From assembly GCF_019175385.1 (NCBI RefSeq), contig NC_083346.1, forward strand, positions 61,223,821 through 61,287,820: a stretch of 64,000 bases of DNA. The letters are read 5' to 3'. The position numbers and the translations under genes are program-made. This document shows positions 1 to 64,000 of this stretch, one piece after another (within the stretch, counting starts at the first letter, position 1; every line of letters starts with the position of its first letter). The notes below the pieces were generated by a model. The model was given only the letters and a program-made list of their open reading frames with translations, was not told the origin of the DNA and did no database searches. This DNA is from Lycium barbarum (lineage: Eukaryota > Streptophyta > Magnoliopsida > Solanales > Solanaceae).

Positions 1-594
1 TACAGGCATGGTCTTGCCTTGGCTTTCATTCAGCGAGGCTACTTTGCACTCCATACTTAGTGAATTTTCCTAAGTTTTCTTCACTCCTAAGGCACAGCTT
101 GCTGAGCTAGCATGACATCAAGACTAGATCTCACTATGAGCTTCACTTGGCGAGGCATTGCCAATTTCAGGACTTGGCTAATTTTCCAATTTGCATCTCT
201 TCCGCCTCCATCTAGCTAAGCGTTCCATAAGGTGAAGGTTTACCTCACTTTGAGCTTTGCTCAGTGAGGCTCATGTGCGTTACTTAGCCAATTTTCCAAG
301 TTTATTCTTTTGCTTGATCATAGTCTCATTGAGCGAGCAGTATAGCGAGGTGTGGTCTCTTTTGAGCGTTTCTCAGCGAGGCCTAATCTTCATTTCACGC
401 CTTAGAAATTATTTTGCTCTTCTTCTCCTAATCGATACATTTTCGACACCAAGTCCCTAAATGCAACAATAACACATGTAGTAGCTTGTAATGTAAGATT
501 CAATATTAGTTGGTGTATTTAGTGCAATTACTCCTCTAAACAAGGTAGAAACATGGGTAACACATGGCGGTTAGGCATATAAATACACCTAACA
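1..594 (-). mobile_element. 3' LTR (partial) of decayed minus-strand retroelement H
   Basis: Read on the minus strand, an LTR-like start TGTTAGGTG lies at 594 and is immediately preceded by a purine-rich tract (AAGTGTGGGGTGGTGA, 595-610), as expected for the junction between internal region and 3' LTR. The LTR runs off the left edge of the window. No gene is seen; short open frames here have no recognisable domain. The LTR identity is an inference from TG plus polypurine tract; the matching LTR segment on the other side of H is not in view, so it cannot be confirmed by alignment. Confidence 0.45.
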
Positions 595-2411
595 TCACCA
601 CCCCACACTTGAACCGTTTTTCGTCCTCGAACAAACACAGAACATACCCAACTCCAGCCAAGATTCGCCAACGTCACCAAATTGAAAAGGTATACTAAAG
701 ATAAGGCAACTATGACTATTTAAACATGTATGAGCAACTTCTCAAGCATCTTATGCATCACATCAATTTCAAAGATGCCAACCGCTTCTTCAAATCATCA
801 TAATCTCTAAAACCAACTCACTTGTACATTTTTAGGAAAAGCAGCCATGTCATCTAGAAAAGGAATCAAACATATCACCTATCTCTCACCACTTATGTGC
901 TCTCACCAATAAGAGAGTTTCCCAACCTTTTTCTAACAAAACACAACAAGGGCAATGAATAGAAAGGATTATGCTCACTCTCAACAAGAACTTCATATGT
1001 TCATACGACGTAGCATAGGCTTACCTTAATGTCATAATCTATTAACACAAGCACATCAAGTATAGGATCAAATAGGACTTCAATGGTTGTAATGTCGGCT
1101 AAAGGACGGGTAGGAATTATTTGGATGAATAGTGACCTCCCTAAGACTTTTAAGACATACATTTTATTTTCACTTATGTGCTTTCCATTGTTTTGTCAAT
1201 ATTTCAACCTTTCTTTTTCACTTCCCCTTATGCCTCCCTTTTTTATTAAACACTATCTTTATCTTACGTTGTACATCACTAGCAAGGAGCAATTTTCTAT
1301 TGTTCTTCTTTTTCAAGTAGATCACATTTTTCTTCTCTTTTTCCGGTCCCTACTAACAACGCACACTTAACTTATTTTCAGCAATGTGCACCTTTAACCT
1401 CTTTTTCCTAATTTCCGCCTAAATTTCCCCTCATATAATCTTCCCACTTACTTCTCAACACTCAATTTCTAAAGTGCTTTAGGAGTTCGGGATCAAATAT
1501 TTCAAGTTATACCAACAAAGATTATGGCTAAAGACTTGTCTACGAAAGAAAATAGGCTAAAGGCTTGAAGGTGTAATCTAAGGATACCATAGATGGGTAG
1601 GTAATTAGATGGTCAAAAATCATGGCTAACAAAAAAAATGCCTATAGCATCACCTAACTGGACATACCTAGTTTCACTTTGTAAACATACCAGGCAAGTT
1701 CTTGACATAATATGAGACACGAAATATATTCAAAATTACTCACCACACATGGCACACTCTTGGTTCAAGATGGATCCATATGAACCTCTACTCGGCAAAC
1801 AATGACACAAATTCAATGAGAGCATTTGTAAGCCAACAATTTTATACAAGAGTCACGTTGAAGAGCTTAGGCTTTCAAAATAAGTTATTATTTTTAAGCA
1901 CAACGTCACTTTCAAAACTTTGAGATTCGCTCATGTTGTTAATGGTATACCTAATCCCGAGAACCTAGAATTCAAATGGCCATAAGGGATCTCATCTTCT
2001 ACCTTCTTCCTAATGACTAATGTTCCCTCAAGACATTCGTCATTCATCCGTCTTCGCTACGTCTCTATGACTAAAAAAATTATGCAACAAAGACCCCCCT
2101 AGAAAAGAACCGAAAACAAAAACAAAAAGGGTGCACTAACTACTAAAACGACACATTATTATTAAAATACTAATATGTTAATTACAAATTATTACAGGCC
2201 ATAAATAGTTTTGAAGTACCACAACCCATAACTCCAAAAAATCAAGAAACAAATAAAACAAAGTCAATCGACAAAAATAAAAATAATACGAATACATGCC
2301 GAAAATAAGATGTTTACTTCAACACCCCATACTTAAAATCATGTAATGTCCCCAGTGCAACAAAAATAAAACCAAAATTGTGGGGGAGAAGGAACTTCCT
2401 GTCTACTCATC
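595..2411 (-). mobile_element. 3' internal region of element H, non-coding
   Basis: Next to the putative LTR the minus strand carries GTTCGAGGACGAA (about 616-632). This is a weaker version of the hairpin with an AGGA loop found beside the polypurine tracts of the other elements here. The remainder is AT-rich and full of stops in all frames. The motif around 2008-2035 (AATGTTCCCTCAAGA) recurs at about 6011-6028, so the element contains internal repetition. I recognise no protein domain in this stretch. Confidence 0.45.
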
Positions 2412-4471
2412 TGTCACGCCCCGAACCATGGCCTTGGCGGAACACAGCACTCGGTGCCTTGTTGCATCTAACCAAGCGAACCACATGGCTAGCTAAATCA
2501 ACAAAGGGCATGTACTGATGCGGAATATAATATAACATGCATGGTGAGAACTAAGCATAGGTTAAGTAATCATAAGTCTGAAATTAAATGATAAATGTTG
2601 AGCCAATACTGGCTATACAACTCTGAATATTTGACATGATATAACTGAACTAGTCTAGTCTTGAAACCTCTGACATGAGTCTGATTGCTAGACTGTTTAC
2701 AGGGACAAGGCCCCCGGCATACCTTTACTACATAATTGACAATAAATAAATAAATAAATAAATAAAGATAAAACCCCCAAATGAGATGGGGCTCACCAAT
2801 AGCTGGTACGTGCAAGGTCCTAACGAGTTGATCCGTTGTCCTGTAAATCTGTATTGTGAAATGCAGGCCGCCAGGCTAATAAAAAGGGATGTACGTACAT
2901 TCGAATTGTACTGGTATGTAAAGTAACTGAATGAAATAAGCATGTCACATGAAATAACAGAACTGAAACTGAAACTGTATCTGTAAGCTGAACATGAACA
3001 TGAATATCATTTGATAAGAATATGTATAACATGAATAAGATATTTTAATTCTGTAAAGATATGTGAGGGAGAGCATTAGTATAACCGATATGTAACTACC
3101 ACGTAAGAACGTGGCATCTGATATATGCCCAATCAGCTAAGTCATTATGTAACTTTCCAGGGTATAAGACATGAACGTGACATGAATGGGTCCAATAAGC
3201 CGCAATGGGTAAACATTAAGGAATCGTCCTAACTGGGTGGAGAGATTCTTATCCTACGCTGGTATAAGTAGTTTCAGGTATTAAACCTTCTCGGTAATCT
3301 GTGCAACTCCCAAAACATGAATATGGATATAATTGGCTTAGTAGCTCATGAATTATATAAACATGATTGTAAACATGATTCGTGATTGTATTATAACATG
3401 AAGATAAATTTATAGTATAACTCGTATGAAAACATGGAAGCATGTAGAAGTTCATGAAAATTAACATAAAAGTTCATATGTTGCATTTAAGAACCCATGG
3501 AATGCAAAGTATGAGTTTTCATGGATTACAGACAGATTCTCAATAAATAAAAGGGAATATTGAGAACGCAATAACGAACTATTAAAGCAAACATGGTATG
3601 TCATGGTACATGCACTCCGCGTTATCATGAACATGTGTACAACCCTAGTTTTAGTGAACTTTCATATAATCATGGAAGAACGTGGCGTGGGGAAGAACAA
3701 TGATGTTCCCACACGTAGATAGAAACCCTACATACATGTTAATGCTCCAAAACTTGTAACTAATGGTCTGAACTTGGAGAAGAATCCAAAAGGTTAATCC
3801 TAAATCTCTATGGGTTTTTTTGAAAACCCTAGGTTAGGAACAATGGATTCTTGGTTAGAAATCTTGGATACATTTTAGAATTCACTTGAAAGGATTGGAA
3901 TAGGCATACCTTAGTGTATCTTGATGGTAGGAGGAAATGAACTTCATGCTAGGGCTTGAGAATATGAAAAGTGGGATTTTTGTTTTTGAATAAATATCCA
4001 TTAGGCTGTGCCTAATGGCTTATTTCATTAATAAGTAATAAAAACTGGGATTCAAAACTGAACCTACGTATTTATACTTTTACTGAAGTGGGAAGAAGTA
4101 CGGGCACAATGTACGTCCATTATTGTACGTCCCATACATTATGGACGTAACTCACGTGTCCATTTCCCGAAAATTTCTAGAAGCTACAATTTTTAGGCTG
4201 TGAGGCACGTGATGAAACGTACAAAATGTACGTGAGGAAAGTATGGGCCGTACTTAAAAGCACGTCCCTATAATATGCCCGTACCTGGAATGTCAAATTC
4301 CAGTTACCTCTGATTTTCCCATGCGAGGTACGTCAAAGAAGTATGGCCTGTACATTTTGATGTAAAACATACTTACCGTTCCAAAAGAAATTTTAATCCA
4401 ACCACTTCCTCTCTTGGTTTCTAAGTCTTGAATCATGAACTTAACTTAGTTAACAGGTACGAGGTGTTACA
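2412..4471 (-). mobile_element. Solo LTR S (2.06 kb), Ty3/gypsy type, with target duplication
   Basis: On the minus strand it begins TGTAACACCTCG (at 4471) and ends GGGCGTGACA (at 2412), which are the TG..CA ends of the Tekay-like LTRs elsewhere in the window. It is flanked by a perfect 5-bp direct repeat TCATC (2407-2411 and 4472-4476). No primer site or polypurine tract adjoins it, so it is a solo LTR left by LTR-LTR recombination. It holds an (AATA)n microsatellite (about 2738-2768) and a cluster of ACGTAC/TACGTCC palindromic motifs (about 4090-4360). It sits at the 3' end of the H pseudogene frame. Confidence 0.88.
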
Positions 4472-4476
4472 TCATC

Positions 4477-5770
4477 ATTCCCATAATCCGCATCAACAGC
4501 ATTCTCATTGTCGCTGCTCGTGGGAGCATGATCAGTGGCACCATCCTCACTATCATGCTTCTGCTCCTCCTCAGCTTCGTCATCCTTCTCCTCGCTAGCC
4601 TAGCTATGGGCTGGCTTTAGATTGGGCACATCATCATCGAACGACTCCTTAAATATGAGCACAATCTTACATAAAAACAGTGCATGCTCATTGAGCATAA
4701 ATCACTTATCAACAAGCGCTAGCTCATCGGCCCTAGCCAGTCTCCCACCAATGCTCAACTGAAGACGTTGCATCGCATACATATTGGCCAGAATGGAATC
4801 GTCTCTAGCATGGTCCTGAACTGCAACCAATATCTGCCCCTAGGCATCCTCTGGATTCCTCACCCTAGTCACATCCACAAACGGGCCCATCGTCGGTGGT
4901 TTGACATCGAGCTCCTCCTCATACACACCTTCACTCTTAAAGTAGCGAGTGAGGGTACTGCAAAAGAAAAAATGATGAGCTTGACCCACTCAAGCTTCTT
5001 TCATCTCCTTCATCATCATATAGCCTATGCTAATGCGTTGGTCCATCATCAGCATATACAGTTAGCAAACTCTGTCTCTAGTCATATAATAGTAGTGACC
5101 ACATGTCATGAGACGACCACAAATAATCCGCAACCACACCCAAGCTTTCTGTCTCATATGTGCAAGGGAAATTGTCTTATGTGCGTTATTGTCTTTCCTG
5201 TGCTCCCACCTTGCATTAAAATGATTCCCACACAGAACATGTCAGATCTTAAGGTAATGAGGGTGCTAAAAAATCTCCTTGATCGGATCATTGGGCACCA
5301 CATGAGTCCCCAAAAATATGCATAGGTCATCATCTGAGAATGGGACTGCTGCACCACAAACCTTTATCTCATCGGGCATTTGCAAGCAATCCCAATTGGC
5401 ATAAGCCTCATGAACAAGATTTAGATTGTACTCGCCGGGTTCGTTGAATATAAACTAGAGTCCCAAATCATACACCTTCTTCCAAATGTCCCGGTGCTCG
5501 GCCTACAAACTTGCTTCATCAATAGGGATCTCATGATGGTATCTTGGTGGCTTAAATTTCTTGAAACATTTTTTTCCTTGGTCTTGAACCCATATGAGAC
5601 CCCATTGGTTGACGGGAGTGGTGGCTGGTTGGTAGCCGGAGGAGGAGCTTGACTCTCAAAGTTTGTCCAGTCCGGGCCCTCTTTCGGCCTTCGAACCCGG
5701 TGGCTTTTTCCTTTCCTTTCCCAGAGGCAGCAACTTGGTTTGGTCTAACCATGGTATACATGTGCAAAAC
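4477..5770 (-). pseudogene. Putative plant transposon protein domain, broken
   Basis: A plausible start (residues MVRPNQVAASGKGKEK) lies near 5752 on the minus strand. Downstream, after a frame change near 5665, the minus strand encodes KFKPPRYHHEIPIDEASL, then FNEPGEYNLNLVHEAYANWD, then an acidic tail ending in NDE near 4480. The style fits the 'putative plant transposon protein' domain (Pfam PF20167, from memory) carried by many non-autonomous plant retroelements; its biochemical role is unknown. The frame holds several in-frame stops (for example near 5503, 5455 and 5000) and at least one frameshift, so it is dead. Solo LTR S has inserted within a codon or two of the original stop, which now lies on the far side of S. 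Confident that it is a broken transposon-associated frame; less sure of the exact family. Confidence 0.6.
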
Positions 5771-6627
5771 TAACCAAAATTAATAACATGTAAAATAAGA
5801 ACGACCCAACACTTATTTTGCTAGCTTGGGTGCTAACTAGTCAACGATAGGGTACTCATACTTCCCCTTAATTCATGTCAAAACATGACTAGAAACACCA
5901 TTAATTACACCCGTTTACAAAGCTTTCATCGCCTAAAAATTCAACAAACCACCCCACACTTAAATATTTGCATATTCGTGAGGATAATCACACTTTCTAG
6001 CATCCTACGACTAATGTTCCCTCAAGATGATCATCATCCATTCGTCGTTGGGACCATTCTGCCTATGACTATACTTTGGGACATTTTATCGAACACTTGG
6101 CCTGCATAGTATGTGCAAGAAGCTTTTTGTGGGTTTAAGGGCACCTAAACAACCCAGATTTCAAGCTCAAGCAACAACAACCAAAAATTCCAACAACTAC
6201 AGGGATTTTCAGGGGAATGGGTCACATACAAAATTTCACCATTAACACAAACTCAAAATCTTCCAACTTGCACCATTAATCACATGCACTTTCAATTTGA
6301 GAAGCAATTTTAATTTATAATAATGGGGGAAACGGGGATGGGATTGGCATGCATGGACAGCGAGAGAGAGAGAGAGAGATTGATAGATAGATAGAGAGAG
6401 AGAGAGAGAGAAAAACAAAAGAACTTACCAGAAGAACGATGAGGGGATGGAGCAGCAGTGGATGGACATCGCTTATGGAGGAGTTAGGGAAGTTGGGAGA
6501 AAAATAAAGGCGTGTGTTTGGGTGTGGGTACAAGTAGAATGGGGTTTAGAAAGTGGGATAGGGGTTTAAATAGTGCAATATTAGCGGGTCGAGTAATAAC
6601 ATCCAAATTCACTCATCAAAGAGAAAG
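5771..6627 (-). mobile_element. 5' leader region of element H
   Basis: Non-coding stretch between the pseudogene start and the putative 5' LTR of H, read on the minus strand. It is pyrimidine-rich on that strand and includes the GA/GATA microsatellite. No typical primer site was found next to the presumed LTR end at 6628, so the boundary with the LTR is tentative. I see no gene. Confidence 0.35.
6358..6411. repeat. GA / GATA microsatellite
   Basis: Runs of (GA)n at about 6361-6380, (GATA)n at about 6380-6391 and (GA)n again to 6411 on the plus strand. Simple-sequence DNA; no function inferred. Confidence 0.95.
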
Positions 6628-6958
6628 TGTACACGGTCGTCGCAATATAATTTATCCAACTATGAGTCGGGATCAATCCCACAGAGAACAATATATAGGA
6701 TATTAGGCAAAGTGGGAATTATCACCAACAACAACTAAGCCAAACACTTAAACGTAGTTTAAAGAGAATTAGAACTAATTGCAGGATTGTAAACTAACTT
6801 AGAAATTGAGTAAAATGATTAATGTCCACAAGCATGGATACAAGGGAAACTACTCTCATGTAACGATCCAATGTATTTCATGATTTACAAATAATGGCGA
6901 GTATATGTTAATTAAACTCGGATAATGACTCTAAATTAGCTTAATCCGAAGACTAATT
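6628..6958 (-). mobile_element. H 5' LTR fragment, left part
   Basis: Begins TGTACACGGTCGTCGC on the plus strand (an ..ACA end on the minus strand). It includes a stretch reading ATGAGTCGGGATCAATCCC, which I associate with the LTR ends of Athila/Tat-like plant elements. The sequence is cut at 6958 by insertion of M1 and resumes at 15823 after the TAATT duplication. Confidence 0.45.
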
Positions 6959-9900
6959 TGTCACACCCCAACCTTACTAGGGTGTGATGGGCACCCGACC
7001 CCATATTTGGAGCCGAGCGAACCCGCTGACTCTTATTACATACATAATCTCTTCAGACCTTTAAATCAAATAAGAATGAAATACATATTAAAGCCATCAG
7101 AAACTTTTCTTTCATCGTACTCAATCAAACAAAATCTGTGGTCATGTGGAGTCTGTAACATAAAATATAAAGACACATCGGCTGGTGAAGCCGCTTTCAA
7201 GACTGACATACTACACCCACGACTCTGTCTGCAAAGTCTCTAACTTCGAACAAAACATCATAGCATGGTACTCTGACCCGGCAACACTCCAGAGAAAATA
7301 GAGCTTGCCAACTCCGCTGGAACATCTTCTATAATAGCTTCTACTCATCTGGGTGTACCTGCGCGGCATGAAACGCAGCCCCCGAGGAGAGAGGGTCAGT
7401 ACGAGCAATGTACTGAGTATGTAAAGAATGAATAGCAACATAGTAAGGGATATAAATATGAATAATAACGGAATAGAAATATAGAGCATATCATGAGATG
7501 AAAGAGTAACCTGTACATCTGAGTGCCTCTTAGAACGGATGCCATGCATGCTTAGTGCTGCGGAACGTGCAGCCCGATCCATATATATACATATATCTAT
7601 AGTAATACTTTCTTTGAAAACATTTCTTTTTCATATATATAGAAAATAGAACATATCATATTGCCGAGGCGTCGGCAGCCGATCCATTTAACCACATATG
7701 TCCCGCGTCCGGGCATCCCGCGTCCGGGCATCCCACGTCCGGGATGATATCATGTCATATAATACCAGCTGATCAGGTGGATATGCATATATAACGCTCT
7801 GGCCCTCTTTCCCATCTTCCCCATATACATATGCATGTATCATGTACATATACCAGCGTCTATAGCGCTCTGGCCCTTTTTCACATATTCCCCATATACA
7901 TATATCATGTAAGCTGCAGGAGAGCCCAAGAAAGTCATGTATCTATTGGAGTGACCTAAGGTCGGTAGCCTCTGATTACATTATGGAATAATCATCCCGA
8001 CTTTGTCTCACCTTGAAAGAACAATTTTTATAAGATGAGAATAGCAACGAGTAACAGCGTACATAAACCGACACCTGAAGGCTCAGAAACAAGTTTCGGG
8101 TCAATCCGCTTTAGTATAAGAAAGTTATGAGCGTTTGACGTACAGAACCTTTTACGAAAATTTCGAAAGCCATTTTTTGGAATATCATTCTTATCATAGC
8201 CATCATAGAAATATTCTCATCCTCGACATCATCAGTGTCATTGTAAAACATATTCATCTTTATTGTCATAAGATCTTACAAAATCATAAACCTCTGTTTT
8301 GTAGAATATAGACACTTTTAGAAAAAGACATTTACGAGTTATCGGGAAGAGAATCATGCTTTGAAATCATAAACATCTAACTTTTGAAAACGAGAAAGAT
8401 ACGGAAACAATTATAAGATCATAACATCGGGATCATGCCTAGAAAGAAAAGGGACGAGCCTTAACATACCTGCTCCACGTCCTATTAGCTACGCTTAATT
8501 GTCCAAGCTCGTTATCGCTAGTCTACATTCAAGAAGATTGACGCACTCATTAGATTCATCACCATATACTTGTCTTAATTCTTTAAATGAATTCATTCAT
8601 AATCTGCCGAAATTTCGGCAGCACCTCCCCTGTAAATACACCTTTCCCGAGAATCTGACTCGGCCAATTTTTTATCAACAACAATCCGAGAATTCAACTC
8701 GGCCAAATTATCATCAACAACAATACCAAGAATCATACTTCCAACTTCATCAATTAATTCAAAATGCATTCTAATACTTGCAGTTTTTTCTATTCAAATC
8801 CAACCACATATGATCAAGCCAACACCAATGCTCACTCATTTAAGTACTAGTCCAAGACCATTCAAACAAGACTTAGAAACATTTCATACAATCCGCACAA
8901 TGTTCAAAATAGCGCAACTACTAGATCATTCCACCCGAAATCTCACAACACCACCAAGGACAACAACACATTACTTTCTTCCAAATTCATGAACTCCACC
9001 AACATTTTACATTAACAAATTCATTCATACAAATATATGAATTCATGCTAGTGTTACATTAACTTCCTCAACAAATCTACAATGATCACAACCTCATTCT
9101 CATAATTACAAGAAATTATATTAAAATCACATTAGCTTCTTCAATAATTCACAAACAATTACCACTTCATTCAAACCATTAAATCTTCATTTAACATAAT
9201 AGAATCCACAACTACAACAATCTAAATACTAAATAAAATCAATTTATCACATCTTACCCACCTAGCTACTATTCGGCCAAATTCCCACACACATATATAT
9301 CACATGAATTTCATCCATTTCTTCATACAACAACATGCATAAACCACCCACAACATATGTAAAAGAGGGTTGAACACATACCTTTCTCACCCAACTTCTT
9401 TACTTGGATAGGGCTTATGAATTACACAAACAAAGGCTTTACTTGCTCCAACAACTCCTTCATGTTAATAAGGACCTTCTATTTAGTGGAAATACTAGAA
9501 GAAAATAATTTTTCTTGATCAATTTCCATGGCTTCAAATTTTTCCACCATGGCCGAACCCTTTTCATCCTTTCTTCTTCTCTTTCTTTCTTCAAGCTTCT
9601 TGAATTTTCATGAAAACAATTATACTTTAATTGCCACTACTTCTCCATATTTATACTTAGGTCCTACAAATAAAAATGTGGACACATGGCCATGGGGTGG
9701 GGCCCACTCTTTGTGTCACATGGCCAAAGTGGAAAGTTTCAAGAACTTTCAAGACTTTTTTTTTTGTGTGAAATTCCCATTTTGCCCCTAGCCTTTCCAC
9801 AATATTACCATGGACCATTTTGCGAATTTTCCTTTTTACCCTTAGCCTTTCTCAATATTTTTGTACTAATAGAACTCATAAATAATATTCATAACCCACT

Positions 9901-9992
9901 TGTACATTAAAATAATTTTGGAAGATGGTCATTTCCTTAACTTACCACGACTACCTCGAAATTTCCGAACGCACAAAATACGGGCTATAACA
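6959..9992 (-). repeat. M1 3' LTR (left copy)
   Basis: On the minus strand it runs from TGTTATAGCCCG (at 9992) to GGTGTGACA (at 6959). It carries the conserved twin-hairpin block (7359-7395), splice-donor-like motifs (minus strand, near 9377-9390 and 8458-8472) and a GC-rich short tandem repeat at 7701-7746 (CCGCGTCCGGGCAT-type units, three copies against two in the right LTR). It differs from the right LTR by scattered substitutions and small indels only. No coding potential. Confidence 0.92.
7359..7395 (-). promoter_or_regulatory. Conserved LTR twin-hairpin block (M1)
   Basis: Plus strand: CTGCG (7359-7363) pairs with CGCAG (7374-7378); directly after it CCCCC (7379-7383) pairs with GAGGG (7391-7395). 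On the minus (RNA-sense) strand the second stem contains a G-U pair rather than a mismatch. The same layout recurs in LTRs A, B, C, D and M2. Confidence 0.6.
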
Positions 9993-10033
9993 TCCTCCCC
10001 CCCCCCCTTTAGAACATTCGTCCTCGAATGTTC
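9993..10033 (-). promoter_or_regulatory. M1 polypurine tract with adjoining AGGA-loop hairpin
   Basis: On the minus strand an inverted repeat GAACATTCG-AGGA-CGAATGTTC (10012-10033) is followed by a tract of A and G with an 11-G run that abuts the LTR start TGTTATAGCC at 9992. The position fits the plus-strand primer (polypurine tract) of an LTR retrotransposon. Confidence 0.85.
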
Positions 10034-11569
10034 AACTAACCTCATGGGGTGTCATAATACTTCGGGAGGGTCCCTTTTTATAGTTGTTCGTTTCTTCATG
10101 CCCATTCCTTATAATCGAACTTCTCGGTATTTACATGAGTCCTCATTCCACGTCACGGGTTTCCTTTTCTAGTACTTGAAAATATTGTGATCCCCTTTTG
10201 GCCTAATATGGTATCTCCCCATTTAAGGGGCTCCTTATATGCCAACAGTCCTTTTTTGAAGTCTTCGTTTATACCTTATTCCTCATCTCTCTTTCCAGCT
10301 CTGTGCATAACATATCGAAACTTCTTATCCCAAGTTTTTCTTTTACTTTCTGTCTATGTTATCCCTTGTCCACATTTTCACACCTTTCCATCCACTATTC
10401 ATCCTTTCACTTGCTTAGCTCACTTGCTCGTAATTCTTCTTAGCTACTCGTTTGTGCTGTAGCTGGGCGTCCATATTTTTCGAGCGTTCTACTACTTTTT
10501 CCCTCAGCATAGAATCCTTACAGTTCAGACTCTCTTTATCCTCGTTCATCGAACCCTTAACTATATTTATGATCTTATGATCGGGCGGTCTCCCCCGCAC
10601 GTTCCTTGAATTTCATTCCATTTCCTCCAAGATCAAATCTTTCAGACCTCGCCTGAATTCTCATTCCATACCGTTAATTTCCAGATCAACAATGTCGACC
10701 CATTATCCTTATTCTTTCCTTGGTGCGTACTCGGGTTCCTACCATTACCTCGTTAAAGTATTCTCTTTACTCCTATGGTTAGAGATTTCCAATTGCCCTA
10801 CGCCTAAATGCTCTCCTCTTCCTTGGACCATCCCATTAGTATACTTTCCCTACTTTCATCCTTAACCTTCCTTAGGTTCCCTCCTCCTCGAACACTCTTC
10901 ACCTCTCGTTATTTGTGGCATCGGCCCAGAGGGTCGTGAAATTTTCACTTTAATCTCGCAAATCCATTTCATTTCTAAGCCATCCTTTTAGGAAATACTC
11001 CCATGTCCGAGGTAATCACATTAATGCGGCTGCACATTCGTTCCTTTATATACCTTTCAAGGGTCGGAATCTTCTAACATCGTCACAAGGCTTAATCATT
11101 CCTTCCTCTTACCTTACATTCCTTGTCTCAGTCACTATTCCTTTAGCCTCACTTATTGAAATTGGTTCTCGAACCTCATATACTCCTCTTTTGTTCCATA
11201 TTACCATACTTTATCCTTTTCACGTGCCTACCTTTGAATTTTTATCCAAATAGTCTCGTACTTTGCCGGTAATTTCTCTCAGGAGCTTCACTTACTGAGG
11301 TTTCTTACCTTTCACCTCCTTCCGACACTTTGATTTCCTTGTTTTCCATCTATTCACTCTCTTTCTTTTCCAAATATCGTTATACTAGAATTTCCGATCT
11401 TAACCTGTAGTAAAAATAATAGCAGCTTACCTCGTAACACTGGTACCATTTATTTTTGCCGTCCCTCGAACTTCGGTACCCTTGTGTGATCAATGTCTTC
11501 CTTACCGTAGCGCCGGTTGCTGGAACTCACATGTCCACCGATACAATCATATGTGGGATATCCTACGCA

Positions 11570-11572
<3 letters not shown>

Positions 11573-11601
<29 letters not shown>
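11573..11601. repeat. TA microsatellite
   Basis: Uninterrupted alternating T and A over about 29 bp. Simple sequence, inside the M1 internal region. The homologous position of element A (about 59747-59754) has only a short TATATATA. Confidence 0.95.
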
Positions 11602-11606
<5 letters not shown>

Positions 11607-11818
11607 TATCAACTAGCCCACAGAATACTTCCAAACGCTATTCCAGCCTATCCAAATTTCCAGAGCTGTGACGCACTTTCTGTCTCTTCACCAGTCTAGT
11701 CTGCCTCGTCCTGTGCGACTTCTTATGGTCTCCAACCATCCCGTATATTCTAGTTTCCCTTAGGCCACTCTAACTTCTCATTTGTCTCTTATGTCTGGAT
11801 ATATAGAATTTCTTGCAT

Positions 11819-11907
11819 ACTTCCCAGGGGGTCACCCATCCTAAAATTGCTCCCACCTTAGCACGCCTAACCTCGAAACTTTGATGGAATCTGGTGCATT
11901 AATGCTG
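11819..11907 (-). other. 5S rRNA-derived module in M1
   Basis: The 89 nt on the minus strand align without gaps to about nt 15-103 of plant 5S rRNA as I know it; by hand I count about 70 of 89 identical. The best-kept parts are the A-box side (GGCGTGCT) and the C-box end (GGATGGGTGACC then CTGGGAAGT). It lies in sense with the retroelement. The first ~14 nt and the last ~17 nt of 5S rRNA are missing and there is no T-run just after it, so it is not a functional 5S gene. Related blocks occur in A (29772-29860) and M2 (36502-36580). Confidence 0.82.
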
Positions 11908-12687
11908 ATATAATCATGTCCACTTCCTCGCATGACCTTTATTACATGTTCTGGGGCAAGTCAAAGTCTTACAGACATCGAGACATTTTCGTAACACGTC
12001 CTTTCTTTTACAATTTCTATTTTACCCTTTTCAATCCTCAATATTCACCTTTCGCTTTCGGGTATGACTACCTTTCGTCCTAGATTCCCAGGTTCCCGAT
12101 GATAAAAAATATACCTTCGTCGCCGTTACTTGTAAGTACTCCGGTATCAGTCTGTTCGGATTCCCACTCACCATTCTTGTATAATAACTTACAGCAAAAC
12201 TGATTGTCGACTTTCTGAATCCTCCAACAGACCTTGCTCTTACTGAACCTCGGATGTTATCCATTTTAATCCTCTGGACTGCTAATTGTATTTCTCACCA
12301 TGCCAAATCCATAACCTGTTTGAAACAACGCATCTCACTTATTGCCTATTTACAGTATTTCCTTTCCACACTTCTTCCTGTTAGGCGTATCCATTTTGGC
12401 AGAATCTCTTTTACTATTCCTACTATTCAAGATCTGTACGCAGCAAATATCGACAATGTCTCACAGGGCATACATATGTATACGACACATCTCAGCCATC
12501 CAGAGCTTCCAGTTTCAGGTAACAGAACAGAATATCAATACTTACCCCTGTGACTTTCCATATCGCTTCTCACCTTCTTCCGTCGTATGTAAGGCTTGTA
12601 TAAGGAATTCCTTTTTCCTATGACTTGGCTCTATCGTACGATCTAAGATAGAAAGAAGGTCAACAATCCCTAGATTCCCCGCAGCCT

Positions 12688-12727
12688 CCTGTTTATAAAT
12701 ATGGCCGGCTTCACACCCATAAACAGG
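12688..12727 (-). promoter_or_regulatory. M1 leader hairpin with palindromic loop
   Basis: On the minus strand (RNA sense) 16 consecutive pairs form, four of them G-U, closing an 8-nt loop AAGCCGGC that ends in the self-complementary GCCGGC. On the opposite strand the G-U pairs would be A-C mismatches, which points to an RNA-level structure in element sense. It lies about 45 nt downstream of the primer site, as in A, C and D. Confidence 0.75.
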
Positions 12728-12770
12728 ACTCTACTGGACACGACTTTGCAGACAACCCCTAGTACGACCT

Positions 12771-12782
12771 GCTCTGATACCA
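12771..12782 (-). promoter_or_regulatory. M1 primer-binding site (initiator tRNA-Met)
   Basis: The minus strand reads TGGTATCAGAGC, the usual complement of the 3' end of plant initiator tRNA-Met, 3 nt after the LTR end ..TGTGACA at 12786. It sets the element's orientation as minus. Confidence 0.92.
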
Positions 12783-12785
12783 CTT

Positions 12786-15700
12786 TGTCACACCCCAACC
12801 TTACTAGGGTGTGACGGGCACCCGACCCCATATTCGTAGCCGAGCGAACCCGCTGACTCTTATTACATACATAATCTCTTAGGACCTTTAAATCAAATAA
12901 GAATGAAATACATAGTAAAGCCTTCAGAAAAATTTTCTTTCATCGTACTCAATCAAACAAAATCTGTGGTCATGTGGAGTCTGTAACATAAAATATAAAG
13001 ACACATCGGCTGGTGAAGCCGCTTTCAAGACTGACATACTACACCCACGACTCTGTCTGCAAAGTCTCTAACTTCGAACAAAACATCATAGCACAGTACT
13101 CTGACCCGACAACACTCTAGAGCAAATGGAGCTTGCCAACTCCGCTGGAACATCTTCTATAATAGCTTCTACTCATCTGGGTGTACCTGCGCGACATGAA
13201 ACGCAGCCCTCGAGGAAAGGGGGTCAGTACGAGTAATGTACTGAGTATGTAAGGCATGAATAGCAACATAGTAAGGGATATAAATATGAATAATAACGGA
13301 ATAGAAATATAGAGCATATCATGAGATGAAAGAGTAACCTGTACATCTGAGTGCCTCTTAGGGCGGATGCTATGCATGCTTAGTGCTGCGGAACGTGCAG
13401 CCCGATCCATGTATATACATATATACATATACCCATAGTAATACTTTCTTAGAAAACATTTCTTTTCCATATATATAGAAAATAGAACATATCATATTGC
13501 CGAGGCGTCGGAAGCCGATCCATTTAACCACATATATCCCGCATCCGGGCATCCCGCGTCCGGGATGATATCATGTCATATAATACCAGCTGATCAGGTG
13601 GATACGCGTATATAAAGCTCTGGCCCTCTTTCCCATCTTCCCCATATACATATGCATGTATCATGTACATATACCAGCGTCTATAGTGCTCTGGCCCTTT
13701 TTCCCATATTCCCCATATACATATACATATATCATGTAAGCAGCATGCAGGAGAGCCCAAGAAAGTCATGTATCTATCGGAGTGACGTAAGGTCAGTAAC
13801 CTCCGATTACATTATGGAATAATCATCCCGACTTTGTCTCACCTTGAAGGAACAATTTTTATAAGATGAGACAAGCAACGAGTAACAACATACATAAACC
13901 GACACCTGAAGGCTCAGAAACATGTTTCGGGCCAATCCGCTTTCGTATAAGAAAGTTATGAGCGTTTGAAGTACAGAACCTTTTACGAAAAAATTTCGGA
14001 AGCCATTTTTTGGAAAATCATTCTTATCATAGTCATCATAGAAATATTCTCATCCTCGACATCATCAGTGTCATTGTAAAACATATTCATCTTTATTGTC
14101 ATAAGATCTTACAAAATCATAAACCTCTGTTTTGTAGAATATAGACACTTTTAGAAAAAGACATTTACGAGTTATCGGGAAGAGAATCATGCTTTGAAAT
14201 CATAAACATCTAACTTTTGAAAACGAGAAAGATACGGAAACAATTATAAGATCATAACATTGGGATCATGCCTTGAAAGAAAAGGGACGAGCCTTAACAT
14301 ACCTACTCTACGTCCTATTAGCTACGCTTAATTGTCTAAGCTCGTTATCGCTAGTCAACATTCAAGAAGATTGACACACTCATTAGATTCATCACCATAT
14401 ACTTGTCTTAATTCTTTAAATGAATTCATTCATAATCTACCGAAATTTCGGCAGCACCTCCTCTGTAAATACACCTTCCCCGAGAATCTGACTCGGCCAA
14501 TTTTTTATCAACAACAATCCGAGAATTCAACTCGGCCAAATTATCATCAACAACAATACCAACAATCATACTTCCAACTTCATCAATTAATTCAAAATGC
14601 ATTCTAATACTTGCAGTTTTTTCTATTCAAATCCAACCACATATGATCAAGCCAACACCAATGCTCACTCATTTAAGTACTAGTCCAAGACCATTCAAAC
14701 AAGACTTAAAAACATTTCATACAATGTTCAAAATAGCGCAACTACTATACCATTCCACCCGAAATCTCACAACACCACCAAGGACAACAACACATTACTT
14801 TCTTCCAAATTCATGAACTCCACCAACATTTTACATTAACAACTTCATTCATACAAATATATGATTCATGCTAGTGTTACATTAACCTCCTCAACAACTC
14901 TACAATGATCACAACGTCATTCTTATAATTACAAGAAATTATATTAAAATCACATTAGCTTCTTCAATAATTCACAAACAATTACCACTTCATTTCAAAC
15001 CATTAAATCTTCATTTAACATCATAGAATCCACAACTACAACAATTTAAATACTAAATAAAATCAATTCATCACATCTTACCCACCTAGCTACTATTCGG
15101 CCAAACACCCACACACATATATATCACATGAATTTCATCCATTTCTTCATACAACAACATGCATAAACCACCCACAACATATGTAAAAGAGGGTTGAACA
15201 CATACCTTTCTCACCCAACTTCTTTACTTGGATAGGGCTTATGAATTACACAAACAAAGGTGTTGCTTGCTCCAACAACTCCTTCATGTTAATAAGGACC
15301 TTCCATTTGGTGGAAATACTAGAAGAAAATAATTTTCCTTGATCAATTTCCATGGCTTCAAATTTTTCCACCATGGCCGAACCCTTTTCCTCCTTTCTTC
15401 TTCTCTTTCTTTCTTCAAGCTTCTTGAATTTTCATGAAAACAATTATACCTTACTTGCCACTACTTCTCCATATTTATACTTAGGTCCTACAAATAAAAC
15501 TGTGGACACATGGCCATGGGGTGGGGCCCACTCTTTGTGTCACATGGCCAAAGTGGAAATTTTCAAGAACTTTCAAGAATTTTTTTTTTTTTGTGAAATT
15601 CTCATTTTGCCCCTAGCCTTTCCACAATATTACCATGGACCATTTTGCGAATTTTCCTTTTTACCCTTAGCATTTCTCAATATTTTCGTACTAATAGAAC

Positions 15701-15817
15701 TCATAAATAATATTCATAACCCACTTGTACATTAAAATAATTTTGGAAGATGGTCATTTCCTTAACTTACCACGACTACCTCGAAATTTCCGAACGCACA
15801 AAAAACGGGCTATAACA
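12786..15817 (-). repeat. M1 5' LTR (right copy)
   Basis: 3032 bp, from TGTTATAGCCCG (15817, minus strand) to TGTGACA (12786). Same features as the left LTR: twin hairpin near 13185-13222, donor-like motifs, and a short GC-rich tandem repeat with one unit fewer (about 13538-13567). Target duplication TAATT follows at 15818-15822. Confidence 0.92.
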
Positions 15818-15976
15818 TAATTAGTCTACCTAATTGAACACCCGAATACGGCTACAAGTGGTTCGCCTATCCATAGGTTGATTTCCATTAGATGAGGTTA
15901 ATGCACAAAATTCTTGTTAATTAATCATTTCCAACCCCGAGTTTGCCTCTTTCGAGTATAAACAAAAGTAAATGGG
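15818..15976 (-). mobile_element. H 5' LTR fragment, right part
   Basis: Continues the H sequence interrupted at 6958 by M1 (TAATT repeated at the break). It is cut at 15976 by LTR E. No gene. Confidence 0.5.
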
Positions 15977-16924
15977 TGTCATGCCCCAAACCTGAATGGA
16001 ACAGACTATGCTCTATATGCAACTACTGTGAACCTCTACAAATGGTATGACACAACTTACGAGACAGTTGAGCAATACAAATGATTTATGTATGTAAGTA
16101 TGGCCAATGGCTCATGACATGCAACTGAATACAATTGAGCCCACATGTATTGTCTACGAAGCCTCTATGAACACTTACTATTGAACAACCAATACAAATG
16201 CTGGGATAGGGCCTCGAGCTACCCAAAGTCCCTACATCATTTAGATCACTAGATCTGTAAAGGGAGATGAAGCTCACAATCTTCGCTAAATGTCTGCTAT
16301 ATCTAGAAAGAAGCCTGCCATCCTGTATATCTGAACGTACAATGTGAAACATAACAAATGCAGCACCCTCGACCAAGGGACGTCAGTATAAAAAGATTGC
16401 ACCAAGTACTTAAGACATATATGAAACATATATAATCAGCTGAAGCTTCTAGACAAGACAACACCTAGGAATCAACAACGCGAAAACTTTGTTCTAAGTC
16501 AGCCCTTTCCTTAGCGGGCTTGCACCAAGTACTTACGACATACATGAAACATATATAATCAGTTGAAGCTTATAGACAAGACAACTGAAATGCAATCAAA
16601 CAAATACAGTTGAAGGCTCTGCAAAATCTGAAACACTTACTGTACCTCTGTCTTTTCTAATCTTCTTTATAGTCTTTTTGATGATGTCTTTAGGTAGCTA
16701 TGTGGAGCAATATGTTGGGATTGTTCACTGAGCACTTGGGATCATATACTTTCATTTTTCTTTCTTGACTTTTTTCTTTTTTACCCTTTTCTTCAGGATA
16801 AGTAAACCATACGAACACATTACAAATAATCTAGGAGTATACTTACCCATCTCTACCTTATGTCAAATAAGTAATTCTGAAATAAATTATCCGGCCTCAT
16901 AAAAGGTTCGGTGTGTAACTAAAT
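15977..16924 (-). mobile_element. LTR E, 3' part, interrupted by element A
   Basis: Starts TGTCATGCCCC on the plus strand, which is the ..GCATGACA end of a minus-oriented gypsy LTR. It carries a decayed counterpart of the twin-hairpin block near 16365-16387, and a direct repeat of about 63 bp (about 16400-16460 and 16521-16583, containing CACCAAGTACTTA). It is broken at 16924 by the LTR of element A; the rest of E is beyond the window. The candidate target duplication ATGGG (15972-15976) can be checked only with the far side. Confidence 0.65.
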
Positions 16925-18932
16925 TGTTATATCCCGCATTTTGTGCGTTCGGATAATTCAAGATAATCGCGGGAAGGTAACAAGCAAGGCCATATTTTTA
17001 CTTTTTTTGGCATACAAGTTGCTTATGGAAATTTTGAAGTGGAAAATATCAAGAATGGCTAGGGGTCAATGTGACTCGTGGAAATATGGAGGAAGGCGAA
17101 GGCTAAATTTGGAATTTGGAAAATAATTTTTCGTGAATTGTAAAACAAAAAACAGAGTGGACTTGAGTTATTGGGCCATGTTGGCCGTCCATATGGAGTG
17201 GGCTTAAGCCCACATAGAAGTTTAATGAACAAGATAAAAGAAGACCAAGTCTTAATAATATTCATTTTATTCCCTAGAAGTTTCAAGAAACAAAGAACAA
17301 GAGAAAAGGAGGAACAACCCCCAAGGCCATTCGGCCATAGCAAGAACCAACAAAAACCTTGGAAAAAATTTTATTCAAAAATTATTTTCTACTAATTGAA
17401 GGGTCCTTAGCAAGTTGGAGTGTTCATTAGATCAAGAACAACACATATTCTTGCAAGTTGTAAGCTCTAGCTAAGTGGGAAGTCAAGAGAAAAAGGTAAG
17501 ATTTAATCCCTCTTTTATATGTTATGGATGTTTGTGCATGTTGTAGTGTGTAAAAATGGGTGAAATTCATGAAGAATATGGATGTAGGGGTGGTGGCCGT
17601 GAGTATGTAGTGTAGGTTGTGGCCATGTACATTCTGTGTAATAAGGGATCAATTTTACTTAGTATTTTGGTTGTTGTTGTCATGGATTCCCTGTTGATAA
17701 TGAAAGTTTAATGATCTTAGTGAAGTTGTAGTAGTTGGAGACTTGCTTTGGGAGTTAATGTGAATTGAATATAATGTTCTTGCATGTATGGAAGATAATG
17801 TTGTTAATATGATGTTGCTAGTGTGTAGTTCATGAATTTGGAAGGAAAAGGAAATGTGTCGTTAATGTTCTTGTTCCATTTGGAAGGTCGCGGGTGAAGG
17901 AGTATATCGATTGAGTCATTTTGAATGTTATGCGAATTGAATTAAATATGAATGAAATGACGTCGAATTGTGTGACGAAGGTTGCTAATGTTAGAATGTA
18001 TCTTGGGTTGATTGTTGAAATTGTTAGTATGACTGTTGGCCTTATTGTTGATGGTTTGGCCGGGTTGAATTCCCGGATTGTTGTTGATTAAAATTGGCCA
18101 AGTTAAATTTTTGGGGATGGTGTATTACAGGAGAAATGCTGCCGAAATTTCGGTAGACAAAGTGTTAGTCTAGAATGAGGTTCTTAGACATCTATAGCTA
18201 ATGTTTATATTCATTAATATTGTTATGGATTTTGGAAGGCCAAGAGTTAAGTTGGATTGACTAAGGAAGCGAACAAGGTATGTAAGGCTCGTCCCTTTCT
18301 TTCAAGGCATGATTCCGACGTTAATATTTCATATTTGTTTCCATATCTCCTTGATCTCGAAAGTTAGATGTTGTGATTCCGATGCTATAACTTCGTAACT
18401 ACTTCCATACCTTCCTTGTCTTCAAAAGCTAAAAGTCTAGGGTTCCAAGATATGATATCCTTCCTAATAACCCGTAATGGTTTCCAAAATGTTTATATCC
18501 TCCCAAGGCAAAGGTGTATGAATTTGTAAACTTCTATGACTACAATGATGAATATGCTTTTGTAATGATAATGGTGAAGTCAAAGAAGAGAATTGTCTAG
18601 AATGATTATGACAATAATGGTTTTATGTCTAAAAGTCTTAAGCTAAGGATTTTATATGAATATAAGAATAATGAACTAGTTCTTGATTTCAATCCCATAC
18701 CTTTGTTATGACTCTATTTTCTAAAGACCCCAAAGTGTATGAATTGATGTTTTATGAAGCTTAAGATTTTATTCTATGTTTCTCTTAATACTATTCTCCG
18801 TTGATAGTCCCGCCTTATAACACTAGTTCCTTCAAGGCGAGACAAAGCGGCCATGGTTATCCCATAATATAATCGGAGGTTACCGACCTTACGTCACTCC
18901 GATGGATACATGACTTTCTTTGGGCTCTCATG
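16925..18932 (+). mobile_element. LTR A 5' part, duplicated copy
   Basis: Starts TGTTATATCCCGCATTTTG and is 2008 bp up to the B insertion at 18933. It keeps the TG start that is mutated to TA in copy 2. Donor-like motifs lie at 17493-17500 and 18275-18289. Compared with copy 2 and with the 3' LTR at 63675 it lacks about 15 bp near 17063, which means it has been drifting separately. No gene. Confidence 0.88.
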
Positions 18933-21432
18933 TGTTATATCCCGTATTTTGTACATTCGGATATGTCAATGTTAAACCCCCGAAAAATTTCGCGCTACAA
19001 AATCATAGACGGCGTGGTACGAGCTCGAAAAGGAGTTAAGTCAAACAAGGATTAAGGATGAATATTGGGTGATCTAAGTCTAAGAATATATACACATACG
19101 ACATTTGGAGACAATATGGTGTGAATTGGTTCATAAGTTATTTAACGAAAAACCCTCGTTACAGTAAGTTAAGGTGGGGCCCACATGTCGGGACCTTATA
19201 AAAGACATATGAATAGATATATCGGTAGTACATTTGAAGTTGAGCATGTCATAAGAAGGACCCATAAGCCAAAAATGAGTGTAAGCCCTCCAAAAGGACG
19301 ATTTAAGAAAACGTTTTCGGATGACCTGACTTGGAGGGGAAAAAACGGCATTCTAAGTTTGGAATTTGGGAACACACCCAGAAATAAAAGTTGTAGATAA
19401 TTGAAATAACTTTCCAACGGTAGGTCGTGGGCCTATAGGTGACATCGGGATGAGGAGATATGAATATTTTAAGGCAGGAGGGTCGAGTTGAACAGTAAAT
19501 CCGGCCCAACCCGAATCCAATTCGGGTCAGGCCCATTACCCACGCTTTTTAATAGAAAAAATTGGTTTCTCTCCCTCATTTTCAGACAAAGAGGACCTGG
19601 AAAACTCTAGAGAAAAAGAGAGGAGAGCCTAGAGAGAAAACCAGTTTTTGACCAAAATCGGAGCTCCGAATCCCGAAGCCCATGAAGAGAAAAGTGTTCT
19701 ACGTCGCGTTGCCTTTGATTTGAGCTAAACATCAACTAAAATTAAGAGGGTGGACGTGGTGGCTGTGCACTTAAGGTATGAATAAGGCTCTTTTTCATTG
19801 ATAACAAGTTTATTTATGGTTTTAACGGATTAGAACGAAGAAAATAGCGTGATAAATTCGTTTGTTGGTATGGCTGAATTGTAGAATGGGGTTTGAAGAA
19901 AATTTTGGATGAAAACAAATGTATTTAACTTGTAGAATGTGGAGGATGTTGTTAGTGTTAATTTTGACCTCTTTGCGGAAATAAAATTATTAAATAGTTA
20001 TATCGCGAATTGGTTGGTTGGGAAAATTTGGAAAATAATGTGCGGGCTGTTTTACGGCATATGTTGGTGTTGGAAATGATGTTAATATATTTGGTATTGT
20101 TGTTGATGTGTTGGTTGCTGAATTGTAATTCTGGGCTAGGCATATAAACAGGGGAGGTGCTGCCGAAATTTCTGTAGGCAAATGTTAATTCAAGATTAAA
20201 CTCCTAAGGGCTTATGGTTAATGTTTGGTATTTGTGACCAATTGTAGATTTTGAAGAATTTGGAACTTGAATTTGGAGTAGCATAAAAAGCGGAAAAGGT
20301 ATGTAAAGCTATCCCTTTTCTTCTCTTGGCATGTCCTAGGTGTACTAGATTCGGATTTGAGCCTCGTAGGTTATTCTGCTCGTAGGAATGCGAGTCTGAA
20401 TTTTGGTACTATTCATTCAGCACAATTGAATTATAGCCCTTAAGTTTTGTTGGAAAACTGTTCAAACATCCATAACCCGTACAGACGTGATAGGCTCGCT
20501 TTGAAATCTTCATGGATGACTCCATAGAGTCCAATGTTTGTAATTTATATCCGCCACCTCGACTTGACCCGAGGTGGGCCCATAAGTTTCGAAACTTCCT
20601 TCGTTTGTCTCACTTGAGCTATCTTTGTATGATATAAAAGTAAGAGTTTCGTCTATGAATCTAAGACTCCGTTTGATTCGTTCCATAAGTCATTGGAAAG
20701 CTCCTTAATGTGAATATCCTGATGTGAGCATGTAATTCGATATAAGGAGTCTGCTATGAGTAATTTGATATAAGTATCCGAAATAAGTATTTGGTTATAA
20801 ATAATCCGTTACGAGGATCCTGATGATACATTCGATTCTTTCATCGGGTTTTAAATTATGTGCACCTAGTTTCTTACAAATCCGCTCGTATATATGCTAT
20901 GAATCTATTCACCGAGTCCCTCACCGAGGGCCGGGGCACGTTGTATGTATGTGTGATGCATGATTCTGACATGTGTGATTTATGTTTGGAAAGTAATAAA
21001 TTTGGTTATTGACCGCTGGACCCCTGACCGCGGTGTGTGCCACATTTACCGCTGGATTCCTGACCGCGGTATGCCGCATTTGTGATATTGACCGCTGGAC
21101 CCCTGACCGCGGTATGTGCAACATTGACCGCTGGACCCCTGACCGCGGTATCTGCGACATTGACCGCTGGACTCCTGACCGCGGTATGTCGGCTTTGGGA
21201 TGTTAACCACTGGATACTTGGCCGCGGTATGTGTAATAGTGACCGCTGGACTTTTGGCCGCGATAATTGTGTGTTCGATCTCCTGTGTGTATGAAACGGA
21301 AATGTTTTCTTTTCAAAAGAAAGCAAAGCATTTTGGCCTTTTGATTGCCGTATTTGTCTCCCAGAACCTCTTAGGTATGATTTGTACGTTAGATGCAACA
21401 CTTTGATATTCTGGTTATTGTGCTCACCTTCT
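18933..21432 (+). mobile_element. LTR B 5' part, duplicated copy
   Basis: The first 2.5 kb of the B LTR (TGTTATATCCCGTATTTTG start), cut at the duplication joint. It contains a seven-unit ACCGC minisatellite and donor-like motifs near 19774 and 20296. No coding content recognised. Confidence 0.88.
21010..21266 (+). repeat. ACCGC minisatellite, LTR B copy 1 (7 units)
   Basis: Seven imperfect units of about 36 bp with the core ACCGCTGGA..CTGACCGCGGT. Each unit contains the inverted repeat ACCGC / GCGGT. Related arrays sit at the matching LTR position in M2 (6 units) and D (4 units each). Confidence 0.93.
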
Positions 21433-22008
21433 GTACAATGTGAAACATAACAAATGCAGCGCCCTCGACCAAGGGACATCAGTATAAAAAGATTGCACCA
21501 AGTACTTAAGACATATATGAAACATATATAATCAGCTGAAGCTTATAGACAAGACAACACCTAGGAATCAACAACGCGAAAACTTTGTTCTAAGTCAGCC
21601 CTTTCCTTAGCGGGCTTGCACCAAGTACTTAAGACATATATGAAACATATATAATCAGCTGAAGCTTATAGACAAGACAACTGAAATGCAATCAAACAAA
21701 TACAGTTGAAGGCTCTGCAAAATCTGAAACACTTACTGTACCTCTGTCTTTTTTAATCTTCTTGACGATGTCTTTAGGTAGCTATGTGGAGCAATGTGTT
21801 GGGATTGTTCACTGAGTACTTGGGATCATATACTTTCATTGTTCTTTCTTGACTTTTTTCCTTTTTACCCTTTTCTTCAGGATACGTAAACCATACGAAC
21901 ACATTACAAATAATCTAGGAGTATACTTACCCATCTCTACCTTATGTCAAATAAGTAATTCTGAAATAAATTATCCGGCCTCATAAAAGGTTCGGTGTGT
22001 AACTAAAT
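21433..22008 (-). mobile_element. LTR E fragment, second copy
   Basis: Duplicate of 16337-16924, differing by a deletion of about 12 bp near 21755 and scattered substitutions. Its left end is the duplication joint; its right end adjoins the 5' LTR of A. Confidence 0.85.
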
Positions 22009-24033
22009 TATTATATCCCGCATTTTGTGCGTTCGGATAATTCAAGATAATCGCGGGAAGGTAACAAGCAAGGCCATATTTTTACTTTGTTTGGCATACA
22101 AGTTGCTTATGGAAATTTTGAAGTGGAAAATATCAAGAATGGCTAGGGGTAAAAAGGGAAATTCGCAATGTGACTCGTGGAAATATGGAGGAAGGCGAAG
22201 GGTAAATTTGGAATTTGGAAAATAAATTTTCGTGAATTGTAAAACAAAAAAAAAAGAGTGGACTTGAGTTATTGGGCCATGTTGGCCGTCCATATGGAGT
22301 GGGCTTAAGCCCACATAGAAGTTTAATGAACAAGATAAAAGAAGACCAAGTCTTCATAATATTCATTTTATTCCCTAGAAGTTTCAAGAAACAAAGAACA
22401 AGAGAAAAGGAGGAAAAACCCCCAAGGCCATTCGGCCATAGCAAGAACCAACAAAAACCTTGGAAAATGTTTTCTTCAAAAATTATTTTCTACTAATTGA
22501 AGGGTCCTTAGCAAGTTGGAGTGTTCATTAGATCAAGAACAACACATATTCTTGCAAGTTGTAAGTTCTAGCTAAGTGGGAAGTCAAGAGAAAAAGGTAA
22601 GATTTAATCCCTCTTTTATATGTTATGGATGTTTGTGCATGTTGTAGTGTGTAAAAATGGGTGAAATTCACGAAGAATATGGATGTAGGGGTGGTGGCCG
22701 TGAGTATGTAGTGTAGGTTGTGGCCGTATACATTGTGTGTAATAAGGGATCAATTTTACTTAGTATTTTGGTTGTTGTTGTCATGGATTCCGTGTTGATA
22801 ATGAAAGTTTAATGATCTTAGTGAAGTTGTAGTAGTTGGAGACTTGCTTTGGGAGTTAATGTGAATTGAATATAATGTTCTTGCATGTATGGAAGATAAT
22901 GTTGTTAATATGATGTTGCTAGTGTGTAGTTCATGAATTTGGAAGGAAAAGGAAATGTGTCGTTAATGTTCTTGTTCCATTTGGAAGGTCGCGGGTGAAG
23001 GAGTATATCGATTGAGTCATTTTGAATGTTATGCGAATTGAATTAAATATGAATGAAATGACGTCGAATTGTGTGACGAAGGTTGCTAATGTTAGAATGT
23101 ATCTTGGGTTGATTGTTGAAATTGTTAGTATGACTGTTGGCCTTATTGTTGATGGTTTGGCCGGGTTGAATTCCCGGATTGTTGTTGATTAAAATTGGCC
23201 AAGTTAAATTTTTGGGGATGGTGTATTACAGGAGAAATGCTGCCGAAATTTCGGTAGACAAAGTGTTAGTCTAGAATGAGGTTCTTAGACATCTATAGCT
23301 AATGTTTATATTCATTAATATTGTTATGGATTTTGGAAGGCCAAGAGTTAAGTTGGATTGACTAAGGAAGCGAACAAGGTATGTAAGGCTCGTCCCTTTC
23401 TTTCAAGGCATGATTCCGACGTTAAGATTTCATATTTGTTTCCATATCTCCTTGATCTCGAAAGTTAGATGTTGTGATTCCGATGCTATAACTTCGTAAC
23501 TACTTCCATACCTTCCTTGTCTTCAAAAGCTAAAAGTCTAGGGTTCCAAGATATGATATCCTTCCTAATAACCCGTAATGGTTTCCAAAATGTTTATATC
23601 CTCCCAAGGCAAAGGTGTATGAATTTGTAAACTTCTATGACTACAATGATGAATATGCTTTTGTAATGATAATGGTGAAGTCAAAGAAGAGAATTGTCTA
23701 GAATGATTATGACAATAATTGTTTTATGTCTAAAAGTCTTAAGGTAAGGATTTAATATGAATATAAGAATAATGAACTAGTTCTTGATTTCAATCCCATA
23801 CCTTTGTTATGACTCTATTTTCTAAAGACCCCAAAGTGTATGAATTGATGTTTTATGAAGCTTAAGATTTTATTCTATGTTTCTCTTAATACTATTCTCC
23901 GTTGATAGTCCCGCCTTATATCACTAGTTCCTTCAAGGCGAGACAAAGCGGCCATGGTTATCCCATAATATAATCGGAGGTTACCGACCTTACGTCACTC
24001 CGATGGATACATGACTTTCTTTGGGCTCTCATG
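22009..24033 (+). mobile_element. Element A 5' LTR, first part
   Basis: Nearly identical to the 3' LTR that begins at 63675, as expected for paired LTRs. The first dinucleotide is TA here (22009-22010) instead of TG. The LTR is split by solo LTR B after 24033 and resumes at 27054; the joined length is about 2.86 kb. It carries donor-like motifs at 22594-22601 (AAGGTAAG) and 23376-23390 (AAGGTATGTAAGGCT). Confidence 0.9.
22594..23390 (+). promoter_or_regulatory. Two splice-donor-like motifs in LTR A
   Basis: AAGGTAAG at 22594-22601 and AAGGTATGTAAGGCT at 23376-23390 match the plant 5' splice-site consensus well. Equivalent pairs are found at comparable LTR positions in B, C, D, M1 and M2. Use as splice donors is an inference. 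Confidence 0.4.
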
Positions 24034-26110
24034 TGTTATATCCCGTATTTTGTACATTCGGATATGTCAATGTTACACCCCCGAAACATTTCGCGCTACA
24101 AAATCATAGACGGCGTGGTACGAGCTCGAAAAGGAGTTAAGTCAAACAAGGATTAAGGATGAATATTGGGTGATCTAAGTCAAAGAATATATACACATAC
24201 GACATTTGGAGACAATATGGTGTGAATTGGTTCATAAGTTATTTAACGAACAACCCTCGTTACAGTAAGTTAAGGTGGGGCCCACATGTTGGGACCTTAT
24301 AAAAGGCATATGAATAGATATATCGGTAGTACATTTGAAGTTGAGCATGTCATAAGAAGGACCCATAAGCCAAAAATGAGTGTAAGCCCTCCAAAAGGAC
24401 GATTTAAGAAAACGTTTTCGGATGACCTGACTTGGAGGGGCAAAAACGGCATTCTAAGTTTGGAATTTGGGAACACACCCAGAAATAAAAGTTGTAGATA
24501 ATTGAAATAGCTTTCCAACGGTAGGTCGTGGGCCTATAGGTGACATCGGGATGAGGAGATATGAGTATTTTAAGGCAGGAGGGTCGAGTTGAACAGTAAA
24601 TCCGGCCCAACCCGAATCCAATTCGGGTCAGGCCCATTACCCACGCTTTTTAATAGAAAAATTTGGTTTCTCTCCCTCATTTTCAGACAAAGAGGACCTG
24701 GAAAACTCTAGAGAAAAAGAGAGGAGAGCCTAGAGAGAAAACCAGTTTTTGACCAAAATCGGAGCCCCGAATCCCGAAGCCCATGAAGAGAAAAGTGTTC
24801 TACGTCGCGTTGCCTTCGATTTGAGCTAAACATCAACTAAAATTAAGAGGGTGGACGTGGTGGCTGTGCACTTAAGGTATGAATAAGGCTCTTTTTCATT
24901 GATAACAAGTTTATTTATGGTTTTAACGGATTATAACGAAGAAAATAGCGTGATAAATTCGTTTGTTGGTATGGCTGAATTGTAGAATGGGGTTTGAAGA
25001 AAATTTTGGATGAAAACAAATGTATTTAACTTGTAGAATGTGGAGGATGTTGTTAGTGTTAATTTTGACCTCTTTGCGGAAATAAAATTATTAAATAGTT
25101 ATATCGCGAATTGGTTGGTTGGGAAAATTTGGAAAATAATGTGCGGGCTGTTTTACGGCATATGTTGGTGTTGGAAATGATGTTAATATATTTGGTATTG
25201 TTGTTGATGTGTTGGTTGCTGAATTGTAATTCTGGGCTAGGCATATAAACAGGGGAGGTGCTGCCGAAATTTCTGTAGGCAAATGCTAATTCAAGATTAA
25301 ACTCCTAAGGGCTTATGGTTAATGTTTGGTATTTGTGACCAATTGTAGATTTTGAAGAATTTGGAACTTGAATTTGGAGTAGCATAAAAAGCGGAAAAGG
25401 TATGTAAAGCTATCCCTTTTCTTCTCTTGGCATGTCCTAGGTGTACTAGATTCGGATTTGAGCCTCGTAGGTTATTCTGCTCGTAGGAATGCGAGTCTGA
25501 ATTTTGGTACTATTCATTCAGCACAATTGAATTATAGCCCTTAAGTTTTGTTGGAAAACTGTTCAAACATCCATAACCCGTACAGACGTGATAGGCTCGC
25601 TTTGAAATCTTCATGGATGACTCCATAGAGTCCAATGTTTGTAATTTATATCCGCCACCTCGACTTGACCCGAGGTGGGCCCACAAGTTTCGAAACTTCC
25701 TTCGTTTGTCTCACTTGAGCTATCTTTGTATGATATAAAAGTAAGACTTTCGTCTATGAATCTAAGACTCCGTTTGATTCGTTCCATAAGTCATTGGAAA
25801 GCTCCTTAATGTGAATATCCTGATGTGAGCATGTAATTCGATATAAGGAGTCTGCTATGAGTAATCTGATATAAGTATCCGAAATAAGTATTCGGTTATA
25901 AATAATCCGTTACGAGGATCCTGATGATACATTCGATTCTTTCATCGGGTTTTAAATTATGTGCACCTAGTTTCTTACAAATCCGCTTGTATATATGTTA
26001 TGAATCTATTCACCGAGTCCCTCACCGAGGGCCGGGGCACGTTGTATATATGTGTGATGCATGATTCTGACATGTGTGATTTATGTTTGGAAAGTAATAA
26101 ATTTGGTTAT

Positions 26111-26367
26111 TGACCGCTGGACCCCTGACCGCGGTGTGTGCGACATTGACCGCTGGACTCCTGACCGCGGTATGCCGCATTTGTGATATTGACCGCTGGA
26201 CCCCTGACCGCGGTATGTGCGACATTGACCGCTGGACCCTGACCGCGGTATCTGCGACATTGACCGCTGGACTCCTGATCGCGGTATGTCGGCTTTGGGA
26301 TGTTAACCGCTGGATACTTGGCCGCGGTATGTGTGATAGTGACCGCTGGACTTTTGGCCGCGGTAAT
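26111..26367 (+). repeat. ACCGC minisatellite, LTR B copy 2 (7 units)
   Basis: Same seven-unit array as at 21010-21266, with point differences and one 1-bp shortening (near 26235). Confidence 0.93.
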
Positions 26368-26607
26368 TGTGTGTTCGATCTCCTGTGTGTATGAAACGGA
26401 AATGTTTTTTTTTTCAAAAGAAAGCAAAGCATTTTGGCCTTTTGATTGCCGTATTTGTCTCCCGGAACCTCTTAGGTATGATTTGTACATTAGATGCAAC
26501 ACTTTGATATTCTGGTTATTGTGCTCACCTTCTGTACATTTTACTTCGGTTATGACTTCGTTTTCTGCGCTTCATGCTTTACATGCTCAGTACATATTCC
26601 GTACTGA

Positions 26608-26645
26608 CCCCCTCTTCTTCGGGGGCTGCGTTTCATCCCGCGCAG
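26608..26645 (+). promoter_or_regulatory. Conserved LTR twin-hairpin block (B)
   Basis: CCCCC (26608-26612) pairs with GGGGG (26621-26625), then CTGCG (26626-26630) pairs with CGCAG (26641-26645). Loops TCTTCTTC and TTTCATCCCG. Confidence 0.65.
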
Positions 26646-27053
26646 GTACTCCCAGATGAGTTGAAGACAGTACAGAAGATGTTCCAGTGCAGATGGCAAG
26701 CTCCATTTGTTCCCGGAGTGCTGCCGAGTCAGAGTTTGTATGTTATGCTTTCTGGACTTGTGTTAGAGACTTTGCAGACAGCGTCGTGGGTATTGGTTGT
26801 CAGTCTGTAAGCGGCTCCGTCAGCCGATATGTCGTTTCGTATTACGTTATAAAGTCCGTATGATTACAGATTTGTTTGACTTGAAAGCTACAAAATACAT
26901 ATATGTTTCAGCAAGTTTTACTATGTATTACATTCTATCTGATTAAAAGTCCGGAAAGGCTATGTACGAAATGAAAGTTTGTGGGTTCGCTCGGCTCCGG
27001 ATTTGGGGTCGAGTGCCCATCACACCCTAGCGGAATTAGGGTGTGACATCATG

Positions 27054-27884
27054 CATGCTGACTACATGATATATGTATATGGCATATGTATATGTATATG
27101 GGGAATATGGGGAAAGGGAGATATGTTGCGCTATAGACGCATTGCCACCTGGTCAGTTGGCGTAACTCATCCCGGACGCTGGATGCCCGGATGCGGGACA
27201 TATGTGGGGGAGCCGACGTCATTCGGCGCTATGCTATGATGATATGTTCTATTTTCTCGATACGAACAAGAAATGTTTTTCAAAGGGAAAAGAGGCATGC
27301 ATGGCATTCGGTCCAAAAGTCACTTATATGTACAGGTTACTCTCTTGTCTCACTATATGTTCTATGATCCCATAATAATGTTATTCATACTTTATACTTC
27401 TTATTATGATGTTTTTCATGCCTTGCATACTCGGTACATTACTCGTACTGACGTCCCCTTTTGTGGACGCTGCGTTTTCATGCCGCGCAGGTAGACAGGT
27501 TTGATTCCTAGGAGCTTCTCCAGCGGTATATTGGAAGTGCTCCAGTTATTCCGGAGCTCCAGCTTATTGGTACTACTTTTTGTGTATATGTTCGGGCACG
27601 GCAGCACCCGGCCCATCTTGTTACTATATGTATTTTGTTTAGAGGCTCGTAGACAGATATGTACAGTCAGATGTTTCATAACCTTGTTTGTCCCCGTCGT
27701 TGTATATTAAGTTAGTAAAGTTTATTAATACATGTTTATAATAATGCTATTAATGATAGTGTTAATTAAAGAAACGACGGTATTCATTTATACGGCCTAC
27801 TTAGTAGTAAGAGTACGATACGAGATAAGGGGTGCTCGGTACAAGTATCGGGTACCCGTCGCGGCCCCTAGTTGGGTCGTGACA
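27054..27884 (+). mobile_element. Element A 5' LTR, second part
   Basis: Resumes LTR A after the TCATG duplication and ends CGGGTCGTGACA-style at 27884, directly before the primer site. It contains the twin-hairpin block at 27452-27490, where the first stem is CGTCC/GGACG instead of CCCCC/GGGGG, so both arms have changed together. Confidence 0.9.
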
Positions 27885-27888
27885 GAAG

Positions 27889-27900
27889 TGGTATTAGAGC
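27889..27900 (+). promoter_or_regulatory. Element A primer-binding site
   Basis: TGGTATTAGAGC, one base different from the initiator tRNA-Met complement TGGTATCAGAGC, 4 nt after the LTR end. It places the 5' end of the internal region here. Confidence 0.88.
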
Positions 27901-27942
27901 AGTTCGTCCTAGGGTTTGTCTATGAGCCGTGTCTAGTAGAGT

Positions 27943-27982
27943 CCTGTTTATAGGTGTGTAGCGCGCCACACTTATAAACAGG
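27943..27982 (+). promoter_or_regulatory. Element A leader hairpin with GCGCGC loop
   Basis: CCTGTTTATAGGTGTG (27943-27958) pairs over its whole 16 nt (one G-U) with 27967-27982. The 8-nt loop TAGCGCGC (27959-27966) ends in the self-complementary hexamer GCGCGC. It lies about 43 nt after the primer site, upstream of gag. Confidence 0.78.
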
Positions 27983-28077
27983 AGGCTGCAGGGCATTTAG
28001 GAAATCTGACCTTCTTTGTATTCTAGATCGTGCGATAGAGCTATGTTACCAGGTTTGCATGTTCTTCTCCTAATCCT

Positions 28078-28097
28078 GTGTTATGGTTTCAGTAATG
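28078..28097 (+). promoter_or_regulatory. Splice-acceptor-like site before gag (A)
   Basis: GTGTTATGGTTTCAG just upstream of the gag ATG at 28095, with a pyrimidine-rich stretch and CTAAT about 20 nt upstream (near 28070). C has the same GCGTTATGGTTTCAG (32586-32600) before its gag ATG at 32605. It matches a plant 3' splice site; splicing is inferred, not shown. Confidence 0.4.
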
Positions 28098-29369
28098 CCG
28101 GTAAAGAGGAAAGCTACGGCGGCTCAGAAGGGCAAGACGGTGGTTGGAAGAAGAGTTGAACAGGAGCTACCGGCGGAAGTAGAAGAAGGCGAGTCTCACA
28201 ACGAGGCTCCTCCCCAGATTTCTCCTACTTCCCCTGTATCAGCAGAGCAGGAGAGAGCTCTAGCTCCAGCCCCAGCACCTCCAGTTCCACCGCCAGCAGC
28301 TTCGGGCCAGCAGATAACAGAGGCTATTCAGTTGCTGACCCAGCTAGTTGCCGCACAAGCTCAACGGCAAGACGCAGACCAGGGAGACAGGGCAGTGAGT
28401 GCAAGAGCCCGTGATTTTATCGCCCTGAAACCTCCGGAGTTTTATGGATCGAAACCAGAGGAGGACCCGCAAAGTTTCATAGATAAAATGTTGAGGACAC
28501 TGAGGATAATACATGTTTTGGATACAGAGTCAGTAGAGTTGGCTTCATACAGGTTGCGGGATGTAGCAGTTCAGTGGTATAATAATTGGATATCTTCGAG
28601 GGGAGCAATTGCACCTCCCCTGGTTTGGCAGCAGTTCACTGAGGCATTTCTGCGACATTACTTACCGCCGGAGGTTCGACGAGCTCGAGCCGATATGTTC
28701 TTGAATCTCAAACAAGGGAATATGAGCGTCCGAGAATACAGTCTTCGTTTTAACTCTTTGGCCAGGTATGCCACAGCCATGGTGGCTGTTATGGGAGATC
28801 ATGTACATCGGTTCGTGAGTGGGTTGGGGCCACATTTGGTTAAGGAGTGTTTGACAGCTTCACTCCAGGATGGAATGACTATTACACGTATCCAGGCCCA
28901 CGCCCAAAATCTGGAGGAACAACATCAGCTACAGAGAAGTGAGCGTTATTCTGATAGGTGTTCCAGAAAAAGGGCAAGATCCTTCGAGACTAGAAGTGAG
29001 TATAGAGAGGGACAAGCACAACAGCAATCCAGGCATTCAGGCCGACCAGCGGCCAGCACACCTCCTCGGTTTGCGAGTGGGAGATTTGATCGCCCTACCT
29101 ATTCAGGACCAGATCAGAGTGCCAGAGCTTCAGGGTCCCGGTATAGAGTTGATTCTAACAGGATGGGGCTACCCCCACCGCGATGTGCTCGCTGTGGCAG
29201 GCCACACTCTGGGCAGTGTTACCTAGATACAGGTGCATGTTTTGCCTGTGGTCGGACTGACCATTTGATGCGTGATTGCCCACTAAGGAATGAGGGAGGA
29301 AGAGCTCAGCCCGCCGGATCGGCAATTGGTTCGTCATCGACTGTGCGCCCTCCTGGACAGACTTCCTAG
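28083..29369 (+). CDS. gag: Gag polyprotein of element A (Ty3/gypsy, Tekay-like), open frame
   Basis: Encodes up to 428 aa of a structural Gag that would form virus-like particles and bind element RNA. A second ATG at 28095 (MPVKRK..) is the more likely start: it follows TTTCAG at 28087-28092, and the equivalent ATG is the first one in the gag of C. Residues ~1-100 are a basic then proline/alanine-rich leader; ~111-290 form a Retrotrans_gag-type domain (EFYGSKPEEDP, RLRDVAVQWYNNW, PPEVRRARAD..FLNLKQGNMSVREY). A CCHC zinc knuckle uses C386, C389, H394 and C399; a second cysteine/histidine cluster is at C368, C371, H375 and C379. The frame stops at TAG 29367-29369, but the same frame carries on in Gag-Pol style into a protease stub, so the stop looks acquired. 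No RT or RNase H follows; only a decayed integrase trace remains, near the 3' LTR. Confidence 0.85.
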   Translation: MVSVMPVKRKATAAQKGKTVVGRRVEQELPAEVEEGESHNEAPPQISPTSPVSAEQERALAPAPAPPVPPPAASGQQITEAIQLLTQLVAAQAQRQDADQGDRAVSARARDFIALKPPEFYGSKPEEDPQSFIDKMLRTLRIIHVLDTESVELASYRLRDVAVQWYNNWISSRGAIAPPLVWQQFTEAFLRHYLPPEVRRARADMFLNLKQGNMSVREYSLRFNSLARYATAMVAVMGDHVHRFVSGLGPHLVKECLTASLQDGMTITRIQAHAQNLEEQHQLQRSERYSDRCSRKRARSFETRSEYREGQAQQQSRHSGRPAASTPPRFASGRFDRPTYSGPDQSARASGSRYRVDSNRMGLPPPRCARCGRPHSGQCYLDTGACFACGRTDHLMRDCPLRNEGGRAQPAGSAIGSSSTVRPPGQTS

Positions 29370-29580
29370 GCTCCAGCAGGCCGTGGCCGAGGCAGAGGAG
29401 GAGGGGCACCCAGTTCAGCCGGTCCTCCGCACCGTATATATGCATTGATAGGACGGCAGGATCCTGAACCTTCCGCAGATGTGGCTACAGGTACATTATC
29501 GGCACTTTTCTATGATATGTATGTGTTAATTGATCTAGATTCCACTCTATCATGTACCGTTCCTTGTATTGCTGAACGTA
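29370..29580 (+). pseudogene. pol: Protease stub of element A
   Basis: In frame with gag beyond its stop: an RGRGRGGG linker, then HRIYALIGRQDPE and TGTLSALFYDMYVLIDLDSTLS, typical of the Gag-protease junction of Tekay/Del elements. The aspartic-protease active site should read D-(S/T/P)-G; here it is IDLDST, so the glycine is missing. After about 29560 the sequence leaves the protease and enters non-coding DNA shared with M1, so the rest of pol is deleted. A frame ending at 29651 is the remnant. Confidence 0.75.
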
Positions 29581-29968
29581 CTAGGATTTGGAAATTCAGG
29601 ACGGAAGGTAGCCGTACACATAGGAAAAAGGTGACTATTAGGGATTGCTGAGGCTAAAATAGTAATTAAAAGGGAAAGATGCGTAACGAGAGTGTTTCGG
29701 AAATTGTCAAGACCCCAACTCGCCCCATATTACGTGATATAGGCAGTGCGGGGGAGGGGAGGCAAAAATACTGGCATTAAGACACCGAAATGCATGAAAG
29801 TTTTGAGGTTAAGCGTGCTAGAGTGAGAGCAATTTCAGGATGGGTGACCCCCTGGGAAGTGTGCTGAAAATTCCATAAGTGTAGGTATAGGAGATGAACG
29901 TGAACCTAGGGCAACCTAAGGGAAATTAGAGTATGTGAAGCGGTTAGAAACCTTATAGAGGTCGGGTA
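29581..29968 (+). mobile_element. Element A internal region around the 5S-like module
   Basis: Non-coding stretch homologous to the M1 internal region (minus strand) and the M2 internal region, containing the 5S-like block at 29772-29860. It is broken at 29968 by element C and continues at 59635. Confidence 0.75.
29772..29860 (+). other. 5S rRNA-derived module in element A
   Basis: 89 nt aligning ungapped with nt ~15-103 of plant 5S rRNA; by hand I count about 64 of 89 identical. Most differences are transitions. The A-box side (GTTAAGCGTGCT) and the C-box end (AGGATGGGTGACC, CTGGGAAGT) are nearly intact. Same length and orientation as in M1. Confidence 0.8.
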
Positions 29969-32398
29969 TGTTACACCTCGGGAATTTCTCCGTACTTGTA
30001 TGGTGAGTGGAATGATGAAGAGTTTGAGTGTATGATGAGTGGAATGATGAAGAGTTTGAGTGTATGATGTTTTGTTAAGTCGGGAATGGCTAATTAAAAA
30101 TTTTTGGAAATAAGAAAGTCGCAGAAAATTTTCTGTCCAGTGGTCGTATATGGCACATACGGCCCGTAAAGTGATTTACGGACCGTATAGTGCAATCGTC
30201 CTTCAGCTTGCCAAAAATCTCAAGTTTTGCCCAGTGTTGATATGGTTAAATACGACCCAGTTTACGGCCCGTAAACTGGTTTACGGTCCGTAAACCAGGT
30301 CATAAACTGCCATGTTCCTCAGCCAAAACTTTCTGTTTTTGAAATGATTAAATACGGCCATGGAGGACGGGCCGTAAATCGCAATACGATCCGTATATGG
30401 TGGTTTACGACCACTGTTCATCCCGACAAGAATTCATTAAAGATCAGATTTTGTGATTTTTAAAGGGGACTTAAGCTCATTTCATCTCATTTTTCATCAA
30501 GACAACTCAAGAGACTTCTAGAACTCTCCAAATATTTCCTCCACAAGAATTCAAGAGAATCAAAGGGGATATCAAGACCAACAACACTAATTTCATAAAA
30601 ATAAGTGTAAGAACACATCAAAGGATCTTCTAGGTGAAGAAATTTCAAAGAAGATGGGACTAGGGTTTTGGCTAATTGAAGTATTTGAACTTAAGGATTG
30701 TTCAACCATCATCCAAGGTAAGTTTCATGATTATTCCATGTTGTTTGAAGTATTGGAAAGCTTAGACACTTGAAATGTAGAAGAACATAGAAATGGGTCA
30801 TTATTGAGTGAATAGTGACATAAATGAATGATAGTGGAATTGAACTATGAATATTGAAGTGTTGTGAGTACAAATACGTTATAAATGATGTTTATATCAT
30901 GAAACAAGCATTAAATGCATGAAAACGCAAGGATGAGCTAGAAGTAGAAATAAGGGAAAATTGGAGGAAAATGGTAGATGTTGCTAAACGCACGTAAATG
31001 ACAATTGTCGATTATGATATTGCGAATAATATTATGAATATTTGGAGTTGATATAGAACGTGAGAAAATTAGTATGAGCGAAGGAAGCGTTGTCCGACTT
31101 TTCCTAGAATTAGCGATGCGTTCTTGTAGTTAAGTTACTAATGTTGATACGGATTCTCTTATGAAGGTAACGACGTGATATCGACGGAGAACAAGTGAGC
31201 GATATCTTAGCTAAACGACCAAGGTATGTGAGGCTAGTCCTTCTTTCTAATGGCATGAATCTTTTAGCTTGAATCCCTATTCCTTTCATGAGTTCTTGCA
31301 TTCTAAGAAGTTAAAAGCTTATACCTATAAATGTCTATATGAGATAAGTTATACGATATGATGACACTAGAATGATGATGATGTTATTCCTTGCCTACAC
31401 TCACCTTATGTTCTAGTCCTTTCAAGGTGAGGCAGAATGTCCATAATGGTTCCGTAATGTAATCGGGGGATCACGACCTTACGTCACCCCGATAGAGTAA
31501 AGTTGACCATGAGCCTTATACACGCATTATGATAAGATAAGTATTTTATGATAAGCATATTACTATGAGTATTTACATTAAGCATGTCATGATTGCATTC
31601 ACACCGGGCCTAGTTGGCCGGGCAGACACCGCTTCGGCGGGCGGCGATACGGATACACCACGACCTACGGGCGTGGGCAGACACCACTAGTGGGGGCGGC
31701 ATGAGATGGTACCCCGGACGCGGGAGGCCTGGACGCGGGCTAATATTATTGATTATCACACCGTTCCGACATGGACGGGCAGCTTGCATATGAAGCATAC
31801 ATGTTATGATGATGAGTATGAGTAAGATAGCATGCATTACTTCATTTATGATTATCAGTCAGATCCAGATGTCTCATGTTGATGTTATTCCCATACTATT
31901 GATGTCTCCTTTCATGATGTATGCCTCTCATACTCGGTATAATATTCGTACTCACGTACTTTCTTCGGACGCTGTGTTCATGCCCACAGGTAGGCAGGGA
32001 GGAGAGCTTGGCCCAGGTCCTCAGTAGCTGTCAGCTGATAGATAGCACTCAATTGTTCGGAGGTGCTTATGGATATTCTTTTGATGTACTTTCATATATG
32101 CATATTTTGGGCATGACGGAGTCTTGTTCCGTCTATGTATTCATTATGTTAGTAGAGGCTCGTAGATACGCAGTGTGGGTTAGATGGTCTCACAAGATGT
32201 TTTCATATGTATGTATATTATTTTGATGGCCAAGAGGCAAATGTATATAAAGTATTTATGTTTTGATTAAATATGATTTTCCTACAAATGCTATGTAAAT
32301 TGATAAAAGAGTATTAAATGAGCAAGACAAGCAGTAGAGTGAGCGGTGCTCGGTAATTGCTCTGGGTACCCGTCGCGGCCCCTAGTCGGGTCGTGACA
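29969..32398 (+). repeat. Element C 5' LTR
   Basis: 2430 bp, TGTTACACCTCGGG.. to ..GGGTCGTGACA. It is longer than the 3' LTR because of a 32-bp tandem duplication near 30001-30066 and a 19-bp longer palindrome region near 30271-30300. It holds a cluster of TACGGNCCGTA-type palindromes (about 30150-30420), donor-like motifs (30715-30722 and 31221-31235), a GC-rich short repeat (about 31710-31738) and the twin-hairpin block (31955-31990). Confidence 0.93.
30150..30420 (+). repeat. Cluster of TACGG-CCGTA palindromes in LTR C
   Basis: Several inverted repeats of the type TTTACGGCCCGTAAA and ATACGG..CCGTAT, singly and in pairs that can fold on each other. The 3' LTR has the matching cluster at about 57395-57640 with one palindrome fewer. 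Confidence 0.8.
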
Positions 32399-32402
32399 GA
32401 AG

Positions 32403-32414
32403 TGGTATCAGAGC
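32403..32414 (+). promoter_or_regulatory. Element C primer-binding site
   Basis: TGGTATCAGAGC, a perfect initiator tRNA-Met complement, 4 nt after the LTR end at 32398. Confidence 0.95.
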
Positions 32415-32457
32415 AGTTCGCCCTATGAAGTGTCTACGAGCCGTGTCTAGTAGAGTC

Positions 32458-32495
32458 CTGTTTATGGTGTGTTGCGCGCCACGCTAATAAACAAG
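32458..32495 (+). promoter_or_regulatory. Element C leader hairpin with GCGCGC loop
   Basis: Inner stem GTGTG (32467-32471) with CACGC (32480-32484, one G-U), outer stem CTGTTTAT with ATAAACA.G, separated by a small bulge. The 8-nt loop TTGCGCGC (32472-32479) ends in self-complementary GCGCGC. Same distance from the primer site as in A. Confidence 0.72.
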
Positions 32496-32604
32496 AGGCT
32501 ACAGGGCATTTAGGAAAATGACCATTCTTCTTCTCATGAAATCGTGCGATAGAGCCATGCCTAGGATTATGTTCTTCCTAAAAGTGCGTTATGGTTTCAG
32601 AAAA

Positions 32605-33454
32605 ATGCCGCCGAAAGGAAAAGCTACAGCTTCCTAGAAAGGCAAAGCTACGACGAAGAAGCGGGCAGAAAGGGAGCCTCCGGCAAATGTAGAGAAAAGT
32701 GAATCGCAAAGTGAGGCTGCGCCCAATGTAGAAAAGCAGGGAGGAGCCTCAGCTCTGATTCCTCCACCTGGTGCTTCGGGTCAACAAGTGTCCGAGGCCA
32801 TACATTTATTGACATAGTTGGTTGCCGCTCAGGCACAACGACAGAATGCGGGCCCAAGTGATCGTTCGGCTAGTACAAGAGCCCGTGATTTCCTTACTCT
32901 AAACCCTCCAGAATTTTTCAGGTCGAAGCCGGATGAGGACCCACAAGGTTTTATCGATGAGATGTTGCGGACGCTGAAACTTATGCATGCTTCTGAGACC
33001 GAATTCGTGGAGTTGGCCTCATATAGACTTCGCGACGTGGCGGTACTATGGTATAATAATTGGGTGATAACAAGAGGAGAGAACGCACCACCTCCCGTTT
33101 GGCAAGAATTTGTGGATGCCTTTATTCGTCATTATTTTCCTCCTGAAGTCCGCCGAGCTAGAGCAGACAGGTTCTTGAATTTGAAACAGGGAAGCATGAG
33201 TGCCCGAGAGTATAGTATGCAATTCAACTCATTGGCCCGGTATGCTCCGACTATGGTGGCTGACATGGGAGACCGAGTCTATAGATTTGTGAGTGGTTTA
33301 GGACCACACTTGTTTCAGGGATTGTCTGACAGCCTCTTTGCAAGACGGGATGGATATTTCCCGGATACAGGCCCATGCTCAGAACCTCGAGGAACGACAA
33401 TGACAGCAGAGAAGTGATCGTGATGGTGACAGAAGACAAGGTAAGAGGGCTAGG
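32605..33454 (+). pseudogene. gag: Gag of element C, broken and truncated
   Basis: Starts MPPKGKATAS right after TTTCAG (32595-32600). In-frame TAG stops lie near 32635 and 32815. The central Retrotrans_gag-type domain is clear in the frame covering 32818-33417 (ARDFLTLNPPEFFRSKPDEDPQGF, YRLRDVAVLWYNNW, PPEVRRARADRFLNLKQGSMSAREY). A 1-base shift near 33315 moves the next part (SLQDGMDISRIQAHAQNLEE) to another frame, where a TGA follows near 33403. At about 33455 the sequence changes to the LTR of M2, so the C-terminal zinc-knuckle region and the start of protease are deleted. It resembles the gag of A closely along the core domain. Confidence 0.85.
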
Positions 33455-33595
33455 GCCCCGCCGTACCCTGAATAAACATAAACATATACATCGGAAGGGT
33501 ATGTACCCAAAACGTCGGCTCCGGAACAAAGGGAGCACTCCGAACCGCAAAAGGGAAATCCTACGCCAGTGGGTCACCAAAACGTGAATCTGTAC

Positions 33596-33631
33596 CTGCG
33601 GGCATGAAACGCAGCCCCCGAAGAAAGGGGG
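33596..33631 (-). promoter_or_regulatory. Conserved LTR twin-hairpin block (M2)
   Basis: CTGCG (33596-33600) / CGCAG (33610-33614) followed directly by CCCCC (33615-33619) / GGGGG (33627-33631); loops GGCATGAAA and GAAGAAA on the plus strand. Confidence 0.65.
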
Positions 33632-33868
33632 TCGGTACGAAAGATGTACTGAGTATGCAAAGCATGAAGTACAGAAAACGAAGACATAACCGAAGTAAAA
33701 TGTACAGAAGGTGAGCACAATAGCCAAAATACCAAAGTGTTGCATCTGACGTACAAATCATACATAAAAGGTTCCGGAAGACAAATACGGCAATCAAAAT
33801 GCAAAAATACTTTGCTTTCCTTTGAAAAGCTTTTCCGTCTCATACACACAGAAAATCAAACACACAAT

Positions 33869-34089
33869 TACCGCGGCCAAAAGTCCAGCGGTCACTATCA
33901 CACATACCGCGACCAAGTGTCCAGCGGTTAGCATCCCAAACCCAACATACCGCGGTCAGGGGTCCAGCGGTCAATGTCGCAGATACTGCGGTCAGGGGTC
34001 CAGCGGTCAACATCACATAGTGCGGCATACCGCGGTCAGGGGTCCAGCGGTCAATGTCGCACACATCGCGGTCAGGGGTCCAGCGATTA
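33869..34089 (-). repeat. ACCGC minisatellite, M2 (6 units)
   Basis: Six units of about 36 bp (one longer) with core ACCGCGGTCAGGGGTCCAGCGGTC on the plus strand in most units, related to the arrays in B and D. Confidence 0.9.
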
Positions 34090-35931
34090 ATATCACATAG
34101 TGCACACAATAATATAAATGCCAAATTTATTACTTTCCAAACATAAATCACACATGCCAGAATCATGCATCACACAAGAATCGTATATCAGGAAAAATAC
34201 AGAAGGTAAGTAGCTTATCCAGAATATCAGAATACTTACTTTTATATCATACAAGAATAGCTCCAGTGAGACAAACGAAGGAAGTTTTGGAACTTGTGGG
34301 CCCACCTCGGGTCAAGTCGAGGTGGCGGATATAAATTACAAACATTGGACTCTATGGAGTCATCCATGAAGGTTTCAAAGCGAGCCGATCACGTCTGTAC
34401 GGGTTATGGATGTTTGAATAGTTTTCCAACAAAACTTAAGGACTATAATTCAATTGTGCTGAATGAATAGTACCAAAATTTAGACTCGCTTTTCTATGAG
34501 CAGAATAACCTACGAGGCTCAAATCCGAATCTAGTACACCTAGGACATGACAAGAGAAGAAAAGGGGTAGCTTTACATACCTTAGTTGCGCCTTACGCTC
34601 GTCCAGATTCAATTCCCATTTCGCCCAAAATCTACAAATGGTCATATTTACCAATTGTCAATAGTAAGACTTTTAGCATTTGAATCTTTAGTTCATTACT
34701 TGTCTACAAAAATTTGGGCAGCACCTCCCCTATACATATAGCATCCCCGAGAATATAACTCGGCTCAAAATATCAGCAACCAAACCAACAACAATACCAA
34801 CAATCATTATAAAACACAATATAGCATAACTAGTCTTCTTTCCAACATAATGCAATAGCTTTCCTTCCAACTTCGCATTTTCGAATCAATACCAACATTC
34901 TCATATTCATTACCAACCAAGATCATCACAATACAATTCGGAAGCATTTCATATCATTTCTACAAAATATCCACAAAATATACAAACTGCCACCAAAACC
35001 ATAATTCACCTAAACTTCCAATCTTCAACATAAACATCCACAACATATTCTTATCTTCCAATTTCATTTACAACAACAACAATTTGCATCTTACAACTTT
35101 CATTTCCATATTTACATAAACTATAATAAAGTTGTGTATTTTCCTACAACAACTTAACAATGGATTTTCATGCCAACTTGAACTATTCTCCTTCATTTAC
35201 TCCACAAGAACACAACAACACAATTAATACACTAAATAAAATAAATTCATCTTCTCGCCAACACCCACCACATCCGGCCACATACAAACACACCCATAAC
35301 ACATCAATTTCACACTTTTTATTTATTTCCACATGCTACAACATATATATATAATTCTTCCAATATAAAAGGGTGAAATTCTTACCTTTTCTAATTTTTC
35401 CCACTTGTCACAAGAAGCACTTTCTTGCCTCAAAATTTATATCATGTTGGAGAGGATCTTGAGCTTAGTAGAAATACAAGAAGATTTGGATTTTTGAATC
35501 AAAGATTGATGAACTAAAAATTTTTCTTCTATTTTTTTCTCTTGGCCGAAACCCTTGGCCTTCTTTTGCTCTCAACTCTTTTTTTTTGTCTCTTGAATGT
35601 TCTTGAACCAATGAATAAAATGGCCCCTTTCTCTTATTTAATTACTCACTTTGGCCCCTCCATGGGCCTTGGCCCAACCGGCCACTTCCTCACTTTGGGC
35701 CTCATTTTCTCTTATTATTTTTTAGCCCAATTAATTATGAAGCTTGTTTTGTAATTCCCGAAACTAATCTCCGAAATTCCAATTTTCGCCCTTGACCTTC
35801 CCCGATGCCTTCACGGCAATATTTTTCATGGACAGCATGGACATATTAACTAAAATCAAAATATTGCCTCATGACATACAAGTCGCAATTATTTCAAAAT
35901 TTTCGAGTATGCGAAAACACGGGATATAACA

Positions 35932-35968
35932 TCCTCCCCCCCTTTAGAACATTCGTCCTCGAATGTTC
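35932..35968 (-). promoter_or_regulatory. M2 polypurine tract and AGGA-loop hairpin
   Basis: Minus strand: GAACATTCG-AGGA-CGAATGTTC (35947-35968) then an A/G tract ending in GGAGGA next to the LTR start at 35931. Same arrangement as in M1. Confidence 0.85.
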
Positions 35969-36903
35969 AACTGACCTTATGGGGGTCATCGTACTTCGGG
36001 AAGGTCTCTGTCTTTCCTTCAAGAAATTTTCAAACGCTACCATAGTTATTTTCCCCTTTTCCCTTATTCATTTCCTTCTATTCCCGAGCATCGCTATACT
36101 AAAACCTTTCCACTTTGCCTGGTGGAACTAGTATCCGTCTACTCATAACATCCATACCATATTTTTTGCTTCGTCTTGTAGATTCCGTTTAGTCATTGTC
36201 TCTTATGTATTACAACACCGACTGCTGGGGCCCACCGTCGATCGGTGCGGTCATAAATGGGATGTCGTACGCATGCACGTATATTTACTACCATTCTGCT
36301 AACAAGACATTTCCGAACACTTATTCAAACTTACTCTGATCACAAAACTGTGTTGCGCTCCCTTTCCCTTTACCGGCTGGGTCCGCCTTAGCCTACTTGA
36401 CCTATTCAGGGTTTCTACCCGTTCAGTACATCTAATTCCATTTAAGTTACACCAAATTTCCCATTTGCCTTTTGTATCTACATTTATGAAAATTTCGGGG
36501 TACTTCCCAGGGGGTCACCCATCCCAAAATTACTCTGGCCCCAACACGCTTAACCTCGAAACTTTCATGAGTTAATGCTAATATAATTACGACAACTGCC
36601 CCACATGACCTTTGTCACGCAATATAGGGCAGATCGGGGTCTTAGTGAGTTTTCGGAAAGTTTTCGTAGCGGGTCCCACCCCGGTCTAAACCATACAATT
36701 ATCATATCGCTCCTCTGAATCCTCAATATCCTTTTCCATCTGTATATTTATAGCTATCTCATATAGTTCTATTGGGTTGAATTACCTTAGTTTTACCAAC
36801 ACCCAGAAAAAGAAAATCACGTAATATGATAGAGTACAGATCTATCCATACACATATCTCTTAAGAAAAGATTAATGATATACCTGGGTCTGCACTTGGT
36901 GCC
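35969..36903 (-). mobile_element. M2 internal region (remnant)
   Basis: Non-coding, homologous to the internal regions of A and M1: the flanks of the 5S-like block match, and the CTTCCCGAAGTA motif near the polypurine tract is shared. It ends at 36903, where the first LTR of array D starts without any primer site, so the D array was inserted here. GTGCC (36899-36903) is the candidate target duplication; its partner on the far side is lost. Confidence 0.7.
36502..36580 (-). other. 5S rRNA-derived module in M2
   Basis: 79 nt matching the same 5S rRNA region as in M1 and A but with one clean 10-nt deletion near its start. The A-box-side GTTAAGCGTG and C-box-side GATGGGTGACC and CTGGGAAGT are kept. 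Confidence 0.75.
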
Positions 36904-37451
36904 TGTCACGACCCAACCCCGTAGGCCGTGACTAGTGCCCGAATTGGACACTCATATTGCCGGTTAACTGTAATCATTTATAACTAGTATGTCATGAACT
37001 TATTTGTATAAAAAGGTATGGTGTTGTTTTAAAGCTGTCAAATTTTTTTTTTGTATGTCGTAGGCACCTGTCTCCTGAGGAGTTACAATTTTTTAAACAA
37101 CAACATATATTTTTCTACGCAAGCCGACAAGGCTGCCACGATATGCAACATACCAAACATACATATATATGCAAGCCGACAAGGCTGCCATTACGAATGG
37201 GTACGCCCCAAACATAAGTCATAGTCATACAACGCATCAACAATAACATACAGACCCACAAAGATGTCCACAGACCTCTAAGAGTAATGACTGTATCATA
37301 TGGCGGGACAAGGCCCCGCCGTACCCAATTAAACACATATGAATACAACACAAAGGAGTTATACCACAAGCTAGCTCCGGAACAAAGGAGCAGTCCAAAA
37401 TAGCTGAATAGGTACCCTAAGCTGACGGATCTCCAAAACGAGCGTCTGTAC

Positions 37452-37487
37452 CTGCGGGCATGAACGCAGCCCCCCGAAGAAAGGGGG
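37452..37487 (-). promoter_or_regulatory. Conserved LTR twin-hairpin block (D, first copy)
   Basis: CTGCG (37452-37456) / CGCAG (37465-37469), then CCCCC (37471-37475) / GGGGG (37483-37487). Repeated in the other D LTRs near 41889, 46338 and 50787. Confidence 0.65.
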
Positions 37488-37821
37488 TCAGTACGGAGTA
37501 TGTACTGAGTATGTAAAGCATGAAATATAGTAAATAGAAACATATCTGAAGTGAGTAGCATAAGATTCAGTACAAAGACCAAAAATCCCAAGACTTACTT
37601 GTCACATAATTCATCATAAGTTTTAGTAATCATAACAAGGTAGTCATATCATATGTAAGTACATATATATCGTGTCCCGCCCCTTTTGTAAGGGACTCGG
37701 TAAGTAAAATCATATTATAATCATACATATATATAACGTGTCCCGGCCCTTCAATAAGGGACTCGGTATTAAAATCATAGCCTCATAAACATAAACATAT
37801 ACACATATACACATATACACC

Positions 37822-37959
37822 TACCGTGGCCAAGTATCCAGCGGTCAATATCACACATACCGCGGTCAAGTATCCAGCGGTCAATATAACACATACCGCG
37901 GTCAAGTATCCAGCGGCAACATCACACATACAAATACCGCGGCCAAGAATCCAGCGGCG
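37822..37959 (-). repeat. ACCGC minisatellite in D LTRs (4 units each)
   Basis: Four units with core CCGCGGTCAAGTATCCAGCGG. Counterparts lie at 42259-42394, 46707-46844 and 51156-51293, each with four units and private point changes. Confidence 0.92.
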
Positions 37960-40311
37960 ATACCACAAATATGCAATTCATCTTCGGTTTTTTTTTTTTT
38001 TTTTGAAATCTCATTACTAACTATAGCAAGGAACATCTCAGATTTTATGTACATGCGTACTTTAATCATGGTGTAACTTTGAGATCAAGTATGTCTCTAG
38101 TTGTGGAAATATTCAAGAGTAGGAACTTCTATGCATCATTCATTAGTCAATCATATAATAAACTCATGACAATAACATTACAGAATGAAAAGGATCACAA
38201 ATCATGCTTGGAACTAGAGAGTAGAATTTACCCCAAGGTTCATATCATTTCACACTTACGTCTAGGACATGCCAAGAAAAGAAAGGAATAGGCCTTACAT
38301 ACCTTTAGCGTTTAGTCGTATAATAACTTGTACTTGCTGCCCAATGGTACTTATCCTATATCAAGATATCACAAGCTATGATTAGGTTACGAGGGAATTC
38401 GATACGTATTTTGACACTCACAATCCCTTTCTAACATTTAGACGACGTTTCGTTCGCATTCAAACCAACTAGTGCTACAAGCTAATATTGCTAGTCATTC
38501 TTTCATGTATCAATCCAAACTTGTATAAACATGATTTAAGGGACTTTGGACAGTCCATACATCATTCGAAACTGTCCCATACTCACGGCCAAACAGCACA
38601 CACAACACTACAATTTCTATTTCGCAATTTTCCAACTTCAATTACAACGACAACAACACGTTTACAACATTACTTATAAGATTATCGGAACTGTTTCAGC
38701 ATCATATTTATTCTTATAACAGCCCACAAACCATTTCAATTTCAACTTGAATCATTAAGCTTCACTTTCACTACACGTTCATAGCAACAATCAATATTCA
38801 ACATTCACTAATTTGCTTCTAACCTTAAAACAGTCCACTGTTTTGGACTGCTTGCGTACTTCAATTTAATTTGTTTCTTTAACACCTAAATTCCCATATT
38901 CAACATACATACAATATACCACAATGTTCATAACAACAACAATCAAAACTTGGCACAAAACAGTCCATAATTTCCCCTAAAACAGCCCCTTTACACGGCT
39001 TCAACACAACTTCATGATTTTCATCCATTCATCCAAACCACAACACATTCAATCCATCTCCAATACATGTACAAGGAGATTAAACATGATTCCATTAAAG
39101 CCTACAACACATGGCTCATTTAAACTTTTTAGAAAACAGTCCATTACCACAACATGTCCAAAACAGTCCAATAACATGTCCAAAACAGTCCCTAAACAAT
39201 GTTCGGAATTCTTGCAAACATTTACGAACATACTAAGCAAACCACCTATGATTCTTACACATTATTTCATGCCTTCTTTTCATATATTTTCAGTAGGTTA
39301 TGACCAGCTATCCACACGACAAATACAACATCAATTCATACACAACTAAACTACATCGTCATTTCTATAATCCATACAACAACTCACAAACGATTTTAGT
39401 TTCAACTCCAACCATTAAACACCTTCATTTCCATCATGAAATTCATGATAATAACAATCAAAATATCAAGTAAAAACAGTTCACTAGCTTCCTCACAAAA
39501 CAGTCCAATACCAACATACAACATCATAAACCAACTTCTACAATCTTTGTTCATTTACATATGTTGACACCCATTCAATTCACCAACAATACATACAAAA
39601 TGAAACCAACCATGGCTTCCCCAAGCTCACGACTCAACCCCTTACTTCAACCACAACAACAATCCAATAACAACATGCATGAATTATACATTCAAATCGT
39701 CATGCAACACAAGAACAATAATCATTGTTACCTTACAATCTTGTTCTTCACTTTGGCCGAATCTTCAACACTATTGAGGTGCTACACTTCTTTGTTTCTT
39801 TTCAACAACTACTACATATTATTGTACACTAAATGAGGAGTTGATTTGAGGAAGAAAACTGATTTTTTTGGATTGAATCTAACTCACCACTTTCGGCTAG
39901 CTCTAGGTCAAGAGTTTCCCTTTCTCTCTCTATGTGTTCTTAACTTGTAAGTGTTGAAATGAGTTGTTAAAGTGGAGTAAATCAGATTTTTCACTATGTG
40001 TATTCCCTACAAGACATGGACATGTGTACCACACTAATCTTGGGTCAATAACCTTTGACCATGACACTAATCTACACGGCTACACATGGAAAAATATGGG
40101 CAGATTTTTTTTTGTTCCCAATCCCACTTATGGTTAGTTTAATCCCAATTTTTCTATTAATATATCAATGCCAAACGAAATTGTAGTTAAATTATGACTT
40201 GAAACGAATCCGGAAGTTAAAATATCTACTTCGTATCTTAAAATAGTCTTTTCTTTAACTTGCCACGTTTAGTTTAAAACGTCCCAATGTATGAAAATAT
40301 GGGATATAACA

Positions 40312-41340
40312 TTCTTCCCCCCTTTAGAACATTCGTCCTCGAATGTTACATTAGTGTTGCCTAAGCATACTTAACCTTTCACCCTTCCTAGTCAATCTTA
40401 TCCTTCATAACCTCACAGCCTGTCTTACCAATATATTCACATCCGTCACAATTCTTTTTCTTCTGTACTCTTGTCTTAAATCATACTATTACTTCTTTTA
40501 ACTATAAACTCGTCATAATTTATCCCTGCTTATCAATTCAGTCGGTACCTCATATAACACCCTATTAAGATTTGCCAGCCTTATCTAAATCATCTCTTAA
40601 TATCATAAACCCTTTCCAAATTCTGCTTTTACCGTATCGATATCGACTTCCTAATTACTATTACCATCGATTCGGCAGTCGACTTATTTCTCGCAGTCAA
40701 CTACACTCACCACTTAGTCCACTCTTATCATTACCGTTGACACGACCTTTCAAAACATATTAATTACTAATATCTCATTCCTTTTATATTTGTAGGAAAT
40801 GTTTTGCAGAGTTCACTCTGTATTTCTTACTATCCCAGAACCTGCACGCAGGAAATACCAACAATGCCTCACAGGGCCAACATATATATATATACACATC
40901 ATATCATATCACAGCCACACAGGGCTCCCAATATTAACAACAGTACGAAAATGATGGACTTACCTCGTATGTCTAATCCAAACTGCACCTGTTATACTTT
41001 CTCTTTCAATTCTCAACTTTACATTTCAATCGCACTTCCATTCCTTACTCGACATATACCTTTCGTACCTTTGCTTACCTGCGTACTTTGAAACTTCCAA
41101 TATCATCAATCACTTTCTTCTGTCGATGTCGTTCTTCAACTGAAATCAAATGTTAGTATAAAGAATTTCATTTCTTATGACTGGACTCTATCGCACGATC
41201 CTAGATATGAAAGAAAGGTAACATCCTAAATGCCCTGTAGCGTCTTGTTTATAGATGTGGTGCACAACACATCGATAAACAAGACTCTACTAGACACGGT
41301 CTGTAGACACTCCTAGGACGAACTGCTCTGATACCACTTC
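40312..41340 (-). mobile_element. D internal region 1
   Basis: 1029 bp with polypurine tract and AGGA-loop hairpin at the left (40312-40347), leader hairpin at 41242-41285 and a perfect initiator-Met primer site at 41325-41336 (all minus strand). The middle lacks gag and pol. A CCTGTGAGGC.. motif also occurs in C just after the chromodomain (57107-57116), so the unit looks like a direct fusion of leader to post-pol sequence. No 5S-like block is present. Confidence 0.88.
41242..41285 (-). promoter_or_regulatory. D leader hairpin with GTGCAC loop
   Basis: 18-position stem with one mismatch, closing an 8-nt loop (TTGTGCAC on the minus strand) that ends in the self-complementary hexamer GTGCAC. 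Several stem pairs differ from those of A and C but remain paired. Identical copies lie at 45689-45732 and 50138-50181. Confidence 0.78.
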
Positions 41341-44300
41341 TGTCACGACACAACCCCGTAGGCCGTGACTAGTGCCCGAATTGGACACTCATATTGCCGG
41401 TTAACTGTAATCATTTATAACTAATATGTCATGAACTTATTTGTATAAAAAGGTATGGTGTTGTTTTAAAGCTGTCAATTTTTTTTTTTGTATGTCGTAG
41501 GCACCTGTCTCCTGAGGAGTTACAATTTTTTAAACAACAACATATATTTTTCTACGCAAGCCGACAAGGCTGCCACGATATGCAACATACCAAACATACA
41601 TATATATGCAAGCCGACAAGGCTGCCATTACGAATGGGTACACCCCAAACATAAGTCATAGTCATACAACGCATCAACAACTACATACAAACCCACAAAG
41701 ATGTCCACAGACCTATAAGAGTAATGACTGTATCATATGGCGGGACAGGGCCCCGCCGTACCCAATTAAACACATATGAATACAACACAAAGGAGTTATA
41801 CCACAAGCTAGCTCCGGAACAAAGGAGCAGTCCAAAATAGCTGAATAGGTACCCTAAGCTGACGGATCTCCAAAACGAGCGTTTGTACCTGCGGGCATGA
41901 ACGCAGCCCCCCGAATAAAGGGGGTCAGTACGGAGTATGTACTGAGTATGTAAAGCATGAAATATAGTAAATAGAAACATATCTGAAGTGAGTAGCATAA
42001 GATTCAGTACAGAGACCAAAAATCCCAAGACTTACTTGTCACATAATTCATCATAAGTTTTAGTAATCATAACAAGGTAGTCATATCATATGTAAGTACA
42101 TATATATCGTGTCCCGCCCCTTTTGTAAGAGACTCGGTAAGTAAAATCATATTATAATCATACATATATATAACGTGTCCCGGCCCTTCAATAAGGGACT
42201 CAGTATTAAAATCATAGCCTCATAAACATAAACATATACACATATACACATATACACCTACCGCGGCCAAGTATCCAGCGGTCAATATCACACATACCGC
42301 GGTCAAGTATCCACGGTCAATATCACACATACCGCGGTCAAGTATCCAGCGGCAACATCACACATACAAATACCGCAGCCAAGAATCCAGCGGCGATATC
42401 ACACATATGCAATTCATCTTCGGTTCTTTTTTTTTTTTTTTTGAAATCTCATTACTAACTATAGCAAGGAACATCTCAGATTTTATGTACATGCGTACTT
42501 TAATCATGGTGTAATTTTGAGATCAAGTATGTCTCTAGTTGTGGAAATATTCAAGAGTAGGAACTTCTATGCATCATTCATTAGTCAATCATATAATAAA
42601 CTCATGACAATAACATTACAGAATGAAAAGGATCACAAATCATGCTTGGAACTAGAGAGTAGAATTTACCAAAAGGTTCATATCATTTCATACTTACGTC
42701 TAGGACATGCCAAGAAAAGAAAGGAATAGGCCTTACATACCTTTAGCGTTTAGTCGTATAATAACTTGTACTTGCTGCCCAATGGTACTTATCCTATATC
42801 AAGATATCACAAGCTATGATTAGTTTACGAGGGAATTCGATACGTATTTTGACACTCACAATCCGTTTCTAACATTTAGACGACGTTTCGTTCGCATTCA
42901 AACCAACTAGTGCTACAAGCTAATATTGCTAGTCATTCTTTCATGTATCAATCCAAACTTGTATAAACATGATTTAAGGGACTTTGGACAGTCCATACAT
43001 CATTCAAAACTGTCCCATACTCACAGCCGAACAGCACACACAACACTACAATTTCTATTTCGCAATTTTCCAACTTCAATTACAACGACAACAACACGTT
43101 TACAACATTACTTATGCGATTATCGGAACTGTTACAGCATCATATTTATTCTTATAGCAGCCCACAAACCATTTCAATTTCAACTTGAATCATTAAGCTT
43201 CACTTTCACTACACGTTCATAGCAACAATCAATATTCAACATTCACTAATTTGCTTCTAACCTTAAAACAGTCCACTGTTTTGGACTGCTTGCGTACTTC
43301 AATTTGATTTGTTTCTTTAACACCTAAATTCCCATATTCAACATACATACAATATACCACAATGTTCATAACAACAACAATAAAAACTTGGCACAAAACA
43401 GTCCATAATTTCCCCTAAAACAGCCCCTTTACACGGCTTCAACACAACTATAACAACTTCATGATTTTCATCCATTCATCCAAACCACAACACATTCAAT
43501 CCATTTCCAATACATGTACATGGAGATTAAACATGATTCCATTAAAGCCTACAACACATGGCTCATTTAAACTTTTTAGAAAACAGTCCATTACCACAAC
43601 ATGTCCAAAACAGTCCAATAACATGTCCAAAACAGTCCCTAAACAATGTTCGGAATTCTTGCAAACATTTACGAACATACTAAGCAAACCACCTATGATT
43701 CTTACACATTATTTCATGCCTTCTTTTCATATATTTTCAGTAGGTTATGACCAGCTATCCACACGACAAATACAACATCAATTCATACACAACTAAACTA
43801 CATCGTCATTTCTATAATCCATACAACAACTCACAAACGATTTTAGTTTCAACTCCAACCATTAAACACCTTCATTTCCATCATGAAATTCATGATAATA
43901 ACAATCAAAATATCAAGTAAAAACAGTTCACTAGCTTCCTCACAAAACAGTCCAATACCAACATACAACATCATAAACCAACTTCTACAATCTTTGTTCA
44001 TTTACATATGTTGACACCCATTCAATTCACCAACAATACATACAAAATGAAACCAACCATGGCTTCCCCAAGCTCACGGCTCAACCCCTTACTTCAACCA
44101 CAACAACAATCCAATAACAACATGCATGAATTATACATTCAAATCGTCATGCAACACAAGAACAATAATCATTCTTACCTTACAATCTTGTTCTTCACTT
44201 TGGCCGAATCTTCAACACTATTGAGGTGCTACACTTCTTTGTTTCTTTTCAACAACTACTACATATTCTTGTACACTAAATGAGGAGTTGATTTGAGGAA

Positions 44301-44758
44301 GAAAACTGATTTTTTTGGATTGAATCTAACTCACCACTTTCGGCTAGCTCTAGGTCAAGAGTTTCCCTTTCTCTCTCTCTGTGTTCTTAACTTGTAAGTG
44401 TTGAAATGAGTTGTTAAAGTGGAGTAAATCAGATTTTTCACTATGTGTATTCCCTACAAGACATGGACATGTGTACCACACTAATCTTGGGTCAATAACC
44501 TTTGACCATGACACTAATCTACACGGCTACACATGGAAAAATATGGGCAGATTTTTTTTTGTTCCCAATCCCACTTATGGTTAGTTTAATCCCAATTTTT
44601 CTATTAATATATCAATGCCAAACGAAATTGTAGTTAAATTATGACTTGAAACGAATCCGGAAGTTAAAATATCTACTTCGTATCTTAAAATAGTCTTTTC
44701 TTTAACTTGCCACGTTTAGTTTAAAACGTCCCAATGTATGAAAATATGGGATATAACA
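41341..44758 (-). mobile_element. D LTR 2
   Basis: 3418 bp. The plus strand starts TGTCACGACACAA with one change relative to LTRs 3 and 4. It adjoins the primer site of internal region 1. Non-coding. Confidence 0.92.
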
Positions 44759-45787
44759 TTCTTCCCCCCTTTAGAACATTCGTCCTCGAATGTTACATTA
44801 GTGTTGCCTAAGCATACTTAACCTTTCACCCTTCCTAGTCAATCTTATCCTTCATAACCTCACAGCCTGTCTTACCAATATATTCACATCCGTCACAATT
44901 CTTTTTCTTCTGTACTCTTGTCTTAAATCATACTATTACTTCTTTTAACTATAAACTCGTCATAATTTATCCCTGCTTATCAATTCAGTCGGTACCTCAT
45001 ATAACACCCTATTAAGATTTGCCAGCCTTATCTAAATCATCTCTTAATATCATAAACCCTTTCCAAATTCTTCTTTTACCGTATCGATATCGACTTCCTA
45101 ATTACTATTACCATCGATTCGGCAGTCGACTTATTTCTCGCAGTCAACTACACTCACCACTTAGTCCACTCTTATCATTACCGTTGACACGACCTTTCAA
45201 AACATATTAATTACTAATATCTCATTCCTTTTATATTTGTAGGAAATGTTTTGCAGAGTTCACTCTGTATTTCTTACTATCCCAGAACCTGCACGCAGGA
45301 AATACCAACAATGCCTCACAGGGCCAACATATATATATATACACATCATATCATATCACAGCCACACAGGGCTCCCAATATTAACAACAGTACGAAAATG
45401 ATGGACTTACCTCGTATGTCTAATCCAAACTGCACCTGTTATACTTTCTCTTTCAATTCTCAACTTTACATTTCAATCGCACTTCCATTCCTTACTCGAC
45501 ATATACCTTTCGTACCTTTGCTTACCTGCGTACTTTGAAACTTCCAATATCATCAATCACTTTCTTCTGTCGATGTCGTTCTTCAACTGAAATCAAATGT
45601 TAGTATAAAGAATTTCATTTCTTATGACTGGACTCTATCGCACGATCTTAGATATGAAAGAAAGGTAACATCCTAAATGCCCTGTAGCGTCTTGTTTATA
45701 GATGTGGTGCACAACACATCGATAAACAAGACTCTACTAGACACGGTCTGTAGACACTCCTAGGACGAACTGCTCTGATACCACTTC
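44759..45787 (-). mobile_element. D internal region 2
   Basis: 1029 bp, same layout as internal region 1: polypurine tract and hairpin at 44759-44794, leader hairpin at 45689-45732, primer site GCTCTGATACCA (plus strand) just before 45788. No gag or pol. Confidence 0.9.
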
Positions 45788-48700
45788 TGTCACGACCCAA
45801 CCCCGTAGGCCGTGACTAGTGTCCGAATTGGACACTCATATTTCCGGTTAACTGTAATCATTTATAACTAGTATGTCATGAACTTATTTGTATAAAAAGG
45901 TATGGTGTTGTTTTAAAGCTGTCAATTTTTTTGTTTTGTATGTCTTAGGCACCTGTCTCCTGAGGAGTTACAATTTTTTAAACAACAACATATATTTTTC
46001 TACGCAAGCCGACAAGGCTGCCACGATATGCAACATACCAAACATACATATATATGCAAGCCGACAAGGCTGCCATTACGAATGGGTACGCCCCAAACAT
46101 AAGTCATAGTCATACAACGCATCAACAACTACATACAGACCCACAAAGATGTCCACAGACCTCTAAGAGTAATGACTGTATCATATGGCGGGACAGGGCC
46201 CCGCCATACCCAATTAAACACATATGAATACAACACAAAGGAGTTATACCACAAGCTAGCTCCGGAACAAAGGAGCAGTCCAAAATAGCTGAATAGGTAC
46301 CCTAAGCTGACGGATCTCCAAAACGAGCGTCTGTACCTGCGGGCATGAACGCAGCCCCCCGAAGAAAGGGGGTCAGTACGGAGTATGTACTGAGTATGTA
46401 AAGCATGAAATATAGTAAATAGAAACATATCTGAAGTGAGTAGCATAAGATTCAGTACAAAGACCAAAAATCCCAAGACTTACTTGTCACATAATTCATC
46501 ATAAGTTTTAGTAATCATAACAAGGTAGTCATATCATATGTAAGTACATATATATCGTGTCCCGCCCCTTTTGTAAGGGACTCGGTAAGTAAAATCATAT
46601 TACAATCATACATATATATAACGTGTCCCGGCCCTTCAATAAGGGACTCGGTATTAAAATCATAGCCTCATAAACATAAACATATACACATATACACATA
46701 TACACCTACCGCGGCCAAGTATCCAGCGGTCAATATCACACATACCGCGGTCAAGTATCCAGCGGTCAATATCACACATACCGCGGTCAAGTATCCAGCG
46801 GAAACATCACACATACAAATACCGCGGCCAAGAATCCAGCGGCGATACCACACATATGCAATTCATCTTCGGTTCTTTTTTTTTTTTTTTTGAAATCTCA
46901 TTACTAACTATAGCAAGGAACATCTCATATTTTATGTACATGCGTACTTTAATCATGGTGTAACTTTGAGATCAAGTATGTCTCTAGTCGTGGAAATATT
47001 CAAGAGTAGGAACTTCTATGCATCATTCATTAGTCAATCATATAATAAACTCATGACAATAACATTACAGAATGAAAAGGATCACAAATCATGCTTGGAA
47101 CTAGAGAGTAGAATTTACCCCAAGGTTCATATCATTTCATACTTACGTCTAGGACATGCCAAGAAAAGAAAGGAATAGGCCTTACATACCTTTAGCGTTT
47201 AGTCGTATAATAACTTGTACTTGCTGCCCAATGGTACTTATCCTATATCAAGATATCACAAGCTATGATTAGTTTACGAGGGAATTCGATACGTATTTTG
47301 ACACTCACAATCCGTTTCTAACATTTAGACGACGTTTCGTTCGCATTCAAACCAACTAGTGCTACAAGCTAATATTGCTAGTCATTCTTTCATGTATCAA
47401 TCCAAACTTGTATAAACATGATTTAAGGGACTTTGGACAGTCCATACATCATTCAAAACTGTCCCATACTCACGGCCAAACAGCACACACAACACTACAA
47501 TTTCTATTTCGCAATTTTCCAACTTCAATTACAACGACAACAACACGTTTACAACATTACTTATGCGATTATCGGAACTGTTTCAGCATCATATTTATTC
47601 TTATAACAGCCCACAAACCATTTCAATTTCAACTTGAATCATTAAGCTTCACTTTCACTACACGTTCATAGCAACAATCAATATTCAACATTCACTAATT
47701 TGCTTCTAACCTTAAAACAGTCCACTGTTTTGGACTGCTTGCGTACTTCAATTTGATTTGTTTCTTTAACACCTAAATTCCCATATTCAACATACATACA
47801 ATATACCACAATGTTCATAACAACAACAATCAAAACTTGGCACAAAACAGTCCATAATTTCCCCTAAAACAGCCCCTTTACACGGCTTCAACACAACTAT
47901 AACAACTTCATGATTTTCATCCATTCATCCAAACCACAACACATTCAATCCATTTCCAATACATGTACAAGGAGATTAAACATGATTCCATTAAAGCCTA
48001 CAACACATGGCTCATTTAAACGTTTTAGAAAACAGTCCATTACCACAACATGTCCAAAACAGTCCAATAACATGTCCAAAACAGTCCCTAAACAATGTTC
48101 GGAATTCTTGAAAACATTTACGAACATACTAAGCAAACCACCTATGATTCTTACACATTATTTCATGCCTTCTTTTCATATATTTTCAGTAGGTTATGAC
48201 CAGCTATCCACACGACAAATACAACATCAATTCATACACAACTAAACTACATCGTCATTTCTATAATCCATACAACAACTCACAAACGATTTTAGTTTCA
48301 ACTCCAACCATTAAACACCTTCATTTCCATCATGAAATTCATGATAATAACAATCAAAATATCAAGTAAAAACAGTTCACTAACTTCCTCACAAAACAGT
48401 CCAATACCAACATACAACATCATAAACCAACTTCTACAATCTTTGTTCATTTACATATGTTGACACCCATTCAATTCACTAACAATACATACAAAATGAA
48501 ACCAACCATGGCTTCCCCAAGCTCACGGCTCAACCCCTTACTTCAACCACAACAACAATCCAATAACAACATGCATGAATTATACATTCAAATCGTCATG
48601 CAACACAAGAACAATAATCATTCTTACCTTACAATCTTGTTCTTCACTTTGGCCGAATCTTCAACACTATTGAGGTGCTACACTTCTTTGTTTCTTTTCA

Positions 48701-49207
48701 ACAACTACTACATATTCTTGTACACTAAATGAGGAGTTGATTTGAGGAAGAAAACTGATTTTTTTGGATTGAATCTAACTCACCACTTTCGGCTAGCTCT
48801 AGGTCAAGAGTTTCCCTTTCTCTCTCTCTGTGTTCTTAACTTGTAAGTGTTGAAATGAGTTGTTAAAGTGGAGTAAATCAGATTTTTCACTATGTGTATT
48901 CCCTACAAGACATGGACATGTGTACCACACTAATCTTGGGTCAATAACCTTTGACCATGACACTAATCTACACGGCTACACATTGAAAAATATGGGCAGA
49001 TTTTTTTTTGTTCCCAATCCCACTTATGGTTAGTTTAATCCCACTTTTTCTATTAATATATCAATGCCAAACGACATTGTAGTTAAATTATGACTTGAAA
49101 CGAATCCGGAAGTTAAAATATCTACTTCGTATCTTAAAATAGTCTTGTCTTTAACTTGCCACGTTTAGTTTAAAACGTCCTAATGTATGAAAATATGGGA
49201 TATAACA
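45788..49207 (-). mobile_element. D LTR 3
   Basis: 3420 bp, non-coding; nearly identical to LTR 4 (both share the change to GTCTTAGGC near 45943 / 50392). Confidence 0.92.
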
Positions 49208-50236
49208 TTCTTCCCCCCTTTAGAACATTCGTCCTCGAATGTTACATTAGTGTTGCCTAAGCATACTTAACCTTTCACCCTTCCTAGTCAATCTTATCCT
49301 TCATAACCTCACAGTCTGTCTTACCAATATATTCACATCCGTCACAATTCTTTTTCTTCTGTACTCTTGTCTTAAATCATACTATTACTTCTTTTAACTA
49401 TAAACTCGTCATAATTTATCCCTACTTATCAATTCAGTCGGTACCTCATATAACACCCTATTAAGATTTGCCAGCCTTTTCTAAATCATCTCTTAATATC
49501 ATAAACCCTTTCCAAATTCTTCTTTTACCGTATCGATATCGACTTCCTAATTACTATTACCATCGATTCGGCAGTCGACTTATTTCTCGCAGTCAACTAC
49601 ACTCACCACTTAGTCCACTCTTATCATTACCGTTGACACGACCTTTCAAAACATATTAATTACTAATATCTCATTCCTTTTATATTTGTAGGAAATTTTT
49701 TGCAGAGTTCACTCTGTATTTCTTACTATCCCAGAACCTGCACGCAGGAAATACCAACAATGCCTCACAGGGCCAACATATATATATATACACATCATAT
49801 CATATCACAGCCACACAGGGCTCCCAATATTAACAACAGTACGAAAATGATGGACTTACCTCGTATGTCTAATCCAAACTGCACCTGTTATACTTTCTCT
49901 TTCAATTCTCAACTTTACATTTCAATCGCACTTCCATTCCTTACTCGACATATACCTTTCGTACCTTTGCTTACCTGCGTACTTTGAAACTTCCAATATC
50001 ATCAATCACTTTCTTCTGTCGATGTCGTTCTTCAACTGAAATCAAATGTTAGTATAAAGAATTTCATTTCTTATGACTGGACTCTATCGCACGATCTTAG
50101 ATATGAAAGAAAGGTAACATCCTAAATGCCCTGTAGCGTCTTGTTTATAGATGTGGTGCACAACACATCGATAAACAAGACTCTACTAGACACGGTCTGT
50201 AGACACTCCTAGGACGAACTGCTCTGATACCACTTC
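49208..50236 (-). mobile_element. D internal region 3
   Basis: 1029 bp, same layout: AGGA-loop hairpin at 49224-49243, leader hairpin at 50138-50181, primer site just before 50237. No gag or pol. Confidence 0.9.
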
Positions 50237-53200
50237 TGTCACGACCCAACCCCGTAGGCCGTGACTAGTGTCCGAATTGGACACTCATATTTCCGGTTAA
50301 CTGTAATCATTTATAACTAGTATGTCATGAACTTATTTGTATAAAAAGGTATGGTGTTGTTTTAAAGCTGTCAATTTTTTTGTTTTGTATGTCTTAGGCA
50401 CCTGTCTCCTGAGGAGTTACAATTTTTTAAACAACAACATATATTTTTCTACGCAAGCCGACAAGGCTGCCACGATATGCAACATACCAAACATACATAT
50501 ATATGCAAGCCGACAAGGCTGCCATTACGAATGGGTACGCCCCAAACATAAGTCATAGTCATACAACGCATCAACAACTACATACAGACCCACAAAGATG
50601 TCCACAGACCTCTAAGAGTAATGACTGTATCATATGGCGGGACAGGGCCCCGCCATACCCAATTAAACACATATGAATACAACACAAAGGAGTTATACCA
50701 CAAGCTAGCTCCGGAACAAAGGAGCAGTCCAAAATAGCTGAATAGGTACCCTAAGCTGACGGATCTCCAAAACGAGCGTCTGTACCTGCGGGCATGAACG
50801 CAGCCCCCCGAAGAAAGGGGGTCAGTACGGAGTATGTACTGAGTATGTAAAGCATGAAATATAGTAAATAGAAACATATCTGAAGTGAGTAGCATAAGAT
50901 TCAGTACAAAGACCAAAAATCCCAAGACTTACTTGTCACATAATTCATCATAAGTTTTAGTAATCATAACAAGGTAGTCATATCATATGTAAGTACATAT
51001 ATATCGTGTCCCGCCCCTTTTGTAAGGGACTCGGTAAGTAAAATCATATTACAATCATACATATATATAACGTGTCCCGGCCCTTCAATAAGGGACTCGG
51101 TATTAAAATCATAGCCTCATAAACATAAACATATACACATATACACATATACACCTACCGCGGCCAAGTATCCAGCGGTCAATATCACACATACCGCGGT
51201 CAAGTATCCAGCGGTCAATATCACACATACCGCGGTCAAGTATCCAGCGGAAACATCACACATACAAATACCGCGGCCAAGAATCCAGCGGCGATACCAC
51301 ACATATGCAATTCATCTTCGGTTCTTTTTTTTTTTTTTTGAAATCTCATTACTAACTATAGCAAGGAACATCTCATATTTTATGTACATGCGTACTTTAA
51401 TCATGGTGTAACTTTGAGATCAAGTATGTCTCTAGTCGTGGAAATATTCAAGAGTAGGAACTTCTATGCATCATTCATTAGTCAATCATATAATAAACTC
51501 ATGACAATAACATTACAGAATGAAAAGGATCACAAATCATGCTTGGAACTAGAGAGTAGAATTTACCCCAAGGTTCATATCATTTCATACTTACGTCTAG
51601 GACATGCCAAGAAAAGAAAGGAATAGGCCTTACATACCTTTAGCGTTTAGTCGTATAATAACTTGTACTTGCTGCCCAATGGTACTTATCCTATATCAAG
51701 ATATCACAAGCTATGATTAGTTTACGAGGGAATTCGATACGTATTTTGACACTCACAATCCGTTTCTAACATTTAGACGACGTTTCGTTCGCATTCAAAC
51801 CAACTAGTGCTACAAGCTAATATTGCTAGTCATTCTTTCATGTATCAATCCAAACTTGTATAAACATGATTTAAGGGACTTTGGACAGTCCATACATCAT
51901 TCAAAACTGTCCCATACTCACGGCCAAACAGCACACACAACACTACAATTTCTATTTCGCAATTTTCCAACTTCAATTACAACGACAACAACACGTTTAC
52001 AACATTACTTATGCGATTATCGGAACTGTTTCAGCATCATATTTATTCTTATAACAGCCCACAAACCATTTCAATTTCAACTTGAATCATTAAGCTTCAC
52101 TTTCACTACACGTTCATAGCAACAATCAATATTCAACATTCACTAATTTGCTTCTAACCTTAAAACAGTCCACTGTTTTGGACTGCTTGCGTACTTCAAT
52201 TTGATTTGTTTCTTTAACACCTAAATTCCCATATTCAACATACATACAATATACCACAATGTTCATAACAACAACAATCAAAACTTGGCACAAAACAGTC
52301 CATAATTTCCCCTAAAACAGCCCCTTTACACGGCTTCAACACAACTATAACAACTTCATGATTTTCATCCATTCATCCAAACCACAACACATTCAATCCA
52401 TTTCCAATACATGTACAAGGAGATTAAACATGATTCCATTAAAGCCTACAACACATGGCTCATTTAAACGTTTTAGAAAACAGTCCATTACCACAACATG
52501 TCCAAAACAGTCCAATAACATGTCCAAAACAGTCCCTAAACAATGTTCGGAATTCTTGAAAACATTTACGAACATACTAAGCAAACCACCTATGATTCTT
52601 ACACATTATTTCATGCCTTCTTTTCATATATTTTCAGTAGGTTATGACCAGCTATCCACACGACAAATACAACATCAATTCATACACAACTAAACTACAT
52701 CGTCATTTCTATAATCCATACAACAACTCACAAACGATTTTAGTTTCAACTCCAACCATTAAACACCTTCATTTCCATCATGAAATTCATGATAATAACA
52801 ATCAAAATATCAAGTAAAAACAGTTCACTAACTTCCTCACAAAACAGTCCAATACCAACATACAACATCATAAACCAACTTCTACAATCTTTGTTCATTT
52901 ACATATGTTGACACCCATTCAATTCACCAACAATACATACAAAATGAAACCAACCATGGCTTCCCCAAGCTCACGGCTCAACCCCTTACTTCAACCACAA
53001 CAACAATCCAATAACAACATGCATGAATTATACATTCAAATCGTCATGCAACACAAGAACAATAATCATTCTTACCTTACAATCTTGTTCTTCACTTTGG
53101 CCGAATCTTCAACACTATTGAGGTGCTACACTTCTTTGTTTCTTTTCAACAACTACTACATATTCTTGTACACTAAATGAGGAGTTGATTTGAGGAAGAA

Positions 53201-53429
53201 AACTGATTTTTTTGGATTGAATCTAACTCACCACTTTCGGCTAACTCTAGGTCAAGAGTTTCCCTTTCTCTCTCTCTATGTGTTCTTAACTTGTAAGTGT
53301 TGAAATGAGTTGTTAAAGTGGAGTAAATCAGATTTTTCACTATGTGTATTCCCTACAAGACATGGACATGTGTACCACACTAATCTTGGGTCAATAACCT
53401 TTGACCATGACACTAATCTACACGGCTAC
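50237..53429 (-). mobile_element. D LTR 4, truncated
   Basis: Follows LTR 3 base by base to CTACACGGCTAC near 53429, then jumps to a piece that belongs near the opposite end of the same LTR. The last ~230 bp of the LTR are missing. Confidence 0.9.
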
Positions 53430-53742
53430 CAAACATACATATATATGCAAGTCGGCAAGGCTGCCATTACGAATGGGTACGCCCCAAACATAAGTCATAG
53501 TCATACAACGCATCATTTTCTCTTATTATTTTTTAGCCCAATTAATTATGAAGCTTGTTTTGTAATTCCCGAAACTAATCTCCGAAATTCCAATTTTTGC
53601 CCTTGACCTTCCCCGATGCCTTCACGGCAATATATTTCATGGACAGCATGGACATATTAACTAAAATCAAAATATTTCCTCATGACATACAAGTCGCAAT
53701 TATTTCAAAATTTCCGAGTATGCGAAAACACGGGATATAACA
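53430..53742 (-). mobile_element. Rearranged joint: D LTR scrap plus M2 5' LTR scrap
   Basis: 53430-53512 matches the early part of a D LTR (compare 37153-37236). 53513-53742 matches the last 230 bp of the M2 LTR (35702-35931) and ends GGGATATAACA, the outer end of M2. Only 2-4 bp are shared at each switch (for example TCA). Element C resumes directly at 53743. Confidence 0.85.
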
Positions 53743-53963
53743 TATTCACTCCGGTTGGTGATCCTGTAATAGCAAGGCAAGTATATAAGAACTGTGTAGT
53801 CATTATATGTGATCGTCAGACAAGGGATGATTTGATTGAACTTGAGATGATAGATTTTGACGTAATTATGGGTATGGACTGGTTGGCATCGTGCTATGCT
53901 AATGTTTGTTGCTGGACAAAGGTAGTTCGATTCCAATTTCCGGGAGAGCCCATACTTGAGTAG
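53743..53963 (+). pseudogene. pol: Element C protease, C-terminal remnant
   Basis: Frame reading TPVGDPVIARQVY, then IELEMIDFDVIMGMDWLASC and VVRFQFPGEPILE, the C-terminal half of a Ty3/gypsy aspartic protease. The active-site half is missing because of the M2 insertion and deletion. A stop at 53961-53963 breaks the frame; the next segment continues in the same frame. Confidence 0.85.
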
Positions 53964-55193
53964 AAAGGTAATACAGCTTCCCCAAAGGGTAGGTTTATTT
54001 CCTACCTTAAGGCGAGAAATATGATAGCCAAAGGTTATATTTGTGATCTAGTTCAGGTTCATGACATGGAAGCGGAAGTGCCAACTTTCCAGTCTATCCC
54101 GGTAGTGAATGAATTCCCAGATGTGTTTCCCGACGAGTTACCAGGCCTTCCTCCAGAAAGGGAAATCGACTTTGCTATTGATGTATTACCAAACACCGAG
54201 CCTATTTCTATTCCTCCGTATCGAATGGCTCCAACAGAACTGAAAGAGCTAAAAGCACAGCTAAAAGATTTACTTGAGAAGGGGTTTATAAGGCCTAGTT
54301 CTTCACCGTGGGGAGCACCAGTCCTGTTCGTAAAGAAGAAAAACGGATCTCTACGAATGTGTATCGACTACAGGCAGTTGAACAAGGTGACAATAAAGAA
54401 TAAATACCCTCTTCCCAGAATCGACGATTTGTTTGATCAATTACAGGGCGCTAAATGGTTCTCCAAGATAGATCTGAGATCGGATTATCATCAGGTGAGA
54501 ATTAGGGAAGCAGATATTCCCAAGACTGCCTTCAGGACAAGATATGGTCACTACGAGTTTCGAGTAATGTCATTCGGGTTGACAAATGCCCCGGCGGTGT
54601 TTATGAATTTAATGAACAATGTGTTCAGGCCATTCTTGGACCTCTTCGTGATAGTATTTATCGACGATATCCTGGTATATTCTCGCACAGAATCAGAACA
54701 TGCAGATCATCTAAGAATTGTTCTTGGCGTTCTTCGAGATCGGGAATTGTATGCAAAGATTTCGAAGTGCGAGTTTTGGCTTAATTCTGTTGCATTCCTG
54801 GGTCATGTTATTTCAGATAATGGTATCCGAGTCGACACTCAGAAAATAGAAGCTGTGAAGACTTGGCCAAGACCTACGACGCCTACAGAAGTTCGTAGTT
54901 TCCTTGGGTTAGCAGGATATGATAGAAGATTTGTAGAGGGCTTCTCATCTATTTCAGCCCCATTGACAAAGTTAACCCAGAAGTCGGCTAAATTCCAGTG
55001 GAGTGATGCCTGTGAGCGTAGCTTCCAAGAGTTGAAAAATAGGTTGACCTCAGCGCCAGTGCTAACACTTCCAGAAGGATCAGATGGCTATGTAGTATAT
55101 TGTGACGCCTCCGGTGTGGGATTAGGATGTGTATTGATGCAGAATGGGAAAGTTATTGCATATGCTTCGAGACAGTTGCGAAAACATGAATAG
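53964..55193 (+). pseudogene. pol: Element C reverse transcriptase and start of RNase H
   Basis: Copies element RNA into DNA in the family. Counting from the methionine at 54021: linker [18 protein letters not shown], then the RT domain with [12 protein letters not shown] (~113), KIDLRS (catalytic D), [21 protein letters not shown], and [11 protein letters not shown] with the catalytic pair near residues 215-216. RNase H starts at [10 protein letters not shown] (catalytic D). The RT catalytic residues are all present. Unusual residues: D in DLRSDYHQV, where G is normal, and D in LAGYDRRF, where Y is normal. The frame is cut at TAG 55191-55193 inside RNase H. Style and order fit Tekay/Del chromoviruses. 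Confidence 0.93.
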
Positions 55194-55583
55194 AATTATC
55201 CCACTCATGATCTTGAGTTAGCTGCGGTCATTCATGCATTGAAAATGTGGAGACACTACTTATATGGTGTGCACGTGGACATCTATACGGATCACAAAAG
55301 CCTTCAATATATTTTCAAACAGAAGGAGTTGAACCTGCGGCAAAGGCGATGGTTAGAATTACTGAAGGATTACGATGTGAACATTCTATATCATCCAGGG
55401 AAGGCGAATGTAGTAGCAGATGCACTTAGCCGCCGATCGATGGGTAGTTTATGTGGAGTTCCTTCGGAAAAGCGAGAAATGGTTCGTGAGGTCCATCGGT
55501 TAGCAAGTCTCGGCGTACGGCCAATTGATTCAGGAGATGCAAGTATTAGCATCAATGACCCCACAGTTTCATCATTGAACTAG
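55194..55583 (+). pseudogene. pol: Element C RNase H, second part
   Basis: Same frame as the RT segment after the stop. Reads [24 protein letters not shown] (catalytic E), [10 protein letters not shown] (catalytic D), [29 protein letters not shown] (last catalytic D). RNase H degrades the RNA template in the hybrid. The frame then meets TAG at 55581-55583, where a 1-base shift leads to the integrase frame. Confidence 0.92.
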
Positions 55584-56749
55584 AAGTGAAGGAACGGCAA
55601 TATGAAAATCCTCAATTAGGCCACTATCGAGATCTATCTCATGAAAAGGAAAAGTCTCCATTCGAAGTTTCCATAGAAGCGGTTCTTAGATATCGAGACA
55701 GGTTATGTGTACCGAATGTAGCAAACTTGCGCCAACGGATTTTAGAGGAAGCACATTATTCCCGGTATTCTATTCATCCAGGTGCAACTAAGACGTACCA
55801 TGATCTTCAATCGATATATTGGTGGGATGGCATGAAGCGAGACATAGCAGAATTTGTAGCCCAATGTCTAAATTGCCAGCAAGTGAAGGCTGAGCATCAA
55901 AAACCAGGAGGCTTATTGCAAGCAATGGAAATTCCTACGTGGAAATGGGAAGAAATTAACATGGATTTTGTGGTGGGGTTACCCCATATGCGAGGGAAGT
56001 ATGATTCTATATGGGTGATCGTGGATAGACTCACGAAAGCAGCTCATTTTCTCCCCGTTAGAACCACATATTCAGCGGAAGATTATGCTAAATTGTATCT
56101 CAAGGAGATTGTACGACTTCACGGTATTCCTTTGGCCATTGTCACAGACAGAGGGGCACAGTTCACAGCCAAGTTCTGGAAGTCCTTTCAAGAAGGTCTA
56201 GGTACTGAATTTAAGCTCAGCACGACGTTCCATCCGCAGACCGACGGACAAGCCGAGCGTACGATTCAGACCTTGGAAGATATGCTACGAGCGTGCGTGC
56301 TGGACTTTGGTGGTAGTTGGGATGAGCATTTGCCTCTTATTGAATTTGCCTATAATAATAGCTATCATTCCAATATTCAAATGGCTCCATACGAGGCCTT
56401 ATATGGAAGAAAATGCAGATCTCCAATTGGATGGTTTGAAACCGGAGAAGTACAATTGATAGGCCCCGACTTGATCCAACAAGACGTTGAAAAGGTTAAA
56501 GTGATTCGAGACCGACTTTTAACAGCTCAAAGTCGCCAAAAGTCTTATGCAGATAATCGCCGACGAGACTTGGAATTTCAAGTGGGCGATTGGGTGTTCC
56601 TGAAGGTATCGCCGATGAAGGGAGTGATGAGATTTGGCAAGAAGGGAAAGCTAAGTCCCAGATATATCGGACCCTACCAGATCATTCGCAAGGTGAGTCG
56701 AGTAGCCTATGAATTGGACTTTCCTTCAGAGCTCGATTCGTGCATCTAG
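55584..56749 (+). pseudogene. pol: Element C integrase
   Basis: Inserts the DNA copy into the genome in this family. Counting from the GTG codon at 55586: HHCC zinc-binding N-terminus H57, H64, C94, C97 (EAHYSRYSIHPG.. CLNC); catalytic core D127 (NMDFVVGLP), D188 (VTDRGAQFT), E224 (GQAERTIQ), so the DDE triad is complete; YEALYGRKCRSPIGWFETGE; then a GPY/F-like module (YIGPYQIIRKVSRVAYELDFPSELD). The frame differs from that of RNase H and shifts again at about 56735, just before the chromodomain. All key residues are there but the frame is broken at both ends. Confidence 0.94.
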
Positions 56750-57099
56750 TATTCCATGTTTCGATGCTCCGCAAGTGTATTGGAGACCCAACAAGAATAG
56801 TTCCAGTTGATGATGTGCAAGTAACAGAGAAGCTAACATACGAGGAAATGCCCATTGCCATTTTGGATAGGCAAGTACGAAGGCTTCGGAATAAAGAGGT
56901 TGCTTCAGTCAAAGTTCTATGGCGGAACAATAATCGGGAAGAAATGACTTGGGAAGCAGAGGAGAAGATGAAATCTATGTACCCCCATTTGTTCCAGTCC
57001 CCAGAAGAGATTCAAGATGAGACGTCGATGATGTTAGGTATGTATGTTTTAATTTTATGTTTTTGGTCGTGTGTGGCCATAAATGTGTTGATATTGTGA
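56740..57099 (+). pseudogene. pol: Element C C-terminal chromodomain
   Basis: Third frame of pol: VFHVSMLRKCIGDP (the end of the integrase-linked module), then a chromodomain, TYEEMPIAILDRQVRRLRNKE..VKVLWRN..EMTWEAEEKMKSMYPHLF (about residues 35-85), then a tail to the stop at 57097-57099. Chromodomains of chromoviruses are known to bind histone marks and steer integration into heterochromatin. The absence of strong aromatic residues early in the domain suggests the divergent 'group II' type. Confidence 0.92.
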
Positions 57100-57252
57100 T
57101 ATAGCCCTGTGAGGCGAAGATATTGTTGGTTGTTGTAATGGAAAGGTAGTGTCCAAATTACAAAGGAAACCCTGGCAAAATTTTTCTAGAATTCCCAAGT
57201 GTCGAACATTCGAGGACGAATGTTCCAAAAGGGGGGGGGGGGGGGGGGAGAA
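57100..57252 (+). promoter_or_regulatory. Element C 3' end: AGGA-loop hairpin and poly-G polypurine tract
   Basis: After the chromodomain stop the sequence carries GAACATTCG (57204-57212), AGGA, CGAATGTTC (57217-57225), then A4 followed by 18 G and AGAA directly before the LTR start TGTTACACC at 57253. This is the primer tract for plus-strand DNA. Confidence 0.9.
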
Positions 57253-59629
57253 TGTTACACCTCGGGAATTTCTCCGTACTTGTATGATGAGTGGAATGAT
57301 GAAGAGTTTGAGTGTATGATGTTTTGTTAAGCCGGAAATGGCTAATTAAGAATTTTGGAAATAAGAAAGTCGCGGAAAATTTTCTGTCCAGTGGTCGTAT
57401 ATGGCACTATACGGCCCGTAAAGTGATTTACGGACCGTATAGTGCAATCGTCCTTCAGCTTGCCAAAAATCTCAAGTTCTGCCCAGTGTTGATATGGTTA
57501 AATACGACCCAGTTTACGGCCCGTAAACCAGGTCGTAAACTGCCATGTTCCTCAGCGAAAACTTTCTGTTTTTGAAATGATTAAATACGGCCATGGAGGA
57601 CGGGCCATAAATCGAAATATGGTCCGTATATGGTGGTTTACGACCACTGTTCATCCCGACAAGAATTCATTAAAGATCAGATTTTGTGATTTTTAAAGGG
57701 GACTTAAGCTCATTTCATCTCATTTTTCATCAAGACAACTCAAGAGACTTCTAGAACTCTCCAAATATTTCCTCCACAAGAATTCAATAGAATCAAAGGG
57801 GATATCAAGACCAACAACACTAATTTCATAAAAATAAGTGTAAGAACACATCAAAGGATCTTCTAGGTGAAGAAATTTCAAAGAAGGTGGGACTAGGGTT
57901 TTGGCTAATTGAAGTATTTCAACTTAAGGATTGTTCAACCATCATCCAAGGTAAGTTTCATGATTATTCCATGTTGTTTGAAGTATTGGAAATCTTAGAC
58001 ACTTGAAATGTAGAAGAACATAGAAATGGGTCATTATTGAGTGAATAGTGACATAAATGAATGATAGTGGAATTGAACTATGAATATTGAAGTGTTGTGA
58101 GTACAAATACGTTATAAATGATGTTTATATCATGAAACAAGCATTAAATGCATGAAAACGCAAGGATGAGCTAGAAGTAGAAATAAGGGAAAATTGGAGG
58201 AAAATGGTGGATTTTGCTAAACGCACGTAAATGACGATTGTCGATTATGATATTGCAAATAATATTATGAATATTGGGAGTTGATATAGAACGTGAGAAA
58301 AGTAGTATGAGCGAAGGAAGCGTTGTCCGACTTTTCCTAGAATTAGCGATGCGTTCTTGTAGTTAGTTTACTAATGTTGATACGGATTCTCTTATGAAGG
58401 TAACGACGTGATATCGACGGAGAACAAGTGAGCGATATCTTAGCTAAACGACCAAGGTATGTGAGGCTAGTCCTTCTTTCTAATGGCATGAATCTTTTAG
58501 CTTGAATCCCTATTCCTTTCATGAGTTCTTGCATTCTAAGAAGTTAAAAGCTTATACCTATAAATGTCTATATGAGATAAGTTATACGATATGATGACAC
58601 TAGAATGATGATGATGTTATTCCTTGCCTACACTCACCTTATGTACTAGTCCTTTCAAGGTGAGGCAGAATGTCCATAATGGTTCCATAATGTAATCGGG
58701 GGATCACGACCTTACGTCACCCCGATAGAGTAAAGTTGATCATGAGCCTTATACACGCATTATGATAAGATAAGTATTTTATGATAAGCATATTACTATG
58801 AGTATTTACATTAAGCATGTCATGATTGCATTCACACCGGGCCTAGTTGGCCGGGCAGACACCGCTTCGGCGGGCGGCGATACGGATACACCACGACCTA
58901 CGGGCGTGGGCAGACACCACTAGTGGGCGGCATGAGATGGTACCCCGGACGCGGGAGGCCTGGACGCGGGATAATATTATTGATTATCACACCGTTCCGA
59001 CATGGACGGGCAACTTCCATATGATGCATACATGTTATGATGATGAGTATGAGTAAGATAGCATGCATTACTTCATTTATGATTATCAGTCAGATCCAGA
59101 TGTCTCATGTTGATGTTATTCCCATATTATTGATGTCTCCTTTCATTATGTATGCCTCTCATACTCGGTACAATATTCGTACTGACGTCCTTTCTTCGGA
59201 CGCTGTGTTCATGCCCACAGGTAGGCAGGGAGGAGAGCTTGGCCCAGATCCTCAATAGCTGTCAGCTGATAGATAACACTCAATTGTTCGGAGGTGCTTA
59301 TGGATATTCTTTTGATGTACTTTCATATATGCATATTTTGGGCATAACGGAGTCTTGTTTCGTCTATGTATTCATTATGTTAGTAGAGGCTCGTAGATAC
59401 GCAGTATGGGTTAGATGGTCTCACAAGATGTTTTCATATGTATGTATATTATTTTGATGGCCAAGAGGCAAATGTGTATAAAGTATTTATGTTTTGATTA
59501 AATATGATTTTCCTACAAATGGTATGTAAATTGATAAAAGAGTATTAAATGAGCAAGACAAGCAGTAGAGTGAGCGGTGCTCGGTAATTGCTCCGGGTAC
59601 CCGTCGCGGCCCCTAGTCGGGTCGTGACA
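57253..59629 (+). repeat. Element C 3' LTR
   Basis: 2377 bp, ending GGGTCGTGACA before the GGGTA duplication (59630-59634). Donor-like motifs at 57948-57955 and 58453-58467. Twin hairpin perfect here: CGTCC (59186-59190) / GGACG (59198-59202) and CTGTG (59203-59207) / CACAG (59216-59220). Non-coding. Confidence 0.94.
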
Positions 59630-59634
59630 GGGTA

Positions 59635-60142
59635 GGCCGAGACGGACCAGACTAGACTGATGAAAAGGAAGAAAGCGCGACACGGCTTAGGATTAAAGTA
59701 AGCTTGAATAGCGTTTGGGAGTGGTTGTGAGTGAAATGGTAATAAATATATATAAACGTGTAACACTTCATTGTGACTGTAGAGTCCTAGCAAACAGTGT
59801 TGCGATATATAGAAAATACTAACCGAACGGAATTCAAGAGGCGGAGTGAAAGACATAAGTACAGATGTCACAGGGTAAGACCGATACTGGATCACCCCTA
59901 GTTAAGGCTAGAAATCCCTAACACAATAATATACGGGGACATAGGTAGTAAGGAGATAGATGTGACAGGCTCCACGATGAAGGAACTACAATTGTAAAAG
60001 ATCGCGGAAGGCGATGATTACTTAAAGGGCATAGGCGTGTATGGAACACCCTCTTAATAATGGGGGGGAGAACGTGTTGGACCGAAAATGAACTACGACG
60101 ATTTAAGCTTCATAAAGATAGACTTATTAACTCAGGCCCAGG
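59635..60142 (+). mobile_element. Element A internal region, continued
   Basis: Continues A after C. The first 120 bp match M1 (AGACTAGACTG and the following block). No domain found. It ends at the CCAGG duplication of array T. Confidence 0.8.
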
Positions 60143-63100
60143 TGATAGCAGCCATGGAAGCTCAACTCCATTGAAGGACAAGGAAATGTTATGTCAAGAT
60201 CAACGGGCTTCAATTAGCAATTAAAAAAATTGTCTTGTGATGGCAGAAGACCTCCAGCCCTATTCAGATTTTTTTCCTCAAGTCTTACACCTATTTGGAG
60301 GCCCAAATTAAAGTCCAAAGTGAGATGAAATGAGGCCCAAATCAGCCCCAAAAGAAGAAGTTTCCAGCAGCCCAAATTGGCTCAAATTAGTTTCTAGAAT
60401 AAATAATTAATTGTTGTTTTAATCTATGTTGACTTGCATTGGTCCAAGTGTGGGTAGTCTTCTAGGTTGTTTTAATCTATGTTGACTACATTGGTCCTAG
60501 TGTGGGAAGTCTTCTATGTTTCTAGGGAAGATAATTCCCATTTATTTCTATTTTGACTAGTTCCTTCCTTTACAACTATATATAGGGGTGATTGTCATCC
60601 ATTGTAAATCAGATTTTGAAGAATATATTATATTGAGAGTTCTTTTGAACCTTTGTGGCATTACTTTAGGATTTATCTTTCAACCTAACTAGTTCCTAGT
60701 TCAAGGTAGTAAGATAATTTCTTCCTTGATATCTTTGATTTCTTTTTGGTATTCTTTCGAAGGCGGTTAGTTCTAAATACTAATTGTTGTCTTAAGTTAC
60801 TCACAAAGCGGTCAGGATCCTAATCTACTGTTTTTGATTTGTTATCTCAAGTAAAGGCGTTAGATTTCTTCCTATAAATCTATACGTTGTTACTTGGATC
60901 TTGTCAAGACTTTAGAACTAACGTTCTTGGAAATTCGTGGATTGTTCCTTCGAATTTCCCATATCTTTTATTTTCTAGTTTTTAGATTCTTTTCTATATT
61001 TGCTTCCGCACTTCTTATATTTTAATTATAAATTTGGGATCTCCCTAACCTCGTTGTTATCAAGAAATCAAGAATAAGTAAAGAAAACTTAGAGAGTACT
61101 GTTCACGGCACTGTCCACTTGAGCAGTTTTTTTTTTCTAACTTTTTTTTTGCTACTGTTCACGTGCTACAGTATTTTTCCAGATTTTTTTTTTTTGGTGG
61201 TATTTAGAATTCAAATCAATAGATCGGGTGAGTATAGGAATTCTCAACCATCCAAAGCTCTGATAGCAGCCATGGACGCTCAACTCCATTGAAGGACAAG
61301 GAAATGTTATGTCAAGATCAACGGGCTTCAATTAGCAATTAAAAAAATTGTCTTGTGATGGCAGAAGACCTCCAGCCCTATTCAGATTTTTTTCCTCAAG
61401 TCTTACACCTATTTGGAGGCCCAAATTAAAGTCCAAAGTGAGATGAAATGAGGCCCAAATCAGCCCCAAAAGAAGAAGTTTCCAGCAGCCCAAATTGGCT
61501 CAAATTAGTTTCTAGAATAAATAATTAATTGTTGTTTTAATCTATGTTGACTTGCATTGGTCCAAGTGTGGGTAGTCTTCTAGGTTGTTTTAATCTATGT
61601 TGACTACATTGGTCCTAGTGTGGGAAGTCTTCTATGTTTCTAGGGAAGATAATTCCCATTTATTTCTATTTTGACTAGTTCCTTCCTTGACAACTATATA
61701 TAGGGGTGATTGTCATCCATTGTAAATCAGATTTTGAAGAATATATTATATTGAGAGTTCTTTTGAACTTTTGTGGCATTACTTTAGGATTTATCTTTAA
61801 ACCTAACTATTTCCTAGTTCAAGGTAGTAAGATAATTTCTTCCTTGATATCTTTGATTTCTTTTTGGTATTCTTTCGAAGGCGGTTAGTTCTAAATACTA
61901 ATTGTTGTCTTAAGTTACTCACAAAGCGGTCAGGATCCTAATCTACTGTTTTTGATTTGTTATCTCAAGTAAAGGCGTTAGATTTCTTCCTATAAATCTA
62001 TACGTTGTTACTTGGATCTTGTCAAGACTTTAGAACTAACATTCTTGGAAATACGTGGATTGTTCCTTCGAATTTCCCATATCTTTTATTTTCTAGTTTT
62101 TAGATTCTTTTCTATATTTGCTTCCGCACTTCTTATATTTTAATTATAAATTTGGGATCTCCCTAACCTCGTTGTTATCAAGAAATCAAGAATAAGTAAA
62201 GAAAACTTAGAGAGTACTGTTCACGGCACTGTCCACTTGAGCATTTTTTTTTTCTAACTTTTTTTTTTGCTACTGTTCACGTGCTACAGTATTTTTCCAG
62301 ATTTTTTTTTTTGGTGGTATTTAGAATTCAAATCAATAGATCGGGTGAGTATAGGAATTCTCAACCATCCAAAGCTCTGATAGCAGCCATGGAAGCTCAA
62401 CTCCATTGAAGGACAAGCAAATGTTATGTCAAGATCAACGGGCTTCAATTAGCAATTAAAAAAATTGTCTTGTGATGGCAGAAGACCTCCAGCCCTATTC
62501 AGATTTTTTTCCTCAAGTCTTACACCAATTTGGAGGCCCAAATTAAAGTCCAAAGTGAGATGAAATGAGGCCCAAATCAGCCCCAAAAGAAGAAGTTTCC
62601 AGCAGCCCAAATTGGCTCAAATTAGTTTCTAGAATAAATAATTAATGGTTGTTTTAATCTATGTTGACTTGCATTGGTCCAAGTGTGGGTAGTCTTCTAG
62701 GTTGTTTTAATCTATGTTGACTACATTGGTCCTAGTGTGGGAAGTCTTCTATGTTTCTAGGGAAGATAATTCCCATTAATTTCTATTTTGACTAGTTCCT
62801 TCCTTTACAACTATATATAGGGGTGATTGTCATCCATTGTAAATCAGATTTTGAAGAATATATTATATTGAGAGTTCTTTTGAACCTTTGTGGCATTACT
62901 TTAGGATTTATCTTTCAACCTAACTAGTTCCTAGTTCAAGGTAGTAAGATAATTTCTTCCTTGATATCTTTGATTTCTTTTTGGTATTCTTTCGAAGGCG
63001 GTTAGTTCTAAATACTAATTGTTGTCTTAAGTTACTCACAAAGCGGTCAGGATCCTAATCTACTGTTTTTGATTTGTTATCTCAAGTAAAGGCGTTAGAT

Positions 63101-63297
63101 TTCTTCCTATAAATCTATACGTTGTTACTTGGATCTTGTCAAGACTTTAGAACTAACGTTCTTGGAAATTCGTGGATTGTTCCTTCGAATTTCCCATATC
63201 TTTTATTTTCTAGTTTTTAGATTCTTTTCTATATTTGCTTCCGCACTTCTTATATTTTAATTGTAAATTTGGGATCTCCCTAACCTCGTTGTTATCA
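60143..63297 (+). mobile_element. Array T: three 920-bp LTRs with two short internal regions
   Basis: LTRs at 60143-61062, 61261-62180 and 62378-63297, each exactly 920 bp, TGATAGCAGCC to TTGTTATCA. Internal regions at 61063-61260 (198 bp) and 62181-62377 (197 bp). A single perfect target duplication CCAGG lies at 60138-60142 and 63298-63302. Each LTR has a CTATATATAGG box (about 60587 in the first). No coding capacity, so it is TRIM-like but with unusually long LTRs for its tiny internal part. The primer site is not clear: on the minus strand the LTR/internal joint reads TGCTATCAGAGC, one base from the initiator-Met complement, but that overlaps the LTR end. The strand is therefore uncertain. 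Confidence 0.88.
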
Positions 63298-63302
63298 CCA
63301 GG

Positions 63303-63674
63303 GTTCGGAGTATGTTGGCATATCGTGAAGGTTACGAAAGGACGTAAAAAATAAGTTGGCAGCGGGTGTAATGTGAGGTAGATGTAGGGGGAACATACGG
63401 AAGATATCTGGTGAGGTCAACAAATATAAAAAGGACAACTGAGACAACACCATATGAGGCTAGGGATAGCAAGAAGTACAAGTCACAAATCGGTTGGTTC
63501 GAAATTGACGGAACCAAGTTGATTAACCCATGGCCTACGGATAACCTGAGCTTCTAAAAACGGATATGCGAAATGATCGTATGTGACAACTATAAGGGAG
63601 ACCTCCCCGAAGTATCATAATACACCACAAGGCCAGTTCAACATTCGAGGACGAATGTTCTAAAGGGGAAAGGA
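63303..63674 (+). pseudogene. Element A 3' internal end with integrase relic and polypurine tract
   Basis: The frame at about 63453-63535 reads YEARDSKKYKSQIGWFEIDGTKLI, a decayed version of the YEALYGRKCRSPIGWFE region of integrase in C. No catalytic core is present. An inverted repeat AACATTCG-AGGA-CGAATGTT (63640-63659) and the tract TAAAGGGGAAAGGA (63661-63674) lead into the LTR. This shows A descends from a complete pol-bearing element. Confidence 0.7.
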
Positions 63675-64000
63675 TGTTATATCCCGCATTTTGTGCGTTC
63701 GGATAATTCAAGATAATCGCGGGAAGGTAACAAGCAAGGCCATATTTTTACTTTGTTTGGCATACAAGTTGCTTATGGAAATTTTGAAGTGGAAAATATC
63801 AAGAATGGCTAGGGGTAAAAAGGGAAATTCGCAATGTGACTCGTGGAAATATGGAGGAAGGCGAAGGGTAAATTTGGAATTTGGAAAATAAATTTTCGTG
63901 AATTGTAAAACAAAAAAGAAAGAGTGGACTTGAGTTATTGGGCCATGTTGGCCGTCCATATGGAGTGGGCTTAAGCCCACATAGAAGTTTAATGAACAAG
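63675..64000 (+). mobile_element. Element A 3' LTR, start only
   Basis: TGTTATATCCCGCATTTTG, nearly identical to 22009-22330. The window ends inside it. It confirms that A, with all its inserts, spans from 22009 past 64000. Confidence 0.92.

What the first reader, a model, noticed from the sequence alone, without database searches (positions are those of the whole stretch)
27943..27982. Leader hairpin with a self-complementary hexamer loop, conserved by compensating changes in four families
Just after the primer site, A (27943-27982), C (32458-32495), D (41242-41285 and two copies) and M1 (12688-12727, minus) each form a 16-18-bp stem with an 8-nt loop. The last six loop bases are always a palindrome, but not the same one: GCGCGC in A and C, GTGCAC in D, GCCGGC in M1. 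Stem bases also change in pairs, and in M1 four pairs are G-U only in the RNA sense of the element. This is the signature of an RNA kissing-loop, like the dimerisation initiation site of retroviruses (HIV-1 also uses GCGCGC or GTGCAC there, established knowledge). Packaging of two RNAs by a plant Ty3/gypsy particle, and pairing of non-autonomous with autonomous RNA through matching loops (A and C share GCGCGC), would follow as inference.
Basis: partly seen in the sequence, partly recalled or inferred. Interest (0 to 1): 0.87.

Follow-up and report, generated by a model that had tools for sequence, protein, structure and literature searches.

The report
RNA pairing hairpin in goji retrotransposons
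Plant jumping genes carry, shortly after the site where their copying starts, an RNA hairpin whose tip is self-complementary and stays so when its letters change, which suggests that two of their RNAs join tip to tip before packaging, much as retroviruses do.

Summary
All four leaders fold into a rod of up to 27 pairs (z -2.8 to -6.7) with an 8-nt loop ending in a palindromic hexamer (GCGCGC, GTGCAC, GCCGGC). Relocating the observed substitutions at random never kept as many pairs (0 of 50,000). In the first 100 listed the hexamer is palindromic in 84; in 99 full hairpins 84, the other 15 one substitution away. The palindrome type changes at least 7 times on a weakly supported tree. Best explanation: a kissing-loop RNA dimerisation site in plant Ty3/gypsy chromovirus elements, working like HIV-1 SL1; dimerisation itself is inferred. 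Limits: few independent events, possible exchange of the hairpin as a block, defective loops that do not favour G-U, no conserved flanking purines. Pairing of non-autonomous with autonomous RNA is open: A matches C, but D and M1 do not.

The parts
27889..27900 (+). PBS of element A (one mismatch to TGGTATCAGAGC)
27943..27982 (+). A leader hairpin, 16 bp, loop UA+GCGCGC (hexamer 27961-27966); whole rod 27928-27998
28027..28036 (+). second self-complementary 10-mer AUCGUGCGAU (with U-G wobbles) in A
28083..29369 (+). gag ORF of A, 428 aa, with zinc knuckle
32403..32414 (+). PBS of element C
32458..32495 (+). C leader hairpin, loop UU+GCGCGC (hexamer 32474-32479), one bulge and one mismatch; rod 32442-32511
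29969..59629 (+). element C (LTRs 29969-32398 and about 57254-59629, 5-bp target duplication GGGTA), with D and other insertions inside; RT in 54021-55193, integrase in 55586-56749, chromodomain in 56713-57096
41242..41285 (-). D leader hairpin copy 1, loop UU+GUGCAC (hexamer 41260-41265); PBS 41325-41336; rod 41228-41298
45689..45732 (-). D leader hairpin copy 2; PBS 45772-45783
50138..50181 (-). D leader hairpin copy 3; PBS 50221-50232
12688..12727 (-). M1 leader hairpin, 16 bp with four G-U pairs, loop AA+GCCGGC (hexamer 12704-12709); PBS 12771-12782; rod 12672-12742
12633..12642 (-). second self-complementary 10-mer in M1, perfect palindrome ATCGTACGAT
6959..15817 (-). element M1, LTRs about 3.0 kb, target duplication TAATT, no match to gag of A or C or RT/integrase of C inside

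Best explanation
The leader rod is a dimerisation initiation site. Shown by sequence: a hairpin about 40 nt after the PBS, whose loop hexamer is self-complementary and stays so while its letters change, in three common versions, in RNA sense, in elements with and without coding capacity. Inferred: two genomic RNAs pair hexamer to hexamer (kissing loop), may open into an extended duplex, and are packaged as a dimer by Gag of a chromovirus element; the RNA dimer serves packaging and template switching. Predicted consequence: RNAs of one loop type prefer each other (A with C; D with D; M1 with M1).
For: Position and fold. Substitutions relocated at random in the four-row alignment: paired fraction 0.892 on average, observed 116 of 119, 0 of 50,000 as good. 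Loop: of the two-letter changes possible from GCGCGC only 9 of 135 give a palindrome, yet both other window types are palindromes. Genome: 21,086 PBS-anchored matches, control 0; hexamer palindromic in 84 of the first 100 and in 84 of 99 full hairpins, the other 15 one step away. In those 99 the next best 6-column window of the rod is palindromic in 25. Loop columns 35/38: TA 55, CG 39, 5 of other kinds; columns 36/37: GC 88, CG 4, 7 of other kinds. One more palindrome, GCATGC, was seen by eye in one of the 100 rows listed. At least 7 changes of palindrome among 34 intact loops on a tree built without the hairpin. Internal homology of D to A and C is limited, in the parts compared, to the first ~157 nt after the LTR, which contain PBS and rod; D and M1 show no match to gag, RT or integrase of A or C, so the block is kept for a cis role. 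Predicted gain on pairing: self -11.4 to -14.5 kcal/mol; A-C -10.5; other cross pairs 0.0 to -7.3.
Against: No experiment; dimerisation is not observable from sequence. Copies are related: on well-supported branches only 3 and 2 independent pairs test the two variable loop positions (none goes the wrong way, too few for significance), and 18 of 41 inner branches of that tree are open. Some rows look like exchange of a whole hairpin (L081: C-like backbone, D-type hairpin), so not every change is a point-by-point compensation. Defective loops hold 9 A-C and only 3 G-U cells, so one-sided changes show no preference for RNA wobble; GCGCAC alone occurs 453 times in the genome (counts to set against it were not obtained). 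48 of 99 hairpins have a C-U mismatch at columns 25/46. The two stem anchors of the genome pattern are fixed by construction, so the middle stem says nothing there. HIV-1's conserved flanking purines are absent: linkers are UU in 76 of 99, and no free base follows the hexamer. The energies model extended duplexes, not kissing loops.
Confidence: 0.72

Rival explanations
1. Packaging (psi-type) hairpin bound by Gag, with the palindromic loop needed for protein binding or an intramolecular contact and not for RNA dimerisation.
For: The whole ~157-nt block, not the loop alone, is conserved in D and M1, which show no gag match; stem letters TGTTTAT/ATAAACA are themselves invariant in the four. Overlap or closeness of packaging and dimer signals is usual in retroviruses (PMC5086612, passages seen).
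Against: A protein site would be expected to fix one loop sequence; here three palindromes coexist and the two halves of the loop vary together.
Confidence: 0.17
2. Common descent plus exchange of ready-made hairpins: a few ancient loop types spread by recombination, with no present selection on self-complementarity.
For: Hairpin blocks seem to move between backbones (L081, L087, L094); few independent double changes can be counted.
Against: Does not explain why each common loop type is a palindrome, why non-palindromic loops are single steps away (15 of 99), or the pair-keeping pattern of stem changes.
Confidence: 0.06
3. Translation control: a stable hairpin after a short ORF for ribosome shunting, as in plant pararetroviruses (recalled mechanism).
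For: In A a four-codon ORF ends inside the lower stem of the rod (sequence); the gag ORF starts 101 nt after the hairpin.
Against: The ATG is absent in C, D and M1; D and M1 have no gag match; a palindromic loop is not needed for shunting.
Confidence: 0.03
4. A DNA-level inverted repeat (cruciform, insertion target or enzyme site) and not an RNA structure.
For: The palindromic loop and arms also exist as DNA (sequence).
Against: G-U pairs in the sense strand against A-C: 20 to 1 in the four window stems, 430 to 23 in 99 (a few fixed wobble pairs carry much of that count); antisense folds are weaker in 4 of 4.
Confidence: 0.02

Closest known systems
HIV-1 SL1 dimerisation initiation site
   Same: Leader hairpin with a six-letter GC-rich palindrome in the apical loop, the same hexamers GCGCGC and GUGCAC, internal loop below the upper stem (PMC5874298 and PMC7357161, passages seen).
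   Different: 8-nt loop with two unpaired bases before and none after the hexamer, not flanked by conserved purines; a GCCGGC type in addition; longer stem; the element is a plant Ty3/gypsy retrotransposon.
Ty3 (yeast Ty3/gypsy) PAL6 dimerisation sequence
   Different: Ty3's lies at nt 391-396, seemingly within gag; no family-level covariation is in the passages seen.
Ty1 SL1a/SL3a kissing complex
   Same: Loop-loop start of dimerisation proposed in an LTR retrotransposon (PMC5454406, passages seen).
   Different: Two different complementary loops, not one self-complementary loop.
BARE1/BARE2 (barley) dimerisation and packaging signals
   Same: Plant LTR element; [quoted passage not shown]
   Different: Ty1/copia element; no kissing hairpin is described in the passages seen (the word kissing does not occur).
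MPMV / MMTV palindromic stem-loops
   Same: Six-letter GC-rich palindrome on a stem-loop close to the packaging determinants (PMC5086612, passages seen).
   Different: Other hexamers, animal retroviruses.

Membership tests
Retroviral-type dimerisation initiation site (works-like claim) | Stem-loop in the 5' leader near the PBS | tested here: met
   pattern anchored on the PBS matches 21,086 times
Retroviral-type dimerisation initiation site (works-like claim) | Self-complementary GC-rich hexamer in the apical loop | tested here: met
   4 of 4 window families; 84 of the first 100 genome matches
Retroviral-type dimerisation initiation site (works-like claim) | Self-complementarity kept through sequence change, with relatedness taken into account | tested here: inconclusive
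   three hexamers with coupled halves, at least 7 changes on the tree, but only 3 and 2 independent pairs on supported branches
Retroviral-type dimerisation initiation site (works-like claim) | Purines flanking the hexamer (HIV-1 form of the motif) | tested here: not met
   linker UU in 76 of 99; no free base after the hexamer
Retroviral-type dimerisation initiation site (works-like claim) | RNA dimerises through the loop; loop change blocks it, matching change restores it | not testable with these tools
   needs native gels or probing
Rfam families | Match to a curated RNA family | tested here: not met
   0 matches at gathering score in the window
Plant chromovirus (Ty3/gypsy), Tekay/Del | Ty3/gypsy gag, RT, integrase and chromodomain | tested here: met
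   C: Retrotrans_gag, RVT_1, Integrase_H2C2 and SH3_Tf2-1 above cut-off, rve just below it; Chromo E 7.3e-6, 26.3 bits against cut-off 25.1
Plant chromovirus (Ty3/gypsy), Tekay/Del | Placement in the Tekay clade by RT tree | not tested

The most novel reading that the evidence does not exclude
The loop palindromes act as dimer-compatibility groups inside one genome: the more than 20,000 hairpins (100 examined) fall into a few loop types (GTGCAC, GCGCGC, GCCGGC, rarely others such as GCATGC) that pair with their own kind, so that the hexamer decides which RNAs, autonomous or not, share a particle and recombine; and hairpins are exchanged as units because template switching starts at the dimer site.
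Probability: 0.25. Interest if true: 0.85.

Novelty: new variant of a known kind. Interest (0 to 1): 0.66.

Why it matters
Ty3/gypsy elements are a large part of many plant genomes (general knowledge), but how their RNAs are chosen, paired and packaged seems little studied: ten literature searches, of which I saw titles and abstract beginnings of capped lists, showed no description of a kissing-loop site in a plant Ty3/gypsy element, in a library without most subscription journals. A short RNA motif with natural loop variants in thousands of copies makes RNA dimerisation, parasitism by coding-free elements and recombination in plants directly testable.

Tried and rejected
Relatives outside the genome: DNA patterns in viral and prokaryote collections gave nothing useful. 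The single match (L001) shows none of the leader after its 18 matching bases; the 11 loci were not read. One search used a wrong gap length and is void as a test. Searches for relatives of A gag and C RT in viral contigs: none confirmed. Plasmids, leader of A: no match. Rfam: none.

Rejected or held unlikely: shunting (ATG in 1 of 4 families), DNA-level hairpin. Not completed: genome-wide counts of GTGCGC and GCGCGC were asked for but not answered, those of GTGCAC and GCCGGC were planned and not sent, so GCGCAC (453) has no partner and the wobble test at genome scale is open. The A-family sample (27 of 28 with GCGCGC) was picked by similarity to A and tests only constancy within that family.

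Full report
WHAT IS THERE. The window is plant DNA with nested Ty3/gypsy elements. The best gag relatives are annotated in Lycium barbarum. Five contig lengths listed there for L. barbarum (143530904, 133540852, 134699017, 149041705, 106533526) equal those of C5, C8, C7, C4 and C12 of the own genome; five others (C1, C2, C3, C6, C10) differ by some thousand bases, so the genome is very likely that species, perhaps another version. Four families have leaders in the window: A (gag ORF 28083-29369; only a weak integrase-like piece of pol found, at 63372-63530), C (29969-59629; gag, RT, integrase and chromodomain matches spread over several frames), D (minus strand, a tandem array with three leaders) and M1 (6959-15817, minus). 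D and M1 show no match to gag of A or C or to RT or integrase of C.

THE HAIRPINS. They lie at the stated coordinates and, read in element sense, each has an 8-nt loop of two free bases plus a palindromic hexamer: UA-GCGCGC (A), UU-GCGCGC (C), UU-GUGCAC (D), AA-GCCGGC (M1). The structure is longer than reported: a lower stem, a small internal loop, then the 16-18-bp upper stem, in all a ~71-nt rod; z-scores -6.5, -2.8, -6.7, -5.0. C is the weakest, with a bulge and a mismatch.

MORE THAN CHANCE. In a scan of both strands of the window for 14-bp stems (one mismatch allowed) with 8-nt loops, 9 of 9 leader rows and 0 of 21 other rows have a palindromic hexamer (strands and repeat copies counted apart, C missed). 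In the four-row alignment 116 of 119 cells pair and 4 pairs change on both sides, 2 of them in the loop; 6 of 500 shuffles do as well. Moving the observed column changes to random columns with the same base gave a mean paired fraction of 0.892 and never the observed value in 50,000 trials. Of 135 two-letter changes of GCGCGC only 9 give palindromes. Sense-strand G-U pairs against A-C in the four stems: 20 to 1.

THE GENOME TEST. The pattern PBS - 25 to 50 - GTCYTGTTTAT - 12 to 36 - ATAAACA matches 10,538 times forward and 10,548 reverse in 1.67 Gb, reversed pattern 0; a hairpin-only pattern matches 22,478 times. The first 100 places (C1, 1.8-24.9 Mb, in order of position) were all examined: hexamer palindromic in 84 (GTGCAC 52, GCGCGC 31, GCCGGC 1) and not in 16. 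All 100 were fetched; one with a deletion in the loop was dropped from the column counts. Of the 99, 84 are palindromic and 15 are one substitution from one of the three. The anchors fix the middle stem by construction, so only the loop, the upper stem and the lower stem are informative. Loop columns 35/38 read TA 55, CG 39, CA 3, TG 1, GA 1; 36/37 read GC 88, CG 4, AC 3, CA 2, GT 1, GA 1; upper-stem columns 27/44 read GT 46, GC 32, AT 18, GA 1, GG 1, AC 1. Other six-column windows of the rod reach at most 25 of 99 palindromic. Among 59 distinct hairpins 46 have complementary loop halves; shuffled halves 22.3 on average, at most 34 in 10,000 shuffles; this control ignores relatedness. Of 28 loci picked by similarity to A (8, 20) 27 have GCGCGC and one GCGCGA.

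HOW OFTEN DID IT CHANGE? A tree of 44 leaders with the hairpin removed (4 from the window plus 40 of the 100, chosen by me to over-represent unusual backbones and defective loops) needs at least 7 changes among 34 rows with intact palindromes. Support is modest: 15 of 41 inner branches starred, 18 open. On starred branches the two variable loop pairs give 3 and 2 independent comparisons, of which on average 1.8 and 2.0 go the same way and none the other way; the stem pair 27/44 gives 3, of which 1.5 go the same way and none the other; this cannot reach significance. Some changes look like exchange of the whole hairpin: L081 has a C-like backbone and a D-type hairpin, L087 and L094 sit with M1 but carry GCGCGC. 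One further palindrome, GCATGC, was seen by eye in one of the 100 rows listed, which were not tallied otherwise.

RESULTS AGAINST. Defective loops contain 9 A-C and 3 G-U cells, the opposite of what tolerance of wobble in RNA would give; they look like decay after insertion. GCGCAC occurs 453 times; the matching counts could not be obtained. Columns 25/46 are C-U in 48 of 99. The sense G-U excess in 99 rows (430 to 23, with 100 other mismatches) rests in good part on a few fixed wobble pairs. D's antisense fold is nearly as good as its sense fold (-29.3 and -33.5).

MECHANISM. Best supported is a kissing-loop dimerisation site. Shown: location, fold, self-complementarity in most copies examined and through change of letters. 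Inferred: dimerisation, packaging, template switching. Predicted gains on pairing are -14.3 (A), -14.5 (C), -11.4 (D), -14.1 (M1) for self pairs, -10.5 for A-C and 0.0 to -7.3 for other cross pairs (extended duplex model); bare hexamers give -10.9, -7.9 and -11.7 for self pairs and -2.2 to -6.6 across types. So the loops sort the window's elements into A with C, D alone and M1 alone. If C's particles carry D or M1, as their lack of genes would need, matching loops are not the means; or other families with GTGCAC or GCCGGC supply Gag. This was not tested. The block shared by D with A and C (157 nt, about 82%) holds PBS, rod and the second 10-mer and is the only internal match found between them in the parts compared (A only to 30000, C only to 36880); D and M1 share three internal stretches (187, 77 and 31 nt).

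KNOWN RELATIVES. HIV-1 SL1 uses GCGCGC, GUGCAC or GUGCGC in its apical loop with flanking purines and an internal loop (PMC5874298, PMC7357161; passages). Ty3 of yeast has a palindrome needed for dimerisation in vitro (PMC11381356; passages); for Ty1 two complementary loops are proposed (PMC5454406; passages); for barley BARE2 conserved dimerisation and packaging signals are mentioned (PMC3735527; passages). A review of host factors of plant LTR elements has the word kissing once, for the MusD export element (PMC12786077; passages), and a survey of plant elements mentions the retroviral SL1 as background (PMC3902901; passages). None of the ten searches (capped lists of titles and abstract beginnings) listed a kissing-loop site in a plant Ty3/gypsy element; subscription journals are mostly absent from that library. 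It works like a retroviral site by the features testable here except the flanking purines; proven RNA dimerisation, which membership would need, is untested.

Noticed in passing
28027-28036 (A), 32541-32550 (C), 41190-41199 (D, -), 12633-12642 (M1, -): A second self-complementary 10-mer ends the conserved leader block: ATCGTGCGAT in A, C and D (pairs with itself if U-G is allowed), perfect ATCGTACGAT in M1. Each 202-base leader holds 2-3 such wobble 10-mers, this one included, and 26 of 44 rows keep one of the two forms exactly, so it is only a lead for a second dimer contact.
   Followed up: partly
40328-40347 (-) and 10012-10033 (-): Just before the G-rich tract at the LTR, D and M1 share a 31-nt identical stretch with a perfect 8- to 9-bp hairpin, AACATTCG-AGGA-CGAATGTT.
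   Followed up: no
36903-53429: D is a head-to-tail array of four LTRs and three internal regions, period about 4448, the large repeats 98-99% alike; its last LTR on the right looks truncated by about 230 bases.
   Followed up: no
16337-26538: Two 5.1-kb tandem copies, 98% alike, lie within what seems to be the 5' LTR of element A.
   Followed up: no
60143-63297: About 2.8 tandem copies of a unit of about 1118 bases within element A, about 99% alike.
   Followed up: no
27922-27936: In A only, a four-codon ORF with its ATG ends inside the lower stem of the rod.
   Followed up: partly
protein hits P0047, P0069, P0074: Proteins with gag-like similarity are named as helicase or kinase in Lycium ferocissimum records, which may be retroelement pieces annotated as host exons.
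   Followed up: no
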